From positions 6,702,204 through 6,766,203 of the forward strand of contig NZ_JHEG04000001.1 of the NCBI RefSeq assembly GCF_000760695.4: 64,000 nucleotides of DNA. The letters are read 5' to 3'. The notes beneath the pieces were generated by a model, which did no database searches, had not been told where the DNA came from, and saw only the letters and a program-made list of their open reading frames with translations. Within the stretch, counting starts at the first letter, position 1. Each line of letters begins with the position of its first letter. The stretch is from Tolypothrix bouteillei VB521301. GTDB lineage: Bacteria > Cyanobacteriota > Cyanobacteriia > Cyanobacteriales > Nostocaceae. A program made the translations under genes and the position numbers. This document shows positions 1 through 64,000 of the stretch, one piece after another.

Positions 1-1027
1 ACCGACACAGCTGTTGGCAGAGGTAACAAGGCTGACGAGGGTGCAAAAGCAGGGGCTGTGACAGGTGGAGCTTTAGGCGGTCTGGGCGGCTTGCTGGTAG
101 GTCTTGGTGCGTTAGCGATTCCTGGGATTGGACCCGTGATTGCAGGTGGTGCAGTTGCAACAGCATTGGCTACCACCGCAGCTGGTGCGGGAATTGGAGC
201 CGCAGCTGGTGGAGTCACAGGCGGACTTGTGGGTCTGGGAATTCCTGAAAACCGCGCCAAAGTTTACAACGACCGCTTGAACAGGGGTGACTATCTGATC
301 ATTGTCGATGGTACAGACGATGAAGTCCGTCGTGCGGAAGCCATTCTCAAACGTCACGGAATTCAAGAGTTTGATACCTTTGACGCGGCTGATACAACTG
401 GCGTGCATCGCCACGATTCTGACAGAGATATTCATCCTGTAGTGGGTGCAGCACCACATACACACAGAAGAAGAAGAGCAATTGGTGTCTTCCCCAATCG
501 CCGAGATGCAGAAGTCGCACTCACGGAATTGCGGGATGCTGGTTTTCCCCTCAGTCAGATTTCACTGATAGCTAAAGACGGAAATCACAACACAAATTTA
601 ACCGACACAGCTGTTGGCAGAGGTAACAAGGCTGACGAGGGTGCAAAAGCAGGGGCTGTGACAGGTGGAGCTTTAGGCGGTCTGGGCGGCTTGCTGGTAG
701 GTCTTGGTGCGTTAGCGATTCCTGGAATTGGACCTGTGATTGCAGGTGGTGCAGTTGCAACAGCATTGGCTACCACCGCAGCTGGTGCGGGAATTGGAGC
801 CGCAGCTGGTGGAGTCACAGGCGGGCTTGTGGGTCTGGGAATTCCTGAGAATCGCGCCAAAGTCTACAACGACCGCTTGAACAGGGGCGACTATCTGATC
901 ATTGTCGATGGTACAGATGATGAAGTCCGTCGTGCGGAAGCCATTCTCAAACGTCATGGAATTCAAGAGTTTGATACCTTTGATGCGGCTGATACAACTG
1001 GCGTGCATCGCCACGATTCTGACAGAA
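1..1027 (+). repeat. 600-base in-frame tandem duplication inside the stress protein gene
   Basis: Bases 1-427 recur at 601-1027 with a period of exactly 600 (200 codons). I count 10 differences, all third-position transitions that leave the protein unchanged (for example ggg/gga, ccc/cct, gaa/gag, cac/cat). After about base 427 the copies diverge abruptly. The first copy is cut by the window edge, so more units may exist upstream. Confidence 0.9.
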
Positions 1028-1140
1028 GCATTCATCATGATGCGCCCGTTGTAAATACAACTTCCACCGAACATGGAGTAGGGTACGACAAAGACGATCC
1101 TGCTGTCATCATTGTTGACCATCGGAACGAAAAAGTATAA
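1..1140 (+). CDS. General stress protein 17M-like / glycine-zipper repeat protein (5' partial)
   Basis: The frame is open from base 1, so the start lies outside the window and 379 residues are visible. The visible part has two copies of a Gly/Ala-rich hydrophobic glycine-zipper segment followed by a short alpha/beta segment (YLIIVDGTDDEV), and one N-terminal-type segment near residue 158 (AIGVFPNRRDAEVAL) that resembles the general stress protein 17M-like domain. Such proteins are common in cyanobacteria and are linked to stress; the glycine zippers suggest membrane association. The architecture is internally duplicated, with units 600 bases apart at nucleotide level. The tail is acidic and His-containing, without a recognisable motif. 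The next gene, a BON lipoprotein, starts 85 bases downstream on the same strand. The exact biochemical role is unknown. Confidence 0.75.
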   Translation, partial: TDTAVGRGNKADEGAKAGAVTGGALGGLGGLLVGLGALAIPGIGPVIAGGAVATALATTAAGAGIGAAAGGVTGGLVGLGIPENRAKVYNDRLNRGDYLIIVDGTDDEVRRAEAILKRHGIQEFDTFDAADTTGVHRHDSDRDIHPVVGAAPHTHRRRRAIGVFPNRRDAEVALTELRDAGFPLSQISLIAKDGNHNTNLTDTAVGRGNKADEGAKAGAVTGGALGGLGGLLVGLGALAIPGIGPVIAGGAVATALATTAAGAGIGAAAGGVTGGLVGLGIPENRAKVYNDRLNRGDYLIIVDGTDDEVRRAEAILKRHGIQEFDTFDAADTTGVHRHDSDRSIHHDAPVVNTTSTEHGVGYDKDDPAVIIVDHRNEKV

Positions 1141-1225
1141 GAGCGTTGGGTGTTAGTGGTTAATTCTTAATAACTACTAACACCTGACACCTAACCACTA
1201 ACTATTAATAAAGGATTGATTCAAA

Positions 1226-1696
1226 ATGAAAAAGCTAATTCCCTTCGTATTTGGTTCTCTTTTAGTTTTTGGTGCAGCTGCTTGCAGTCCCGATGTTTCC
1301 AAGAGCAGTTCAGAAGCACCTAACAATACAAACGAAGCAGCGCAAGCACCAGCGCCAGAAGCAACCGAAGCAGCTCTTAAGGATGCTCAAAGTCAAGTTC
1401 GTAGAGACCAGCTTAATGCTGACATTAAGGCTCGTGAAGAACGCAATAATGCCTTGAATGATGGCAAAGCCGCAAGCCGCTCTGAAGACGATCTAGAAAG
1501 TGAAGTTCGCTCTAAGTTAGAAGCTAACATTCCTAACGGTCAGTTGACTGTTGCAGCTGAGGATAACGGAACAGTTACAGTTGCGGGAACTGTTACAAAT
1601 CAAGAGCAACTTAACAAGATTGAGCCTTTAGCCAAGCAAATTAAAGGTGTTACAACTGTAGTTAATAAAGCAAAAGTAGCTAAGCCTGCAAGCTAG
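1226..1696 (+). CDS. BON-domain lipoprotein
   Basis: A 156-residue protein. The N-terminus (MKKLIPFVFGSLLVFGAAAC) is a type II signal peptide with a GAAAC lipobox, so the mature protein should start at Cys20 with a lipid anchor. A low-complexity Ala/Pro/Glu-rich linker (to about residue 60) and a charged stretch lead to a C-terminal BON domain (about residues 88-151; DLESEVRSKLEA, GTVTVAGTVTN, VTTVVNKAKV). BON domains bind membranes or partner proteins and occur in envelope-stress proteins such as OsmY. AAAGGA 11 bases before the ATG serves as ribosome binding site. It follows the stress gene on the same strand, which suggests a shared envelope or stress role by inference. Confidence 0.85.
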   Translation: MKKLIPFVFGSLLVFGAAACSPDVSKSSSEAPNNTNEAAQAPAPEATEAALKDAQSQVRRDQLNADIKAREERNNALNDGKAASRSEDDLESEVRSKLEANIPNGQLTVAAEDNGTVTVAGTVTNQEQLNKIEPLAKQIKGVTTVVNKAKVAKPAS

Positions 1697-1708
1697 CAAG
1701 TTGTGGGA

Positions 1709-1760
1709 AGTCAAAAGTCAAAAAATATTGCAGATAAAATATTTATTTTGACTTTTGACT
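1709..1760. repeat. Intergenic inverted repeat (AGTCAAAAGTCA type)
   Basis: AGTCAAAAGTCAAAAAATA at 1709-1727 is mirrored by ATTTATTTTGACTTTTGACT at 1741-1760, giving a long AT-rich hairpin between the BON and CAAD genes. It could act as a weak terminator or be one of the common cyanobacterial intergenic repeats; there is no clean T-run after it. Confidence 0.55.
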
Positions 1761-1795
1761 TATCGTAGCGGTAGTAACTTAGATAGAGGAAGAAT

Positions 1796-2248
1796 ATGGA
1801 CGCTAACGCACAACAACTGCAACCTTTTGATGATGTTCCAGATACAACCTCATCCACGCCTGTAGCAGCAATTGAAGGTACTAAACCAAATCAGCCATTA
1901 TTACCACCTGCTAATAAATCTCAAGACAAATGGCAGCAAATCGGCGAACAAGTCTCACAAGTTTTAGCTGATTTACCAGATAACATAGGTAAAGTTTTTA
2001 ATCAATACAGGCAATTAATCATTACTCTTGTTTTAATTGCTTCTGCAATTGTTACAGGTCGAGTATTTTTAGCAATACTTGATGCTATTAATGATATTCC
2101 CTTACTATATCCAATTTTTGAATTAATTGGAATTAGTTATACAACTTGGTTTGTCTTTCGCTATCTTCTTACAAAAGCAACCCGTCAAGAGTTAGTAGCA
2201 CAAATACAATCTATCAAAAATGACATTTTAGGAACTCAAGATTCATAG
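1796..2248 (+). CDS. CAAD/CURT1-domain thylakoid membrane protein
   Basis: A 150-residue protein with a soluble Pro/Thr-rich N-terminus, an amphipathic helix (residues about 44-68), two transmembrane helices (about 73-95 and 101-122) and a C-terminal amphipathic helix. This order matches the CAAD domain found appended to cyanobacterial aminoacyl-tRNA synthetases and, as a stand-alone protein, related to plant CURVATURE THYLAKOID 1. The likely role is thylakoid membrane association or curvature; no catalytic motif is expected or seen. AGAGGAAGA a few bases before the ATG is a good ribosome binding site. It sits on the same strand as the two preceding genes but is separated by a hairpin, so it may be transcribed on its own. 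Confidence 0.8.
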   Translation: MDANAQQLQPFDDVPDTTSSTPVAAIEGTKPNQPLLPPANKSQDKWQQIGEQVSQVLADLPDNIGKVFNQYRQLIITLVLIASAIVTGRVFLAILDAINDIPLLYPIFELIGISYTTWFVFRYLLTKATRQELVAQIQSIKNDILGTQDS

Positions 2249-2899
2249 TTTTTGAATAACTGGAAAAATAAATTTCAGAACTTGTTTTTTGCCATGAGTG
2301 CTTAGTTGAATGCTATTGGTCAAGCAGAATGGGAATGTTTTGCTTGACCGTTTTGTTATTGGTTTTTTGCTGTAGGGTTGGCAATGTTACAGCCATTTTC
2401 AGATAAATAGACCACAGTAGTAGGGGCGCAAGGCATTGCGCCCTTAAATATGGTGTGGTTCATTTAGGTGAAAACTGCTATAACCCTAATTTTTGACGCA
2501 TTGTTAACGTGAGTTCGACTCCCGGATTTCTCACAAGCTTCCTCTCCTAAAGCAGGGGAGGAGCAACGTGCGCGATCGCACTTTTAAAACCCCACTCCTC
2601 CTAGAAGAGGGATTTGGGGTAAAGTCTGTTTTGAGTTCATCGAACTCACATTTTGTTAGAGATCGGCTAAATTTGGGAACAATAAAAAGTAAGACGATCT
2701 TAGAGGATGTTTGTAAAGTTTACCGGGAACATACCAAAGAGTGCCAATTGCCTTCAAAATTCTATTTTGAGGCTATGCAAACAAAGTCCGCGTAGGCGGA
2801 CTTTATTTGTATAGCGGCGATTTCAATCGCCAACTTTGAAAACATCCTCTTAACAGTGATGTTGAGATTATCTAGTGCTGAAAGAACCAAGCTAACTTT
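2249..2899. other. Intergenic region with repeats, no convincing gene
   Basis: Contains a palindrome GGGCGCAAGGCATTGCGCCC around 2423-2442, a purine-rich stretch at about 2535-2635 including a HIP1-like GCGCGATCGCAC, and the MITE-like element at 2700-2852. An open frame at 2568-2795 runs through these repeats and has no plausible protein character. Confidence 0.6.
2700..2852. mobile_element. MITE-like element with terminal inverted repeats
   Basis: About 153 bases bounded by near-perfect inverted ends: TTAGAGGATGTTTGTAAAGT at 2700-2719 and, read on the other strand, TTAAGAGGATGTTTTCAAAG from 2852. Inside are a perfect hairpin AAAGTCCGC-GTAG-GCGGACTTT (2783-2804) and a second palindrome GGCGATTTCAATCGCC (2816-2831). 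There is no transposase frame, so it would be non-autonomous. No clear target-site duplication is seen. Confidence 0.6.
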
Positions 2900-3679
2900 A
2901 TGGAAAGACGAAAATTCCTGATTTTGACTAGCTCTAGTACTCTTTTATCTTTTGGTTTAAATAGTTGTAACAAAGCTCAGAACAAACCAGTTGCTTTGAC
3001 TGTTTCTGCGGCTGCTGTATTTAGAGATGCCATGGTAGAGGTTGGTAGATTGTACACAAACGAAAACCCAAATATTCTTGTGAATTATAATATTACAGGT
3101 GGTGGTGTTCTGAAAAAACAAATTGAACTTGGAGCACCTGTTGATGTGTATCTTCCAGCTTCTGCAAAACCAATGAACGAATTGCAGAGCAAAGGTTTGA
3201 TATTAGAAGATTCTCGACTAAATTTTATAGAAAATGAGATAGTATTGATTTCATTAAATAAATTATTCGGAATCTCCAATTTTACGGATATACTGAACAG
3301 TCAAGTTAAAAAAGTTGCGTTAGGAACAGAAAATATTGATGCAGGTATTTATGCCAAACAAATTCTTGATAATTTAAAAATTTACGACCAAGCGAAATCT
3401 AAATTTATTTTTGAAGATCGAGACGTACAGCAAATTCTTAAGTATGTTGAAACAGGTCATGCAGATGTTGGAATTACCTTTTTAACTGAAGCTAAACGCT
3501 CTAAAAAGGTGAAAATTTTGGCGATGTCGCCTGTGGGTTCCCATGTTCCAGTTATATCTACAGTTGCAGTTGTAAAAAATAGCAAGCATATTGCTGAATC
3601 TCGTGAATTTATTCGTTTTCTTAAAAGCAAGCGAGCAATATCTATTTTTGAAGAATTTGGATTTATAAAGATTAAATAA
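2900..3679 (+). CDS. modA: ModA-like molybdate-type ABC transporter substrate-binding lipoprotein
   Basis: A 259-residue protein with an N-terminal export signal ending in a lipobox-like LNSC (Cys23), then a type II periplasmic binding fold. Diagnostic ModA segments are LTVSAAAVFRDAM (about residue 33), NYNITGGGVLKKQIELGAPVD (about residues 63-83) and the late YVETGHADVGITFLTEA motif. The family captures molybdate or tungstate in the periplasm for ModBC. No modB or modC lies next to it, so it is either a solitary receptor or works with a distant permease. The start is ATG with a weak upstream ribosome binding site. Substrate specificity cannot be read with certainty; sulfate or another oxyanion is possible. 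Confidence 0.8.
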   Translation: MERRKFLILTSSSTLLSFGLNSCNKAQNKPVALTVSAAAVFRDAMVEVGRLYTNENPNILVNYNITGGGVLKKQIELGAPVDVYLPASAKPMNELQSKGLILEDSRLNFIENEIVLISLNKLFGISNFTDILNSQVKKVALGTENIDAGIYAKQILDNLKIYDQAKSKFIFEDRDVQQILKYVETGHADVGITFLTEAKRSKKVKILAMSPVGSHVPVISTVAVVKNSKHIAESREFIRFLKSKRAISIFEEFGFIKIK

Positions 3680-3779
3680 CTTACATCAAACATTCGTATA
3701 TCAAAATATCTGAAAAAGCTCTCGTTGGCGATTGGCAATTTATTTCTTAGTTCCCAGTCACCATTTCTGATGAACTGTT

Positions 3780-4160
3780 TTAGGAAAAACCAAGTACATT
3801 TCTAGAAGTTTCTAAAACATTTTTAGGGCGAAAAGGCTTTGTCATATACAAATCTGCACCGACATCACTTCCTTTTTGCTTATCAAACTCTTGTCCTTTG
3901 GCAGTTAATAGAATGATATACACATCTTGCAGTCCTAGCTCGTGTTTAACAGCATCGCAAACCTCCAATCCATTCATTTTTGGCATCATCACATCCATAA
4001 ACACGAGTAATGGTTTTTCTGTCTTAATCAGTTCCAATGCTTCTTCTCCATTTTTCGCTGTGAGTAACTCTACTCCTTCATCTTCTAAACTCTCCAATGC
4101 TTGTTCCATCAGGATTAAAATATTGGGTTCATCATCAACTATCAGGACTTTTTTAGTCAT
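3780..4160 (-). CDS. Single-domain response regulator (CheY-like)
   Basis: A 126-residue stand-alone receiver. The acidic pocket (VDDE, residues 9-12), phospho-accepting Asp56 (VFMDVMMP), conserved Thr (LLTAKG) and Lys (MTKPF) are all present. It has no output domain, so it probably relays phosphate or acts by protein contact. Its start overlaps the stop of the hybrid kinase by 4 bases (ATGA), a sign of translational coupling, so it is the last gene of a three-gene phosphorelay operon. Confidence 0.9.
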   Translation of the reverse strand: MTKKVLIVDDEPNILILMEQALESLEDEGVELLTAKNGEEALELIKTEKPLLVFMDVMMPKMNGLEVCDAVKHELGLQDVYIILLTAKGQEFDKQKGSDVGADLYMTKPFRPKNVLETSRNVLGFS

Positions 4161-6796
4161 AATGTTTCCTTGGTTTGGTTATCTGTAAGTACAATAAAAA
4201 AGACATTTTCCATTCCCTTTTCAAAACGCAGTGTTTTCACTAAATTGTGCTGCTCCTGAAAATATGAGTCTACTATAATCATATCGGGCTGAATTGCTAA
4301 TGCCTTTTCAATACATTCTTGACTGTCATAAGCTTCTACAACATTGTAACCTTGTGCCTGCAATACATTAGATAATGTTTGTAAAGTAGAAGTATTGGTA
4401 TCTACGATTAAAACTTTCTTTTGAGAAACTCCTTGTGACAGCAGTACACCGATATCTTTGAGCAATTCTTCTTTATTAATCGGTTTAGTTAAATAACGGT
4501 CTATGCCCAAACGATATCCTCTTTCCTTATCTTCAATGATTGACAGAATAATAATTGGAATACCTGTTGTTTGTGGGTTGTGTTTGAGTACGGCTGCTAC
4601 CTCAAAACCGTTAATTTGAGGCATCATTACGTCTAAAAGAATGAGATCTGGCTGAGCTATTTTAACTTGTGCGATCGCATCCATCCCATCTTTAGCTTCT
4701 CGAACTTTATAGCCTTCAGTTTCCAATTCCTGTCTGAGCAATTCGCGAATGTGAGCGTCATCATCAACTACAAGAATTGTTTTGAACTTTTCTAGCAAAT
4801 TGGGTGTAGCCGTCACTACGTGCTCTTTTAATTGCTTAATTAAAGTATTAATAGAGAGTTTGTCTGCCTCCAGATTATTATCCATAAGCGGTAAAGTAAA
4901 GAAAAACGTGCTACCCGAGCCTTGCTCGCTCTCAACCCAAATGCGACCCCCATGATGTTCTATGATTTGTTTGCAGATAGGTAACCCCAAACCCGTACCT
5001 TTGGGTTTGTCTGTCAGAGTGTTTCCAACTTGCTTAAATCTTTCAAACACCTTAGGCTGGTCATCTGTAGCAATGCCAATACCCGTATCGGTCACGCTTA
5101 AGAGCATCTCGCCATTATGGATATTTGCCTGACAGGTAATATGACCCTGCTCGGTGAACTTGACAGCATTGGAAATAAGGTTAATCATGACTTGAATCAG
5201 GCGATCGCTGTCCCCAATAATAAGAGGTAGGTCGGTGTCAATCAACTTGCGTAACTTCAATCCTTTCATTTCCAGTAGAGAAGACGTGGCTGCTATGGCT
5301 CGCTCGATAACATCTCCGATATAAAGTGGGTTCATATACCATTCCACTTTGCCAGCTTCCATCTTGGCGACATCTAAAACGTCATTGATTAACGTGGTCA
5401 GTCGTTCCGCCTCCGACACAATAATATTGATATTTGTTTGTACTTGTTTGAGAGTGCGTTGAGCTTTGCGGTGTTCGGGATCGATCTCTGGGGCAAGATC
5501 CTCTAACTTCTCTTGAATAATTGAGGCAAATCCCAAGACTGAAGTGAGGGGTGTTCGCAGTTCGTGGGATACCGTGGAGATAAAATCCGTCTTCATTCGA
5601 TCCACTTCTTTCTCAGCAGTAATATCTCGAATCAAAATAATCGAACCCAGCGAATTACTACCTGTGTTTCCACCATCTTTAACAATTGCTCTTGCCACAG
5701 CGTGACCGATACGTCCACCTGTAAATTCAAGTTCCGCCGTGAAAACCTCTCCCAATCTTTTCCGTGTTTGTTCTACAAGTTCAACAATTTTGGAATTTGC
5801 TAAAGCCTGAGTGTCTCGATTTGTTAAATCCGTGTTTTCCAATCCAAACATTGCCACTAATGCTGGGTTGTACCGCTTAATTTTACCCTCAATGTCCGTC
5901 ACTAAAAGACCATCTACCAGGTTATCAATGATAGTACTCAAATAAATGAGAGCATTTTCAAGCTCCTGACCGTGGATTTTGAGTCCTTGCAACAAGCCGT
6001 CAATTTGTTCAGCCATTGTGTTCAGTGTAGAAGCAAGCACGCCTACTTCATCTCCAGAAGTGACTTTAGCTTTGATCCGTAACTCGCCGTTTGCCATATG
6101 GGAAGCAGTTACAGTTACCTGAGTCAGAGCGCGAATAATTTGAGAAACCACTATGAATGATATCGGTATTGATAGCAAGCTCAGCACTAAAGCCATGAAA
6201 AGTAAGTTTTGACTTTGAATGGCAGTTTCAGCAGTCTGTGTCTCCACGCTTCTCGCAGTCACATCCATCAAATTTGTTAAGAAACTGGTCAAATTATTAA
6301 TTTGTTCGAGATATTCTGTTTGTTGTTGGGGAGAAGCCGTCAAATAATTTTCTATTTTTTGGCGGTAAATTTGCCAAGTATCTTCAATTTTTTCCACTTG
6401 AGCCAGCACTTTTGGATCGGACACCGCATTTAATCCCAGTTTGTTTGAGCCTTGATGTATGGCAGAGAGCGATGTTTCAAACTGCTGAATGTCATCCTTG
6501 ATGCTAACATCAATAGCGACACGCTCCCCTGGTTTAGTTTTTCCAGCACGAAGATTTGCCAAATAAGCCAACTTGTAAGTCAGCATCCGTTTGGAACCTA
6601 TAGTATTAATTAACGGGCTACTATTACGAACGCGATTTAAACCTATACCCCCAATACCAACAGCTACCAAATTAATCACAACCAGACTGCAAAACAACAA
6701 CCTTAAGCGATCGCGAATATTCAACTGGTATTTAAAGCGGTTGGAGCGATCGCTATGTTGATAATACATTTGATTTGAGTTGATGGTATTCGTCAT
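4157..6796 (-). CDS. Hybrid sensor histidine kinase with two receiver domains
   Basis: An 879-residue membrane protein. Order of parts: transmembrane helix (about 31-53); extracytoplasmic four-helix sensor (about 60-195) with a PilJ/NarX-like GSKRMLTYKLAYL motif; second transmembrane helix (about 199-221); HAMP (222-272); PAS (about 285-395); HisKA with His411 (STVSHELRTPL); HATPase_c with NAVKFTEQG, DTGIG and GTGLGL boxes; receiver 1 with DDD pocket and Asp722; receiver 2 with Asp843. In receiver 2 the acidic pair is reduced to one residue (LIVDTNT), so its phosphorylation may be altered. It lies 14 bases after the GAF kinase gene and overlaps the CheY-like gene. The signal is unknown. Confidence 0.9.
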   Translation of the reverse strand: MTNTINSNQMYYQHSDRSNRFKYQLNIRDRLRLLFCSLVVINLVAVGIGGIGLNRVRNSSPLINTIGSKRMLTYKLAYLANLRAGKTKPGERVAIDVSIKDDIQQFETSLSAIHQGSNKLGLNAVSDPKVLAQVEKIEDTWQIYRQKIENYLTASPQQQTEYLEQINNLTSFLTNLMDVTARSVETQTAETAIQSQNLLFMALVLSLLSIPISFIVVSQIIRALTQVTVTASHMANGELRIKAKVTSGDEVGVLASTLNTMAEQIDGLLQGLKIHGQELENALIYLSTIIDNLVDGLLVTDIEGKIKRYNPALVAMFGLENTDLTNRDTQALANSKIVELVEQTRKRLGEVFTAELEFTGGRIGHAVARAIVKDGGNTGSNSLGSIILIRDITAEKEVDRMKTDFISTVSHELRTPLTSVLGFASIIQEKLEDLAPEIDPEHRKAQRTLKQVQTNINIIVSEAERLTTLINDVLDVAKMEAGKVEWYMNPLYIGDVIERAIAATSSLLEMKGLKLRKLIDTDLPLIIGDSDRLIQVMINLISNAVKFTEQGHITCQANIHNGEMLLSVTDTGIGIATDDQPKVFERFKQVGNTLTDKPKGTGLGLPICKQIIEHHGGRIWVESEQGSGSTFFFTLPLMDNNLEADKLSINTLIKQLKEHVVTATPNLLEKFKTILVVDDDAHIRELLRQELETEGYKVREAKDGMDAIAQVKIAQPDLILLDVMMPQINGFEVAAVLKHNPQTTGIPIIILSIIEDKERGYRLGIDRYLTKPINKEELLKDIGVLLSQGVSQKKVLIVDTNTSTLQTLSNVLQAQGYNVVEAYDSQECIEKALAIQPDMIIVDSYFQEQHNLVKTLRFEKGMENVFFIVLTDNQTKETL

Positions 6797-6810
6797 GTTT
6801 GCAATTTTTC

Positions 6811-8589
6811 CTAGTAAGTTTTTTGAAGCACCGTCATACTGGTTTCTAAAGATTTCAGCGTTGTTTGCTGTATGGGAATTTCAATCCAGAAAGCCGTTCC
6901 TTTTCCCGCTTGGGAAACACATTGCAGTCTTCCACCATGCTTTTCAATAATTTGATGGCTAATAGATAATCCCAATCCCGTTCCCTTACTTGTTGCTTTA
7001 GTTGTAAAGAACGGCTCAAATAAATGCGATCGAACAGTTTCATCCATACCCATGCCATTATCACTGATGACAACAACAACACTGGGACATATGGGAAGTT
7101 CAGATTCTGAATTATAATTTTTGATTAAGTCTTTTAATTGAAAATTTTCTTGGATGAATTGCTGAAAATTATTTTTTGCTATCAATTCAGTATAAATATT
7201 AATAATTCCTGGTTTTTCTTGCCCCTCAATAGCATCAATTGCATTAGCAATCAAATTCATAAACACCTGGTTTAACTGATTTGCATAACCATCAACAAGT
7301 GGAAGATTGCCAAATTTTTTGATAATTTCTATGCCCCGATGTCTTTCATTTGGTTTAAGGCGACTCTGAAGAATCAACAGCGTGTTATCTATTCCTTCAT
7401 GAAGATCGACAGGTTTCATTTCTTCTCGCTCCAATCGAGAAAAATTTCGTAATGATAGTGCTAATTGACGGATACGTTCAATTCCCAAATGCATGGAGGA
7501 CAAGAGATTTGTAAAATCTTGTTTGAGAAATTCCAAATCTAAATCTTGAATAAAATCTTTAATTTCAGAAACTGGTTGGGGATAATTTTGTTGGTAAAGA
7601 TGCAATACCTTAAGAAGGTCTTGAGTATACTTTTGTGCATATTTGAGGTTACCAACAACATAGTTAACTGGGTTGTTAATTTCATGAGCAACACCAGCAA
7701 CTAATTGACCCAAGCTAGACATTTTTTCACTTTGAATAAGCTGTGATTGTGTTTGCTGTAGTTCGTAGAGAGTTCGTTGGAGTTGCTGGGTTTGCTCCTG
7801 AGCGACGTGAAGTGCATTACAATTTTGTTCGTAAAGCACAGCTTTCTCAATAGCAACTGCTGTTTGCAATGCCAGTATAGTTAACAGTTTTAAGTCTTGA
7901 GTGGAGTAAGTAGTAGGAGTTTCACTAAGAAGCACGATCGCTCCAATCACCTGCTTCTCTGTTATCAAGGGCACGCACATAAAAGAATGGAAGTTAACTT
8001 GGCGATCGACAAACCTTGGATCTGAGAACACATCATTAACAATCTCACCCTGACCGGATTTTATAATTGTGTCAATAATTTCTTGAGCTTTTATCAAAGG
8101 ATTTTCAAAACAAACGTTCTGAACGTCTTCCCAGAGAATATCTAATCGATTTGTATTGTTATTGAGTAAGAGAATCGCAGAAGTTGTAAATTGAATTAAT
8201 TTTCTCGCTTCTTCAAGAACCAGTTGAGCAACTTCTTTAGGATTTAAACTAGCGCTGATTTGTGTAAAAATATCATGAAATAAGTCGATTTCCTGATACT
8301 TATCTAACAGTTCATGAGCTAGTAATTTCTTTTCATACTGCTGTTGCACCAGGTACGACAGTAAAAAGGCAACGGTTTCTGCCTTCTTACTGCCAATAAC
8401 CCAGCCAACAATTTCGTCTAAAAGCTTTACAGGATGTTTTTGAACTGATTCTTTGTCGTCTGTACCGAATATTAACTTACCACCTGTATCTTCTATACAG
8501 AAAGAAGAATTCATCTCATTAACAAGGTTAGTGAGTATGTCGATAACTTCTTTTTGGGTAACTAGCTTTCTGAAATTGATATGGTTCAT
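6811..8589 (-). CDS. GAF-domain sensor histidine kinase
   Basis: A 592-residue soluble kinase. The N-terminal about 100 residues are of unrecognised type, followed by a GAF domain (about 105-250), a coiled coil (about 255-290), a HisKA-type H-box with His302 (VAGVAHEINNPVNY) and a HATPase_c domain with NAIDAIEG, DNGMGM and GTGLGLSIS boxes. The HEINNP form is typical of cytoplasmic kinases of cyanobacteria. It is the first gene of the minus-strand phosphorelay cluster. The ATG start is kept because the N-terminal sequence continues without break. The GAF ligand is unknown; there is no Cys in a phytochrome-like chromophore context that I can identify with confidence. Confidence 0.88.
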   Translation of the reverse strand: MNHINFRKLVTQKEVIDILTNLVNEMNSSFCIEDTGGKLIFGTDDKESVQKHPVKLLDEIVGWVIGSKKAETVAFLLSYLVQQQYEKKLLAHELLDKYQEIDLFHDIFTQISASLNPKEVAQLVLEEARKLIQFTTSAILLLNNNTNRLDILWEDVQNVCFENPLIKAQEIIDTIIKSGQGEIVNDVFSDPRFVDRQVNFHSFMCVPLITEKQVIGAIVLLSETPTTYSTQDLKLLTILALQTAVAIEKAVLYEQNCNALHVAQEQTQQLQRTLYELQQTQSQLIQSEKMSSLGQLVAGVAHEINNPVNYVVGNLKYAQKYTQDLLKVLHLYQQNYPQPVSEIKDFIQDLDLEFLKQDFTNLLSSMHLGIERIRQLALSLRNFSRLEREEMKPVDLHEGIDNTLLILQSRLKPNERHRGIEIIKKFGNLPLVDGYANQLNQVFMNLIANAIDAIEGQEKPGIINIYTELIAKNNFQQFIQENFQLKDLIKNYNSESELPICPSVVVVISDNGMGMDETVRSHLFEPFFTTKATSKGTGLGLSISHQIIEKHGGRLQCVSQAGKGTAFWIEIPIQQTTLKSLETSMTVLQKTY

Positions 8590-8794
8590 CTCATTTCGGC
8601 ACCATCAACTCGACATTGCCATCCAAAACAGAGGCAATGCTGAATGTACGGAATAGCTTGTGCTCATGCCGAAAGCAACAGCAAGATGTACCTCATTCTG
8701 CCTCTATTAGGTCAAATCTATAGTTCCCATAGAAAATAGCTTAAGTAACATCTCAATTGTTAAGTAAGTATAATTTGCTCAATTTTTTCTAAAA

Positions 8795-8834
8795 ATTGAC
8801 ACTTGCCGCCCGCTCTTGGACGGTGAGTGTCAAT
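8795..8834 (-). terminator. Rho-independent terminator of the small membrane protein gene
   Basis: Perfect 9-base arms ATTGACACT (8795-8803) and AGTGTCAAT (8826-8834), extended inward by about five pairs with two G-U wobbles. Read on the minus strand it is followed by TTTTT (from 8795 downward), as expected for a terminator just after the stop at 8843. Confidence 0.65.
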
Positions 8835-8842
8835 CTTTCGAG

Positions 8843-9118
8843 TTACCGCTCGCTGTCACCGCGCCAATCGCTGATAACTGGTTGCTCATTGCTGCATCTT
8901 GTGTCTATTTGTTGAGTTGTGGCGTTGTTTTTGTTAGCGTCTTGCATTCGTTTTGAAGCGCTAGCTTGATAAGTTTCTGTCAGCCCTGTTGCAACAAATA
9001 CAAATATGACAAAGGTAAACAGCTTGGTAAATGCGTCTTTATCTTTATTTTGTTCTAAAAATGAATTATACGCTAACAGGAAGAAGCCAACGAGAAAAGG
9101 AACGATAATCAAGTCCAT
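8843..9118 (-). CDS. Small membrane protein of unknown function
   Basis: A 91-residue protein with two hydrophobic segments (about residues 2-17 and 32-47) separated by a charged loop (EQNKDKD), then a polar tail ending in RGDSER. I do not recognise the family. Support for a real gene: an AGAGG ribosome binding site at suitable distance before the ATG, and a good terminator hairpin right after the stop. It lies between the phosphorelay cluster and glutaminase but is separated from both by more than 200 bases. Confidence 0.5.
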   Translation of the reverse strand: MDLIIVPFLVGFFLLAYNSFLEQNKDKDAFTKLFTFVIFVFVATGLTETYQASASKRMQDANKNNATTQQIDTRCSNEQPVISDWRGDSER

Positions 9119-9536
9119 CTTTTTAACCTCTATCTTTTGTTTGCTGGCAGATACACCCCACTTTGTTATTCTTCTGCCAGAAACACTGATACAGATTAGT
9201 AAATTTAGTGATATTTTTTACTTTAATATAAATGAATCTTTTATGGAAGTCCTCAGCCAGCAATCTCGCAATCCTATCTGAGATCTAAACAAGGGAGATA
9301 AGGAGGATAAGGAAGAGGTGTTTGTCAATCATTTAGGACTGCTATATTACTGAGGCTCGTCCCTTCGGGTTCGCCCTTCGTGTCCTTAAAGGTACCCACT
9401 GAGGTACGCGCATAATGGGACATATTATAAAGTTTTGTAAAGCAAGCTGTAGAAAACTTTAATTTACTCAGGGTTCAGACTCAACTTAAACTTGACTGTT
9501 CAAATGAAAACATTCTCTAAAGGTCATTAATGGGCG
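9119..9536. other. Intergenic region with dispersed repeat copy
   Basis: Holds the first copy of a 36-base dispersed repeat (9311-9346), a CCCTTCGGGTTCGCCC-type palindromic repeat (about 9361-9380) and otherwise AT-rich sequence. No gene is visible. Confidence 0.5.
9311..9346 (+). repeat. Dispersed 36-base repeat, copy 1
   Basis: GGAAGAGGTGTTTGT followed by a CATTTAGGACTGC segment. It matches 13839-13874 at 32 of 36 positions by my count and is preceded in both places by AAGG-rich sequence. Confidence 0.6.
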
Positions 9537-10454
9537 CTAATTTCCAAAAATGCTCAGCCCCAAGTCTTGGGATATAGCTTCAACAAAAGCAAGTGCCGCA
9601 ACAGGGTTACCTGCATTGTCTAACGCAGGGCTGTAGCAAGCGATCGCCCCGCGACCCGGTACCACAGCTAATAGTGCGCCACCGACCCCGGATTTTATAG
9701 GTAAACCGATCTGTAAAGCATATTGAGGAGAAGCTTCATACAATCCGCAGGTGAGCATCAGTGCATTCACATAACGGCGATACTGGGTTGCAACTCGTCC
9801 ATTTTCACACGCTAGAAGTAAACCCAGACGGGCTAAATCTTCTACCGTCCCCGACAAACAGCATATTTGCTCGTAAGTGTCAATCGCTTTTTCTATATCC
9901 TCAAGATACCCTGCTTGAGCAAGATAACGGGCAATATCTCGATTGACTTGAGAATTTACCAAACGCACGGAAGCCAGCATGACCTCGTCTAACTCAAGTT
10001 GACACCCAGCTCGCTGATTCAACCACTGACACAAATGTTGGCTGCGATCGCTAGCGCTCTTTCCTGGTAACTTATCAGCAAGGGTAATTGCTCCACTATT
10101 AATCATTGGATTGCGAGGTCTTCCACGATCTTTGACCAGTTGCTCTAAAGAATTAAAAGCAACATCAGATGGTTCAACCCCAACCCACTGAAAAACAGTT
10201 TCTGTTCCTAAATGTTGTAGCAAATACAGCAGTGAAAATGGCTTAACTGCGCTCATGAGGGGGAAAATACAAGAAGTCTCACCCTCGCTATAAACTGACC
10301 CTTTTGCACAAAGAACGCAAACTGCAAACAAATTGGCATCAGCCAATGCCAATTGTGGAATGCGATCGATGACTTTTCCTTTACGTGCAAAGGTTCTAGC
10401 CTGCTGTACCCAAGCGGACAACTCGGTAGTGGTTAAAGTTTCCAATCCTCTCAT
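9537..10454 (-). CDS. glsA: Glutaminase (serine-dependent beta-lactamase-like fold)
   Basis: A 305-residue protein, the usual length for the GlsA family, which hydrolyses L-glutamine to L-glutamate and ammonia in the cytoplasm. The catalytic Ser-x-x-Lys is S68-AV-K71 (PLMSAVKPF). Other conserved segments are GRPRNPMINSGAI (about 111-123), VNSQVNRDIARYLA, and LPIKSGVGGALLAVVPGRGAI near the C-terminus, where K and S/G residues shape the active site. The ATG start at 10454 fits family N-termini. It is monocistronic on the minus strand, divergent from the thioredoxin/NHL gene. No perfect NtcA box (GTA-N8-TAC) is visible upstream. Confidence 0.93.
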   Translation of the reverse strand: MRGLETLTTTELSAWVQQARTFARKGKVIDRIPQLALADANLFAVCVLCAKGSVYSEGETSCIFPLMSAVKPFSLLYLLQHLGTETVFQWVGVEPSDVAFNSLEQLVKDRGRPRNPMINSGAITLADKLPGKSASDRSQHLCQWLNQRAGCQLELDEVMLASVRLVNSQVNRDIARYLAQAGYLEDIEKAIDTYEQICCLSGTVEDLARLGLLLACENGRVATQYRRYVNALMLTCGLYEASPQYALQIGLPIKSGVGGALLAVVPGRGAIACYSPALDNAGNPVAALAFVEAISQDLGLSIFGN

Positions 10455-10593
10455 GTAACATCAGTTATAATGCGGGACTTATAGCCGCTCAAACTCCCCA
10501 TCAGTTAAAAAGGGTAAAGTATAAAAAATAGGTGTAGCATGAATTGAGTTTAAGATCTACTTTATACTTCATCCTTCATACTTTATACTTCAG

Positions 10594-12105
10594 ATGATGC
10601 CCCGTGTTAGAGCACCCGAACTCCCTCAAAATCAACCTTGGCTGAATGCGGAAAAACCATTGTCTCTTAAAGAACTGAGGGGGAGAGTTATTCTTCTAGA
10701 CTTTTGGACATACTGTTGTATCAACTGCCTGCACATCCTACCAGATCTAAAATATCTAGAACAAAAATATAAAGATAGCTTGACAGTTATTGGCATACAT
10801 AGTGCTAAATTTAACAATGAGAAGGAAAGCGAAAACATCCGTCAAGCCATTTTACGTTACGATATTGAACATCCCGTTTTAGTGGACAGCGGTTTTAAGG
10901 TTTGGCAAGAGTATGCCGTGCGTGCTTGGCCAACATTAATCGCGATCGATCCAGAAGGTTACGTTATTGGCTCTGTATCTGGTGAAGGCAATCGTGATGT
11001 TTTAGATGAACTCATACAAAAGTTAATTCTCCAACATCAAGAAAAAGGCACGATGAATTTTCAAGAACTCAGCCTCACTTTAGAAAAACAGCGCCAACCA
11101 CTTGTGACGCCCCTAGCCTTTCCCGGTAAAGTTCTGGCTACTAATGATGTTTTATTTATTGCTGATTCGGGGCATCATCGTCTTGTGATAAGTCGTATCA
11201 ACGGGCAAATATTACATACAATTGGCATCGGACAACCAGGATTAACCAACGGTTCTTTCAATGAATGTCAGTTTTCTGCGCCTCAAGGAATGGCATTTGA
11301 TGACGACAAGCAACTTTTATACGTTGCTGATACGGAAAATCACGTAATTAGAAGAGTCGATCTCAAACACCAGATTGTAGAAACCATCGCTGGAACAGGT
11401 CAACAAAGCCGCAATATTCGTCCTCACAGTGGGGTTGCAACAGAAACAGCATTGAATTCTCCTTGGGATCTGCAAAAAGTTGGAAACAGCTTATTTATTG
11501 CTATGGCTGGTTCTCATCAAATTTGGGAAATGAATTTGGCAACTGGTATTGTGAGAACTTATGCTGGTACTGGTGCGGAAGCTTGTGTTGATGGTACTCT
11601 AACCGAGTCTACCTTTGCCCAACCCAGCGGAATCACGACAGATGGACGAGACTTATACGTTGCTGACAGTGAGGGAAGTACGATTCGCGCTGCGGGACTG
11701 GTTGAACCTTTAACAGTCAGAACTGTTTGCGGTAGTGGTGATTTGTTCGGTTTTGGTGATGTTGACGGACAGGGTTTTGATGTCAGGTTGCAGCACTGTT
11801 TGGGAGTCGAATATGCCCAAAATTTTTTGTGGGTAGCCGACACCTACAACCACAAGATTAAACTTGTCAATCCTCAAAGCGGTAATTGTCAAACTGTTCT
11901 TGGAGATGGTATTGCGGGTTTGCTGGACGGTCAAGGTAAAAATACTCGTTTTTCCGAACCTTCAGGATTGAGTGTTATAGGTTCTGAATTATATATTGCT
12001 GATACAAACAATCACACTATTCGTCGTGTCGATTTAAATACTTTTACGGTCACAACAGTGCAATTCCCAAGTCTGTGTTCTCCAAATTTGTGCATTCCAA
12101 ATTGA
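10594..12105 (+). CDS. Thioredoxin-like domain plus NHL beta-propeller protein
   Basis: A 503-residue protein of the NHLRC2-like type. Residues about 1-145 form a thioredoxin/TlpA-like domain with WTYCCINC (CxxC at Cys42-Cys45), the conserved cis-Pro context RAWPTLIAID, and a KELRGRVILLDFW strand. Residues about 160-500 contain repeated NHL blades (ADSGHHRLV, ADTENHVIRRVDL, ADTYNHKIKLV, ADTNNHTIRRVDL). No signal peptide is visible, so it is probably cytoplasmic. The family is thought to act in thiol redox reactions, with the propeller as interaction platform; the substrate is unknown. Two ATG codons are adjacent at the start. It is divergent from glsA, and the TnpB element begins about 15 bases after its stop. 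Confidence 0.85.
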   Translation: MMPRVRAPELPQNQPWLNAEKPLSLKELRGRVILLDFWTYCCINCLHILPDLKYLEQKYKDSLTVIGIHSAKFNNEKESENIRQAILRYDIEHPVLVDSGFKVWQEYAVRAWPTLIAIDPEGYVIGSVSGEGNRDVLDELIQKLILQHQEKGTMNFQELSLTLEKQRQPLVTPLAFPGKVLATNDVLFIADSGHHRLVISRINGQILHTIGIGQPGLTNGSFNECQFSAPQGMAFDDDKQLLYVADTENHVIRRVDLKHQIVETIAGTGQQSRNIRPHSGVATETALNSPWDLQKVGNSLFIAMAGSHQIWEMNLATGIVRTYAGTGAEACVDGTLTESTFAQPSGITTDGRDLYVADSEGSTIRAAGLVEPLTVRTVCGSGDLFGFGDVDGQGFDVRLQHCLGVEYAQNFLWVADTYNHKIKLVNPQSGNCQTVLGDGIAGLLDGQGKNTRFSEPSGLSVIGSELYIADTNNHTIRRVDLNTFTVTTVQFPSLCSPNLCIPN

Positions 12106-12117
12106 GTCAGTCATGAG

Positions 12118-12250
12118 GGTGTTGACACTCTCCGCCCTATAAGGGCGAAGATTCTTCAATCACAGACCCAACTTGCTGATACAGGATTTCTCCAGTATGA
12201 GTAGAGGTCGAATCTCCTGAAGCGTTCGGATAGTAGATCCAAGTTCCCGT
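12118..12250 (-). ncRNA. Probable omega RNA region at the 3' end of tnpB
   Basis: In this family the guide RNA spans the end of the tnpB frame and the right-end hairpin, with the guide just outside the element. The hairpin at 12133-12147 fits that position; guide bases would be read on the minus strand below about 12121. The location is inferred from family behaviour; the 5' limit is not visible. Confidence 0.4.
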
Positions 12251-13431
12251 ATGCCCTACGGTACTCAAGGCTAATTTCAGAATATTGATAGCGGCATTCG
12301 AGTCTCTATCTATTACAAAGCCGCATTCGCAAACATGGGTTCTTGTAGATAAAGATTTTTTGACTATTGCGCCACAACTGAAGCATTCTTGAGAAGTGTA
12401 GGCGGGGTTAACCGCAACAGTTATCCTGCCAAACTTCACCCCAAAATACTCCAACCATTTTCTGAATTTATACCAACCAGCATCATTAATAGATTTAGCG
12501 AGACAGTGATTTTTCACTAAATTTTTAATCCTCAAATCTTCATAGGATACCAAGTCGTGAGATTGGATTACGCAACGCGCCAGTCTCTTGGCGTGTTCTT
12601 CACGTTGCCTACTTATTTTGAGGTGTACTCGCCCTAATTTATTAATAGCTTTCTTACGGTTGGCAGAGCCTTTCTTTTTACGAGAAACGCGCTTTTGTCT
12701 AAATTTTAGACGTTTCTCTCCTGTGCGATAAAACCTTGGGTTAGGTTCACTATGTCCATTGCTGTCGGTATAGAATTCTTTAAGTCCTACATCCAAACCA
12801 ATGGTTTTCCCTGTGGGTTGTGTTTCTAATTTGTTGTCTACACTAATCAGAAATTGAACATAATACCCATCAGCACGACGAACTAATCTAACTCGTTTTA
12901 CCTGTTCTAATTGGTAGAAGTTTAAATCCCATGTTCCTTTCAGCTTGAGCGTACCAATACCTTTTTTGTCGGTGAAGGTTATTTGTTTCCTGGTCTCGGA
13001 AAGTGACCACCCAGAGGTTTTATACTCCACTGAGCGAGAATTTTTCTTGAACTTTGGATATCCCTTTTTACCCGGAACAGACTTTTTGCAGTTGTCGTAA
13101 AAACGAGCAATAGAACTATAAGCCCGTTCAATAGAAGCTTGGCAAGCACTAGAATTCAGAGCTTTTACAAATAGGAATTCTCTTCTCAATGACTTACTAA
13201 GGCGATACATTTCTTTTTGTCCCACGCCTCGATTATCCATCCAAAAACGGATACTCTTATTGCGAACAAATTGAGCCGTCCTAATCGCCTCATCAATGGC
13301 AGTATATTGAGTCGTTTTCCCTTTGGCTTTGAATTCTAAAACAATCATTTTCCGTGGAAAACTTCTACGCAAAATATTATAACACAAATAAAGTCGCCCT
13401 AGAAGGGCGAGGCTTTAGACCCATTCTCTTG
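12121..13431 (-). mobile_element. IS200/IS605-type element carrying only tnpB (IS1341-like)
   Basis: A tnpB gene flanked by subterminal hairpins CGCCCT-ATA-AGGGCG (12133-12147, right end in the tnpB direction) and TCGCCCT-AGA-AGGGCGA (13394-13410, left end). There are no terminal inverted repeats or target duplications, as expected for this family. The proposed right end is at GTTGACACTC (12121) and the left end near 13431, next to TTTAC on the minus strand (13432-13436), a candidate target-adjacent motif; the exact ends are inferred. No tnpA is present, so movement would need a transposase from elsewhere. Confidence 0.75.
12137..13348 (-). CDS. tnpB: TnpB-family RNA-guided nuclease
   Basis: 403 residues from the ATG at 13348, which follows a GGAAA ribosome binding site; the open frame extends upstream to a TTG inside the left-end sequence. 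The RuvC-like catalytic residues appear intact: Asp186 (TIGLDVGLKEF), Glu270 (SYEDLRIKN) and Asp347/Asp349 (IDRDSNAAINIL). The zinc-binding cysteines are Cys322, Cys325, Cys340 and Cys342. TnpB proteins are guided by an RNA (omega RNA) made from the 3' end of their own element and cut DNA next to the element's target motif. The reading frame is full length, so the protein may be active. It lies in a non-coding gap and disrupts no gene. Confidence 0.9.
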   Translation of the reverse strand: MIVLEFKAKGKTTQYTAIDEAIRTAQFVRNKSIRFWMDNRGVGQKEMYRLSKSLRREFLFVKALNSSACQASIERAYSSIARFYDNCKKSVPGKKGYPKFKKNSRSVEYKTSGWSLSETRKQITFTDKKGIGTLKLKGTWDLNFYQLEQVKRVRLVRRADGYYVQFLISVDNKLETQPTGKTIGLDVGLKEFYTDSNGHSEPNPRFYRTGEKRLKFRQKRVSRKKKGSANRKKAINKLGRVHLKISRQREEHAKRLARCVIQSHDLVSYEDLRIKNLVKNHCLAKSINDAGWYKFRKWLEYFGVKFGRITVAVNPAYTSQECFSCGAIVKKSLSTRTHVCECGFVIDRDSNAAINILKLALSTVGHTGTWIYYPNASGDSTSTHTGEILYQQVGSVIEESSPL

Positions 13432-13460
13432 GTAAATTTCTCTCCTAACTTTTTTTAAGA

Positions 13461-13793
13461 ATGACTATGAGCATCATTTTACATATTACTCAAAAAGAAC
13501 AGTGGGAACAAGCAAAACGTGATGGAGTTTATCGCGGAGATACTCTTGATTCTGAGGGCTTTATTCACTGTTCTCAACCAAAACAAGTGATAAAAGTCGC
13601 AAATACTTTTTTCTACAATCAACAGGGATTGGTACTTCTTTTCATTGAGTCTAATAAAGTTAGCTCGGAAATTCGTTATGAAGGCGTTGAGGAAGGCGAA
13701 CAATTTCCTCACATTTATGGGGCTTTGAATGTTGATGCTGTGACACAGGTGATTGACTTTCAGCCAGGTGAGGATGGTTTTTTTAAAGAGTAG
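13461..13793 (+). CDS. DUF952 family protein
   Basis: A 110-residue protein with the DUF952 pattern: ILHITQKEQWEQAKRDG at the start, GFIHCSQPKQVIKVAN in the middle (conserved FIHCS), and FPHIYGALNVDAV near the end. The family is widespread in bacteria and related to ADP-ribosyl-transferase-like folds, but its reaction is not established. An ATG at 13461 and one at 13467 are both possible. Its upstream region abuts the left end of the TnpB element, so insertion may have changed its promoter. No operon partner is obvious; atzG follows 89 bases downstream on the same strand. Confidence 0.85.
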   Translation: MTMSIILHITQKEQWEQAKRDGVYRGDTLDSEGFIHCSQPKQVIKVANTFFYNQQGLVLLFIESNKVSSEIRYEGVEEGEQFPHIYGALNVDAVTQVIDFQPGEDGFFKE

Positions 13794-13838
13794 GAGGAAT
13801 TAGGAGGAATTTTCTTTACGAGCTGGTCAGGGGGACAA

Positions 13839-13874
13839 GGAAGAGGTGTTTGTAACTCATTTACGACTGCGATA
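13839..13874 (+). repeat. Dispersed 36-base repeat, copy 2
   Basis: Matches 9311-9346 at 32 of 36 positions. It ends directly before the atzG ribosome binding site, so it lies in that gene's leader. Confidence 0.6.
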
Positions 13875-13882
13875 GGAGAAAT

Positions 13883-14074
13883 ATGGAAGGGAAGGACTTT
13901 GAGGTAGAAGCCTACGTAGATTTAATGGTATCTCTGTTAGATTTAAAACTTAAGGATGAGTATCGCGATGGAGTCGTAGACAATTTTGAGAGAATTATGG
14001 CGATCGCTCAAGTTGTCAATGAGTTTCCCTTACCGGATGAACTAGAAGCTTCTACAGAGTTTCAACCAGGCTAG
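13883..14074 (+). CDS. AtzG-like small subunit (DUF4089)
   Basis: A 63-residue protein with VEAYVDLMVSLLDLKLKDEYRDGVVDNFERIMAIAQVV..FPLPDELE, the helical pattern of DUF4089/AtzG. In Pseudomonas cyanuric acid degradation AtzG forms a complex with the amidase AtzE (1-carboxybiuret hydrolase). Here the AtzE-like amidase lies downstream at 14797, which supports the pairing. TAGGAGAA before the ATG at 13883 is a good ribosome binding site. Unusually, a DUF4328 membrane protein gene is inserted between the two. The actual substrate in cyanobacteria is not known. Confidence 0.78.
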   Translation: MEGKDFEVEAYVDLMVSLLDLKLKDEYRDGVVDNFERIMAIAQVVNEFPLPDELEASTEFQPG

Positions 14075-14172
14075 CAACAGTTGTCACTATTGACAGTTAA
14101 GGAAATACACTGTGTTCTCATTCTTACTAGTACGGTTAAGATAAGGAGGGATCGTGCAGTGGGAACAATGTC

Positions 14173-14787
14173 ATGGAGAATTGGAAAATTTCTGCTTCCT
14201 CTCATTCAACGGGTGCAGGTAAACTGTTGGTGCTTTTGCTAAAGTTTCGTCTGGGATTTAGCTTTGTTGCTCTAGTGTTTTCTATAGTCGAAATCGCAAT
14301 ACCATCTCTTTATAAATTAGTTGTGATGCTTGATGGTTTGCAAGCAATGGTGGCATTTCTTGTTATTTTAAGTTCGTCTTTGGTTTTTCTAATTTGGTTA
14401 CACCGTTTTCATGCCGATCTTAAAGATGTATTTCCAGAATACCCAATTACACCCTGGGGAGCCATTGCTCGATTTATTATTCCCATCTATAGTCTTTGGG
14501 GAATTTGGAACACGCTATCTACCTTTGCTGACCGTCTACTACCTGAAGGTGGCGATTTAAGAAGTTTGAGCGAGCGCTTACGCTCGTGCATACCACTGTT
14601 TTATGTTTTCACGATCGCTTCTAATGCTTTAGCTCGTATAATGCTCAGTAATCCTCAACGACCAGTTTCACCTTGGGTGTCATTTCTTTCCTCTGCTGTA
14701 GAGGTCGGTCTGGTGATAACGTTACTGCAATTAACAAAAACCATGCAGACTGCACTGACTCAAAAAACCAAACGAGCGCTTATATAA
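14173..14787 (+). CDS. DUF4328 multi-spanning membrane protein
   Basis: A 204-residue protein with about five hydrophobic segments (about 24-44, 52-75, 92-113, 136-155, 170-190). The WLHRFHADLKDVFPEYPITPWGA and RFIIPIYSLWGIWNTL stretches are characteristic of DUF4328, a family of unknown function. The strong AAGGAGGG at 14143-14150 is too far from the ATG at 14173 to be its normal ribosome binding site, and I found no in-frame start nearer to it. It lies between atzG and the amidase gene with a 9-base gap to the latter, so co-transcription is likely. Confidence 0.7.
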   Translation: MENWKISASSHSTGAGKLLVLLLKFRLGFSFVALVFSIVEIAIPSLYKLVVMLDGLQAMVAFLVILSSSLVFLIWLHRFHADLKDVFPEYPITPWGAIARFIIPIYSLWGIWNTLSTFADRLLPEGGDLRSLSERLRSCIPLFYVFTIASNALARIMLSNPQRPVSPWVSFLSSAVEVGLVITLLQLTKTMQTALTQKTKRALI

Positions 14788-14796
14788 ATTTTGCCT

Positions 14797-16161
14797 ATGA
14801 ATGATGCTGTGGCTATAGCAACTGCTGTCAAACGCGGTCAGATCGGGGCGGTGGAAGTTGTTAAATCAGCTTTAGCAAAAATTGTAGAACGAGATGGCGA
14901 ACTCAATTGTTTTACTGCTGTGATGGCTGATACGGCTTTGACAGATGCAGAACGAATTGATAGAGAAGTTGCTCTCGGTCATCAAATGGGTTCTTTGGCT
15001 GGTGTCCCTTTCGCTGTGAAAAATCTGTTTGATATTGCTGGAGTCACAACGCTAGCAGGCGCAAAAATTAATGCTGAAAATTTTCCTGCAACACAAGATG
15101 CAACCGCAGTCTTCAAGCTTAAACAAGCGGGTGCTGTTCTGGTAGGTGCTTTGAATATGGATGAGTACGCTTATGGGTTTGTCACTGAAAATGCACATTA
15201 TGGCGCTACTCGCAATCCCCACGATCGCACGCGGGTGGCTGGAGGTTCATCGGGTGGTTCGGCTGCTGCGATCGCATCTGGCTTAGTTCCTCTGACTTTG
15301 GGTTCTGATACCAATGGTTCTATCCGCGTACCTGCGGCGTTGTGCGGCGTTTTTGGTTTGAAACCAACTTATGGAAGGCTGTCTCGCGCCGGTGTTGCTT
15401 TATTTTCTAGCAGTTTAGACCATATTGGTCCTTTTGCTCGTTCGGTACGCGATATTGCTACGGCGTTTGACGTGCTACAGGGAGAAGACGAGAGAGATCC
15501 AGTTTGTACAAAGCGTCCTCCCGAACTGTGTTTCCCACAAATCCTTCGCGGAATTGAGGGTTTAAGAATTGCTATTGCAGGAGAATATTTTGCTAAAGGA
15601 GCAAGCCCGGAAGCTTTGGAAGCCGTGCAAAGAGTTGCTGATGCTTTAGGAGTTACGAATTACATCACAATACCTGAAGCACATCGTGCTAGATCTGCAG
15701 CATTTGTGATTACAGCTTGTGAGGGCGCGAACTTACATTTGGAAAAATTACGCTCTCGCCCTCAAGATTTCGATCCCGCAACACGCGATCGCTTTCTTGC
15801 TGGTGCATTAATACCTAGTAGCTGGTACATTCAAGCACAGCGATTTAGGAGATGGTATCGAGATAAAGTACAAGAAATCTTCCAAAAGGTAGATGTTATT
15901 CTTGCACCTACTACACCTATTTCTGCTCCTCTTATTGGTCAGCAAACTATGATATTAGACGGAGAAGAAATTCTTGTCCGTCCTCACTTAGGATTATTTA
16001 CTCAACCCTTATCTTTTATTGGATTACCTGTTTTATCAGTTCCAATCCAACGTCCAAATACCTTACCATTGGGCGTACAGTTAATAGCTGCACCCTATAA
16101 TGAAGCATTGATTTTACGGGTAGCCGCTGTACTCGAGGCAATGGGAGTTGTATCCGTGTAA
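14797..16161 (+). CDS. AtzE-like amidase (amidase signature family)
   Basis: 454 residues from the ATG at 14797; a TTG two codons upstream is also possible. It is an amidase-signature enzyme with the Ser-cisSer-Lys triad: Lys75 (FAVKNLFD), the GGSSGGS loop (about 149-155) and Ser175 (GSDTNGSIRVPA). The N-terminus MNDAVAIATAVKRGQ and the overall length match the AtzE subfamily, which hydrolyses 1-carboxybiuret together with AtzG. The atzG-like gene upstream supports this. No atzD or atzF lies nearby, so the pathway is uncertain and another small amide or urea-type substrate is possible. It runs convergently with the LuxR-type regulator gene. Confidence 0.8.
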   Translation: MNDAVAIATAVKRGQIGAVEVVKSALAKIVERDGELNCFTAVMADTALTDAERIDREVALGHQMGSLAGVPFAVKNLFDIAGVTTLAGAKINAENFPATQDATAVFKLKQAGAVLVGALNMDEYAYGFVTENAHYGATRNPHDRTRVAGGSSGGSAAAIASGLVPLTLGSDTNGSIRVPAALCGVFGLKPTYGRLSRAGVALFSSSLDHIGPFARSVRDIATAFDVLQGEDERDPVCTKRPPELCFPQILRGIEGLRIAIAGEYFAKGASPEALEAVQRVADALGVTNYITIPEAHRARSAAFVITACEGANLHLEKLRSRPQDFDPATRDRFLAGALIPSSWYIQAQRFRRWYRDKVQEIFQKVDVILAPTTPISAPLIGQQTMILDGEEILVRPHLGLFTQPLSFIGLPVLSVPIQRPNTLPLGVQLIAAPYNEALILRVAAVLEAMGVVSV

Positions 16162-16195
16162 TTTTATAGAAGATCGCGACAATAGGTACAAAATG

Positions 16196-16879
16196 TTACT
16201 CTACCAACCCGTGCTTAATGGCATAACGGACTAACTCAGCGCGATTGCTTGTTGTTGTTTTTCTCAATAAACTGCTCACGTACTTCTCTACAGTCCGAGG
16301 ACTGAGATGTAGTTGTTGTCCCATTTCAGCATTAGAAAGACCGTGAGTTAAAAGCTCTAAAACTTCCTGTTCTCTTGAGGTTAATTCCGAAAATACTTGC
16401 GATTTTTGAATATGTGTAATTTGGGAGTAGTGAACATCCACAGGTTTTGTTGAAACGGAAGTTCCCACATTTTCACTCTGGGGAAAACGGTATTCAGATT
16501 GAATGATTTGCGATCGCTCTAAGAGATTGCGAATCGCTGCTGCTAACTCTTCTAATTCAAAAGGCTTGGGCAAGTAAAGATCGCATCCTGATTGGTAGCC
16601 CAGGATTCTTTCTTGAGTCTTTGTTCGTGCTGTTAACAGAATAACAGGAAGCAACCGGAAAGAAGGCTGCTGACGAACTCGCCTCACTAGTTCGTAACCG
16701 TTCATTTGTGGCATGACAATATCAGTGACTATTAAATCGGGATGGTATTGTTCTACCATCGCCAAAGCCTCTTGACCGTCATTTGCCGTAATGACTGAAT
16801 AGCCAGACAGTTCAAGATAATCGCTGATAGACAAACGAGTGCCCAGATCGTCATCCACTACAAGGATCTTCAAGGGCAT
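16196..16879 (-). CDS. NarL/LuxR-type response regulator
   Basis: 227 residues from the ATG at 16879, where the receiver begins (MPLKILVVDDD); an in-frame TTG 57 bases upstream would add an unsupported leader. Receiver: DDD pocket, Asp53 (IVTDIVMP), Lys in LPKPF. A linker (about 130-160) leads to a LuxR-type helix-turn-helix (LTSREQEVLELL, SNAEMGQQLHLSPRTVEKYVSSLL). The layout resembles plastid Ycf29/TctD-like regulators and their cyanobacterial relatives. It should bind DNA once phosphorylated; there is no kinase next to it. It runs convergently with the amidase gene. Confidence 0.88.
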   Translation of the reverse strand: MPLKILVVDDDLGTRLSISDYLELSGYSVITANDGQEALAMVEQYHPDLIVTDIVMPQMNGYELVRRVRQQPSFRLLPVILLTARTKTQERILGYQSGCDLYLPKPFELEELAAAIRNLLERSQIIQSEYRFPQSENVGTSVSTKPVDVHYSQITHIQKSQVFSELTSREQEVLELLTHGLSNAEMGQQLHLSPRTVEKYVSSLLRKTTTSNRAELVRYAIKHGLVE

Positions 16880-17617
16880 GGACAGTACACCCCTAGCATT
16901 TTTTACCAATAAGTTTGCTCGCTCAAGCACTATCAATAAATACAGATAAAAATAGTACTCCTATGTTTCATACTATGACATGATTCTCAATGAATCACTT
17001 CTCAATAGTAAATCTACTGGTTCTAACTTAAAATTTTTAAGTTAGTTTTGCACTAAAACGAACACTAACAATCATTGGCACATTCTTACATCTTTTCCTG
17101 TATCACCGGTGACACATCTTTTAAGACATATTTTATCGAATAGAGGCCAAGTTAGGTCGAGTCCATTAACTCTGGAAAATTAAGTATAAATCTCTAGTAC
17201 ACTTTCGCTGAAATCAAAGAATATAGATAAAATTGTACGTAAGACTTTACTACTCCAGTAAATTGTATCAAGAATCTTTGGTTTTAATTTGGTAGATCCA
17301 CTTCAGAGGGGAATATTGCTCGTATCTTACACTACATGAGTCTCTTAATTTTACAAACAGCCGTAAAAAACCTGGCTGTTTGCTAACGGTAATAATTCGC
17401 ATAGGGTATATTTTAACATATCAACAACCTAAGTTTCGATTCATGCTTGAAGAGTTTGTGTAATTTTATTCTTGGGGGAGTTGAGGTACGAGAGATTGGT
17501 TGTTGAGCATAGAATATATTTTGAGCAGTACTACCTGGATGACTCGTGAGTTAACAATAGGTATTTTGCTTACCACATCTATAATTAGTTAATCAAAGCT
17601 TACTTGGATAATCGATT
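16880..17617. other. Long AT-rich divergent intergenic region
   Basis: 738 bases between the LuxR-type regulator and ybaB, which point away from each other, so promoters of both should lie here. The only clear structure is a hairpin CAAACAGCC/GGCTGTTTG (17354-17382) without a T-run. No gene seen. Confidence 0.5.
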
Positions 17618-17968
17618 ATGACAGGAAAAGGACAGGGATTTGGTTTCGGCTTGGGCAAAATGAAAGAATTGGCTGACGCTTTTAAAAAAGCACAGCAGGT
17701 TCAAGAAGGCGCAAAGCGGCTTCAAGAGGAATTAGAGCAAATGGAGATTCAGGGGGAAGCTGGTGGAGGTTTGGTTAAGGTTATTGTCAGTGGTAACCAA
17801 GAACCCAAGCGAGTGGAAATTTCTCCTAACGCTATCAATGAAGGAGCAGATGTACTCTCCGACCTCGTTACTGCGGCTATGAAGGACGCTTACTACAAAT
17901 CTACGGCAACAATGCGCGAACGCATGGAAGAACTCACCAGTGGTCTAGAACTTCCTGGGTTCCAGTAA
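17618..17968 (+). CDS. YbaB/EbfC nucleoid-associated protein
   Basis: A 116-residue protein of the YbaB/EbfC family. A Gly-rich N-terminus ([21 protein letters not shown]) precedes the helical dimer region and the family's central strand segment [25 protein letters not shown], then [18 protein letters not shown]. The family forms dimers that bind DNA without strong sequence preference and compact the nucleoid. The ATG at 17618 fits the family start. The LMW phosphatase follows after 80 bases on the same strand; such pairing is plausible but not proof of an operon. Confidence 0.92.
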
Positions 17969-18048
17969 TTTTGTCGTAAGTCACAAGTCATTTGTCATTA
18001 GTCGTATTCTAATGACAAAGGACCATGGACAAAGGACAAAAAATATTT

Positions 18049-18525
18049 ATGCCTTACAAGCTGCTGTTTGTCTGCCTGGGAAATATCTGTCGCTCACCAT
18101 CGGCAGAAAATATAATGAATCATTTCATTAACCAGGCTGGGTTAAGCGAAAGCATTATCTGTGACTCTGCTGGTACATCTAGCTATCACATTGGCAGCCC
18201 TCCCGATGCTAGGATGAGTGCTGCCGCTTTTCAAAAGCTACAAATTAAACTAACGGGTAGAGGGCGTCAGTTCCAAAAGTCAGATTTTGAAATTTTTGAC
18301 ACGATCCTAGCTATGGATCGAGAAAATTACGAGGATATCCTCTCTCTTGACCGAACTGGTATGTATCACCACAAAGTCCACTTGATATGTGATTTTTGCT
18401 CTAGGCATACTCTTAAAGAAGTTCCCGATCCCTACTATGGTGGTCCGGAGGGATTTAATCAAGTGATTGACATACTGATTGATGCTTGTGAAGGGCTGTT
18501 AAAAGAAGTGACGAGTAGGCAGTAA
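18049..18525 (+). CDS. Low-molecular-weight protein tyrosine phosphatase
   Basis: 158 residues from the ATG at 18049. An in-frame ATG at 18025 would add eight residues, but the homologue-like start is MPYKLLFVCLGNICRSP. The P-loop C-x5-R is Cys9 to Arg15, and the general acid Asp is in VPDPYYGG near the C-terminus. The enzyme dephosphorylates tyrosine in proteins, often partners of exopolysaccharide tyrosine kinases; one such Wzc-like protein is encoded at 38.2 kb, but a link is only inference. The leader (17970-18048) is a repeat-like stretch of CAAAGGACA motifs. Confidence 0.9.
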   Translation: MPYKLLFVCLGNICRSPSAENIMNHFINQAGLSESIICDSAGTSSYHIGSPPDARMSAAAFQKLQIKLTGRGRQFQKSDFEIFDTILAMDRENYEDILSLDRTGMYHHKVHLICDFCSRHTLKEVPDPYYGGPEGFNQVIDILIDACEGLLKEVTSRQ

Positions 18526-18689
18526 CTACTAGCTAGTCCTCCCGTTTCCCGGCGGACTTGTTCGATTTTTCCGATAGTGGAGCCACCGGAATGCCAGATC
18601 TGCTTGGGATGCAGGCTACTAGTTTCCACCTCCCACCTTCTGCGATCTGAGGCAGTCGGGATGAAAAAATCGTCACTCGATCGCGAACA

Positions 18690-18805
18690 AGACAAAGGGC
18701 AATGCCCACCGTTGAATGTTGGTTGGCATTGCCCACCCTACGCCCTTATTTTCAAGGCGGAGCCTTAACGAAGGCATTCCCAGGCTTTGCCTGAGAACGA
18801 GGGGT
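18690..18805. repeat. Cluster of dispersed palindromic repeats
   Basis: Contains GGCAATGCCCACC and GGCATTGCCCACCC (18698-18735) and a GGCGGAGCC...CATTCCCAGGC...GCCTGAGAACGAG unit (about 18759-18802). The same family recurs at 57510-57620 and 63133-63183. Confidence 0.6.
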
Positions 18806-18820
18806 GTCAGCGATCGCTAT

Positions 18821-19819
18821 TTAACAAGCCGCTTGAAATTCGCCTATCATCTTCACTTCTGGCTCTAAACAGATTGACCAACGCTCTTGTACTTCTTGTT
18901 GAACGTGACGGATGACATTAAAAATATCCCAAGCACTCGCTCCGCCACAATTAACGATAAAATTAGCATGACGTTGTGCGACTTGTGCTTTACCAATTTG
19001 GTAGCCTTTTAGACCGCTTTGCTCAATTAACCAACCTGCTGCATGGGGTTTGGGATTGCGAAAAACACTACCGCAGCTTGGCAAGTGATATGGCTGAGTA
19101 TTTAGTCTGTGCTGTTTGTGCTGTTTGGTCGCTGCCAAAACGTGTTCTGGGGCTGCTCCTGGCTGTAGCTGGAAAGTTGCTTGAGTCACGATTTTCTTGC
19201 TGCCTTGCAGTACAGATGTCCGATAGCTGTAACCCAACTGTTCCCGAGTCAGTGTTTCTACAGTTCCATCGGGGAGAAGAACTTCGACACTGGATAAGAT
19301 ATCTGCGATACAGCTGCTGTGTGCTCCTGCATTCATGACAACAGCACCGCCAACGGTTCCCGGTATGCCAACAGCCCACTCCAAGCCTTGCCATCCGTGA
19401 GCTGCTGCTGCCCACACTAGACCGGGAAGGGGTTCTCCGGCTGCAACAGTGACTCGACCTGTTTCTAGATCGAAATAGCTGTGACGCAAATGACGCGTTA
19501 CAATAACCAGACCGGGTATACCGCAATCACTGATGAGCAAGTTAGACCCAGCTCCAAGTACTGTGACTGATAGTTCTTGTGTTTGAGCGTATTGAATACT
19601 GGCTTGTAAAGCTTCTAAGTTACGCGGCGCAACACACCATTGGGCGGGACCGCCTACTCTGTAAGAAGTATACCCTGCGAGTGAAACTTGAGATTTTATA
19701 ACGCAATCAGTGCCTGGTAAATAAATTTCCTGACTTTCGACGGAATTAGCCTTTAGCTGTCTGCTGTCATTAATGTTAGGAACTTTACAGACATTTGCAA
19801 CTGCCTGGGATATAGTCAT
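18821..19819 (-). CDS. murB: UDP-N-acetylmuramate dehydrogenase
   Basis: A 332-residue FAD-dependent enzyme that reduces UDP-N-acetylenolpyruvoylglucosamine to UDP-N-acetylmuramate in cytoplasmic peptidoglycan synthesis. FAD-binding landmarks are SYRVGGPAQW, LGAGSNLLISD and GIPGTVGGAVVMNAGAH. The catalytic Ser sits in PSCGSVFRNP, and the late Glu in LEPEVKMIGEF. The C-terminal substrate domain contains AGWLIEQSGLKG. The N-terminal extension of about 40 residues is normal for cyanobacteria. It lies 158 bases after murC on the same strand, a classical murC-murB pair. Confidence 0.95.
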   Translation of the reverse strand: MTISQAVANVCKVPNINDSRQLKANSVESQEIYLPGTDCVIKSQVSLAGYTSYRVGGPAQWCVAPRNLEALQASIQYAQTQELSVTVLGAGSNLLISDCGIPGLVIVTRHLRHSYFDLETGRVTVAAGEPLPGLVWAAAAHGWQGLEWAVGIPGTVGGAVVMNAGAHSSCIADILSSVEVLLPDGTVETLTREQLGYSYRTSVLQGSKKIVTQATFQLQPGAAPEHVLAATKQHKQHRLNTQPYHLPSCGSVFRNPKPHAAGWLIEQSGLKGYQIGKAQVAQRHANFIVNCGGASAWDIFNVIRHVQQEVQERWSICLEPEVKMIGEFQAAC

Positions 19820-19977
19820 ATCTTTTACAATGAGGTAAATATTGATGTTGATCTGTCGTCAAAATACGACACTAGAGGAAGGCAACGTAACTATTGCGAG
19901 ACGGACACTACGCGAGTGAAAGAACGATCCCTTGCAAGGAATTCATTCTCTCTGACCGCATGCGCCTTGCTCTTCTT

Positions 19978-21444
19978 CTAGGAAGTTGCTTGAGCTGGTT
20001 GGCAAAGTGTTGCCATGACATCGGGAATGATTTGATTGAGATTCCCTGCTCCCAAAAACAGCGCCAAGTCTCCACGACGCAGTGTTTGCAGTAAGTACTC
20101 ACTGACTGCAGTTAATGTTGGTTGATACGTCACCTGCGAATTGTACTTGGCAACTTCATCAGCCAATTTTTCCCCACTGATTTGCCCTAAATTGGGCTCC
20201 CCTGCACTGTAAATATCTGTCAGGACAACTAGATCTGCATAACTAAACGACTCGGCAAATTCCTCCAAAAAGGTCAGTGTACGGCTGTAACGATGGGGTT
20301 GGAAGATAGCAACTACTCTTTGTCCCGGTCTTGCTTGAAGGCGTGCCGCAGCAAGAGTAGCACGAATTTCACTGGGGTGATGGGCATAGTCATCTATGAA
20401 AGTAATGCCGTTCGCTTCTCCTCGGAATTCAAAACGTCGTCTTGCACCTTCAAAAGTGGAAAGCCCTTTGGCAATTTCTCCAAATTCTAAACCCAATAGC
20501 CGACCTACGGCAACGGCTGCTAGAGCATTGCTTAGATTGTGTTTGCTAAGCAAGCGTAAATTTAAAACGCCTAAGGTTTTTCCTCTTTCCCACACCAAAG
20601 CGGTTGTCCCATCGGCGCGATAGTCTACGTTGGTAACAGTATAATCGGCGTTTGTATCGGAATATAAGCTATAACTGATTGTCGGCTTTAGGCGATCGCG
20701 CACTGTTTCGCAATCAATGCTCCCTACTAGGGTTGTACAACCTCGAGCAAATGTTTGGAAGATTTCTACCACTTCGTCTAACGTTTCATAGTGGTCGGGA
20801 TGGTCTAATTCGATATTGGTAATGATGCCTATTTCCGGAGCGTGCTTAACTAAAGAACCATCCGATTCATCTGCTTCTGCTACTAAATATCGACTTTGCC
20901 CCAGTCTGGCGTTTCCTGACCAGGCATCAACTTCACCACCCACTAAAATCGTCGGATCTAAACCTGCTTCAAGTAGCATATAACCAATCATGCTACTGGT
21001 TGTAGTTTTTCCGTGGGTTCCCGCTACAGCAATGCTGTGATAATCAGCAATTAATGCTGCCAATACATCGGAGCGATGAAAAATAGGACAATTTAATTCT
21101 AAAGCTGCTTTGTATTCTAAATTGTTTGTGTTAATTGCCGTAGAACATATAACTTGAGGTAGTTTTTCTGTAGTGCTATTAAGTATTTCTTGGGGATTTA
21201 ATACCGATTCCTTATCCTTAGGGGGAGAATCTGGTTTAAAGAATTCAAGATTACTTGCCTCTTGCTTGCCAAATATATGAGCACCGATAGATTCCAAACG
21301 TCGAGTAATATGATTTGGACGAAGATCCGATCCTGACACTGGTAAATTCCGTTGGGCTAAAACATGAGCCAAAGCGGACATTCCTATGCCGCCCACACCA
21401 ATGAAATGAAATGGTCTACCGCCAAAGTCTACTGAATTTTGCAT
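19978..21444 (-). CDS. murC: UDP-N-acetylmuramate--L-alanine ligase
   Basis: A 488-residue Mur ligase that adds L-alanine to UDP-MurNAc using ATP. The N-terminal nucleotide-binding motif is FIGVGGIGMSALAHVL (about 14-29), the ATP P-loop is GTHGKTTTS (142-150), and the central domain has ADESDGSLVKHAPEIGIITN and LDHPDHY. The C-terminal domain has IDDYAHHPSEIRATLAAAR and VVAIFQPHRYSRT, both typical of MurC. The ATG at 21444 is consistent with the family. murB follows downstream on the same strand. Confidence 0.95.
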   Translation of the reverse strand: MQNSVDFGGRPFHFIGVGGIGMSALAHVLAQRNLPVSGSDLRPNHITRRLESIGAHIFGKQEASNLEFFKPDSPPKDKESVLNPQEILNSTTEKLPQVICSTAINTNNLEYKAALELNCPIFHRSDVLAALIADYHSIAVAGTHGKTTTSSMIGYMLLEAGLDPTILVGGEVDAWSGNARLGQSRYLVAEADESDGSLVKHAPEIGIITNIELDHPDHYETLDEVVEIFQTFARGCTTLVGSIDCETVRDRLKPTISYSLYSDTNADYTVTNVDYRADGTTALVWERGKTLGVLNLRLLSKHNLSNALAAVAVGRLLGLEFGEIAKGLSTFEGARRRFEFRGEANGITFIDDYAHHPSEIRATLAAARLQARPGQRVVAIFQPHRYSRTLTFLEEFAESFSYADLVVLTDIYSAGEPNLGQISGEKLADEVAKYNSQVTYQPTLTAVSEYLLQTLRRGDLALFLGAGNLNQIIPDVMATLCQPAQATS

Positions 21445-22085
21445 TGTTTTCTCCTCTTACACCACACCACACAATAATATTAAATGACACGCGTATCATA
21501 ACAGGAATGATATTTTTACCGATACTACCTTTATATATGTTGCACACCTATGGAATTTATTATTCCCTTTTTCGCCTGCGGATTCAAATTGATTTTACCC
21601 TTGATAGTGAGTTTTTCTCTGTTTGAACAGATATTATGTTTATTCTTAAAATTTCTAGTGAATCGGGAAACAATTAATTGTAATTCCAAATACATAATTT
21701 TGCCTTGATTTCAGAATTTTGCTATATTAGGGGGTTGTTGGTAAAGAAGGCACAAGTCTGCTTGTCAGATGGTAGAAGCTTCCCCTGGTTTCAATTGAAG
21801 AATTTAATAAAGTTCGCGCTTTATTATTTGTCTCCATAAATAAATACATTTGACTTTAGATCGTTTTAGCCGATACACAGAGGAGCTTTTTGCGTATTAA
21901 AAATTACAAGATGAACCTTCTGCTTTTCGGGTTAGCCAGTTCCTCCACTTGGGCAAAGACGACAGGTGCTATCTCCTGCAAAGACGCTGCGCGAACAACG
22001 GAGGAAACCTCCCGAAGACCGCACTAGGCTCACCATATGCTATCTGCCCTCTGCCTTTTCAAGAAAGCCATAATTCACTGAGTTA
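21445..22085. other. Divergent intergenic region with a degenerate repeat
   Basis: 641 bases between murC and nadD, transcribed away from each other. AT-rich, with a palindromic repeat remnant at about 21935-22030 (GGAGGAAACCTCC core) related in style to the hairpin at 34589-34628. An open frame at 21411-21626 has no protein character. No gene seen. Confidence 0.5.
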
Positions 22086-22706
22086 ATGCGACAATTGGCA
22101 ATTTTTGGAGGCACTTTCGATCCCGTTCATTGGGGACACCTGATTTTAGCTGAAGCAGCTTTGCATCAAGTTCCTTTAGAACAGGTAATTTGGGTGCCAT
22201 CGTTTAATCCTCCTTACAAACAAGCAGCGACCTTTGAGCATCGAGTAAAAATGGTACAACATGCGATCGCAGAGAATCCGAAGTTTTCCGTGTCTCTCGT
22301 TGAACAAGGTCATTCGGGATCTTCTTTTGCGATTGACACCCTGATAAATTTATCAGCAGATTGCCCAGACACGCGATGGTACTGGATTATTGGATTGGAT
22401 GCGTTTCAGACCTTGCCTCGTTGGTACCGTGGGCAGGAATTAGCACGGCTTTGTGAGTGGTTGATAGCACCCCGACTCCTAAGTGGTGAGACTATAACTC
22501 AAAGTGAGATAATCTGCAAGCAAGTGGTGCAAAAGCTTACAAAACAAACTTTTAACATACACTGGCAATTATTGAATATCCCGTTCTTGGGGCTTTCGTC
22601 AAGTCTCATCCGTAACATGTATAATGACGGTCGATCTATTCGTTATTTAGTTCCAGAAACGGTTAGAGCCTATATCGCCAACCATAATTTGTATGAAAAG
22701 GGGTAG
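22086..22706 (+). CDS. nadD: Nicotinate-nucleotide adenylyltransferase
   Basis: A 206-residue nucleotidyltransferase of NAD synthesis (nicotinate mononucleotide plus ATP to deamido-NAD). The (T/H)xGH-type signature is GGTFDPVHWGH (8-18), followed by VIWVPSFNPPYK, the IIGLDAFQTLPRWYRG segment (cyanobacterial form of the (G)xDxxxxxxxW motif) and the C-terminal SSSLIRN motif with YLVPETVRAYI. Length is normal. ATG at 22086. gap2 follows after 122 bases on the same strand. Confidence 0.93.
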   Translation: MRQLAIFGGTFDPVHWGHLILAEAALHQVPLEQVIWVPSFNPPYKQAATFEHRVKMVQHAIAENPKFSVSLVEQGHSGSSFAIDTLINLSADCPDTRWYWIIGLDAFQTLPRWYRGQELARLCEWLIAPRLLSGETITQSEIICKQVVQKLTKQTFNIHWQLLNIPFLGLSSSLIRNMYNDGRSIRYLVPETVRAYIANHNLYEKG

Positions 22707-22828
22707 GAAAAAAATATTTATTTTTGTGGCTCTAACACTTTATAGTTATAAATACTCCCCCCTTTACGGTATGATCGGGGTCATTAGTAGCTTTTAATAA
22801 GGTATATAACGATAGAGGGCAAGACGCT

Positions 22829-23845
22829 GTGATTAGAGTAGCAATAAATGGTTTTGGGCGCATCGGACGTAACTTTGCGCGTTGCTGGATAGGTAGAGAG
22901 AATAGCAATATTGAGCTAGTTGCTATCAACGATACTTCTGACCCCAGAACCAACGCGCACCTGCTGAAGTATGACACAATGCTAGGGAAGTTAAAGGGTG
23001 TTGACATTAGCGCTGATGACAACTCCATTACCGTTAACGGTAAAACCATTAAGTGTGTATCCGACCGGAACCCAGAAAACTTGCCCTGGAAAGACTGGGA
23101 TATAGATCTCATTATTGAAGCCACAGGCGTATTTACTTCTAGAGAAGGAGCAACTAAGCATCTGAATGCGGGAGCTAAAAAAGTTCTTATCACTGCTCCA
23201 GGAAAGAACGATGATGGCACTTTTGTGGTAGGCGTGAACCACCACGACTACGACCACGAAAAACACCAAATTATCAGCAACGCTAGTTGTACTACAAACT
23301 GTTTGGCTCCTATTGCGAAGGTGTTGCACGAAAAATTCGGCATCATCAAAGGCACCATGACCACTACTCACAGCTATACGGGCGACCAGCGTTTGTTGGA
23401 TGCTTCCCACAGAGATGTCCGACGGGCGCGTGCTGCTGCTCTCAATATTGTGCCTACCTCTACAGGTGCAGCTAAAGCTGTAGCATTAGTATTGCCCGAT
23501 TTAAAGGGCAAGCTGAACGGTGTTGCACTCCGCGTTCCTACCCCTAACGTTTCTATGGTGGATTTCGTCGTACAAGTCGAAAAATCCACTATCACAGAAG
23601 AAGTTAACCAAGCCCTCAAAGAAGCTTCTGAAAATTCACTCAAAGGCATTCTGGCATACAGTGAGGAAGCACTGGTATCTTCTGATTACCAAGGTACTGA
23701 TGAATCTTCGATTGTTGATTCAAGCTTAACCATGGTCTTGGGCGGCGACTTAGTTAAGGTGATGGCTTGGTATGATAACGAATGGGGCTACAGCCAACGC
23801 GTACTCGATCTTGCCGAATTGGTAGGTGAGAAGTGGGTTAAATAG
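22829..23845 (+). CDS. gap2: Glyceraldehyde-3-phosphate dehydrogenase, Calvin-cycle type
   Basis: 338 residues starting at GTG (22829) with a GAGGG ribosome binding site upstream. The Rossmann motif is [10 protein letters not shown] (6-15), the nucleotide-selective loop is INDTSDPRT (33-41), the catalytic Cys154 is in SNASCTTNC and the His182 in [10 protein letters not shown]. The N-terminal [20 protein letters not shown] pattern and the DTSDPRT loop are those of the cyanobacterial Gap2 (dual NADPH/NADH, photosynthetic) rather than glycolytic Gap1. It reduces 1,3-bisphosphoglycerate in the Calvin cycle in the cytoplasm. A terminator follows at 23934-23974. Confidence 0.95.
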
Positions 23846-23917
23846 TTATTTGTTAGTGGTTAGTGGATAGCTGTTGGCAGTGAGTGGTTTGAGCAACTCA
23901 CAACTATCAACTATCAA

Positions 23918-24955
23918 CTAACCAAAATGCTGAAATCCCCGATTAAGTGTGAGAACTCGATCGGGATTTTTTTTGTCTGGCTCGCGTAAAATTACTGTTG
24001 GCTCGCTGGTAATTGTTCCCACGATCGCAGCATTGTTTCCCAGTGTTTGTACAAACTTTTCTGCTACTTCTTTGGGCATACACAATACAAGTTCAAAATC
24101 TTCACCGCCATATAAAGCATATTCTAGGGCTTGTTCTTTGCTTAACCAGGAATGGAATGCTTCGGGTAAGGGAATTTGCGTACTCTCAATAACAGCACCT
24201 GCTTGACTGTTGTGGCAAATTTGGATAACAGCATCTGCTAAGCCATCACTGCTGTCCATTCCGGAAATGGGAAGCGAGGGAGAGAGGGACACAGGGGGGA
24301 ACAGAGAATTTAAGATTTCCCAAAGTATGGGTAGGGCATCAAGTCGCGGTTGGGGACGCTGATGTGCTTTAATTAGGGCTGTGCGATCGCTAGCACTGAG
24401 ATTTTTTCCTAGTTCGGGATGTAGAAGTAATTGCAAGCCAGCAGAGGAAGCACCGTGAACCCCTGTCACAACAATAACATCCCCAACTTTGGCATTGTTG
24501 CGTCGGATAGTTTGCTGTGGCTTCACTTGACCGAAGGCTGCGATCGCTATGGTTGTTGTGGGCGATCGTACTATATCTCCACCAACAATCGGTGTATTGT
24601 ATTTTTGCAAACACTGAGACATACCCTGGTATAATGTATCAACCCAACTGACAGCAACCTCACCAGGTAATCCCAAGCCAACCGTAATCCCCAATGGAGT
24701 TGCTCCCATTGCTGCTATATCGGATAAATTAGCTGCTGCTGCTCGCCAACCAACATCCTCTGGAGATGTCGTAATATCGCTGAAGTGGACGCCGTCAATT
24801 AACACATCAGTCGTTACCACTAAAGATTTTCCCGGTTCAGTAGAAAGCACAGCAGCATCATCTCCAACAATGTCAGGAGGACAATAACGCTGCAATCTTT
24901 TTAAAAGACCTTGTTCGCCAATATCTCGAACTAACGAAGAAAATTCATTATTCAC
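23918..24955 (-). CDS. thiL: Thiamine-monophosphate kinase
   Basis: A 345-residue ATP-dependent kinase that makes thiamine diphosphate from thiamine monophosphate. Family motifs are DIGEQGLLKRL near the start, VGDDAAVL (about 30-37), VVTTDVLIDGVHF, NLSDIAAMGATPLG, VGGDIVRS and the C-terminal SGMDSSDGLADAV and YGGEDFELVLCMP. A short Ser/Pro-rich insertion (PPVSLSPSLP) sits before SGMDSSDG. The start is GTG at 24955 with a weak ribosome binding site. There is no THI-box riboswitch visible in the 270 bases upstream. Its 3' end carries the gap2 terminator on the opposite strand. Confidence 0.93.
   Translation of the reverse strand: MNNEFSSLVRDIGEQGLLKRLQRYCPPDIVGDDAAVLSTEPGKSLVVTTDVLIDGVHFSDITTSPEDVGWRAAAANLSDIAAMGATPLGITVGLGLPGEVAVSWVDTLYQGMSQCLQKYNTPIVGGDIVRSPTTTIAIAAFGQVKPQQTIRRNNAKVGDVIVVTGVHGASSAGLQLLLHPELGKNLSASDRTALIKAHQRPQPRLDALPILWEILNSLFPPVSLSPSLPISGMDSSDGLADAVIQICHNSQAGAVIESTQIPLPEAFHSWLSKEQALEYALYGGEDFELVLCMPKEVAEKFVQTLGNNAAIVGTITSEPTVILREPDKKNPDRVLTLNRGFQHFG
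23934..23974 (+). terminator. Rho-independent terminator of gap2, inside the thiL coding end
   Basis: Arms AATCCCCGAT (23934-23943, one C bulged) and ATCGGGATT (23960-23968), running into an eight-T tract (23967-23974). It lies 89 bases after the gap2 stop and within the last codons of the convergent thiL gene. Confidence 0.8.
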
Positions 24956-25183
24956 ATTTCAAGTTATGATAAAAATACTGTTTTGGAATCTGATTTGTAT
25001 GGGAACCATACCAGCAATCAAATCTCACATCTGAAGAATATTTAACTTCTGAAAAAAGCGTTTTAACTGACTACCAGCAGATTCTATCGCCTACGTTTCC
25101 TGAATTATTCATGACTGATAAACAAGTTTTTGCCGCAGGAAATCTTGATTAATATGTCGATTTTCGATCTGCAATTGCCGTAA

Positions 25184-25200
25184 GGTGGGCATTACCCACC
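25184..25200. repeat. GGTGGGCATTACCCACC palindrome
   Basis: A short hairpin (GGTGGG/CCCACC) 27 bases from the cyclophilin stop. The same core, inverted, forms the terminator stem at 58783-58807. Here no T-run follows in the cyclophilin direction. Confidence 0.5.
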
Positions 25201-25226
25201 CTACCTAGATTTCAATAAAAAATGGT

Positions 25227-26333
25227 TTAAGCAACGTTGGGTTCTACTAAATTCTCAAGCCCTTGGATGACTTTAGCAGATTCAATTTTGTCACCTGCTT
25301 TCAATTCGTCCAAAACTTCTTTTCCTTCAGTAACGTAGCCAAAAACAGCATAGCGACCATCAAGTAAGTTGCGTCCTGCGGGAGTTAGTTCTGGTTCAAA
25401 TAGAAAGAAGAAGACTTGTGAAGAACCGCCATTTACATCACGTTCGGGACGTGCTAAAGCTAAAGCACCAAAGGCGGAGAAGGGAAGAACAGGTAAGTCA
25501 GTGTAACGACCTGCTTCTTCTAAGGTGATACCGTAAGTCGGTTTTTTATCGCCTTTGACAAGGACTTCCAAAGGAATAGCACGATATTTACCCGTTTTTG
25601 GATCGATAAAACCTGCGTCTTGACCTGGTGGATCTCCGGTTTGTAAGACGTAAGATTCTTCAGAACGGGTGAATTCCAAACCGTTATAAAAACCCCGTTG
25701 TACCAAATCAACAAAATTTCCAGAAGTTACGGGGGCGCTGTAGCCATCTACAACAAGCGTCAGATCGCCTTTATTGGTTTTGACTTCTACAGTTGCACGA
25801 CCTTTAAGTTGAGGTAAATTACTGTATTCGCTTGGTACTTCAAAGGGAAATTTCTTCACCATTGATTCTTCTAAAAGACCTACCAAACTGAGTAGTTTAG
25901 CCCTTTGTTCCTTAACTTGTTCTTTGTTTTTTGTTTTAACCACTTCTTGCAAAGTGTTAACGCCAGACTTTAACTCGGAAATCCAAGCCTCAGCTTGAGG
26001 TTTTCTTTCATCTGGGACACTGGCTAAAAGTTGGGCGGGTTTCTCAAGAATACGCGATGCTTTGCTGAGATCTTTAGAAACAGCACCCCAGCGTCGATTT
26101 GCTCGCAGTTGGTTTGATATGTCTTCTAAACTTGCTTGCAGTTCCCGCACGGGTTTATTCTCTATTGGAAGTGCGTACTGTAAAAGAGATTTACCGTCAG
26201 TAATGGCGTTACCAGCAGGTAGCGCAGCACTACAAGATGGTGTCCATCCAGCTGCACTTATTCCTAAAAATAGAGTGACCAGCAGCAGTGCAATGAGACT
26301 GTTATTCAGCCAGGATTTCAATATTTTGAACAT
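25227..26333 (-). CDS. Cyclophilin-type peptidyl-prolyl isomerase, TLP40/CYP38-like
   Basis: A 368-residue exported protein. Residues 1-36 form a signal peptide (hydrophobic LIALLLVTLFLGISAAG, cleavage near CSA-ALP). A helical N-terminal region (about 45-165) precedes a cyclophilin-like domain (about 178-355) with TNKGDLTLVVDGYSAP, FVDLVQRGFYNGLEFTR, GGSSQVFFFLFEPEL and GRYAVFGYV. This is the layout of thylakoid-lumen TLP40/CYP38, which assists photosystem II assembly; lumenal or periplasmic location is inferred. Several residues needed for isomerase activity in true cyclophilins are not obviously present, as in CYP38. It lies 93 bases downstream of the end of the rhomboid gene region on the same strand. 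Confidence 0.85.
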   Translation of the reverse strand: MFKILKSWLNNSLIALLLVTLFLGISAAGWTPSCSAALPAGNAITDGKSLLQYALPIENKPVRELQASLEDISNQLRANRRWGAVSKDLSKASRILEKPAQLLASVPDERKPQAEAWISELKSGVNTLQEVVKTKNKEQVKEQRAKLLSLVGLLEESMVKKFPFEVPSEYSNLPQLKGRATVEVKTNKGDLTLVVDGYSAPVTSGNFVDLVQRGFYNGLEFTRSEESYVLQTGDPPGQDAGFIDPKTGKYRAIPLEVLVKGDKKPTYGITLEEAGRYTDLPVLPFSAFGALALARPERDVNGGSSQVFFFLFEPELTPAGRNLLDGRYAVFGYVTEGKEVLDELKAGDKIESAKVIQGLENLVEPNVA

Positions 26334-26410
26334 GAGATGGCTTCAATGCAACATCAGATTGTTAACAAGATTTAACCCATTAATCATCTTCCCACAGGAC
26401 TGCAAACAGT

Positions 26411-27109
26411 TTAGTCATAATCTCGTTTAAATAAACCCAGTAAAGGACCGAGAATCAAACCAAACACAAAGCCACCTATATGCGCCCAATACGCAACTCC
26501 ACCTGTCTCCATACTCATAGCAGCTGGTTGCAAGCTTGCAAGACCGGATATGACATTTTGGACAATAAACAGTCCTATCAAAATCATCGCTGGAACTCTA
26601 ATTGTCGTAATGAAAAATCCTAAGAAGACTAATGAAACGACTCCCGTGCGTGGAAAGCGAATAATGTAAGCACCCAAAATGCCTGAAATTGCACCACTTG
26701 CTCCTAAAGAAGGAATTGTAGAATTTACACCAACGAGCCACTGACACAAAGCTGCTAGAGCACCACAACTTAAATAGAAAATTAGGTATTTAAAATGACC
26801 CAAGCGGTCTTCAATATTGTTACCAAAAACCCATAAAAAAACCATATTGGATATGAGATGCCACCAGCCACCGTGTAAAAACTGTGACGTAAATAAAGTA
26901 GCCCACTCAGGTACGGATGGATTAACTGACGCACCAGCAAAACTAGCCGTTAACTGTCGTGGAATTACGGCATATAACTGTAGAAACTGTTCTAGTTGCG
27001 TCTCCGATAAACTCACTTCATGGAGAAAAAGTAATACGTTCATACCGATCAACCCATAGGTAATGTATGGGGTGATTCGGGTCGGGTTTTCGTCGTAAAG
27101 GGGAAACAC
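26411..27109 (-). CDS. Rhomboid family intramembrane serine protease (copy 1)
   Basis: 232 residues from a GTG at 27109 preceded by AGGAAAAG; the open frame runs further up through low-complexity CCCTGGTCC sequence that is unlikely to be coding. The chosen start gives MFPLYDENPTRITPY, parallel to MVPIRDDNPTTITPY in the neighbour. Six or more transmembrane helices are present. The catalytic pair is Ser138 (LGASGAISG) and His210 (YWAHIGGF); the HLISNMVFLWVFG loop carries the conserved His/Asn of the family. It cleaves membrane proteins within the bilayer; the substrate is unknown. It is the downstream copy of a tandem pair. Confidence 0.88.
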   Translation of the reverse strand: MFPLYDENPTRITPYITYGLIGMNVLLFLHEVSLSETQLEQFLQLYAVIPRQLTASFAGASVNPSVPEWATLFTSQFLHGGWWHLISNMVFLWVFGNNIEDRLGHFKYLIFYLSCGALAALCQWLVGVNSTIPSLGASGAISGILGAYIIRFPRTGVVSLVFLGFFITTIRVPAMILIGLFIVQNVISGLASLQPAAMSMETGGVAYWAHIGGFVFGLILGPLLGLFKRDYD

Positions 27110-27234
27110 AGGTGCTTTTCCTAATTTGCCACTACCTGAAATATAACTTGTTAGGGGTAGGACGATAGGGGACCAGGGGGACCAGGAGGACAAGGAAGAT
27201 AATATCTTCTTCTCCCTTGTCTACTCGTTAAACT

Positions 27235-27951
27235 CTAACTACCTGACCAAAACTCTTCTTTTGGTTTGTCATTAAACAACCCGAGCAATGGACCGAGAAC
27301 CGCACCGAAGAGAAAACCACCTGCATGCGCCCAGTAGGCAATACCGCCAGTATCAACACTGGTGGATGCTTCTAAAGAAGCAGCTCCAGAAATGGCTTGT
27401 TGAAGAAACCAAAACCCTAAGAAGAAGAATGCTGGGACGCGAAATGTGGGAAAGAAAAATCCTAGAGGGATAATACCGAGAATTTCTGCTTTGGGAAAGC
27501 GAAGAATGTAAGCACCCATAACACCTGCGATCGCACCACTTGCTCCTAAAGAAGGAATTGAGGAATTTTGTGCAAAATACCACTGACTCAAAGATGCTAA
27601 AACACCACAGGTTAAATAGAACAATAAATATTTAATGTGCCCTAACTTATCCTCAACGTTGTTACCAAAAATCCATAAAAACAACATATTACCACCCAGG
27701 TGCAATAGACCTGCGTGTAGGAATTGAGAGGTAATCAAGGTTGACCACTCTGGTACTGGTTGATTAACCGGAATTCCTGCAAAGCTAGCTGTGAGTTCTC
27801 GCGGTACAACAGCAGCAAGGTGTAAAAATCCGTCTAATTCTTGTGCAGGCAGACTTGCTTCAAAAAGAAAAGCTATGATGTTGGCAGCAATCAGCCCGTA
27901 AGTGACGTAAGGCGTAATTGTCGTAGGATTATCGTCTCTAATTGGAACCAC
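27235..27951 (-). CDS. Rhomboid family intramembrane serine protease (copy 2)
   Basis: 238 residues with a GTG start at 27951 and a TGGAGAA ribosome binding site upstream. The catalytic Ser138 (LGASGAIAG) and His209 (YWAHAGGF) are intact, and HLGGNMLFLWIFGNNVEDKLGH matches the family loop. It is colinear with the copy downstream almost end to end, which points to tandem duplication. The C-terminus (DKPKEEFWSGS) is longer and acidic, unlike the KRDYD end of copy 1. Spacing between the copies is 125 bases and includes GGGGACCAGG-type low-complexity repeats, so co-transcription is possible but not certain. Confidence 0.9.
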   Translation of the reverse strand: MVPIRDDNPTTITPYVTYGLIAANIIAFLFEASLPAQELDGFLHLAAVVPRELTASFAGIPVNQPVPEWSTLITSQFLHAGLLHLGGNMLFLWIFGNNVEDKLGHIKYLLFYLTCGVLASLSQWYFAQNSSIPSLGASGAIAGVMGAYILRFPKAEILGIIPLGFFFPTFRVPAFFFLGFWFLQQAISGAASLEASTSVDTGGIAYWAHAGGFLFGAVLGPLLGLFNDKPKEEFWSGS

Positions 27952-28098
27952 AGAACTATTTCTCCATTTTTGAAGAACTAGCTCAGAATATCTGATTTTT
28001 TTTAAACTTTCTTCTAACCTATGACCTAACTAGAGATTAGGAGTGAACAAGGGAGCCAATTCTACCTTGTCTACCTTGTCCCCCTTGTCCCCAATTCT

Positions 28099-28566
28099 TT
28101 AATAGACTTTCATCGCCCGTTGCATCTCGCGCTGGTCTTGGCGTTTCTTAATGTCTTCACGTTTATCGTGAATTTTTTTACCTTTTGCCAGGGCAATACT
28201 AATTTTTACCCAGCCCCGCTTGAGGTACATCTTAAGAGGTATCAACGTTAAACCTTGCTGTTCGACTTTGCCAATCAACTTGCGAAGTTCGTCACGACGC
28301 AACAACAGCTTGCGCGTGCGCCGGGGTTCGTGGTTGAAATACTGACCGCTAGCCGTGTAAGGAGAAATATGGACGTTAATGAGCCATGCTTCTCCATCGC
28401 GAAGCAAAGCGTACCCATCTTGAAGATTTGCTTTACCCGCACGAATGGACTTCACCTCGGTTCCTGTAAGCTGAATACCAGCTTCATACGTCTCCAGAAT
28501 TTCGTATAAATACCGAGCTTGGCGATTGTCGCTAATAACTTTGTAACCTTCGCTTTTTTCACTCAT
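28099..28566 (-). CDS. smpB: SsrA-binding protein SmpB
   Basis: A 155-residue OB-fold protein that brings tmRNA to stalled ribosomes. Diagnostic segments: YKVISDNRQARYLYEILETYEAGIQL split by the beta-barrel, TGTEVKSIRAGKANLQDGYA, HISPY, RTRKLLLRRDEL, GLTLIPLKMYLKRGWVKI and the basic C-terminal tail GKKIHDKREDIKKRQDQRE that enters the ribosomal decoding site. The length and tail are normal. The ATG at 28566 is the only sensible start. No tmRNA gene is visible in the window. Confidence 0.95.
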   Translation of the reverse strand: MSEKSEGYKVISDNRQARYLYEILETYEAGIQLTGTEVKSIRAGKANLQDGYALLRDGEAWLINVHISPYTASGQYFNHEPRRTRKLLLRRDELRKLIGKVEQQGLTLIPLKMYLKRGWVKISIALAKGKKIHDKREDIKKRQDQREMQRAMKVY

Positions 28567-28960
28567 TGAGGATAATATTTACGTACAGTGTGTTAAAAAA
28601 TTAATATGAATAAATATAACAAAGAAGAAAATTTTACATAAATTTTTGTCACGCACTCCTTTGAATGTTACCTTTATCTTTCTAATTTAGCTTTTTTCTA
28701 CTGTTTTTGCTGGTTTGTATTGTTAAATAATCTTTTATTGAGGTAAAGTTTGGAAACGATTGGGCAAATAAAATAGTTTTTTGAATACCTTAAAAGCCTT
28801 TAGTTTCAAGCCTTTATCCTTCACAATACAGCCGTTAAAAAATTTTATATATCTTCAGGTGAGTCCAAACGGATCTTATTTTACCGCCATAGAATGATTT
28901 TGTTTGGGGAGGGGCTGGGTAAATTTGTGATTGAACGCGAAAGGAATTTGGGATTTAACT
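28567..28960. other. AT-rich divergent intergenic region
   Basis: 394 bases between smpB and the WGxxGxxG gene, which are transcribed away from each other. Promoters of both are expected here. No repeat or gene is evident; the last 60 bases contain a GGGGAGGGGCTGGG purine-rich stretch (28907-28920). Confidence 0.45.
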
Positions 28961-29257
28961 ATGAAAAACAAATTGACTACAGCAATTGGTGCCGGCGTTA
29001 TCGGTTTAAGCCTAGCTATGATGCCCCTCACTTTACCTGCTTCTGCTCAAACCAACAATAGCGATACTGGAACTGGAACCACCACCGGCAACACCACCAC
29101 TGACACGACAACTTACCGTGGTGATAATGATTTTGATTGGGGTTGGTTGGGTTTACTTGGACTTTTAGGTTTAGGCGGTTTGGCTGGAAGACGCCATGAA
29201 GAACCAGCTCGTTATCGCGACCCCAATGCAGTTGGTACCTCTACTTATAGAGAATAA
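28961..29257 (+). CDS. WGxxGxxG-motif secreted or anchored small protein
   Basis: 98 residues from the ATG at 28961 (AAAGGAA upstream); a TTG 30 bases earlier is in frame but unlikely. A signal peptide (KNKLTTAIGAGVIGLSLAMM..PASAQ) is followed by a Thr/Gly/Asn-rich linker and a hydrophobic segment WGWLGLLGLLGLGGLAGRRH, which matches the WGxxGxxG family seen in cyanobacteria and other bacteria and resembles a sorting or anchoring signal. The tail is polar (PARYRDPNAVG). It may be a target of one of the sorting systems in the window, but that is inference. A terminator follows at 29338. Confidence 0.75.
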   Translation: MKNKLTTAIGAGVIGLSLAMMPLTLPASAQTNNSDTGTGTTTGNTTTDTTTYRGDNDFDWGWLGLLGLLGLGGLAGRRHEEPARYRDPNAVGTSTYRE

Positions 29258-29337
29258 TTGCGGTTTCTACTTAGCAGCCATTTAGCAAAGAATGGAGCTT
29301 AGGACTTTTTGAATTGAATAAACAGCAACTTGAAGGC

Positions 29338-29372
29338 AAGCCTTAGAATGTATTACTCTAAGGCTTATTTTA
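29338..29372 (+). terminator. Hairpin terminator between WGxxGxxG gene and ictB
   Basis: Perfect 10-base arms AAGCCTTAGA (29338-29347) and TCTAAGGCTT (29357-29366), followed by ATTTTA. The convergent arrangement suggests it may serve both genes. Confidence 0.7.
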
Positions 29373-29386
29373 GTAGTAATAACTGC

Positions 29387-30781
29387 TCAGGCTGTTACTG
29401 ATTCGCGTTTAATTGGTTTGTAGTAGCTAGCAATCAAAGCGACCATTAACCACCAAACTGTATTCACCTCAGGACGAAACCAAACGGTATCAACTGTGTT
29501 GTGACCGAGCGTTCCTGTTATGGCTGCGATCGCACCAATAATCCAGAAGCCATCCACACTGTTTGATTGTCGCAAACGCCGTAATTGCAGAATACCTGTA
29601 TTAAAAGTGATAACAAGCAGCCACAAGAAACTGGCTAACCCAATAAACCCAGTTTCCACAGCTATCTCTAAGAAAATAGAATAAGCACTCAAGGCGGTGT
29701 AACGGGGAAGTTGGTAAAGAGGATAGACTTTGTTAAAAGCGTTGTGACCGGGTCCAATCCCAGTGAGGGGATAATCCTCAATCATCTTAAAAACGGCAGT
29801 CCAAACATTCTTACGAAAATTATTACTACTATCATTTCTGTCAGCAAAAATACTTAAGAAGCGTTCTCTCACGGGTTCAACAAGTAAAATTGCCAGCAGT
29901 AATACGCCTGTTAAACTACCTAATATTAACCACAAAGACCATTTACGCCAGAAAGGTGGCATATGTACGCTGAACCAAAAGTAAAGCAATCCCAGTAAAG
30001 TTAAAACAGAGACAACCAGTCCAATCCAGCCGCCACGGCTAAAAGTTAGAATTAAACATGCACCATTAACAACTAGCATTGTTACAGCCAGAGCTTTCGT
30101 CAACCAACTTCGCCATGCAAAAATGGCAACTGCGCTTAAAGCGACAGCTGGCAAAAGATATCCAGCTAATAAATTGGGATTGCCAAGATAACTGTAAACT
30201 CTTGTTGTTTTTGACAAAGGAGACATTGGATCAACCCAGGTAGCCAGCGCTGGTGCTCCAAAAAACCATTGTCTTAATCCATACACGCTTACAATAAGAG
30301 CTACGTGTAAATACAAGCCAATCAACCAGGAACGAAAGCGAGGAAACTTAAGAACTCGCGCACAAAGAACAAACAGTAACAAGTAAAGCGTAAAATTTCT
30401 TAAATCTGTCATCGCCGCTTTCTTAACAGGTGATAGTGCTGTAGCTACAACAGCAACCCCCCAATAAAGCAGTATTGGCAGGTGAATGGGAGTCACACTG
30501 GGCGCATTTGGTGAAGTCGTTTCGTCAGATACGGTTAACAGGAGCCAAAATCCTCCACAAGCAACCAATATCAACCCGAGTAGGTCATTCGCCACAAAAG
30601 GAGCTAGCCCATATATCAAGCTGAGCAAGGCTGTTGCTATTGCTTCTCCCCACTGTAAGAAAATACTACTTTGCCGCCAAGAGTGCAGTAATCCCACAAC
30701 AGAACGGTGCAGGTAACTGGTGCTAAGGTATTCTTTCAACGGCAAGTAAGATAAAGTGAATTGTTGCCAAATTAAATTCAT
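29387..30781 (-). CDS. ictB: IctB family membrane protein (O-antigen ligase-like)
   Basis: 464 residues from the ATG at 30781; a GTG three codons upstream is less likely. The protein has about 10-12 transmembrane helices and an O-antigen ligase/Wzy-like loop (GIGPGHNAFNKVYPLYQLPRY). The N-terminal pattern SYLHR..LHSWRQSS..LQWGEAIATALLSL with GFWLLLTVSDE is characteristic of cyanobacterial IctB, first proposed to help inorganic carbon accumulation in Synechococcus. Its true activity is debated, and a role in glycan ligation is possible from the fold. It runs convergently with the WGxxGxxG gene; no operon partners. Confidence 0.88.
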   Translation of the reverse strand: MNLIWQQFTLSYLPLKEYLSTSYLHRSVVGLLHSWRQSSIFLQWGEAIATALLSLIYGLAPFVANDLLGLILVACGGFWLLLTVSDETTSPNAPSVTPIHLPILLYWGVAVVATALSPVKKAAMTDLRNFTLYLLLFVLCARVLKFPRFRSWLIGLYLHVALIVSVYGLRQWFFGAPALATWVDPMSPLSKTTRVYSYLGNPNLLAGYLLPAVALSAVAIFAWRSWLTKALAVTMLVVNGACLILTFSRGGWIGLVVSVLTLLGLLYFWFSVHMPPFWRKWSLWLILGSLTGVLLLAILLVEPVRERFLSIFADRNDSSNNFRKNVWTAVFKMIEDYPLTGIGPGHNAFNKVYPLYQLPRYTALSAYSIFLEIAVETGFIGLASFLWLLVITFNTGILQLRRLRQSNSVDGFWIIGAIAAITGTLGHNTVDTVWFRPEVNTVWWLMVALIASYYKPIKRESVTA

Positions 30782-31145
30782 ATACAACACTGTGAATAGA
30801 TAGCACGCCCGCGCACAACTTTGATAATCATGACAGTCCCTGATTCTAAAAGTTCATGTCGCAGATTGCAAATTGTCAGTCTCCAATGAGAGTGACTGGT
30901 GTTGTGGGTTCTAGTACGTGAAGGCAGAGCCAAACGCTTGCTACTAGGGTAGAAGGCGCAAAAGCTTTTAATTGCAGCTTTATTATCTGTTACTAATGGT
31001 TGCCTTCTTTACGCCAAACTGTACTATTTTTTGTACCAACTACTAACCCATAACCACTCACTAACTATATATATGTCAGCCAAGTACCCCATAATCTGGA
31101 CAATTTGCAATGCTAATCTAACACAGTCACTTTACACTCCCCAAA
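30782..31145. other. Intergenic region, no gene seen
   Basis: 364 bases between two minus-strand genes, the ictB promoter side. No palindrome with clear function or gene-like frame was recognised. Confidence 0.4.
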
Positions 31146-32720
31146 TTAAAATTCGCTTGAAGATTCTACTGTGCTCGAACTTACCAAGGGTAAACTGAGT
31201 ACATAGCGATACCCCGATTCTGATGAACCTTGAACCGAAATTTGTCCGCCGTGCAAGTGTGCTAAACGACAGCTAAGTTCTAAACCCAAGCTCTCACGAG
31301 ACACATTTGCGGATGATTTAGTAGAATTTAAGTCAGAGACGATCGCAAGGACATCTGAAACAGGCGAACTTAACTCTGTTGGTTCTTCCACCATTACAGG
31401 TAAATCGGAGACATCCTCAGGTAAATCGGAATAACTATTGCCATTACTATAAGTGGAAGTACTTGCTGTAAACTCCAGCATGGGAGCTAAACTCTTAAGA
31501 CGGAAGTAAGGCTCTACGTCTGTTATACCGTCCCCAAGCCAGGGATGTGAAACCCAAACTGTGATATTAACTAAATTGTCTTTGTAAGAAACATGAATGC
31601 GAACAACACTTCCTGTAGCGGAAACTTGAATTACATTAAAAACCAGATGATATAAAATTTGTCGTACTTTATCTTTATCTAGAGGTAAGATGCGACTGCG
31701 CCCTGGTTCTATGGATAAGCGAATATCTTGTTCGCGTCTGTTAGCTGCTTCTTCTAAGGTATTGATAGCTTGTTGACAGAGCATTTCAATATCTACAGGA
31801 GCTAAATTGAGTGTTAATGGGTTTTCATCTATTGTTCCAAGTTCAGAAATTTCATTCACTAGGGACAGTAAATATCGACCGCTGTGTTGAATTATTTCCA
31901 AATACTCTCTCTGTTTGGTTGTCAAAGGACCGTAAATCTCGCGTCCTAAAACACCAGCCATACCCAATACAGATGTCAAGGGAGTACGTAACTCTTGAGT
32001 CAATTGCGCTAATAGTGCTAATTTAAGCTGATTGGTGGGAACTGGAATTGATTCTTTTTGAAAAACACTTGGGTTGAGCCGAATCTCACCATTGCTAGTA
32101 TCTTGGAATGACCAAGAAGAAACATTCATGGGAATATTGGTATTTGAGCCAGCCTGTAGCAGTCGATTGCGTTCAAATTCACTCATGCTCCAGCGAGCTA
32201 TGATTTGTAAAAATTCAATATCTCTGTTGGTAAATTTACGCGGGACTAAATCCATCACTGCTAGCGCACCCAAGCAATAACCTGAAGCATCAAACAACGG
32301 TGCTCCTAGATATGCGCGAATACCGTAATCTTGCAACAACTTACTATAAGTGGAACGTTCTGCACCAGAGAGAAGATGTGTATCATCAATCACAACGATT
32401 TGCGAGCTTTCTACGACCTTCGTGCAGAAAGATTCCCGACGTGAGAGTTGACGACTTTGTGCGAGTTGGTTCATCAGCCCAAGTCTGGATAAGCCTATAG
32501 CTGATTTGAACCAGTGGCGCTCTTGATCTACAAACCCTAAGACACAAATTTGTGCTTCTAGAAAGTGCGCGGCTGTTTGAGTCGCTTCTTCAAAAACTGG
32601 AATTGTCTCTGGTTGACGTAAACCTAAATCGGTCAATGCCTTAAGACGTTGTTGTTCTCTCGTCTCTTGAGAAGCCCAACCATCTTTGAGCGTAAATAGT
32701 TTGTTTTCAGGCTCTACCAT
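31146..32720 (-). CDS. GAF / histidine-kinase-like protein lacking the phospho-accepting His (pseudokinase)
   Basis: 524 residues from the ATG at 32720; a GTG two codons upstream is also in frame. A GAF domain (about 30-185) is followed by a HisKA-like dimerisation region whose H-box reads LAQLTQELRTPLTSVLG: Gln242 stands where the phosphorylated His of SHELRTPL should be. The ATP-binding domain is also worn: the D-x-G-x-G and GTGLGL boxes are replaced by WVSHPWLGDGI and ESLGLELS, and a Ser/Thr-rich insertion lies before the latter. The helix-forming parts remain well conserved, suggesting a signalling or scaffold role without autophosphorylation. No partner regulator is adjacent. Confidence 0.85.
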   Translation of the reverse strand: MVEPENKLFTLKDGWASQETREQQRLKALTDLGLRQPETIPVFEEATQTAAHFLEAQICVLGFVDQERHWFKSAIGLSRLGLMNQLAQSRQLSRRESFCTKVVESSQIVVIDDTHLLSGAERSTYSKLLQDYGIRAYLGAPLFDASGYCLGALAVMDLVPRKFTNRDIEFLQIIARWSMSEFERNRLLQAGSNTNIPMNVSSWSFQDTSNGEIRLNPSVFQKESIPVPTNQLKLALLAQLTQELRTPLTSVLGMAGVLGREIYGPLTTKQREYLEIIQHSGRYLLSLVNEISELGTIDENPLTLNLAPVDIEMLCQQAINTLEEAANRREQDIRLSIEPGRSRILPLDKDKVRQILYHLVFNVIQVSATGSVVRIHVSYKDNLVNITVWVSHPWLGDGITDVEPYFRLKSLAPMLEFTASTSTYSNGNSYSDLPEDVSDLPVMVEEPTELSSPVSDVLAIVSDLNSTKSSANVSRESLGLELSCRLAHLHGGQISVQGSSESGYRYVLSLPLVSSSTVESSSEF

Positions 32721-33444
32721 TGCCACTGTTACCTTGATGATAGCGAGGGTACTGTAATTTACATAACCACTAGGTCTGGTTAGTTGCTATTTTTAAGATT
32801 CCCCAATTTTTTGCCAGACAAACATACTAAAGGGTAATTTTTTTTTCAGTATAAGTTTTTAGCTATACAAAGGTTGTCTGACTTGATGTTTTGCAAATTA
32901 TACACAAAACATTTCAGTATACTGTAGGGTTTTAATGGAAATAGACCACGGGCAATTGTTTGCTACAAAGACGGAAAATGACTTTTCCCTAACCCTTATG
33001 TTCTATTTTCTGAAAGAATAGCGTTAGTTTCAGATTTGACGTGGGTATGATAAGGTTGTGCTAAAACAGTAACCAGTAACTACGCGATCGACAATCGGTG
33101 TATGATTCCTGTTTTCTCGTCATCGTATACGTAAACGCTTTGTTGTCAAAGATAATCTTTTAAATTACTAAATGCAGATTTTGTTAATAAGGAAGATTTA
33201 TCAAAAATTCATAAAGAAAACATATTTCCTTTACAAAGGGAATTGTTTTAAACTTTAGGATTCAGTCAAGAATGTAACAAACGCTTAAGAGAATGTTCGA
33301 GAAGCGCAGTATCATAACAGAGCTAGCAAACAGAATTCGTGGTTCTACAAGCACGACAGCCAGGGCGTTTGAATTCCATCAATCTGCTTGGGCGAACTTA
33401 AAAACTGTATTTCAATATTTTAATTTGTGAGAATTGTCTTAACA
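32721..33444. other. AT-rich divergent intergenic region
   Basis: 724 bases between the pseudokinase and the aminotransferase genes, transcribed away from each other. It should hold both promoters. No coding frame or strong repeat seen. Confidence 0.45.
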
Positions 33445-34581
33445 ATGAATAACGTAACTGTTAAAGTTCCATTTGTAGACCTCAGTATACAACATCAAGC
33501 AATTCAATCTCAATTAGAACAGGCAATCCAATCTGTAATAGTACAAGGAGACTTTGTATTGGGACAGGCGCTGAAAGATTTTGAAGCAGCGTTTGCCAAA
33601 GCAGCGGGAACAGAATACGGTGTTGGTGTTGCTTCGGGAACTGATGCGATCGCTCTTGGTTTGCAAGCCTGTAACATTGGTCTTGGAGATGAAGTAATTT
33701 TGCCAGCAAACACCTTTGTAGCGACTTTAATTGGGGTGTTACGTGCGGGAGCAAAACCGATTTTTGCAGATTGCGATCCACAAACAGCATTAATTGATTT
33801 AGAGTCAGCAGCCCGAGTGGTTACCCCTAACACCAAAGCCATTATCCCCGTACATCTCTACGGTCAGATGGTATCGCCAAAGCAGTTATTAGACTTTGCT
33901 GACGCACATAAACTCCTCATCTTTGAAGATGCGGCGCAAGCACATTTAGCAACAAGAGAAGGATATCGAGCAGGCTCTGTGGGGATAGCAGCAGCTTTTA
34001 GTTTCTATCCAAGCAAAAATTTAGGAGCATTTGGAGACGGAGGAATGCTCTTAACAAAAGATCCAGACATAGCACAAAAAATGGTTCGCTTGCGGAATTA
34101 TGGTGCAGCGCAAAAATACATTCACATTGAACCAGGTACAAATAGCCGCTTGGACACGATGCAAGCTGCTGTGCTGCTTCAAAAGCTTCCACATTTACCG
34201 GAATGGAACCGCCAGCGTTGGAATGCAGCACAGCAGTACGACGCCGAACTAGCACATCTCGCATCAAGTGGCATTATTCCCATACAAAATGAAAGTGGAG
34301 AAGGACACATTTATCACCTTTACGTTATCAAAGTTGATAGTTCTTGTCCCGTGAAACGGCAACAAATTCAAGAAAAATTAGCTGCAGCAGGAATTCAGAC
34401 GGGAATTCATTACCCAATTCCCTGCCATCTTCAACCAGCCTTTACCTATCTAGGTTATGAACTTGGGGATTTCCCTAAAGCCGAAATGCTATCAGAGCAA
34501 ATATTATCTTTACCCATGTATCCTGGTTTAAGTAGCACTCAAGTTAAAGAAGTTGTGTCAGAAATTGGTTGCATCTGCTAA
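33445..34581 (+). CDS. DegT/DnrJ/EryC1/StrS family sugar aminotransferase
   Basis: 378 residues from the ATG at 33445 (a GTG at 33427 is in frame but gives an untypical leader). It is a PLP enzyme of the DegT family, which usually transfers an amino group to a nucleotide-linked keto sugar. Lys191 in FYPSKNLGAFGDGG is the PLP-binding lysine; ASGTDAIALGL, GDEVILPANTFVAT, VHLYGQ and FEDAAQAHLA are the usual landmarks, and TNSRLDTMQAAVL is the substrate-side segment. It precedes the exosortase/exopolysaccharide module, so a role in making amino sugars for surface glycan is likely, by context only. Confidence 0.88.
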   Translation: MNNVTVKVPFVDLSIQHQAIQSQLEQAIQSVIVQGDFVLGQALKDFEAAFAKAAGTEYGVGVASGTDAIALGLQACNIGLGDEVILPANTFVATLIGVLRAGAKPIFADCDPQTALIDLESAARVVTPNTKAIIPVHLYGQMVSPKQLLDFADAHKLLIFEDAAQAHLATREGYRAGSVGIAAAFSFYPSKNLGAFGDGGMLLTKDPDIAQKMVRLRNYGAAQKYIHIEPGTNSRLDTMQAAVLLQKLPHLPEWNRQRWNAAQQYDAELAHLASSGIIPIQNESGEGHIYHLYVIKVDSSCPVKRQQIQEKLAAAGIQTGIHYPIPCHLQPAFTYLGYELGDFPKAEMLSEQILSLPMYPGLSSTQVKEVVSEIGCIC

Positions 34582-34588
34582 TGGTGAG

Positions 34589-34628
34589 ACCAGCCCTGCA
34601 GGCGGGTTTCCCGCCGTAGGGGACTGGT
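34589..34628. repeat. Palindromic repeat with GGCGGG/CCCGCC core
   Basis: Nested arms ACCAG...CTGGT (34589-34593, 34624-34628), CCCT/AGGG and GGCGGG-TTT-CCCGCC. It begins 8 bases after the aminotransferase stop; it may also act as an RNA 3' end but has no T-run. Confidence 0.6.
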
Positions 34629-34638
34629 GAACCCGAAG

Positions 34639-34771
34639 GGCTAATGGCTAATGGCTAATGGCTAATGGCTAATGGCTAATAGCTAATGGCTAATGGCTAA
34701 TGGCTAATGGCTAGTGGCTAATGGCTAATGGCTAATGGCTAATAGCTAATGGCTAATGGCTGATGGCTGAT
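34639..34771 (+). repeat. Heptamer short tandem repeat, 19 units of GGCTAAT
   Basis: 19 contiguous 7-base units, 14 exact GGCTAAT plus variants AGCTAAT (2), GGCTAGT (1) and GGCTGAT (2). This is the short tandemly repeated repetitive sequence type known from heterocystous cyanobacteria. It lies 50 bases before the exosortase B gene. The same unit occurs inverted at 58137-58220. Confidence 0.9.
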
Positions 34772-34820
34772 GGTGTATTAATCATAAGCCACGAGCAAAT
34801 ATCAATAGCTAGAGAGAAAA

Positions 34821-35723
34821 ATGCAAATTCATCGTCAGCTAAAAAAAACAAATTCCTCACAATTGATAATCCTAGCAATACTGGCTATTCTAGTATTGCT
34901 TTACGCTCCGGTTTTACTGCAGTGGTGGGAAGGTTGGATCAGAAAAAATATTAGTACGGAACACGAGTATTTTAGCCATGGTATTATTGGGATTCCATTT
35001 GCTGCTTACTTAGCTTGGAAAAATCGCTCGAGATGGCAAAGGCTTCCCAATATGTCCCATCCCGTAGGAGCTTTTTTACTGATAGTAGGGGCAATTTTTT
35101 ATCTGAGCGGTGTTAGTGAATGGGTGAACATATCATTCCCTGCAATCCTAGCAGGAATATGCTTGTGGTTAAAAGGAGTTCCCGGCTTTAAACTACAAGG
35201 ATTTCCTTTGTTGCTAGTGTTTTTAGCAACACCAACAGCACTACCTTATCTTGTTGCTCCTTATACTTTACCGCTCCAAAGTTTTATCGCTGGTACTGCA
35301 GGTTTTATATTGAGTCAGTTTGGCTTACCAGTTACTGTCGATGGTATCAATATATATACAAATGGAAGAATTGTGGAGGTTGCGCCCTATTGTGCGGGAT
35401 TAAAAATGTTGTTTACGACTCTTTATGTGGGCTTAATGCTACTTTACTGGACTGGTGCTTTATCTTCCCGCCGTACAACAGTTTGGTTTTTGTCTACAGC
35501 CGTTGTCATTAGTGTCAGCGCTAATATTATTCGCAATACGTTACTGACTTTCTTTCACGGTACGGGACAAGAGGGTGCTTTCCAATGGTTACATGACAGT
35601 TGGGGTGGAGACCTTTACTCTGCTTTGATGTTACTAGCATTAGTACCCACTTTAAATTGGCTCGACGAGCGTTTTCATGAAGTTCCAAAAGAGAAAGGGC
35701 TGGAAACTGGAGTATCTGAGTAA
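34821..35723 (+). CDS. crtB: Cyanoexosortase B
   Basis: A 300-residue integral membrane cysteine protease/transpeptidase-like sorting enzyme with about eight transmembrane helices. The exosortase triad is visible: Cys191 (EVAPYCAGLKML), Arg238 (ANIIRNTLLTF) and His258 (WLHDSWGG). Exosortases cleave or transfer proteins with a C-terminal PEP-CTERM signal at the membrane, usually in organisms making exopolysaccharide. The next gene is the exosortase B partner and then two polysaccharide export genes, which fits the B type. The symbol crtB here means cyanoexosortase, not phytoene synthase. ATG with AGAGAG upstream; the heptamer array lies just before it. Confidence 0.88.
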   Translation: MQIHRQLKKTNSSQLIILAILAILVLLYAPVLLQWWEGWIRKNISTEHEYFSHGIIGIPFAAYLAWKNRSRWQRLPNMSHPVGAFLLIVGAIFYLSGVSEWVNISFPAILAGICLWLKGVPGFKLQGFPLLLVFLATPTALPYLVAPYTLPLQSFIAGTAGFILSQFGLPVTVDGINIYTNGRIVEVAPYCAGLKMLFTTLYVGLMLLYWTGALSSRRTTVWFLSTAVVISVSANIIRNTLLTFFHGTGQEGAFQWLHDSWGGDLYSALMLLALVPTLNWLDERFHEVPKEKGLETGVSE

Positions 35724-35841
35724 ACTGAGTGCTCTCCAACCTCCCAATCCCCATTCCCTCATACCTAAATCCTGTAATATTACTAGAGCCAATGCCCAAT
35801 TGAAGACTTAAAATTTTACCAAGTTCTGTGAATTTTACCCG

Positions 35842-36585
35842 ATGACTTCCTTTTCCAAATTCATTAAGGAAAAACAGTTTTCCCAAGTAGTGGTGCTGTT
35901 ACTGCTGCTCGTACTGTTGGCTCTAGGAGCTATTCCTGGTTATCTAAAAGGACGCTGGGAGTGGAACGAACCACCAAGAATCGTGACTCTCAAAGAATTG
36001 AAGGAGATACGCAAAACAGGAATATCTATTCCTGGCTGGAAAACTGTAGAACAACGGGAGCAAGAAATTGGCTCAAACAAGTGGTCTTACCAACTCATTG
36101 AAAAAGAAGGTCAGCAGACTAAAGCAATTGTGTTATTGCTACCACAAAACGGACCTAGAAATCAACCTCAAGTAGAATGGACAGAAATTGACAGTCTGTG
36201 GCAGTGGCAAACTGCTCAAAATCGTGCTGCTGAATTTACTGTCACATCACCTCAAGCATCGGCTTCTGCAAATACCGAAATTAAGGTACAAGCAAACTTT
36301 TTCCGTGCAACAGCAAACAAACAAAGTTTTGCGGTTTTGCAATGGTATGCTTGGCCTACTGGTGGCAGTGCATCACAGATATCTTGGTTTTTAGCTGATT
36401 TGTCAGCACAATGGCACAAGCATCGCGCTCAGTGGGTAGCAGTTTGTATTCTCCTTCCGATGGAACCTTTGGGACAAGTAGAAAAGACTTGGAATGAGGT
36501 GAAGTCAATCGGTCAATCAATCCAGGGTGTTTTAATGTCAGGACCTTTGAATGATTCAAAAGTCAAAAGTTTAAAGTCGAAATAA
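35842..36585 (+). CDS. Cyanoexosortase B system-associated protein
   Basis: A 247-residue membrane-anchored protein: one N-terminal transmembrane helix (about 15-34, VVVLLLLLVLLALGAIPGYL) followed by an extracytoplasmic domain. WEWNEPPRIVTLKELKEIRKTGISIPGW and the TEIDSLWQWQTAQ segment are typical of the partner protein always found next to cyanoexosortase B. The job is unknown; it may help the exosortase recognise or process substrates, comparable to EpsI-like parts of other exosortases. It lies 118 bases after crtB and 105 bases before the SLBB gene, all on the plus strand. Confidence 0.82.
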   Translation: MTSFSKFIKEKQFSQVVVLLLLLVLLALGAIPGYLKGRWEWNEPPRIVTLKELKEIRKTGISIPGWKTVEQREQEIGSNKWSYQLIEKEGQQTKAIVLLLPQNGPRNQPQVEWTEIDSLWQWQTAQNRAAEFTVTSPQASASANTEIKVQANFFRATANKQSFAVLQWYAWPTGGSASQISWFLADLSAQWHKHRAQWVAVCILLPMEPLGQVEKTWNEVKSIGQSIQGVLMSGPLNDSKVKSLKSK

Positions 36586-36690
36586 GATTTTGTACGATAT
36601 TTTTATTTAGAAAGGGTGCTGTGTCTTGTATAGAAGTAAAATAAAAATTCGTCAGCGCTCACACTAATTTGTACAGTTCCTGGTTATTTT

Positions 36691-38067
36691 ATGCGTATAT
36701 TTAGCGCCCTATCTTTCATAGGTCTTCATGTTGGCGTCTATTTAATAGCAGCAACTGTTCAACCTGTTGCTGCTCAGAATATCCCAACTCAAGAGTTACC
36801 ACCAGGATCGTCTACTACGCCTCCAAGGAATATTTTAGAAGAACCAAGACAAATTGAACCTCCTACACCTCCCTCTGGTCCTGAGGTCGATCCATCTCTA
36901 AGCGATGGCGTATCACCTCAATTTACCCGCTACCTCTTAGGACCGGGGGATGGTGTCAACGTTTTAATTCAGCGCCCTTCTGGTAAGTACCGCTTGGGAC
37001 CGGGAGATGGTATCGCTGTTTCAGTTCAACGCTTTCCGGATCTGAGCTTTCAAGCTATCATCAACCCTGAAGGAAACATTGTAGTCCCTTTATTAGGAAC
37101 AGTTTCACTCAGAGGCTTGACCTTGGAACAAGCTCAAGAAAAAATTCGTGTTGGCTTAAATCGATTTGTTGTCGATCCTATTGTGGCATTAGCTCTGACG
37201 ATACAACGTCCGGAGTTAAGCTTTACGGCTCAACTAAACCCAGAAGGCAATATTATCGTGCCACAAGTGGGAACAATATCTTTGCAAGGTTTAACTTTGG
37301 ATGAAGCCCAAGAAAAAATTCGTCTGAGTTCAAGCCGCATCTATGTCGATCCAGTTGTGTCAGTATCCCTAGCCGCACAGCGTCCGGTTCAAATTACCAT
37401 TAGTGGAGAAGTGACACGACCGGGAATTTATTCTATTGCTTCCGGGCTTCCTCGTGTTGGGGATGCTTTAATCTTAGCTGGAGGTTCTTCGATGACGGCA
37501 GACCTGCGACAAGTACAAATACGCAGGCGCTTGGTTGATGGTTCTGTCGCTACACAAAATGTTGACCTATACACTCCCTTGCAAAATGGAGGTTCGGTAC
37601 CAAATTTACGCTTGCAAGATGGCGATGCTATTGTGATTCCCCGTCGGGAAATTGCTGCAGACGATGGTTACGATCGCAACTTGGTGTCTCGTTCAACTTT
37701 AGCAGTACAGCAAATAAGAGTCAGGGTATTAAATTATGCCTCAGGAGGGATCGTCACAATACCACTACCGAATGGGAGTAATTTTTTAGACGCCTTAGCA
37801 GGGGTGAATCTTGATACTGCTAACCTCAGAGGGATCAAACTGTTTCGTTTCGATCCGGAACGCGGTAGAGCTATTGCTCAAACCCTCAATGCCAGAAAAG
37901 CACTTTCAGGCGACTCATCTCAGAATGTACCACTTCAAGATAACGATGTCATCGTAATAGGTCGGAACTTGATAGGTAAAATTACAAATGCTATCAGTCT
38001 GATTACCCGTCCTTTCATCAGTATCAATGCTTTCCTCGACTTCTTTAACGACTTTGGTCGTGATTAA
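36691..38067 (+). CDS. Polysaccharide export protein (Wza-like, SLBB domain)
   Basis: A 458-residue exported protein with a signal peptide (about 1-27, ending PVAA-QN) and a Pro-rich linker (to about 75). The polysaccharide-export core is duplicated: a short YLLGPGDGVNVLIQR unit, then YRLGPGDGIAVSVQR with INPEGNIVVPLLGTVSLRGLTLEQAQEKIR split across the domain, then a second LNPEGNIIVPQVGTISLQGLTLDEAQEKIR copy. SLBB-type segments follow (PVQITISGEVTRPGIY, VGDALILAGG). Wza-type proteins form the outer-membrane channel for exopolysaccharide. The Wzc-like gene follows after 100 bases. Confidence 0.85.
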   Translation: MRIFSALSFIGLHVGVYLIAATVQPVAAQNIPTQELPPGSSTTPPRNILEEPRQIEPPTPPSGPEVDPSLSDGVSPQFTRYLLGPGDGVNVLIQRPSGKYRLGPGDGIAVSVQRFPDLSFQAIINPEGNIVVPLLGTVSLRGLTLEQAQEKIRVGLNRFVVDPIVALALTIQRPELSFTAQLNPEGNIIVPQVGTISLQGLTLDEAQEKIRLSSSRIYVDPVVSVSLAAQRPVQITISGEVTRPGIYSIASGLPRVGDALILAGGSSMTADLRQVQIRRRLVDGSVATQNVDLYTPLQNGGSVPNLRLQDGDAIVIPRREIAADDGYDRNLVSRSTLAVQQIRVRVLNYASGGIVTIPLPNGSNFLDALAGVNLDTANLRGIKLFRFDPERGRAIAQTLNARKALSGDSSQNVPLQDNDVIVIGRNLIGKITNAISLITRPFISINAFLDFFNDFGRD

Positions 38068-38167
38068 GTGTTTGGCATAACATAGTAGGGTGAGGAGCTA
38101 ACAGTGACCGGAGATCGGACCTCACATCTAAAATTTCAAGCTCGACCTGTTTTTCTTAAATGTTGCT

Positions 38168-40330
38168 ATGACTCCACCGATTGTTAAACGCTACCTCATC
38201 GCCTTTGATAAATATAAATGGATTGGTATTGCCAGTTTTGGTTTGGTTGTAGTGGGTTCAACGGTGGTGGCTTTGCAACCAGAACCAGCACCTACCTATA
38301 TGGCAAATGGTGCGTTGACCTACGCTCGTCCGCCAGTTTCTTTTTCGACAACTGGTACTGAAATTAACCTGCAAGGGCAAGAACTCAGTGAGGAAATTTT
38401 ACTGTCAGATCAGATCGTTGAATCTGTCGCTACAAAATTAAACATTAGTCCCAAGAAAATCGCGACAAGTGTTAGCCTCAAACTACCTGAAAGAGCAAAG
38501 GAAGCAGCAGATGCACAACAACCAACGACAATTGAATTGAGATACAGAGATAGCGATCGCCAGCGAGCAAGGGACACCTTAGCAGAATTGATGGAGGCAA
38601 TGATCCGTTTAAGCGGTGAGATCAATACAAGGCGATTAAACGCAATTATTACAAAAGTTAACGAACGCATACCAGCAGCGAAAAGGGATTTACAAGTTGC
38701 AGAGCGCAAACTAGAACTTTACGATCGCAGAGAAAGACCGGCAATATTAGCAGCAGAAAATGGCAGTTTGCTCAACGCCATTACTAGCAGTCAAATTCAA
38801 CAGAGGCAAATTCAACTTACACTTTCAGGAATTGAGGCTCAAATTCGGAGCATTCAAGAAAAATTGGGTTTGAATGTCAACCAAGCTTACGTCTCTTCTG
38901 CTCTGAGTGCAGACCCGATTATTGCCAACTTGCGAACGCAAATCTATCAAACGGAATCTCAAATAGAAGTTTACAGGAAAGATCTCCGACCCGACCACCC
39001 AACCATGATTCAGCTGCAGCGTCAGAAAGAAGCTTACGAAAACCTATTACGCCAACGTGGTGGAGAGGTGATCGGGGGTCCTGATGGCGCAGCACCTTTA
39101 CAAGGAACGGTATCCATTCGTTCTCGAAGCAACCTAGACCCTGCAAGGCAAAACCTGGCAAATCAAATGGTGGCTTTGCAAACTCAACGGGAAACGCTGC
39201 GACAGCAATTAATAGATTTGGGAAAGGATGAGACACGACTGCGGCGAGAGTATGCTTTGATACCAAACAAGCAATTGGAGCGATCGCGCTTAGAACAGGA
39301 AGTCGGACTGAAAAAAGCCGTGTACGACCAAATGCAGGTGAAGTTGACCGACGCCAAAACAGCAGAAGCGGAAACGGTGAGTAGCCTGGGTATAGCCAGA
39401 CCAGCTGTAGCACTTCCTGTAGTGACGCCACCTAAGAATCCAGCCATTACCTTAGGTGTGGGTAGTTTACTGGGACTAGTCGTTGGTGGTGGCGTGATAT
39501 TTTTGCTAGGAGCACTCGAAGGAACTTTCAAAACCAAGGAAGATATCCGCGATACCCTCAAACAACGCGAAGTTCCCCTCTTGGGCGAATTGCCTTTGAT
39601 GCCAGTTGCCGATCTACCCCCCGGAGCATTGCCAGTTGTCTTATCTCCAGAATCTCCCTACCTGGAATTTTATGAGAAGTTCCGCAGCAATCTGCGCCGG
39701 ATTGGTGGTAGAACCTTAAAGGTCGTGTTAATCGCAAGCACCACTAGCAGTGAAGGTAAGACTGCGAGCGCTTATAACCTTGGAGTCGCCTCCGCCCTAG
39801 CTGGAAAACGCACTTTGATTGTTGAAACTGATTTGCGATCGCCCTCTCGTGCATCATCCTTGAAGGTCAGCCCCGACCCCGACGCCATTGTCGATCCATT
39901 ACGCTACTACACTAGTTTAAGCGAATGTATCCGCCTAGTACCTGATATAGAAAATTTATACATCTTGCCCAGTCCCGGTCCCGTGCGTCAAGCTGCTGCT
40001 GTTCTCGAATCCAGCGAATTTAAGCGGTTAATGGAAGACGTGCGCGAACGCTTTGATTTTGTTATATTAGACACCCATTCTATGAGCTTATCGAACGATG
40101 CTCTGTTAATTCAACCTTATAGTGATGGCATAGTACTCGTAGCACGACCCAATTATACACAGGAAAATATGCTAACTGAAGCTATTGACCAATTAACAGA
40201 ATCAGAGCTACCACTGTTGGGAACAATTGTCAATGGGGCAGACATCGTTGTCAACGTACCTCCTCCTGCTCTACAACAACCACCAAACACTCCCCCTGAA
40301 GAAGAACTTTCAGTCGGAGCAAGAAGATAA
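38168..40330 (+). CDS. Wzc/GumC-like polysaccharide co-polymerase with BY-kinase-like domain
   Basis: A 720-residue inner-membrane protein: transmembrane helix (about 16-36), Wzz-type periplasmic domain with long coiled coils (about 140-400), second transmembrane helix (about 425-450, LGVGSLLGLVVGGGVIFLLG) and a cytoplasmic P-loop domain. The Walker A reads SEGKT, A' is LIVETDLRSP (Asp of VDADLR replaced by Glu), and Walker B is VILDTHSM. No Tyr cluster is present at the C-terminus (ends SVGARR), so classical autophosphorylation looks doubtful. With the Wza-like gene just upstream it should form the export complex of the exosortase B-linked glycan. Confidence 0.85.
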   Translation: MTPPIVKRYLIAFDKYKWIGIASFGLVVVGSTVVALQPEPAPTYMANGALTYARPPVSFSTTGTEINLQGQELSEEILLSDQIVESVATKLNISPKKIATSVSLKLPERAKEAADAQQPTTIELRYRDSDRQRARDTLAELMEAMIRLSGEINTRRLNAIITKVNERIPAAKRDLQVAERKLELYDRRERPAILAAENGSLLNAITSSQIQQRQIQLTLSGIEAQIRSIQEKLGLNVNQAYVSSALSADPIIANLRTQIYQTESQIEVYRKDLRPDHPTMIQLQRQKEAYENLLRQRGGEVIGGPDGAAPLQGTVSIRSRSNLDPARQNLANQMVALQTQRETLRQQLIDLGKDETRLRREYALIPNKQLERSRLEQEVGLKKAVYDQMQVKLTDAKTAEAETVSSLGIARPAVALPVVTPPKNPAITLGVGSLLGLVVGGGVIFLLGALEGTFKTKEDIRDTLKQREVPLLGELPLMPVADLPPGALPVVLSPESPYLEFYEKFRSNLRRIGGRTLKVVLIASTTSSEGKTASAYNLGVASALAGKRTLIVETDLRSPSRASSLKVSPDPDAIVDPLRYYTSLSECIRLVPDIENLYILPSPGPVRQAAAVLESSEFKRLMEDVRERFDFVILDTHSMSLSNDALLIQPYSDGIVLVARPNYTQENMLTEAIDQLTESELPLLGTIVNGADIVVNVPPPALQQPPNTPPEEELSVGARR

Positions 40331-41001
40331 ATCCCGTTTTCCTCTCGAGTTGGTGGCGGTAAGTTAATCTTAATCTTCAAGTTTAATGACTTCTACCTAC
40401 TGAGTTCCCAGACTGAGCCAGGGAATAAAGTCTGCGAGGCTGAGCCTCGCGAGACAGATAGTTACCGGAACTAGAGGAGTCCTCCACCTCAACGGTTTTC
40501 CCTGGCTGAGCCTAAGAAAAAGGTGAGGGGGGAGTGAGTGTAAGGTCTGTCGAACTTACGTTGGATGAAGTGGATAAAAGTCAATCGGTAAAAAAGTAAA
40601 AATAATTAACAATAATATTAATTATTACTGACCAATTATTTTTCTTTAAATCTTAGGTTAAAAAGGTTATAAGAAAACACGGTTGGTGTGGAAAGAATTA
40701 GGGGCTTATACAATAGCCCTCCTTAAAAAGGGGGGTTCGGAGATTTACAACATATGAAATCTTCAAAATATCATTGAGGTTGCATAAGTTCTAAGAGGAA
40801 AGGATAAAGTATAAAAGATGAAGTATCGCGATCGTATAAATACGGCTTTAAGAAATAAAAGGGCTTCACACTTAATATTTTCCTAGAGAAATTCAGGGTC
40901 TGCATTTATTCAAGAGAGAAATACTCGCTTATAGATTAGGCGAGGACAAAAGTAACTATGCAAAGAAATCTAAAACCAGCTAAAATCCTGACAAATAACA
41001 A
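40331..41001. other. Intergenic region with dispersed repeats
   Basis: 671 bases. Contains a CCCAGACTGAGCC.../GGCTGAGCC repeat cluster (about 40405-40515), a CCTCCTTAAAAAGGGGGG palindrome (about 40720-40737) and a GGATAAAGTATAAAA stretch like those before 10594. No gene seen. The promoter of the dynamin-like gene at 41002 should lie here. Confidence 0.5.
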
Positions 41002-43182
41002 ATGAACACAACAATTAAGACTGGGGGCACAACTAATATTTTTGAAAACCGCCGTTCTCTGGCTGCAAAAATCACAAGTACAGAGATAGATTTTCAATCT
41101 TTAGAATCTGTGATACACAACCTTGAAGAAAATCGCCAGCAGTGGTTAACATCGTCTCATGTTTCAAAGACCGTTCAAACTTTGCCAGATAACAACTTAG
41201 CAGAACTACAGCAAAGTATTAGGCATGAATTAGAAAAACTGCATAAAATTAAAGAACTTTATTGTCGAGAAACAATAAAAATAGGCGTTATCGGACGACC
41301 AAAACAAGGAAAAAGTCGATTATTACAAAGTTTAACAGGGTTAACAAGTGCTGAAATTCCAGATGGATACAGACAGCATTGTACGGGAGTTTATTGTAGT
41401 ATCCACAACAACTTTTTGGAGGAAACTTATGCAGAAGTATATTTTTACTCCGAAAATTCGTTTCTTACAGAAGTTATTTATCCCTACTATGAAAAGTTGT
41501 CTTTAGGGCTCAAGCCCAAGACAATAGATGAATTTGCAGCCAAAACTCTACCTTTATTACCAAGCGTTTTTTCCTCAGAAGTAGACCAGGAAACTATGTA
41601 TTTGCGCTTGGTAAGGTATCACATCAATGTAGAAAAGTACCGTCATCTCCTCGGACAACCTTCTCCCCGTCGCATTTCTAAAAATGAGATTCCAGAATAT
41701 ATCGCACAAGAAACAGCTTACGGACAGCAAAGCTTGTTTAACTACTTAGCTGTTAGAGAAGCAAAAATTTATTGTAAATTTCCCAACACTGATGTTGGAA
41801 AATTTGTCTTTGTGGATCTGCCCGGTCTTGGGAATACTGGTATTTGCAACGAGCATTCTCTTATCAAAAAATTAGTACAAGAAGTTGATGCTATTTTGTT
41901 TGTACGAATGCCAAAGTCAATGGGAGATATCTGGAAAGAGGTAGATATTAGTTTATATGAAAAAACACTTGCTGCAATAGCTGACTTACCATCTCATGTA
42001 TGGTCTCTTATGGTAATCAATCGTACAGAAGCTCATTCACCCTATCGAGATAACTTAAAAACTTGTCAAGATTTAGTATTAGAAATTACCAATAAAAGTA
42101 GAAATATTTCTGAATACATAATAGCTAACTGTGCAAACAGCCAAGAAAGTTACAAACTTTTAGAACGTTCCCTAAATTCCATAGAGGAAAAAAATCTTGA
42201 ATTAGGTTACAAAGACATCTTGTTGAGCCAGCAAAAATTAGCTATAGTGCAAAGCAAAGTTAATGCTGAGTTAGATAAAGTGGTAAAAGCTCTAGATTTA
42301 GCAACTCAAGATGCCCCGGAATCTGCATTATTTGAGATACAGTTCAAAGAAGTTGTAAGGGATTTGACCAATGGTCTTGAGAAGCTGCTTCAAGAACTGC
42401 GAAAAAACCGAGAGTCCATTGATTTGGAATTCAAAAAGCAAATTGAAACGGCTTTACAAGCGTATCGAAATGATACGGGAATTCCTTCAATTCAAGAAAT
42501 AGAACACCTGTATAGTCTTGAAAAAAACTATCATGTGGTTTATGAGAAGTATTTACACGAGATTCGCGCTCGTTTATTACAACATCTTTTATTATTAGAT
42601 GAAGGGTTAAAGCGATCGCTCAACAAAGTCAAATCACAAGTAGCAAAAGTACTTATTGACAAGGGACGTTTGGGGAGCTTGACACAAGAACGAGGAACTG
42701 AATTTCTTCATGCCGTTGCCACTCAAATACCACCCGAACTGATTCCTGGGGTACCAAGCCAGCTAAAATACGGATTTAAAACACTTGCTGAATATCAGCT
42801 TTCTTATCGAGGATTCATACAGCATCGCCTCCGTAAGTCCCTTGATGGGTTGACTCCGAATGAACCAGCAACACTCAAGCTCACAAAATCGACTTCCGCC
42901 GAACAAGTCCTCTTAAATCTCAAGATTGCTTGTGCTGAAACTCTCAGTAAATGTGAGAGTACTTTGAAGCAGTTGCTCAGCGAACCAAATCAAGCCGCTT
43001 ATGCAATTGTAGAAGAGTTTTTTGACACCATCCTTCGCAGGACAAATATAGAACGTGAGTGGCGCATCTTTTTACAAGAAGACAGAGAACAAAGCCAACA
43101 AGAAATTCTCCAGGAAAGCGATCGTCTTTTGACATCACGCGATGTACTTGATTTAGCTCAACCCACAGCAGTTACAAATTAA
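41002..43182 (+). CDS. Dynamin-like large GTPase, paralogue A
   Basis: A 726-residue protein with a helical N-terminus (about 1-90), a GTPase domain and a long helical stalk-like region (about 380-700). G1 is GRPKQGKS (98-105), G2 the Thr in QHCTGV (118), G3 DLPGLG (262-267) and G4 NRTE (330-333, in place of NKxD). The large insert between G2 and G3 is unusual. No transmembrane helix or clear lipid-binding paddle is seen. It is colinear with the protein at 44630-46804 along its whole length. Dynamin-like proteins remodel membranes or act in defence; the function here is unknown. ATG at 41002. Confidence 0.75.
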   Translation: MNTTIKTGGTTNIFENRRSLAAKITSTEIDFQSLESVIHNLEENRQQWLTSSHVSKTVQTLPDNNLAELQQSIRHELEKLHKIKELYCRETIKIGVIGRPKQGKSRLLQSLTGLTSAEIPDGYRQHCTGVYCSIHNNFLEETYAEVYFYSENSFLTEVIYPYYEKLSLGLKPKTIDEFAAKTLPLLPSVFSSEVDQETMYLRLVRYHINVEKYRHLLGQPSPRRISKNEIPEYIAQETAYGQQSLFNYLAVREAKIYCKFPNTDVGKFVFVDLPGLGNTGICNEHSLIKKLVQEVDAILFVRMPKSMGDIWKEVDISLYEKTLAAIADLPSHVWSLMVINRTEAHSPYRDNLKTCQDLVLEITNKSRNISEYIIANCANSQESYKLLERSLNSIEEKNLELGYKDILLSQQKLAIVQSKVNAELDKVVKALDLATQDAPESALFEIQFKEVVRDLTNGLEKLLQELRKNRESIDLEFKKQIETALQAYRNDTGIPSIQEIEHLYSLEKNYHVVYEKYLHEIRARLLQHLLLLDEGLKRSLNKVKSQVAKVLIDKGRLGSLTQERGTEFLHAVATQIPPELIPGVPSQLKYGFKTLAEYQLSYRGFIQHRLRKSLDGLTPNEPATLKLTKSTSAEQVLLNLKIACAETLSKCESTLKQLLSEPNQAAYAIVEEFFDTILRRTNIEREWRIFLQEDREQSQQEILQESDRLLTSRDVLDLAQPTAVTN

Positions 43183-43215
43183 ATAAAGCAGCACCAGAAA
43201 TGGTTATTGGTCTGT

Positions 43216-43245
43216 AGTTGAGATGCGCGTGCTTCTCAACTACAA
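43216..43245 (+). terminator. Perfect hairpin after the first dynamin-like gene
   Basis: Arms GTAGTTGAGA and TCTCAACTAC with a 10-base loop, 33 bases after the stop, followed by AACGTCTTTT. Terminator-like but with a weak T-tract. Confidence 0.45.
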
Positions 43246-43389
43246 CGTCTTTTAGCCCAGCAATTAAACTTCTTTTTTAAAGATTTTATATTAAAACTTT
43301 CTCGCTGGCTTCTTCAAAGAAAAAATGACGAACTTAGGCGCATATTACTTGAAGAAATAGGATATTACCAATCTTCAGACAAAGTTTAA
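43222..43389 (+). pseudogene. Possible gene remnant (C-terminal fragment without start)
   Basis: An open frame of 55 codons after a stop, without ATG, GTG or TTG. The conceptual product has protein-like composition (QRLLAQQL, LSRWLLQRKNDELRRILLEE) and ends in a normal stop. It matches neither dynamin paralogue. It may be a decayed tail of a lost gene, or chance. A 10-base perfect inverted repeat (GTAGTTGAGA/TCTCAACTAC, 43216-43245) overlaps its beginning and could be the 3' end of the upstream gene. Confidence 0.25.
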
Positions 43390-43440
43390 TCTTTATTAAC
43401 GTGCGCTCGTGTAAAAACTTCAATCGCATTAAAATGCCGA

Positions 43441-43466
43441 AAGCCCGATCTATAGTGACCGGGCTT
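43441..43466. terminator. AAGCCCG/CGGGCTT hairpin between convergent genes
   Basis: Arms AAGCCCG (43441-43447) and CGGGCTT (43460-43466), with 12 bases between. Located between the plus-strand GTPase gene and the minus-strand oxidoreductase gene. No T-run, so low confidence. Confidence 0.35.
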
Positions 43467-43605
43467 GTAATAATGATAGTTGGGCTAAATGCCCTCGGCT
43501 AATTATAGGCTTAGACATAAGTGATTACTCTGATAATATCTACCACTGCCCATTCGGTAGTTCCGGAAAATTCTCTATCCAAAGTAGTAATTTCCGCAAG
43601 GAAGC

Positions 43606-44406
43606 CTAAAGCTGGGCAAAAAGCCCTTCCCAGTCGATCGCAGAAGGTCTCGATCCTTTGTTAATGATTTCAAACGCTTTCCCTTCAGCGTGAGGGTTTT
43701 GAATGCACTCCACACAGGCTGCAGCAACATCAATACGGCTGGTTTGCCCTGTTAATGTGTCTCCCGTTCCCAAAACAACACCATATTTGCCTGCTGTTGT
43801 TGCTTTTAACAGAGTATTGAGGTCATAAGAAGTATATGGTCCGTCGATCAAACGTCCGGGACGGATTATAGTATAGGGCAATCCAGAATTGATAATAGCT
43901 TCTTCACCTTGAAGCTTGGCATCCAATACACCAAAAGCATTGAGGACGCTGTAAGGAAATTGAGATTTGTGGAGAACCCCACAGGAAGACACGAAGACAA
44001 AACGTTTCAAATTGCGGGGTGCTGCTGCTACTAAATGGCTGACCCCTCGTGCATCTACTTGTAAGGGGCTATTTCTTGCCCTTGTTTCGCGATCGCTACT
44101 GTTAAGCAATAGCTGAGCCCACTCAATTAAGTTAGGTTTCGGCTCAAAATCCCATCTTTCCGAAGGAAAGGCAGTTGTTCCAGTACAGCAGATGATATAG
44201 GCAACATCCCGTACTGCTGTGGGGAGAGTACTTGGATCGCGTATGTCACCAATGGCAATGTCTACTTTGCGCTCAAACATTTTCTCCGCTTTTGTAGAAT
44301 TGCGTGTCAAAACGCGAACTTTCAAGCCTTTCTCTAATAATTTGCCTACTGTTAACTGACCTACCCCACCCGTAGCGCCAGCAACCAGTACTAAATCTTC
44401 TGTCAC
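43606..44406 (-). CDS. NAD(P)-binding atypical SDR family protein (NmrA/Ycf39-like)
   Basis: 266 residues from a GTG at 44406, giving MTEDLVLVAGATGGVGQL at the N-terminus. The open frame continues 213 bases upstream, but that stretch encodes no plausible domain and contains palindromic repeats. The nucleotide motif GATGGVG (10-16) and VRVLTRN, GDIRDP, VSSCGVL and YTIIRPGRL segments are those of atypical short-chain dehydrogenases, which bind NAD(P) and often act as sensors or assembly helpers. It lies on the opposite strand between the two GTPase paralogues, so it may be an unrelated gene inserted there. Confidence 0.85.
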   Translation of the reverse strand: MTEDLVLVAGATGGVGQLTVGKLLEKGLKVRVLTRNSTKAEKMFERKVDIAIGDIRDPSTLPTAVRDVAYIICCTGTTAFPSERWDFEPKPNLIEWAQLLLNSSDRETRARNSPLQVDARGVSHLVAAAPRNLKRFVFVSSCGVLHKSQFPYSVLNAFGVLDAKLQGEEAIINSGLPYTIIRPGRLIDGPYTSYDLNTLLKATTAGKYGVVLGTGDTLTGQTSRIDVAAACVECIQNPHAEGKAFEIINKGSRPSAIDWEGLFAQL

Positions 44407-44629
44407 GTTAAAAGAATTTTTAACTACATATAATATAGAGTCTATCGCAAATAACAATACCTTTGCCAATTCCTGAAAACTCTTGCAGACTGGAAGTCTG
44501 TGGCTGCACAAACGAAGCCCACCTACGTGGGCTAGAATCCTTATAGCCCTTGCCTGGTATTCCCTTTTGCCTCCTGCCTCCTGCCCTCTGCCTTTCTCGA
44601 TAAAACAACTGATATACACAAGCTTTTAC
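44407..44629. other. Divergent promoter region with two short palindromes
   Basis: Holds CAGACT-GGA-AGTCTG (44486-44500) and AGCCCAC-CTAC-GTGGGCT (44516-44533). The latter are the style of dispersed cyanobacterial repeats rather than known operators. Confidence 0.45.
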
Positions 44630-46804
44630 ATGAACGCAACAAATCGGGCTGAAAAAATTGTCAGCATTATTGAAAAACGACGTCCCCTAGCCCAAAAAAT
44701 TGAACGGGTGGAGGCTAATTTAAAATCTCTCGCCTCTGCACTTCGTTCTCTTGAAAACCATCGCAATGAATTGCTAGCACGAGTGGAAGACGCAAATGCG
44801 ATCGGGCGTTTGAAAGAAATTGATTTGGGGAGGCTGCAACTCAGCATCACTATTGAATTAGAAGTCTTAAACAAGCTAAAAGTGCGTTTTTGCCGAGACA
44901 CTCTCAACATAGGAGTTGTGGGACGAGCCAGACAAGGAAAAAGTCGCCTGCTACAAAGCTTAACAGGGCTGACGGCTGCTGAAATTCCCGATGGAGACAG
45001 GCAGCATTGTACGGGTGTCCGCAGCATCATTCATCATAATCCCAATGTAGAAACTTATGGTGAAGTCTGGTTTCACTCCGAGCGATCGTTTTTAGATGAG
45101 GTTATTGCTCCCTATTACGAAAAGCTATACTTGGGTGCAAAACCGATCGCAATTGCTGAATTTGCCGCTCATCCTCTACCTCCACTCCCTCACAATCTTC
45201 CCGGATATGCGGAACCGGGGGCGATGTACGAACATTTGAGCCGATACCATACCCATTTCGATAAGTACCGCCATCTTTTACAAGAACCTTCACCCCGCCT
45301 CATTTCTCGTAACGAAATTCGCGAGTATGTCGCTCAAGATACCCCTGATGGTCAAAGAGTTTTTTTCAACTATTTAGCAGTGCGGGAAGTAAAAATTGTT
45401 TGTCAGTTTCCTAACAAAGATGTCGGACAAATTGCCTTGGTCGATATGCCTGGATTGGGAGATACAGGTGTTGGGGATGAAGAACGACTGATGAAAACTT
45501 TGGGACAAGAAGTTGATGGTATCCTCTTTGTGCGAATGCCAAAGTCATCTGGTGACTACTGGGCCGATGTCGATGTGCGTTTGTACGATACAGCACGGGC
45601 TTCCCTCGTAGATTTACCTGTTGAGTTATGGTCTTTCATGATTCTCAATCGGACAACTGCTGAGTCAAAAAATGGGGATAATTACAACAACTGTCAGGAT
45701 TTAGCAGATACATTAATGGAAAAACATCTGCAGGTGGTTCGTTGTTTGACTGCTAACTGTGCCAATATAGATGCAGCAAGTGAAGTGTTGGATGAAATAC
45801 TCAATTATTTAGCCGATAAGATTACTTCATTAGATGAGCAATACGCCTCTTCCTCCCAAAACAGGTTAATGCAACTCCAAAATGGGGCGATCGCAGAATT
45901 AGAAAAAGCTCGCAAAGCTCTGGGTGAAGCAGTACAACAAGACAATTGGTTCCCCTTGTTCTTACAGCTTTTTGACGGTGTGTGGAACGATGTAACCAGT
46001 GGTTTGGAAAAACTGCTGAGACATCTCAAACAACAAAGAAACTCTCAAGACATTCATTTTAAACAGCAAGTAGAAGCAGCTGTTGAAGCTTGTCGTACAG
46101 ACACTGCTATCCCTAGTTTAGAAGAGATTGAGAAAAGACGCGATCGCGTTGGTGGCTATCCCAACGCCTACTACGAATACTTAAACGAACTTCGCGCCTA
46201 CCTGTCACAACATTTCTTAGCCCTAGATAGCGGATTGAAGCAATTGCTTTTTAAAGTTAAATCTCAAGTAGCAGAAGTTTTGATAGAGCGGGGACGATTG
46301 GGGGGACTGACAGAAACCAGAGGTTATGAATTTTTGAATGAAATCGCCAAAGAGTTACCCGAATCTTTACCAAAATTAAAGTTAGGATTTGAAATCCTTG
46401 CAGAATTTGATATTTCCTATCGTGGGCTCATCCAGCACCGCATCCGCAAACATTTAGATGGTTTGACACCAGACGAAACCTCACTGCAATTGTCAAAATC
46501 TCCCTCTGCAAAAGAAATCTTCACCAACCTGAAAACCTTGCATGCAGAAGCTTTATACAATTGTGAAACAGCTTTAGAAGATCTGTTATGCGAACCCAGC
46601 CTAGCAGCATTTGCCATAGTAGAAGAGTTTGTCGATCGCGTACTGCGTGCTGAGGGAGCAAAGACAGAATGGCGCATTTTTTTAGAAGAAATCAGAGCCA
46701 TTGTTTGGCATGATGAATTTGAACAGCTTGGCGATCGCACTCGATTGCGCCGGGAGTGGCTTCACTCAGTAGACAAGGCGATGATAGCCCATCATATTTT
46801 GTAA
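44630..46804 (+). CDS. Dynamin-like large GTPase, paralogue B
   Basis: 724 residues from the ATG at 44630; the upstream in-frame TTG at 44483 would add a leader lying in repeats. It parallels paralogue A: G1 GRARQGKS (98-105), G2 Thr in QHCTGV, G3 DMPGLG, G4 NRTT (again not NKxD), then a long helical region with FKQQVEAAVEACRTDT and LDSGLKQLLFKVKSQVAEVLIERGRLGGLT. The first residues (NRAEKIVSIIEKRRPLAQKIERVEANL) predict a coiled coil. Two paralogues in one locus often form heteromers in bacterial dynamins. It is the first gene of a four-gene run with a GTPase, tail-anchored protein and TPR protein. Confidence 0.75.
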   Translation: MNATNRAEKIVSIIEKRRPLAQKIERVEANLKSLASALRSLENHRNELLARVEDANAIGRLKEIDLGRLQLSITIELEVLNKLKVRFCRDTLNIGVVGRARQGKSRLLQSLTGLTAAEIPDGDRQHCTGVRSIIHHNPNVETYGEVWFHSERSFLDEVIAPYYEKLYLGAKPIAIAEFAAHPLPPLPHNLPGYAEPGAMYEHLSRYHTHFDKYRHLLQEPSPRLISRNEIREYVAQDTPDGQRVFFNYLAVREVKIVCQFPNKDVGQIALVDMPGLGDTGVGDEERLMKTLGQEVDGILFVRMPKSSGDYWADVDVRLYDTARASLVDLPVELWSFMILNRTTAESKNGDNYNNCQDLADTLMEKHLQVVRCLTANCANIDAASEVLDEILNYLADKITSLDEQYASSSQNRLMQLQNGAIAELEKARKALGEAVQQDNWFPLFLQLFDGVWNDVTSGLEKLLRHLKQQRNSQDIHFKQQVEAAVEACRTDTAIPSLEEIEKRRDRVGGYPNAYYEYLNELRAYLSQHFLALDSGLKQLLFKVKSQVAEVLIERGRLGGLTETRGYEFLNEIAKELPESLPKLKLGFEILAEFDISYRGLIQHRIRKHLDGLTPDETSLQLSKSPSAKEIFTNLKTLHAEALYNCETALEDLLCEPSLAAFAIVEEFVDRVLRAEGAKTEWRIFLEEIRAIVWHDEFEQLGDRTRLRREWLHSVDKAMIAHHIL

Positions 46805-46890
46805 GAAATCAGATACTCGACTTTTTTGAGAAGTTAGGTATCTTAATAGATTTTTTGCAATTTTTGCAATCACAATGTCAGGAAATATCA

Positions 46891-47862
46891 ATGGACGAAC
46901 TGAAAATCACAATGTTGGGACCGAGTGGCGTAGGTAAAACCACTCTTTTAACTGCTCTCTACGAACAATTTGAAAATACGATTGGTAAAACAGATTTACA
47001 ACTAACACCTGACGAAGAAAGTTCGGCAATTTTGCAAGAACGTTTAATGGAACTCAAAAGTCTGCTGAATGATTTTGAACCAAGAGGAGGAGTCAGAGGA
47101 ACAGAAGGAGAACCCGAACATCTTCGGTCTTTTGTGTTTGGTTTGGGAAAAAAAGGTAAAAAGCCCTCCTTAGAACTTCACTTTCAGGATTATCCAGGAG
47201 GTTACCATGCTGCCAAAGCCACTCCTGAAAAAAAGCAATTTGTTAAGAAAATGCTGACAGAATGTGTTGCCGTATTAATTGCTATAGATGCACCTGCTTT
47301 AATGGAACAAAAAGGAAAGTGGCACGAGCAAATTAATAGAGTGCAACAAATGACTGACTTATTTAAAATAGCTTATCAAGATTTAGAATCACCAAGATTG
47401 GTTATTTTTGCACCTGTAAAATGTGAGAAGTATTTAAAAGATGAAAAAACGGCGCAAGAGCTATTAATACGTATTAAAGAAGGATATGCAAAATTAATAG
47501 ATTTGTTTAATGCATCAGCATTACTAACCAAAGTAGCAGTTGTTGTCACCCCCGTACAAACCGTGGGAAGCGTCGTTTTTTCGAGAGTAGAGATAGAGAG
47601 TAACATACCTCATTTTCTCTTTCGGAAAACCAGTCATGATGCAGCCTATAGCCCAACCGATAGCGAGCAACCTTTGCGGTATCTCTTGAGATTTTTATTA
47701 AAACTTCATTTAGATACTCGGAATTGGGGTTTGTTTAATTTTCTTCGCGATTTATTGGGCAGAGATTATTACCTGAAAGAAGCAATTCGTCAGTTTGCCA
47801 GTGAATGTAAAACTAACAATGGATTTGCCATTTTACAAGGAGAAGATTTATTAAAAGTTTAA
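46891..47862 (+). CDS. Small P-loop GTPase (TRAFAC-like)
   Basis: 323 residues from the ATG at 46891, preceded by CAGGAAATATCA; the frame extends upstream into the end of the GTPase B gene, which is not needed. G1 is GPSGVGKTT (10-18) right at the N-terminus; a D-x-x-G is present in FQDYPGGYHA; the base-recognition motif is not canonical (FAPVKCEKY). A region GTEGEPEHLRSF may be the switch. Its position 86 bases after the large GTPase suggests co-expression and functional linkage. It resembles GTPases reported in bacterial conflict gene neighbourhoods, but the assignment to a named subfamily is uncertain. Confidence 0.7.
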   Translation: MDELKITMLGPSGVGKTTLLTALYEQFENTIGKTDLQLTPDEESSAILQERLMELKSLLNDFEPRGGVRGTEGEPEHLRSFVFGLGKKGKKPSLELHFQDYPGGYHAAKATPEKKQFVKKMLTECVAVLIAIDAPALMEQKGKWHEQINRVQQMTDLFKIAYQDLESPRLVIFAPVKCEKYLKDEKTAQELLIRIKEGYAKLIDLFNASALLTKVAVVVTPVQTVGSVVFSRVEIESNIPHFLFRKTSHDAAYSPTDSEQPLRYLLRFLLKLHLDTRNWGLFNFLRDLLGRDYYLKEAIRQFASECKTNNGFAILQGEDLLKV

Positions 47863-47895
47863 CGAACCAAACTAAAATCTAAAATGGTATAACTT

Positions 47896-48654
47896 ATGAA
47901 GATTTACGTACAAAGTCGCGGTTTTTCACAAGACTATGATTACTGCTGGTTGCCAGAAGTACCACCTATTTTGAGACAATACCGAATTAGCGATGTTATT
48001 CAGAGTGAATCACCCTCTGTTGTTTTAGGGCGCTATGACAATAAATTGCTATTACTAGTGACCGGTCTTGAGGCTAGTGAAAGGGTAGATTTTCAGGGAA
48101 GGAGAATTCGTAATTCTGTAGCATGGGTTGGTGAAGATAGTGAAGCCAACGAGCAAAAGTTACGTGCGATCGCAGCTTATTCCTTACGCGGATTGTTGGA
48201 TACCGACGTTGACAAAGCCGTACAATTTGGCGGTGAGTTTGGTTTTGAAGTTGCTTTTGATACCATCAGCCACTTAAAGATCGATGAAGTCAGGCATTTT
48301 GATGCCAAATTGGAAAGTAAAATTGGCAGAAATTCCGAGTATTTACGGAACGATATAGCTTATGAGATAGAAGAAAGGCGTTTGCCAAAAGGTAACGGCT
48401 TCAATAACATTCCCCTTGTGGTCGTTACTGGTATCAAATCGGCAAATGCTTTAAAACAAGCAAATGTTTGGCGTGGGTTATCTAATTTAGTACAGGGGGA
48501 GGGATGGCTTGAACCTTATAAAAAAAGTTACCCGTCAGAGCCAGCGCTTGCAAGCAGCAACCAAACGCCTCAAAAGAACAATTCGTTAGTTTTTACGCTC
48601 TTGTTAATAGCTGTCATTCCAGTTGCTATGATTCTATTTCTGTTTATCCGTTAG
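47896..48654 (+). CDS. Unknown protein with C-terminal membrane anchor
   Basis: A 252-residue protein I do not recognise. The N-terminal domain has MKIYVQSRGFSQDYDY, VLGRYDNKLLLLVTGLEA and RRIRNSVAWVG, a mixed alpha/beta pattern. After a polar linker (PSEPALASSNQTPQKNN) a single hydrophobic helix (about 229-250, VFTLLLIAVIPVAMILFLFI) ends almost at the C-terminus, so it is likely tail-anchored with the body in the cytoplasm. It begins 33 bases after the GTPase stop, so the two are probably co-transcribed. It could recruit the GTPases to a membrane; this is inference. Confidence 0.65.
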   Translation: MKIYVQSRGFSQDYDYCWLPEVPPILRQYRISDVIQSESPSVVLGRYDNKLLLLVTGLEASERVDFQGRRIRNSVAWVGEDSEANEQKLRAIAAYSLRGLLDTDVDKAVQFGGEFGFEVAFDTISHLKIDEVRHFDAKLESKIGRNSEYLRNDIAYEIEERRLPKGNGFNNIPLVVVTGIKSANALKQANVWRGLSNLVQGEGWLEPYKKSYPSEPALASSNQTPQKNNSLVFTLLLIAVIPVAMILFLFIR

Positions 48655-48728
48655 TGAATTCATCAAACTGCAAATAAGATAGAAAGTGTGGTTGTCTGTA
48701 ACGTATGTAACGGTTTGGAGAATTGGCG

Positions 48729-49595
48729 ATGAGTCAAGCGCTAAGGACAGGGGCAGATATGTCTTCACTTGTCTCTGAAGACTACAAATACTGGTATCAG
48801 CAGGGTAAGCAGCTCGACAAACAAGAACGTTATGAAGAAGCGATCGTGTATTACGATAAAGCTCTGGCAGCTAGCCCGGATAACTACTGGGTTTGGTATG
48901 ACAGAGGCAGCGCTTTACGGGAATTAGGTCAGTACGTGGCGGCTATTGTCAGTTACGATCGAGCACTATCTATTCGTTCTGATGATTACTGGGGATGGTA
49001 TAACCGGGGCTGTATTGCACTGGAGGATTTGGAATGGTTTGAGGATGCGATCGCAAATTTTGATAAGGCACTTGAAATCCGTCCCCGTGACTTCTGGGCA
49101 TGGTTTCGTCGAGCCGAAGCCCTACGACATTTAGATCGCTTTGAAGAAGCAGTTTTCAATTACGAGAAAGCTTTGTCGAGACGTTCCAACGATTACTGGT
49201 CATGGTTGCGACGGGGGGATGCTTTGAGACATTTAAGTCGCTACGAAGAAGCACTTAAAAGTTATGATGAAGCACAATATTTTCGCCCTGATGAATTTTG
49301 GGTTTATTACAAGCAAGGAGATACTCTTAGATATCTAGGTAGGTATAAAGAAGCGCTTGAGAAATATCAAAAAGCAACAGAATTCAACTCAGATGATGAG
49401 TACTCCTTCTACAACACGGCTTGTTGTGCAGCCCGAGTAGGCAACGAAGCGTTAGCAATTGAAAGCCTAGAAACAGCTTTAAAAATCAATCCAAATTTTC
49501 AATTGTTTGTTAAAACTGACCCTGACTTGGAACTGCTCCAAGATAACAGACAGGTAGAAGATTTGCTAAGCAAAATAGCTGAGTGGAATACTTAA
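48729..49595 (+). CDS. TPR-repeat protein with Trp-rich repeats
   Basis: 288 residues from the ATG at 48729, with TTTGGAGAA just upstream; a TTG two codons earlier is also in frame. About seven tetratricopeptide repeats of 34 residues span most of the protein. Repeats share an unusual (D/N)(Y/F)W-x-W-x-x-RG pattern at the start of helix A (DNYWVWYDRG, DDYWGWYNRG, RDFWAWFRRA, NDYWSWLRRG, DEFWVYYKQG). TPR arrays mediate protein contact; this one may scaffold the GTPases encoded just upstream. It lies 74 bases after the tail-anchored protein gene and is followed by a terminator-like hairpin. Confidence 0.85.
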   Translation: MSQALRTGADMSSLVSEDYKYWYQQGKQLDKQERYEEAIVYYDKALAASPDNYWVWYDRGSALRELGQYVAAIVSYDRALSIRSDDYWGWYNRGCIALEDLEWFEDAIANFDKALEIRPRDFWAWFRRAEALRHLDRFEEAVFNYEKALSRRSNDYWSWLRRGDALRHLSRYEEALKSYDEAQYFRPDEFWVYYKQGDTLRYLGRYKEALEKYQKATEFNSDDEYSFYNTACCAARVGNEALAIESLETALKINPNFQLFVKTDPDLELLQDNRQVEDLLSKIAEWNT

Positions 49596-49648
49596 CATTT
49601 TCCCCAGCATATCAACACTACTTGAGTTTTATGTAAAAATTATTTCAT

Positions 49649-49673
49649 CCCCTGGATAAATCACAGGGGTTTT
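49649..49673 (+). terminator. Terminator at the end of the GTPase/TPR gene run
   Basis: Arms CCCCTG (49649-49654) and CAGGGG (49664-49669) followed by TTTT (49670-49673), 54 bases after the TPR stop. Confidence 0.6.
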
Positions 49674-49707
49674 CACCCTCCCATTATGTTCTGATAGTTT
49701 AGTTTTT

Positions 49708-50316
49708 TTAAGTTGTTCTATTTACATTTGATAGCAATGCTCCAAACGGTTTAAATTTATCTGGATATTGGCTGGATACAATAGATTCGATGGCTCGTGT
49801 TAAAGTTACTGCATCATTAAACTCTTTAGATTCCTGTAGAGCCTCATAGAGTGAGTTGATCTCTTGTGGCAATGGGTTTGTAAAGACACGCAGTTCGGTA
49901 ATATCTAATCTTCGGTTGAACTCATTTACAGTATGCCGCCATTGGTGTAAGAGCGAAAATAATTCTCTATCCTTACGCTCTGCAAAGACACCAGATGCGA
50001 GCGCTGTTTCAGTAACTGACACAATTAATCGCGGAAAAACTACCGGTCGTCCGGGCTTGTGTGAGTTTGAGTTAAATCGGTTATCAGATAGAATTGCCTC
50101 ATTCGATCTGCACTCATTGAGTAAAGCACGCATAAACTCTACCCTCTTTTCGTAAGCTGTTGCCCATCGTTCGGCAAAAATTCCTGTGATTGTTGCTAAT
50201 AATCCAAGAGCTGTTAGTAGTGGCTCAAAATTTTTTTCCCTAGTCCACCAGATCGTGGCTAGAATAAATCCAAGAAGTAAAGGGAAAAATGTAATCAAGG
50301 TTACTAATATTTTCAT
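49708..50316 (-). CDS. Unknown membrane protein
   Basis: A 202-residue protein with two N-terminal transmembrane helices (about 4-22 and 31-48: ILVTLITFFPLLLGFILAT, PLLTALGLLATITGIFAERW) and a C-terminal soluble helical part. I do not recognise the family. It starts 45 bases after the EgtD-like gene on the same strand, so the two probably form an operon. The soluble domain is rich in charged helices (ETALASGVFAERKDRELFSLLHQW) and could be a sensor or adapter; this is not established. Confidence 0.5.
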   Translation of the reverse strand: MKILVTLITFFPLLLGFILATIWWTREKNFEPLLTALGLLATITGIFAERWATAYEKRVEFMRALLNECRSNEAILSDNRFNSNSHKPGRPVVFPRLIVSVTETALASGVFAERKDRELFSLLHQWRHTVNEFNRRLDITELRVFTNPLPQEINSLYEALQESKEFNDAVTLTRAIESIVSSQYPDKFKPFGALLSNVNRTT

Positions 50317-50361
50317 ACTTGTATCATCTGCTATTTATACATATGCTCTTTTGAGAAATTT

Positions 50362-51561
50362 TTACCGCTTAGACCATATATCACTTGCTATTGGAGAACT
50401 GTTGTTGATTCTTGAAGAGTCAGGAGAAAGTAACATTAAAGCCATGCCAAATCCGTTTTTTAAACGAGGTTCTAAGGGTGTATGTAAGCTATCAACCACT
50501 ATAAAGTTACTGTCTGATATACATTTATTAATGCCAGTTGAAGTATATTTACGAGTCAAAAGCAAACGAATCGTATCTCGAGCTTCAAAATTTATAACTG
50601 AGCGATCTGGCAGCATCACATCAATTTTATTTCCAGTTAAGTTGCGATACAGTATTTTTATCAGAATAGCTCTATCTGCCTCTATATAACCATCAAAGGA
50701 GACACTGTTTAGGTCAATATGTAAATCGGTATTTTGAAGTAATGCACTAGTGACAAATTCTCTAAAAGACTTAGCGCTCTCGTACTCTTTAGTTGCCTTT
50801 TGAGCAGCTTCTTCATTTAATTCTTCAGTTGTCGCTACTTCTATAAGAAATCTATCATCAGGTCGCATGATTTGAGAAAGAGTTTGTAGAAGCTCTGTAT
50901 CTCGTTGAAAGTTTGCTAATGTATTGCCAAGTAATGAAAATATAATAGGAGTATCTTTTAGAATATCATCAAAGAGTTTCCGCAATTCACTGACATTTCT
51001 TTCAATTGAAAAGTCGATTTGAATGGGGAACACATGGTTTCCTTTTAATTTTGTTTCTTGGATTGCTTGTTGAACGCCCAGTCTCAACATTTCCGAACTC
51101 ATATCAACGGGAAAGTAAATTAGGTCGGGGTTGGAATTAAGTAATAAACTTAAAATGCTTTTATCTTTTTCTCCCGTACCAACGCCCAAACTAACGTAAT
51201 GATATTTCCGATCTCCTATTCTATTGGCATAGAGTTGAGACCATCGATATCTAAATGACTCTATACTCTCTTTCATGACAAGGTAAAATCTATCATGGCA
51301 AGCGTTATTCCAAGCTATTGTTGGACCTATCCCCCAGTACGAAAAACCAGATAAAATTTCTTTACCATCACCTGTTTCAGAAAATTCTCCTCTCAATTCC
51401 TGTGTCAGTTCTGCAAGCTTCTTTGACTGATCTTCTCCTATAAAACACAGAGTCCATCCCAAGCCCGGTTCATTGATGGAATTTTCTAATAGCTTCATGA
51501 AATTTAAAGATTCCATATTAAGCCTCAAATAGTCAACAATATGTACTTCGGTAATATACAT
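50362..51561 (-). CDS. EgtD-like SAM-dependent methyltransferase
   Basis: A 399-residue protein. The central part resembles the histidine-specific methyltransferase family (Methyltransf_33, EgtD of ergothioneine synthesis): SAM-binding VSLGVGTGEKDKSIL, YFPVDMSSEMLRLG, and FSLLGNTLANFQRDTELL. The N-terminal about 90 residues are longer than in EgtD and begin MYITEVHIVDYLRL. The target may be histidine, another amino acid or a peptide; no EgtB is present, so classical ergothioneine synthesis is not supported here. A membrane protein gene follows. ATG at 51561 with no strong ribosome binding site. Confidence 0.65.
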   Translation of the reverse strand: MYITEVHIVDYLRLNMESLNFMKLLENSINEPGLGWTLCFIGEDQSKKLAELTQELRGEFSETGDGKEILSGFSYWGIGPTIAWNNACHDRFYLVMKESIESFRYRWSQLYANRIGDRKYHYVSLGVGTGEKDKSILSLLLNSNPDLIYFPVDMSSEMLRLGVQQAIQETKLKGNHVFPIQIDFSIERNVSELRKLFDDILKDTPIIFSLLGNTLANFQRDTELLQTLSQIMRPDDRFLIEVATTEELNEEAAQKATKEYESAKSFREFVTSALLQNTDLHIDLNSVSFDGYIEADRAILIKILYRNLTGNKIDVMLPDRSVINFEARDTIRLLLTRKYTSTGINKCISDSNFIVVDSLHTPLEPRLKNGFGMALMLLSPDSSRINNSSPIASDIWSKR

Positions 51562-52186
51562 TTTTATACTACCGTTATTACGATAAATCTTGTTGTTTGT
51601 TCAAACGGTACTTAATCTTTTCAGGTTTTGACTTTATCGTACTGAGTACTACACAAGTTTTGCCTTTTGTTCCTGCCCTGTACGCAGGTGCATCCCCCTG
51701 CATCCGGTGTTTGTCACAACAAGGGACAATAACTGTTGAGTTTCTTGCACTAGCAGTATTGTTATCGTACCCAGACCACATCAGAAAGAGGGAGGAAAGT
51801 AGCGGAAGCATGAGACAATAGGTAACGGCTCTTAGTCCTACTACACAAGGTCTATTCAGCCACTTGAATTAAAGTTTTTTGAATTTTCTCGGCTTTTCTA
51901 GCAATCCTTAATGGTTTAGAAAATAAAGAAACCCAGTATTTCCCAGATATCGGTTTTTTAAAGAACAGTATTTTTTCTCAGATAAAATGGTATTTACATA
52001 CATATAAACTCTAAGTTTCTTGTAGCAAAAGCGTGTAGATTTTGTGGCAAAGCTATGACAAATTCAACAAGTTTATTCAAAAATCAGTAAACTCCTTGTA
52101 AAGCCGTCTATTATCTGACGCCAGTTCTTAAAGAAACGTGTTTTACTAGTGATGACGCTTAGATAAACAGAACCACATCGGAAGTT
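51562..52186. other. Intergenic region, no gene seen
   Basis: 625 bases between divergently transcribed genes (methyltransferase, response regulator). AT-rich, with no clear repeat. The open frame at 51597-51821 looks random. Confidence 0.45.
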
Positions 52187-52906
52187 ATGGAGATTTTGAT
52201 TGTTGAAGATGAATTTGAGATTGCTCAATTGATCCAGCTTTATTTAGAAAAGGAAGGATTTTCTTGCCATCACTGTCGAGATGGAACGAGTGCAATTCAA
52301 GCGTTTCAAGAGCAAACACCCGACCTAATTATTTTAGATTTGATGATTCCACATTTGGACGGATTGGAGGTCTGTGCGCGTATTCGACAGCAGCCAATCT
52401 CTAAAGATCCCTACATCCTCATGCTGACAGCAAAGGGGGAAGAACACGATCGCGTTATCGGGCTATCGACAGGAGCTGATGACTATGTAGTCAAGCCCTT
52501 CAGCCCCAAGGAACTCGTAGCTCGCGTGCGAGCTCTGTTAAGACGGACACTACGTCATGGCAAACAAAGTCAAATTTACCGCAGTCAAAATTTTATAATT
52601 AATTTGGAGCAGCGTTTAGCTAGTCGAGTTCTAAATACCAATCAAACATCTCCCTTAGATCTTACAGCTTTGGAATTTGAACTACTTGGAACATTTATGA
52701 GTTATCCCGGTCGGGTTTGGAATCGAACTCAATTAATTGATAAACTTTGGGGTAGTGACTTTTATGGGGATGAACGGGTTGTTGATACTCATGTCGCACG
52801 ACTCAGGAAAAAGATAGAACCCGATCCCGCCAATCCAACCTTTGTCAAAACTGTGATTGGAGTCGGTTATAAATTTGAAGACCCCCTTGTTCAAGACAAA
52901 TTGTGA
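52187..52906 (+). CDS. OmpR/PhoB-type response regulator
   Basis: A 239-residue DNA-binding regulator. The receiver has the acidic pair (VEDE, 6-9), Asp51 (LILDLMIPHLDG), Thr (MLTAKG) and Lys (VVKPFSP). The C-terminal winged helix has LTALEFELLGTFMSYPGRVWNRTQLIDKLWG and RVVDTHVARLRKKIEPDP, the standard OmpR/PhoB wing. It overlaps the downstream kinase by 4 bases (GTGA), so the pair is translationally coupled. The input signal is unknown. An ATG at 52187 gives a typical N-terminus. Confidence 0.93.
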   Translation: MEILIVEDEFEIAQLIQLYLEKEGFSCHHCRDGTSAIQAFQEQTPDLIILDLMIPHLDGLEVCARIRQQPISKDPYILMLTAKGEEHDRVIGLSTGADDYVVKPFSPKELVARVRALLRRTLRHGKQSQIYRSQNFIINLEQRLASRVLNTNQTSPLDLTALEFELLGTFMSYPGRVWNRTQLIDKLWGSDFYGDERVVDTHVARLRKKIEPDPANPTFVKTVIGVGYKFEDPLVQDKL

Positions 52907-53994
52907 CTAAACTGAGCTTGCGATATCGATTGCTATTTTCTCATATACTTGTGATGCTAGCTGGACTAAGTTCTTTAGTCATTGTTAGTAAGTTATTCTC
53001 ATTCCATATTTTTGATTTGCACTTACAACGTCTTGAAGGGCGAGGGTTTGATATTGGTAAAATTCGCTACGAGCTAGTTGAGGAATTTCAAGAAACTTCA
53101 ATGTGGGGAGCTTGGTGGTTATTTCTTACAAGTGTGACTGTTGCAAGTGGTATGAGTTACGTAATCGCCAAGCACATCCTCAAACCTCTTGTTGAGATGG
53201 AAAAAATTACCCACGAGTTAGGACAGGGAGAGCTGACAGCACGCGTACCTGAAACGGAAATTCCCGAGTTAAATCGCCTTGCTATTAGCTTTAATCGAAT
53301 GGCGTCGCACCTTGAAGGTGTGGAACAGCGTCGTCGAGAACTTGTAGGAGACTTAACTCACGAACTGCGGACACCTCTGACAATCTTAGAAGGTTATTTG
53401 GAGGGTTTGGCAGATGGGACAATTGAACCTTCAGCAGAAGTGTTTCAAAGGTTAACTAGAGAAACAACTCGATTGCATCGGTTGGTTAACGATACGCAAG
53501 AACTTTCTAAAGCTGAAGCGGGGTATTTACCGATTCATCTTCAAGTTTTTGACATACATCCACTACTGCGCTCTCTCATTCAAAGATTCTCGGATCAGCT
53601 TTTAGAAGAAGGTCCAGAGTTGCGTTTGGAGTGTCCCCCCAATCCTCCCCTCGTCTGCGCCGATCCCGAACGAGTAGAACAGATTTTGGTCAACCTACTT
53701 GGCAATGCAGTACGCTACACCCTTCAAGGTTCTATTACAGTACGAGTTTGGAGCGAACCTTCCAAGTTATGGATTGCAGTCATCGATACAGGTCATGGCT
53801 TGAAAGCAGAAGATTTACCCTTTGTCTTTAATCGATTTTGGCGGTCGGAGCGATCGCGCATACGCCATCCTGCGGGGACTGGAATGGGTTTGGCTATCTC
53901 CCAACGTCTTGTTCAATTACAGCAAGGTGAGATTCAGGTAGAAAGCGAACTCAACAAGGGTACTACGTTTCGATTCTCTCTACCATTAGCATAA
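52903..53994 (+). CDS. HAMP-containing sensor histidine kinase
   Basis: A 363-residue membrane kinase with a GTG start that overlaps the regulator stop. Transmembrane helices at about 11-29 and 70-90 flank a short extracytoplasmic loop of about 40 residues, so it may sense within the membrane or through a partner. A HAMP domain (about 91-143) leads to HisKA with His153 (DLTHELRTPLTIL) and HATPase_c with NLLGNAVRYT, DTGHGL (DxGxG intact) and GTGMGLAIS. BaeS-like in layout. Convergent with uvrB, 10 bases from its stop. Confidence 0.92.
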   Translation: MTKLSLRYRLLFSHILVMLAGLSSLVIVSKLFSFHIFDLHLQRLEGRGFDIGKIRYELVEEFQETSMWGAWWLFLTSVTVASGMSYVIAKHILKPLVEMEKITHELGQGELTARVPETEIPELNRLAISFNRMASHLEGVEQRRRELVGDLTHELRTPLTILEGYLEGLADGTIEPSAEVFQRLTRETTRLHRLVNDTQELSKAEAGYLPIHLQVFDIHPLLRSLIQRFSDQLLEEGPELRLECPPNPPLVCADPERVEQILVNLLGNAVRYTLQGSITVRVWSEPSKLWIAVIDTGHGLKAEDLPFVFNRFWRSERSRIRHPAGTGMGLAISQRLVQLQQGEIQVESELNKGTTFRFSLPLA

Positions 53995-54004
53995 GACTTT
54001 TGTA

Positions 54005-56002
54005 CTAATTTCCCACCAATTTATCTCGCAATTGCTTAATGCGATCGCGTAACTTTGCTGCTTCTTCAAACTCCAGTTTCTTTGCTGCTTCTTTCATTAA
54101 TTCTTCTAACTGAGTAATGACCTGTGGAATTTCTTCTAACGGTAAATCATTTACGTTTTCTTCGATTGTTTCTAACTCAGTTGCATTCAACCGTCTTGAG
54201 ACTTCCAAAAAAGATAAAATTGCATTTTTAGATTTTTTAACAATTGGTTTGGGTGTAATCCCGTGCTTTTCGTTGTAAGCGATTTGAATGCTTCGACGCC
54301 TCTCAGTTTCCGAAATAGCTTTACTCATGCTGTCGGTCAGATTATCAGCATATAAAATGGCTTGTCCTCGAATGTGACGTGCGGCTCTACCAATAGTTTG
54401 AATCAAAGAGCGCTCTGCACGCAAAAATCCTTCTTTGTCAGCATCCAAAATTGCCACAAGGGAAACTTCTGGTAAATCGAGACCTTCCCGCAGCAAGTTC
54501 ACACCTACTAAGACATCAAAATTCCCATCACGCAAATCCTGCAAAATCTCAATTCGCTGAATTGAATTAATCTCTGAATGCAGATATCTAACTCGAACAC
54601 CATTGTCTTCTAAATACTCAGTTAAATCTTCTGCCATGCGCTTGGTTAACGTTGTAATCAGCACTCGTTCGCTGCGGTCAATTCTATCTCTAATTTCACC
54701 TAACAAATCATCAATTTGTCCTTCTGTGGGACGCACGATGATTTCTGGGTCAATCACTCCCGTTGGTCTAATGATTTGTTCCGCCACATGAGACTCAGAA
54801 ATCTCTAACTCCCAATCTCCTGGAGTTGCAGACACAAAAATACACTGGTCTACCTTTGTCCAAAATTCGTCCGCTTTCAACGGACGATTATCAGCAGCAC
54901 TCGGAAGACGAAAGCCATGTTCGATTAACACTCGCTTTCGTGCTTGGTCGCCGTTATACATTCCCCTTATTTGGGGTACGGTGACGTGAGATTCGTCTAT
55001 GACCAACAGCCAGTCTTTAGGAAAATAATCGATTAAACACTCCGGGGGTGCGCCTGCTTCTCGTCCTGCTAGGTGACGGGAATAGTTTTCTACACCATTG
55101 CAGTAACCGACTTCCCGTAACATCTCTAAGTCATAACGAGTACGCTGGTCTATACGTTGCGCTTCCAGTAATTTTCCGGCTTCCTCTAGTTGCGCTTTCT
55201 GCTCTTTGAGTTCTGCGGCGATCGCATCGCAAGCCGCGTCTAGCCTTTCTTCTGGGGTGACAAAGTGACGTGCGGGGTAAATATTCACTGCTTCCACACT
55301 CTTGAGAATTTCACCCGTAACCGGATCGACATAACGAATCGCGTCAATCTCATCACCAAAAAATTCGACACGAATGATTCGGTCTTCATAAGCCGGACCT
55401 ATTTCTAAAACATCGCCCCGAACCCGAAAACGTCCGCGACCAATTTCTATATCGTTACGACCGTACTGAACTGATACTAAATCTTTCAGTATTTCCCGTT
55501 GGTCAACTTCCATACCCACTTGAAAAGGAATGGCAGCTTTTAAGTATTCTGAAGGCATCCCCAAACCGTAGATGCAGCTAATCGAAGCAACAACTATCAC
55601 ATCCCGACGTTCAAAGAGCGATCGCGTTGCAGAGTGACGCAACATATCAATTTCATCGTTAATTGAAGCTGTTTTTTCTATATAAGTGTCAGTGACGGGA
55701 ATATAAGCTTCCGGTTGGTAGTAATCGTAATAGCTGATGAAATACTCAACTGCGTTATTGGGAAAGAATTCGCGCAACTCATTACACAGTTGTGCGGCTA
55801 GAGTTTTGTTGTGAGCTAGGACTAGGGTGGGCTTCCCCACTTTTTCGATGACAGATGCAACGGTAAAAGTTTTTCCTGTTCCCGTAGCACCTAAAAGAGT
55901 TTGATATCTGTTCCCGTCATTGAGACTCGTTACAAGTTGAGTGATAGCTTGTGGTTGATCGCCTGTTGGTTGAAAGGGAGCCTGAAGACAAAACTCTTTC
56001 AT
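54005..56002 (-). CDS. uvrB: UvrABC system protein B
   Basis: A 665-residue nucleotide excision repair helicase-like protein. Walker A GATGTGKT (38-45), the beta-hairpin region [13 protein letters not shown], the DEAD-like box [11 protein letters not shown], helicase motifs ([37 protein letters not shown]) and a C-terminal UVR motif ([18 protein letters not shown]) are all present. It works with UvrA and UvrC to load onto damaged DNA. Length is standard. ATG at 56002. Convergent with the kinase gene. Confidence 0.97.
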
Positions 56003-56457
56003 AAATAAATTTTAGATTGAAAATACCCCATCCTATAGTAGCGAATACAGTACACTTGTACGACAGGAACCGGAGGATATCCGGGAATGGAGAATCAATA
56101 ATTCTCAGACAGTCGCAATGAAAAAAGTAAAGTACGGTTGACCATCCCCCCTCTTCAATATTGGTAGGTATTCCCCACCTGACTGAGTAGAAAGTTATCT
56201 CCCAATTACTTTTTCATCTTGTTAAATAAGTTTACATAAATTAAGAATTTATTTTAGTTATGTGTATCTTTAAAAATATTTGTACTCCTAGCAGGAGTAT
56301 CAAGGCTACACTCGGAATGTTAAGGAAAAATTTGGAATTTCCCGAGTATTGTAAAATAAGTTAATAATTCCAGGTAACACAAGATAAATCTCTATCCGTC
56401 CTGGTCAAGCAGTCAGTTCAAAATATACTTCGCACCAAGCAAAAGGGGGAAACAACT
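56003..56457. other. Divergent intergenic region
   Basis: 455 bases between uvrB and the small repeat protein gene. AT-rich. No gene seen; the last 20 bases carry a strong AAAAGGGGGA ribosome binding site for the gene at 56458. No LexA-like box recognised. Confidence 0.45.
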
Positions 56458-56814
56458 GTGGAAGACAATAATCAAGCGCAGAATGGGAACACAGAGCAAG
56501 TTGAAAAGAATGGTGATAAACCAGTGCCATTAGAATCTCCAGGTACATTAGAGGTACGTAACACACTAGCAATTTCTGGTATTCGTCCCGTGAGTGCTAG
56601 TAATTTGCAAGTTGTAGAAACAAGAAATGTGATGGGCGTGCGTCCTATTGGCGCACATACATTTGATATTGTTGACACTCTCAACCTATCTGGAGTTCGT
56701 CCAATTGGCTCCAGCGAACTGGTTATCTCTCAAACTTATTCCGTTATGGGCAATCGTCCGGTAGCATCAAATGAAGTTGGCGATACTGAAACACTCATGG
56801 GTTTTCTTGATTAG
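56458..56814 (+). CDS. Small protein with four 19-residue repeats (unknown)
   Basis: 118 residues from a GTG preceded by the strong ribosome binding site AAAAGGGGGA. After a polar acidic N-terminus (about 1-28), four repeats of 19-20 residues follow, each containing (N/T)x(L/M)xG(I/V/N)RP(V/I)(A/G/S): GIRPVSASN, GVRPIGAHT, GVRPIGSSE, GNRPVASNE. Each unit also has a beta-like start (LEVRNT, LQVVET, FDIVDT, LVISQT). The pattern suggests a repeated strand/turn fold or a binding array. I do not recognise a family. Confidence 0.65.
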   Translation: MEDNNQAQNGNTEQVEKNGDKPVPLESPGTLEVRNTLAISGIRPVSASNLQVVETRNVMGVRPIGAHTFDIVDTLNLSGVRPIGSSELVISQTYSVMGNRPVASNEVGDTETLMGFLD

Positions 56815-57281
56815 ACAAAGATAAGTAATATTACATATAATTTTCCAAACTCGGTTTTGCAAAGAACTGAGTTTTTTCATGAATTCTTGAATTCTAAAAA
56901 TTGATCCCTGGCAATAGGCTAAATAACTCAACTTATACCAATTCCCTCAATCTTTGAGACTAATTCGATCCTCCAACCCCCTAAAAGCCCACCAATGTGG
57001 GTTTTGTTTGTATCACCCCAAAGTTCTATTCTTACAGGCTATTGCATCGCTCGGGGAATGCCCTTTTCAATTATGTTTTTCGATTTGTCTAATTATTTCT
57101 TAACAATTTACTATTTATAAAGGCAGGAATAGTAACGTATGCCTTTCTCCATCTTTTAGGTTAGACAACTAATGTATCTTGTGACGGAAGGCTTTAGGAA
57201 AAAGATTAAGTTAATTTGTAAGAGTAATAACAAAGAATTTCAAAGTTGGTAAGAAGCTTTGAAAGAAATAAGGAGGATAAT
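56815..57281. other. Intergenic region, no gene seen
   Basis: 467 bases. AT-rich with no strong palindrome except short repeats near 56900-57010. The AAGGAGGA ribosome binding site of the CsbD gene lies at 57270-57277. Confidence 0.45.
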
Positions 57282-57464
57282 ATGAGTATAGAAGATCGCG
57301 CAAAAGCAACTGCTAAAAATATTGAAGGAAAAGCTCAAGAAGCGTTGGGAAATATTTCTGGAGACCCAGAAGACAAAGCTGAAGGTAAAGCAAAGCAAGC
57401 TGAAAGCGAAGTACGTCATGGTGTTGAAGACGTAAAAGACAACATCAAGAGAAAGATTGACTAG
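57282..57464 (+). CDS. CsbD family stress protein
   Basis: 60 residues from the ATG at 57282 with a very strong AAGGAGGATA site. The sequence SIEDRAKATAKNIEGKAQEALGN with PEDKAEGKAKQAESEVRHGVEDVKDNIKRKID is the typical CsbD-like helical, highly charged pattern. CsbD proteins are induced by general stress in Bacillus and occur widely in cyanobacteria; the biochemical role is unknown. It probably stands alone. Confidence 0.88.
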   Translation: MSIEDRAKATAKNIEGKAQEALGNISGDPEDKAEGKAKQAESEVRHGVEDVKDNIKRKID

Positions 57465-57509
57465 TAGTCTGTCCCATTAATTTAGCTGGGTAAGTGAACG
57501 CATTACCCA

Positions 57510-57622
57510 CTCTCGTTCCCAGGTTCTATCTGGGAACGCAGTTGGCGAGGCTCAGCCTCGCGATATTAGGAGGCGGAGCCTCCCGAGCAGGCATTCCCAG
57601 GCTGAGCCTGGAAACGAGGTGA
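57510..57622. repeat. Dispersed palindromic repeat cluster
   Basis: Nested CTCGTTCCCAGG/CCTGGGAACG, GGCGAGGCT/AGCCTCGCG, GGAGGCGGAGCCTCC and CATTCCCAGGCTGAGCCTGG units. The same family is at about 18759-18802 and 63133-63183 and partly at 40405-40515. Confidence 0.65.
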
Positions 57623-57701
57623 TTCCAATTTTTTAAATGCATCGCCTTTAATAAACTGCTCAATAGAACAATTTTGAAAATTTTTTTTGGAGGCAAGAAA
57701 A

Positions 57702-58142
57702 ATGGGTTGGCTTCAACAGAGCCGTAGAATCTTGGTAGCTTCCGTTTTGATTTTAATCTTGACAATTACCACTGCTTGTTCGGGTGGTGCTGTAGCCCAA
57801 GTTAATCGCACAAATCATCAGCCTACAGTGAGTCGAGATCTCGCCTATGGTGAATTAGAGCGAGGGAATACTGCAGGCGGAGAAAGTTTTGGTAATTGGG
57901 TTGTCCAAGCATCGAAGGGGCTCATTTCAGATGCTTACGTGCGTGACAACAATAAGCTTGGGGTCGTCATTTCCTCTCAAGTTCCTCCCAATGAAGTTCG
58001 TTCTTTAGCAAAATCTCTCGTTGAAGGTTTTCATCGGAACTTTCCAAAACAAGATTTAACAGTTCTTGTATTTGCACCAGATAAACAGCGAATTTTGACT
58101 GTTCAATACGATGTGCAAACAAATCAAATTCAATATAGCTAA
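57702..58142 (+). CDS. Unknown lipoprotein or exported protein
   Basis: 146 residues from the ATG at 57702, preceded by TTGGAGGCA. The N-terminus ILVASVLILILTITTAC is a signal peptide with a lipobox-like TTAC, so a lipid-anchored protein is likely (Cys26). The mature part (NWVVQASKGLISDAYVRDNNKLGVVISSQVPPNEVRSLAKSLVEGF) has an alpha/beta pattern; I do not recognise a family. The stop codon TAA lies inside the first unit of a heptamer repeat (58137-58220). Confidence 0.6.
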   Translation: MGWLQQSRRILVASVLILILTITTACSGGAVAQVNRTNHQPTVSRDLAYGELERGNTAGGESFGNWVVQASKGLISDAYVRDNNKLGVVISSQVPPNEVRSLAKSLVEGFHRNFPKQDLTVLVFAPDKQRILTVQYDVQTNQIQYS

Positions 58143-58220
58143 TGGCTAATTGCTAATAGCTAATAGTCAAGGATATCTACAATCAACCATTAGCCGTTAG
58201 CCATTAGCCATTAGCAATTA
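58137..58220. repeat. Heptamer repeat palindrome overlapping a stop codon
   Basis: Four forward units (AGCTAAT, GGCTAAT, TGCTAAT, AGCTAAT; 58137-58164) face four inverted units (CCATTAG, CCGTTAG, CCATTAG, CCATTAG; 58187-58214), predicting a large hairpin. The TAA stop of the upstream gene is inside the first unit. The same unit forms the tandem array at 34639-34771. Confidence 0.8.
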
Positions 58221-58236
58221 ATAAGGAGATTTCACA

Positions 58237-58761
58237 ATGACTAGCAGCGAACAATATAGAAGTCAAATCATGAAAGATTTGGCTCAAGGTGATTCTGAAT
58301 CACTTGATGATACTTCAACCTCTTCAGGAACAGAGTACGAAAATTTTGACGATTTTGCTCAAAGGACAACAACAGACCAGAGACGTCAGTTGTTTGGTCG
58401 GTCTTTGCATCCAGACCGAATTCCTACCAATCAAATGGAACCTGAATTGCAAAAGGCAATTTCTCAAATTAAACCTAACGAACGTGATGACGTAGCCCGC
58501 GCCTTTTTCAAGCACTTCAAACAAAGAGGGCTAGATGAAAAACATCTGGAACAGCAACTCGGTCTTTCGACTCACCATGCAGGTCGCATGAGTGCTGATG
58601 ACGTGAGCAAACTAGCATCCTTTGCATATCACAACCATCCCGATGTTTTCCGCGAAGTCCTGGCAGAGCAGCCAGGTATTATGAGATTTTTGAGCAACCC
58701 TGTTGTGGGAGCTATTTTGGGGCTGGCTGCAGCTAAATGGTTGGGCGGTCACCACCGTTAA
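58237..58761 (+). CDS. Unknown protein, acidic N-terminus and hydrophobic C-terminus
   Basis: A 174-residue protein. Residues 1-40 are acidic and Ser/Thr-rich, the middle (about 55-125) is helical and charged (RDDVARAFFKHFKQRGLDEKHLEQQLGL), and the last 25 residues include a Gly/Ala hydrophobic segment (PVVGAILGLAAAKWLGG) with a HHR tail. AATAAGGAGATTTC before the ATG is a good ribosome binding site. I do not recognise the family; it could be a membrane-targeted stress protein, given the CsbD and lipoprotein neighbours. A strong terminator follows. Confidence 0.6.
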   Translation: MTSSEQYRSQIMKDLAQGDSESLDDTSTSSGTEYENFDDFAQRTTTDQRRQLFGRSLHPDRIPTNQMEPELQKAISQIKPNERDDVARAFFKHFKQRGLDEKHLEQQLGLSTHHAGRMSADDVSKLASFAYHNHPDVFREVLAEQPGIMRFLSNPVVGAILGLAAAKWLGGHHR

Positions 58762-58782
58762 AGGTAGTTTGCTGGGTTATAT

Positions 58783-58807
58783 AAGGTGGGTAATGCCCAC
58801 CTTTTTT
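58783..58807 (+). terminator. Rho-independent terminator
   Basis: Arms AAGGTGGG (58783-58790) and CCCACCTT (58796-58803) with loop TAATG and a TTTT tail, 22 bases after the stop of the unknown gene. The stem core is also found, inverted, at 25184-25200. Confidence 0.8.
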
Positions 58808-59394
58808 ATTATTTATTTAAAGAATAAATTTGGCATTTCTGATGCTTTGAGTAGAGCTTCTTAAGAAACAAAACTTAATTTATCTGGTCTATCACAATCA
58901 TAAGCTGTTAAATACCAGTAGACTCTGAAGCCTTTATACTAGTAAAAAAAAATACTTTACAGATGATAGTATTAATGCAATAGTGTTGTTAAATTTACAA
59001 AAACTTTATATAACCAACAAGTGATATTAGTTGTATAATTTCGCTATTATTAGACTTTTAGTAGTATGCGAGCTCTAGTTAAATAACCGGAGTGATTAAT
59101 TTTAGATTAAGACAATTGAAAAATATTTGACTTTTTCTAGCGATCGAGTAGTATCAAATTCATTCCACTTAATAAGTATTACTGAAAGCACTGCTAGCAC
59201 CTTAAAAGCGAAAGCAAGCGGGACACTTCGACCCTCTTATCAGTCTTTTAGTCGTTATTCGTCAAGGGATACAACAGGTTGTTTAATTGCCTGTTGTAGA
59301 AGATGCTGTACGCAGTTGTTGTAAGGTGCTAAAAATCTCACTGCCAGGTAAATCTACCATCAACCTTTACCTAAATTTACGGGAGTGAGTTTCA
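58808..59394. other. Upstream region of the PEP-CTERM gene
   Basis: AT-rich, with a hairpin TACAACAGGT/GCCTGTTGTA (59270-59298). It should contain the promoter of the PEP-CTERM gene. An open frame at 59127-59324 is not convincing. Confidence 0.45.
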
Positions 59395-60495
59395 ATGAGT
59401 CAATTTCAAGTTAGAAAAAAGTTACGCAAGGCTTGTTCTAAGGCGAGATATACTATCTTAGCAACATTTGGCATTGAACAAGACCGTGATAATCAAGGTA
59501 GTTCAAAACCAAGCATACGCAAAGCTAGTCTAAAAACATTGACATTGTTGAGTATTGGTACACCACTGAGTCTAGGATTAGTAAGTGCTGCTAATGCGGC
59601 TGTTGTTAGTAACGGCACTATACAACTAGGTATTAATCCACAAGGACATATCATTGATTCACCTACTCAAATTGGTATAAATTTCTTACCAACTGGTAAC
59701 GATGGAATTTCTCCTGGATGTGCTTGTGAAGGCTGGGGTATAGCAGATGCGGTTAGTGGTGTCAGTGGTTACGCCAGCATTGACCTTGGTGGAATCAGTA
59801 ATATTAATGTAGTGGATTTTATTACTGATGGTATTAGAGCCACTTCTGTTGTGAATGTCGGTAGTACTTTTAAAGTTACGCACGACTATGCACCTGTAGC
59901 AGAAACAGCCTTTTTGTATAAAGCTGCTGTTACTATTGAGAACATTGGAACAAAGGCTGTTGGAGATTTGCGCTACCGCCGAGTTATGGATTGGGACATT
60001 CAGCCAACTGCTTTTAGCGAATTTTCAACTGTAAAGACAAGCGGTGCAACAAATGTCCTCTTTACTAGTGACAATGGATTCGCTAACCCAAATCCATTAA
60101 GTGGACCTAGCCAAATTTTATTTACAGGGGAGGCTGTTGATTCTGGTCCCACAGACCATGGGGCTTTATTTGATTTTGGTTTTGGTGAACTAGCTGCCGG
60201 AGCAAGCCGTACATTCAATATCTTCTATGGAGCAGCTCCGAACGAAGCGCAAGCCTTAGCCGCACTAGCAGCCGTTGGTGCGGATCGAGTCTACTCATTA
60301 GGGCAAGCAAATGTGCCAGGTGGTGCTAGTACTGGTGAACCAAACACCTTTGCATTCGGCTTCGCAGGAGTAGGCGAGCCTCCCAAAGAGGAAGTTCCCG
60401 AGCCTCTAACTATACTGGGTTCGTTGGCAGCTGGTAGTATTGGTGTTGCTTTACGCCGCAAGTACCAGCAGCAAAAAGATAACGCAAAAGCATAA
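59395..60495 (+). CDS. PEP-CTERM sorting-signal protein
   Basis: A 366-residue exported protein. The N-terminus is long and basic, with a hydrophobic signal stretch about residues 48-68 (LTLLSIGTPLSLGLVSAANA) and cleavage near ANA-AV. The C-terminus has VPEPLTILGSLAAGSIGVALRRK: PEP motif, transmembrane helix and basic end, the substrate signal of exosortases. The body (about 70-330) has beta-strand-rich Thr/Asn/Gly sequence and a WGIADAVSG segment. The cyanoexosortase A gene follows after 248 bases, so it is a likely substrate. Surface location after sorting is inferred. Confidence 0.88.
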   Translation: MSQFQVRKKLRKACSKARYTILATFGIEQDRDNQGSSKPSIRKASLKTLTLLSIGTPLSLGLVSAANAAVVSNGTIQLGINPQGHIIDSPTQIGINFLPTGNDGISPGCACEGWGIADAVSGVSGYASIDLGGISNINVVDFITDGIRATSVVNVGSTFKVTHDYAPVAETAFLYKAAVTIENIGTKAVGDLRYRRVMDWDIQPTAFSEFSTVKTSGATNVLFTSDNGFANPNPLSGPSQILFTGEAVDSGPTDHGALFDFGFGELAAGASRTFNIFYGAAPNEAQALAALAAVGADRVYSLGQANVPGGASTGEPNTFAFGFAGVGEPPKEEVPEPLTILGSLAAGSIGVALRRKYQQQKDNAKA

Positions 60496-60743
60496 GTTGA
60501 AAATCTAATACCAATTCTCTAAATGAAAGCAACACATAATTATTAATCGCCGTTAAGCGTAATTATTAGTCTATTTTCATCTGTTGCCCTATTTTAGCGA
60601 ATTGGTATAACTGCCAAGCAGTTAGGTTTCTTCTAGTTCCCAGGTTCCACCTGAGAATGGTTTTCGTGAATCTCTACCTCTGATTAATCATTCTCCATCT
60701 TTGCTAGGGGATGAGAAAGTTAAAAAATTGCTGCTACATCTAG

Positions 60744-61610
60744 ATGAAAACAATTCCTTTGACCTCAGTTCAACAACTAAAATACCCTCAATTATGGTTA
60801 CTAGGAATAGGAGCATGTTTAATTATAATTCACTTAACTGTAACTTGGAAAGCGGATAATTCTAATCTGTTAAGTAGCTGTATTTTATACTGGATATCCA
60901 TATCTTCTCTCATCTGGGACAAACACCATACGTTAAATCTAGAAAGTGGAATTTTTTCTAGTTTTTTTAGTCTAGTATTGATTTGCCTGGTACTTTTAAA
61001 AAGTGCAACTTTAACAAGTTTTGGTTTGTTCTTATATTTTACACCTTTAATTATTGCCTTCAGTCTTGCTCTCTTAGCTTCCGGCTTTAAAGGATTAAAG
61101 CAATATAAAGGAGAATTAATTGCTTTATTTTTTCTAGGTGCATTCAAAATAGTTCCTTCATCGCTGATTGGTACTCTATCTTCTCTCACCGCCAAGTTTG
61201 CAGCTTTCATGCTTTGGTATACAGGTTCTCAAGTTGCTCTCTCTGGAGTCATCATTTATCTCCCTACTGGAAGTGTAGAAGTTTTGTCTGGTTGTTCTGG
61301 AATAGAACAAATTTTCCAGATGCTGGGCTTATCATTACTTTTTCTGTTAATGTTTCCTCAAAATGGGAAGCAAAAAATCATTACACCTATAGTAGCTGCC
61401 TCCCTTGGATTTATTGTGAATGGGATACGGGTTGTCCTGATGGCTATCCTAGTGGCGAAAAACCAACAAGAAGCATTTAAATACTGGCATGAAGGAGATG
61501 GTTCTCTAGTTTTTTACATGATTGCTGTCGTGCTTTTCGGGTTATTTTGCTGGTTTTTAATTGGACGAGGTGAATCAAAAACTCAAAACGCTACAGGGGT
61601 GAAACAGTGA
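60744..61610 (+). CDS. crtA: Cyanoexosortase A
   Basis: A 288-residue membrane protein with about eight transmembrane helices. The active-site residues are Cys184 (EVLSGCSGIEQIF), Arg229 (VNGIRVVLMA) and His249 (YWHEGDGSL). This is the second, different cyanoexosortase in the window. It follows a PEP-CTERM gene and is overlapped by the GTG of its partner gene by 4 bases (GTGA), so they should be translated together. The symbol denotes cyanoexosortase A, not a carotenoid gene. Confidence 0.88.
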   Translation: MKTIPLTSVQQLKYPQLWLLGIGACLIIIHLTVTWKADNSNLLSSCILYWISISSLIWDKHHTLNLESGIFSSFFSLVLICLVLLKSATLTSFGLFLYFTPLIIAFSLALLASGFKGLKQYKGELIALFFLGAFKIVPSSLIGTLSSLTAKFAAFMLWYTGSQVALSGVIIYLPTGSVEVLSGCSGIEQIFQMLGLSLLFLLMFPQNGKQKIITPIVAASLGFIVNGIRVVLMAILVAKNQQEAFKYWHEGDGSLVFYMIAVVLFGLFCWFLIGRGESKTQNATGVKQ

Positions 61611-62271
61611 TTATCTGGAAACAACTCCGCACTCCGCTTTTAGCTCTAACTTTTAGTAGCGTTTTACTAGTTATGGTAAAAGTCATCCTGCTTCCTATAC
61701 GGAAAAGAAAACACTTACCTCCTTTGTTTTTCCAGAAAAAGTACCCTTACCGCAATGGCAATTGAGCAAAAGTCGCTCTTTTCCAAATTCAAAAAAATCT
61801 CATCTTGAACTCAAGGCTCAAAAGTATTATCAATATATTCAAAATAATTTACCTCTAGACATTGAAATGAGTTATGTGACAGAGGGAAATGTCCCTGTGT
61901 TTCTTAAGAATTTTACTTCTATCTCATCCTCTGCTGTTTTACGTCAGCAAGAAGGGATAGGGTATTACGGTCTTGGGGTTAACCAGAATCGAGCATACTT
62001 GAGTGCTTGTATTAACCCATATGGTAATAGTACCTTTACTGAGGAACAATTTAATCAAAATAGATTTCATTATGAAATGCGACCTCAACATATACTTTCT
62101 TGGCTGATAGGTCAGAGACAATTACAACATAAGCGCTGTCTTTGGGCGCATTTATCAATTCCATTAAATAATTCTTCTCCTGAAGCTGCTTACGAAGTTT
62201 TAGAGAATGTTTGGTTTTCTTGGTATCAATGGTGGCGACCACGCTTTACTCAAGTGTTATTAGATAAATAA
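61607..62271 (+). pseudogene. Cyanoexosortase A system-associated protein, frameshifted
   Basis: Frame 1 begins at GTG 61607 (IIWKQLRTPLLALTFSSVLL) but stops at 61763. The next frame continues from about 61675 to the stop at 62271 with SHPASYTEKKTLTSFVFPE, VPLPQWQLSKS and QKYYQYIQNNLPLDIEM, the expected remainder of the partner protein (about 220 residues). One missing base, for example a T near 61670-61676 (ctagTtatgg), would restore a single frame through LVYGKSHPASYT. Either a sequencing error or a true pseudogene. N-terminal signal-anchor and C-terminal WFSWYQWWRPRF segments are intact. The gene is needed by the exosortase A system in its usual context. Confidence 0.75.
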
Positions 62272-62406
62272 GTATATAAAATGACAAATACATCCTAAAT
62301 TGAAAAGCTTAAAATATAAGTACTGGTAAGTTATAAAGTCTTCCAATTCTAAATCTCTTAGGTTCCTTAACTGTTGTTTATTTTTCTGTTTCATTTGGCT
62401 AGGAAA

Positions 62407-63123
62407 ATGACTAAATCAAATAGTGACAAATCTGTTTCTGCTATTCAAGAATTACAACACTTTGCTTTCAGTCAGCAAGGCTCCATGACTATTTTGAGGA
62501 TGCTTGGCTACGGTTTATTAGTTTTGGCATTGTTTGATATCATTGAAATACTTATTCCACCCAATTTTCTAAATCCAGGATGGGAATTTCAAACTATAGG
62601 TACATTGGTTGAGCGAGTTCCTGTTTCTTTAATTGGATTTGTATTGGTATTTTTTGGAGAGTTGCATTCAAGAACGAAGTTAGAAATTTCTATTCTAAAG
62701 ACATTATCTTGGCTGACTTTATTGTTGGGAGTAATATTTATCCTATTCATTCCTTTAGGAATCATTAATACTGTTCGTCTCAATAACCAAAGTGTTTCTC
62801 AGATTACAACTGCATCCAATCAGCAAATTTCTCGTGCAGAAGATTTAGAAAAACAGCTGAATCAGGTCACGCCTGACCAAATTGACAAATTTCTTAAGAT
62901 TCAAGGTCGTTCTTTAGATAATAAAAAACCTGAAGAAGTGAAAAAACAATTGTTGTCACAAGTATCTCAAGCCAAGCAACAAATAAAGAATCAAGCACAA
63001 TCGGTTCAATCTCTTCGAGGTCTAAATTTGATTAAGTCTTCTGCTAAATGGAATCTTGGAGCTTTGGTTGCTGCAGTTTTATTTATCAATATTTGGAAAG
63101 GGACTGGTTGGGCGAGGAGGTAA
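62407..63123 (+). CDS. hpsJ: HpsJ-like protein, cyanoexosortase A-associated
   Basis: 238 residues from the ATG at 62407 with GGCTAGGAAA upstream; an in-frame TTG 33 bases earlier is unlikely. Three N-terminal transmembrane helices (about 19-40, 63-82, 92-118), a coiled coil with Gln-rich repeats (about 125-205) and a C-terminal helix (about 215-232). The arrangement corresponds to the HpsJ family, named for hormogonium polysaccharide secretion in Nostoc punctiforme and regularly found next to cyanoexosortases. A link to polysaccharide export or motility is inferred. It follows the partner gene after 135 bases. Confidence 0.75.
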   Translation: MTKSNSDKSVSAIQELQHFAFSQQGSMTILRMLGYGLLVLALFDIIEILIPPNFLNPGWEFQTIGTLVERVPVSLIGFVLVFFGELHSRTKLEISILKTLSWLTLLLGVIFILFIPLGIINTVRLNNQSVSQITTASNQQISRAEDLEKQLNQVTPDQIDKFLKIQGRSLDNKKPEEVKKQLLSQVSQAKQQIKNQAQSVQSLRGLNLIKSSAKWNLGALVAAVLFINIWKGTGWARR

Positions 63124-63132
63124 AATCGCGTC

Positions 63133-63183
63133 TAGGAGGCGGAGGGAGCCTCTTAAGGCATTCCCAGGCAGAGCCTGGGAACG
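63133..63183. repeat. Dispersed palindromic repeat (GGCGGAG.../CCCAGGCAGAGCCTGGG)
   Basis: Contains GGCATTCCCAGGCAGAGCCTGGGAACG, whose arms CCCAGGC/GCCTGGG form a hairpin. A member of the family at 57510-57622. Further on (63207-63255) ATTACGAATTACG-type short direct repeats occur. Confidence 0.6.
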
Positions 63184-63255
63184 AAATGACTAAAAAATGA
63201 GTCATAATTCGTAATGATTGTCTTCAATTACGAATTACGAATTACGAATCATGAA

Positions 63256-63963
63256 TTACGCTGTTGCTAATTGTGGAGTTGGACGCTTGCTGTTGCGGAT
63301 ACCTTCAATAGCTTCAGCATAGTCTTTGGCTTTGAAGACTGCGGAACCAGCCACGATCGCATTTGCTCCTGCTTCTAACACTTGCCAAGTATTATTACCC
63401 TTCAGCCCCCCATCCACTTCAATCCAGGGGTTGAGACCGCGTTCATCGCAAATTTGACGCAATTTTTGAATTTTGGGAACTACACCAGGAATAAAGCTTT
63501 GACCGCCAAAACCAGGGTTGACGCTCATAATCAATATGAGATCGCAAATATCTAGAACATATTCAATGAGTTCTAATGGTGTCGATGGGTTGAGCACAAC
63601 ACCAGCTTGCTTACCTAATTCTTTAATCTGACCGAGAGTACGGTGTAGGTGTGGTGAAGCGTTGTGTTCGCAATGGACTGAAATGATATCAGCGCCTGCT
63701 TTGGCAAAGTCTTCTACATATTTTTCTGGTTCCACAATCATTAAGTGGACATCCAGTGGCTTTTTGGTGACAGGACGAATCGCTTCTACAATCAGAGGAC
63801 CAATCGTGATATTGGGGACGAAGCGACCGTCCATTACGTCTACGTGAATCCAATCTGCACCTGCTTCGTCTACTGCTCGAATTTCTTCTCCCAGACGGCT
63901 AAAATCTGCTGATAGGATGGATGGAGAGATTACAATGGGCTTTGTAGATAGGGTTTGGGTCAT
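63256..63963 (-). CDS. rpe: Ribulose-phosphate 3-epimerase
   Basis: A 235-residue TIM-barrel enzyme that interconverts ribulose-5-phosphate and xylulose-5-phosphate in the Calvin cycle and pentose phosphate pathway. [16 protein letters not shown], the metal/catalytic segment [19 protein letters not shown] (Asp/His), [23 protein letters not shown] and [11 protein letters not shown] (catalytic Asp) are all present. The ATG at 63961-63963 is 37 bases from the window end. Length and motifs are normal. Confidence 0.96.
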
Positions 63964-64000
63964 GGCTAGTGGGTTTTTAAGCGTCCTCGTCTGTCAACAT

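Follow-up and report, generated by a model that had tools for sequence, protein, structure and literature searches.

To our knowledge, partners or triggers have been identified for few bacterial dynamins, and we know of no partner of the bacterial dynamin-like proteins LeoABC and DynA that corresponds to the small GTPase (DOG) or the predicted membrane-anchored protein (TA) described below. DynA slows phage release (PMC8844932), the clade of SynDLP has a neighbour with a KGK domain (PMC10104851), and a section of a 2018 review considers the physiological function of bacterial dynamins not clarified (PMC5827413). In the HSR1 clade of cyanobacterial dynamin-like proteins in that section, a dynamin-like gene is followed by a gene for a GTP-binding protein, as at our locus. 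This clade may partly overlap with the cassette reported here, of which the review may have seen a part; nevertheless, its section on the clade describes no third gene, whereas the cassette has TA, and the NALL motif, found there in nearly all of the proteins reviewed, is absent from the dynamin-like protein DLP2. In addition, MMR_HSR1 is matched by only one of the 20 members of the DOG alignment A2 (E <= 0.001). The DO-GTPase conflict systems of the GAP1-N1 and GAP1-N2 types resemble the cassette in being mobile blocks that combine a membrane component with variable modules (PMC7159879). No description of the trio of DLP, DOG and TA was found in the published papers searched.

The window, a stretch of 64,000 nucleotides of Tolypothrix bouteillei VB521301, holds five plus-strand open reading frames within 8.6 kb, at the places given by an earlier sequence-only reading. 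Three of them form the core: DLP2 (44630..46804), a 724-aa dynamin-like GTPase, DOG (46891..47862), a small GTPase of 323 aa resembling DO-GTPase2, and TA (47896..48654), 252 aa with one transmembrane segment. The non-core genes are DLP1 (41002..43182), a 726-aa dynamin-like paralogue separated from DLP2 by an opposite-strand gene, and an adjoining co-directional gene for a 288-aa protein with TPR families in Pfam (48729..49595). The intergenic gaps of 86, 33 and 74 bases hold with start codons at 46891, 47896 and 48729. The terminator proposed after the TPR gene is less certain: a plus-strand hairpin with a four-T tail is present (49649..49669, -11.2 kcal/mol, z -1.1) and could be a weak terminator, but the terminator scan does not list it, and the terminator-like sites in the region (seven against a chance mean of 5.6) show no excess. 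Therefore, only the gene spacing suggests a single transcript across DLP2, DOG, TA and the TPR gene.

The three core genes form a mobile cassette that is conserved as a block. In an even sample of 386 genomes across the phylum, the strong TA matches and the strong DOG matches fall in the identical 25 genomes, a coincidence whose random probability would be about 7e-40 for independent genomes, although these genomes are not independent; in all 26 TA loci of this sample, DOG lies directly upstream of TA and is itself preceded by DLP. The raw counts at E <= 0.001 were 27 (TA), 42 (DOG) and 45 (DLP) genomes, before dropping TA rows below 22 bits (G265, G497), on a 6.4 kb contig (G057:C201, L065) or representing second gene pieces (G170, G297), DOG rows below 73 bits, except three (G077, G442, G483) that were joined as pieces to their genes, and DLP rows below 300 bits, all from the co-occurrence count. 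Five genomes have a strong DLP match and no strong DOG or TA match (G190, G209, G502, G524, G537); in G502, another contig carries a DOG match that is weak, at 28 bits. The complete set is missing in three of the 36 loci selected by TA, where TA extends past the contig end (L054), the genes are in broken pieces (L063) or the locus meets a contig edge (L065). Searching genome contigs for close relatives with TA alone gave no match, and the DLP alignment as query found 80 loci; 13 DLP sequences were fetched twice, once per set. Four loci labelled as having only DOG include L081, whose sequence stops 1.4 kb past the DLP, and in L117, which bears the same label, DOG and TA are found 4.6-5.6 kb downstream, outside the 5 kb limit set for TA.

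Most of the cassette loci found are cyanobacterial, and overall the cassette spans several phyla, with copies in Nonomuraea, Thiotrichaceae and Halochromatium; it is also located on a Nostoc plasmid. Homologues of DOG and TA are present in Anabaena cylindrica FACHB-243. The distribution is patchy, as most genomes of the sample lack the cassette. Because DLP2, DOG and TA stay linked in many cyanobacteria and in a few bacteria distant from them, they appear to be one hitherto unassigned membrane device, possibly for defence. The multi-GTPase membrane module with an anchor that the sequence-only reading had proposed is thus supported, though with three genes instead of the four or five proposed: co-occurrence across cyanobacteria keeps DLP2, DOG and TA together, and DLP1 and the TPR gene are not conserved parts.

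DLP2 has a dynamin-type G domain, with G1 (GRPKQGKS, residues 98-105, 44921-44944), the G2 Thr and a G3 of the DxPG form (DMPG, residues 272-275). In the 71 sequences of the DLP alignment A5, which include DLP1 and DLP2, the G1 Gly and Gly-Lys-Ser, Thr128 and DxPG are invariant. Asn340 of G4 is likewise invariant and is followed by no conserved Asp; therefore, the non-canonical G4 (NRTE and NRTT, starting at residue 340 in both large GTPases), already remarked on from the sequence, is a family trait, and it distinguishes DLP2 from BDLP of Nostoc punctiforme, SynDLP, the mitofusins and Fzo1. The G1 motif is equally placed in DLP1 (GRARQGKS, residues 98-105). Against Pfam Dynamin_N (cut-off 27), the profile check suggested earlier places DLP2 above the threshold (28.8 bits) and DLP1 below it (23.2 bits). 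The predicted model of DLP2 (pLDDT 91.0, pTM 0.63) comprises N-terminal helices, a G domain at about 92-375 and a helical bundle at 380-721; its best structural matches include BDLP, SynDLP, mitofusin and IniA, and its N- and C-terminal helices form the bundle typical of BDLP and mitofusins. The fold is thus predicted to be of the BDLP/mitofusin type. At the sequence level, a single-sequence search of solved structures with DLP2 retrieved no dynamin, and the A5 profile gave only weak matches to IRGB10 and Fzo1 (E 1.6e-4 to 1.5e-3). DLP2 further differs from BDLP, SynDLP, the mitofusins and Fzo1 in being genetically tied to DOG and TA.

In some relatives the DLP is fused to AAA_35 and HEPN (HEPN_Swt1) domains and in some the cassette adjoins CHAT proteases, hinting at conflict or envelope defence; together with the patchy distribution and the plasmid copies, these features only suggest a defence role, which the sequence-only reading had also raised. 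On the other side, no named system was obtained from Pfam, NCBIfam or PADLOC for the window proteins, and no cassette protein has a full-length PADLOC system match: the DLPs show weak partial matches to LeoBC (E 1.9e-4 for DLP1, 0.034 for DLP2) and JAB, and DOG matches PtuA in the P-loop only. Relatives from the DLP alignment were not found in IMG/VR viral contigs, nor was DOG in phage records. The surroundings of the cassette in loci L067-L146, minus the high-GC L119, L126 and L140, were compared using PADLOC models at 1e-10, where one gene often matches several models. The near set (95 of the 213 genes within 3 kb, 120-900 aa) matched 47 families, and the far set (all 79 genes of 120-900 aa at least 6 kb away) matched 30. 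Among the best 25 families of each set, the near one includes PD-T4-6, MzaA, mad2/mad6 and candidate (PDC) models, and the far one PsyrA, PsyrT, DpdF, ShosA, mad2/mad3 and a phospholipase effector. In the sampled loci, these families are not visibly enriched close to the cassette; therefore, the defence-island comparison was not used as support.

These results bear on an alternative without any conflict role, in which the GTPases would control membrane repair or remodelling of thylakoids or the septum, the patchiness reflecting an accessory stress function. The predicted fold shared with BDLP, SynDLP and mitofusin, the poor PADLOC matches and the absence of visible enrichment agree with it, as does the proposal, in a section of the 2018 review, that cyanobacterial dynamins act in internal membrane dynamics (PMC5827413). 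We nevertheless consider upkeep somewhat unlikely, given the occurrence of the cassette across several phyla and on plasmids, its presence in just 25 of the 386 genomes, and the HEPN_Swt1 and AAA_35 fusions and CHAT neighbours.

DOG was correctly guessed to be a DO-GTPase. It matches Pfam DO-GTPase2 (PF19993) with 32.1 bits (cut-off 27), being the only match of this family in its own genome, and 15 of the 20 A2 members, the window DOG included, match it as well (E <= 0.001). Its motifs are GxxxxGKT (G1), DxxG (G3) and, replacing NKxD, PxKCExY followed by TPVQT. DxxG is followed by Gly in the window DOG and by Glu in seven of the 20 A2 members, although the exact position of the Walker B Glu in the published description may differ. 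Among solved structures, DOG gave P-loop matches and, weakly and over part of the sequence, matches to FtsY, septin and small GTPases. The cassette could be considered a divergent DO-GTPase conflict system (Kaur 2020), with DOG as a threshold switch, TA replacing GAP1 and the DLP as an effector killing infected cells or walling them off. Besides the DO-GTPase2 domain, the two DOG copies in six cassette loci (L043, L045, L092, L110, L143, L145) and the membrane component, effector-like fusions and multi-gene mobile block would fit. However, GAP1-N2 (PF20013) has no match in the genome (the control in Corynebacterium glutamicum was positive), no GAP1 family is found among the matches of TA relatives at E <= 0.001, and the cassette has instead a dynamin and a longin-like TA. 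Moreover, the described systems are reported to be nearly absent from cyanobacteria, where most cassette loci found here occur, and the word dynamin does not occur in the main text describing them (PMC7159879). This reading is thus quite unlikely.

TA itself has no family match at E <= 0.1 in Pfam, NCBIfam or PADLOC and nothing convincing among solved structures by sequence. Its AlphaFold2 model (pLDDT 90.6) shows a longin-like domain (1-110), a second alpha/beta lobe (121-196), a disordered linker (214-228) and a transmembrane helix (residues 229-251, 48580..48648, plus strand); a hydrophobic segment like the latter is present in 70 of 81 distinct TA reading frames from the fetched loci and the window. 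Longin domains follow the element order b1-b2-a1-b3-b4-b5-a2-a3, and the modelled elements (E2-7, E17-19, H24-28, E41-47, E50-64, E70-80, H83-97, H101-108) have the same order. The window TA has no sequence match to a longin family, and longin, roadblock, TagF and DENN do not appear among the best 25 of 141 Pfam families matched by 83 members of the TA alignment A4 (E <= 5), an absence of little weight in either direction. The model and the fold comparisons lend weak support to a predicted longin topology with a C-terminal anchor. MglA-MglB and the conservon (Cvn) offer a working parallel, as there a small GTPase gene stands beside a gene whose product has a fold of the longin/roadblock group (PMC3521125); TA differs in its predicted longin rather than roadblock element order, its membrane anchor and its second lobe, and the cassette in having a dynamin as partner.

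The sequence-only reading had joined all five genes, and a larger unit, in which a DLP1-DLP2 heterodimer would work with DOG, TA and a TPR scaffold, might be expected from their clustering within 8.6 kb and from the tandem dynamin pairs known in bacteria (PMC6104087; Tandem A/B, PMC5827413). Nevertheless, DLP1, 50% identical to DLP2, lies in a different branch and is not its sister: it pairs with the solo DLP of L133, within a clade that includes cassette DLPs (SH-aLRT 100). In L031, a relative of the same genus, no DLP1 homologue is found in the 19.5 kb surrounding the cassette, and the intervening opposite-strand gene is a further difference from Tandem A/B pairs, which are adjacent, co-directional and conserved. 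Judging from the tree, DLP1 is orphaned from a different cassette lineage and is not part of the DLP2 unit, ruling out the heterodimer as a conserved part. The TPR scaffold is ruled out in the same sense, since L031 is the only one of the fetched loci L031-L146 in which a close homologue adjoins the cassette (590 bits). Of lower rank are matches in L077 (217 bits) and L071 (216 bits), where long TPR proteins are encoded roughly 4 kb upstream of the cassette and on the opposite strand. The larger unit is thus very improbable. Finally, a chance neighbourhood without functional link, for which it could only be said that the function of the cassette is putative, is refuted for DLP, DOG and TA by the order shared in 26 of 26 TA loci and has a negligible probability.

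Our tentative preference, held at slightly less than even confidence, is for DLP2, DOG and TA as one membrane-bound GTPase device against envelope attack, in which TA would control DOG and DOG the DLP. Inherited as a block, the cassette would keep TA in the membrane by its predicted C-terminal helix, presenting a cytosolic longin-like domain that may bind and control DOG there as an exchange factor, a GAP or a docking platform. Loaded DOG would then recruit or release the mitofusin/BDLP-like DLP, whose GTP-driven polymer might reshape, fuse or seal the cytoplasmic membrane under attack or, alternatively, break it as an abortive response. The conservation as a block and the families to which DLP and DOG belong are observed here, while the folds of DLP2 and TA and the anchor are predicted; that TA would interact with DOG and DOG with the DLP, in which order they would act, and that phage or another attack on the envelope would be the trigger, we infer. 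A further step, which we find rather unlikely, would see in the cassette a mobile bacterial trafficking-like module used in defence, with a longin-like anchored receptor, a switch GTPase and a mitofusin-like dynamin as the counterpart of the eukaryotic Rab/longin/dynamin logic of membrane fusion.

The tight linkage of a switch GTPase and a membrane anchor gives a mitofusin-like bacterial protein a testable regulatory chain. If phage defence holds true, the system would be one unnamed in the 2023 PADLOC library. Should TA prove to be a genuine relative of longins, one bacterial operon would unite three components known from membrane traffic in eukaryotes, which would bear on the origin of that machinery.

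The genes of the dynamin-like GTPase DLP2 (44630-46804; Pfam Dynamin_N, 28.8 bits, cut-off 27), the DO-GTPase2-like small GTPase DOG (46891-47862; Pfam DO-GTPase2, 32.1 bits, cut-off 27), the tail-anchored, predicted longin-like protein TA (47896-48654; no Pfam family matched) and a TPR protein (48729-49595; Pfam TPR) all lie on the plus strand, separated by 86, 33 and 74 bases. A second dynamin-like gene, DLP1 (41002-43182; Dynamin_N 23.2 bits, below the cut-off), is located upstream of DLP2, with an opposite-strand gene for a NAD-binding protein between them. The sequence-only reading had assigned all five to one unit and proposed their co-occurrence as a check, which turned out positive for DLP, DOG and TA (hereafter the cassette) and negative for DLP1 and the TPR gene.

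Within the family of the host, TA is present in 35 of 217 genomes and 22 of 56 genera. DLP, DOG and TA are encoded together on one strand in 33 of the 36 stretches fetched by TA, the other three being cut or broken; together they account for the 42 TA matches apart from that of the window and a further, equally scoring one in genome G095. To avoid a TA-based choice of loci, 386 genomes evenly drawn from the phylum were searched with each protein alignment separately. Strong matches to TA and to DOG (above our bit-score floors) were found in the identical 25 genomes, all of which also have a strong DLP, while five further genomes have a strong DLP without strong partners. In this sample, DOG is directly upstream of TA (gaps between matched stretches of -1 to 77) and DLP is upstream of DOG (1 to 402) at 26 of 26 TA loci. 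Starting instead from DLP in named genomes, and considering the best 80 of at least 128 confirmed loci, 50 of the 78 DLPs of at least 450 aa have same-strand DOG and TA within 5 kb downstream, four have DOG only, 17 have neither and seven lie at a contig end. The DLP-to-DOG gap in the cassettes of both locus sets has a median of 23 bases (at most 100 in 69 of 83). Pairwise distances of the cassette proteins correlate across 71 single-copy cassettes (r 0.71-0.81, in a set including near-copies). After removal of loci with a DLP at least 90% identical to a kept one, the remaining 51 gave r values of 0.73 (DLP-DOG), 0.63 (DLP-TA) and 0.77 (DOG-TA); in 999 permutations r did not exceed 0.37. Nearest neighbours agreed between cassette proteins at 27 to 33 of these 51 loci. 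Judging from these protein distances and neighbours, the block is largely inherited together.

In the DLP tree (115 rows, 102 different; a quick reconstruction in which several long non-cyanobacterial branches are not trustworthy in detail), DLP1 branches with a solo DLP, lacking DOG and TA partners, of a Brasilonema (L133; SH-aLRT 100) and not with DLP2, and it is not taken as a conserved cassette part. This pair falls inside a clade of eight that includes cassette DLPs, and the end branch of DLP1 is long (0.53). The solo state requires at least 11 changes on the tree, 8 of them forced by well-supported branches, which suggests repeated loss (or gain) of the DLP partners. Four solo DLPs from Calothrix, Plectonema and Richelia records (L121, L122, L124, L125) share other neighbours: a 5' opposite-strand gene of 231-237 aa, whose family also occurs at six other loci, and, in three of them, genes of 474-486 aa and 339 aa. 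The Trp-rich TPR protein is likewise no conserved cassette part: among the fetched loci, only that of a same-genus relative, L031, has a close homologue (590 bits) adjoining the cassette. Long TPR proteins of two Laspinema loci score ~216 bits, with genes ~4 kb 5' of the cassette on the other strand; the remaining matches listed among fetched loci are below 66 bits. Further out, genes of 458 aa and 720 aa (36691-40330, 5' of DLP1; the 720-aa product matches AAA_31) presumably resemble polysaccharide export/Wzc-like chain-length proteins, and a minus-strand gene (50362-51561) encodes a 399-aa methyltransferase (Methyltransf_33, 60 bits) with weak EgtD likeness.

A hydrophobic segment follows the TA domain in 70 of 81 distinct reading frames; four of the other 11 come from L113, L118, L123 and L127, and some are fragments. 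Beyond the anchor, where the window's TA has nothing, 11 of 120 homologues listed (193 found) have WD40 repeats, 2 of 83 have peptidoglycan-binding domains and L087 has Ig-like repeats. Enlarged cassettes in L043 and L045 have the order DLP-DOG-TA-TA-TA-DOG. Two small gene families, one of about 136-289 aa (L049:10494-10952 and 13 other loci; no Pfam family in the one member scanned) and one of 138-155 aa (L056:10528-10947 and seven others), counts that include some genomes fetched twice, mostly lie directly 3' of TA at cassettes with a DOG of ~420-427 aa.

Outside cyanobacteria, the full trio is present in two Nonomuraea (L119, L126), Acrocarpospora (L140), a Thiotrichaceae (L110) and Halochromatium (L143). 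In a Synergistota record (L145), a DLP comes with two DOG; in a Bacteroidota record (L144) DOG precedes DLP and the contig ends 1.7 kb further on; Chloroflexales L108 and Desulfohalobiaceae L115 have DLP alone. The trio of L092, labelled Bacillota, has a DLP that falls among cyanobacterial ones, and this record may be mis-binned. In the plasmid collection, DLP2 matches ten records, of which that of Nonomuraea gerenzanensis (11.85 Mb) has the size of a chromosome. The Nostoc carneum plasmid3 carries the trio and a fourth small gene, and a Streptomyces aurantiacus plasmid DLP and DOG, with TA not detected. On Anabaena cylindrica PCC 7122 plasmid pANACY.04, a 302-aa short DLP with no partners detected (L156:5007-5915) is perhaps a decayed cassette. 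On a Stanieria cyanosphaera PCC 7437 plasmid (L155), a DLP lies near an NB-ARC gene with four small genes in between; its next gene (389 aa) is weakly DOG-like (12.8 bits), and TA was not found. DOG matched no phage record, and a search of viral contigs with the DLP alignment gave no relative.

Excerpts of Kaur 2020 (PMC7159879) describe DO-GTPase systems with GAP1 as nearly absent from cyanobacteria; the word dynamin is absent from its main text. In contrast to these systems, no GAP1-N2 was found in the host genome (9.95 Mb, two contigs). A 2018 review (PMC5827413) describes an HSR1 clade in which cyanobacterial dynamins neighbour a GTP-binding protein; part of the DLP-DOG pair may already have been sighted there. 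In the open-licence literature, no title or abstract start was found joining a DLP with a DO-GTPase and an anchored longin-like protein. Cyanobacterial genomes also contain paired distant DO-GTPase-like matches 1-2 kb apart (G170:C2:97-480 and 2162-2611; G311:C70:21739-22182 and 23691-24113; G151:C3:602796-603224 and 604067-604453), which, from sequence similarity, may be genuine double-GTPase systems within a phylum called nearly devoid of them.

Ten proteins, seven of them DLPs, were scanned for domains, mostly chosen for unusual length (P0323 for a listed domain). AAA_35, which we take to be STAND-like, is N-terminal of the dynamin domain in the DLPs of L080, L113, L123 and L127, as is HEPN_Swt1 in L080, L127 and P0323; the partnerless DLP of L141 has a C-terminal FHA domain. 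The cassettes of L080, L113 and L127 also have neighbouring genes for further AAA_35 proteins, whose vWA match lies above the cut-off at L080 and under it at L113 and L127. Genes for CHAT-TPR proteins (CHAT being presumably caspase-like) are found 5' of the DLP in Nonomuraea L126 (two, the second overlapping by four bases) and after the Calothrix-type cassette L045. An S41 peptidase neighbours L071, and the other neighbours scanned, at L119, L140, L108 and L143, are ordinary (transporters, a glycosyltransferase) or without known family.

Conflict systems typically have HEPN RNases, STAND-type NTPases and caspase-type peptidases, according to excerpts of PMC7159879 and PMC3710099. Plain membrane upkeep is a possible role for the cassette, and the lack of visible enrichment of PADLOC families beside cassettes speaks against a conflict role. 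The AAA_35 and HEPN_Swt1 fusions and the CHAT-TPR neighbours hint at a conflict role. The role that fits best is that of a membrane guard, in which the cassette would act through sealing, as DynA seems to do (PMC8844932), or through sacrifice of the cell.
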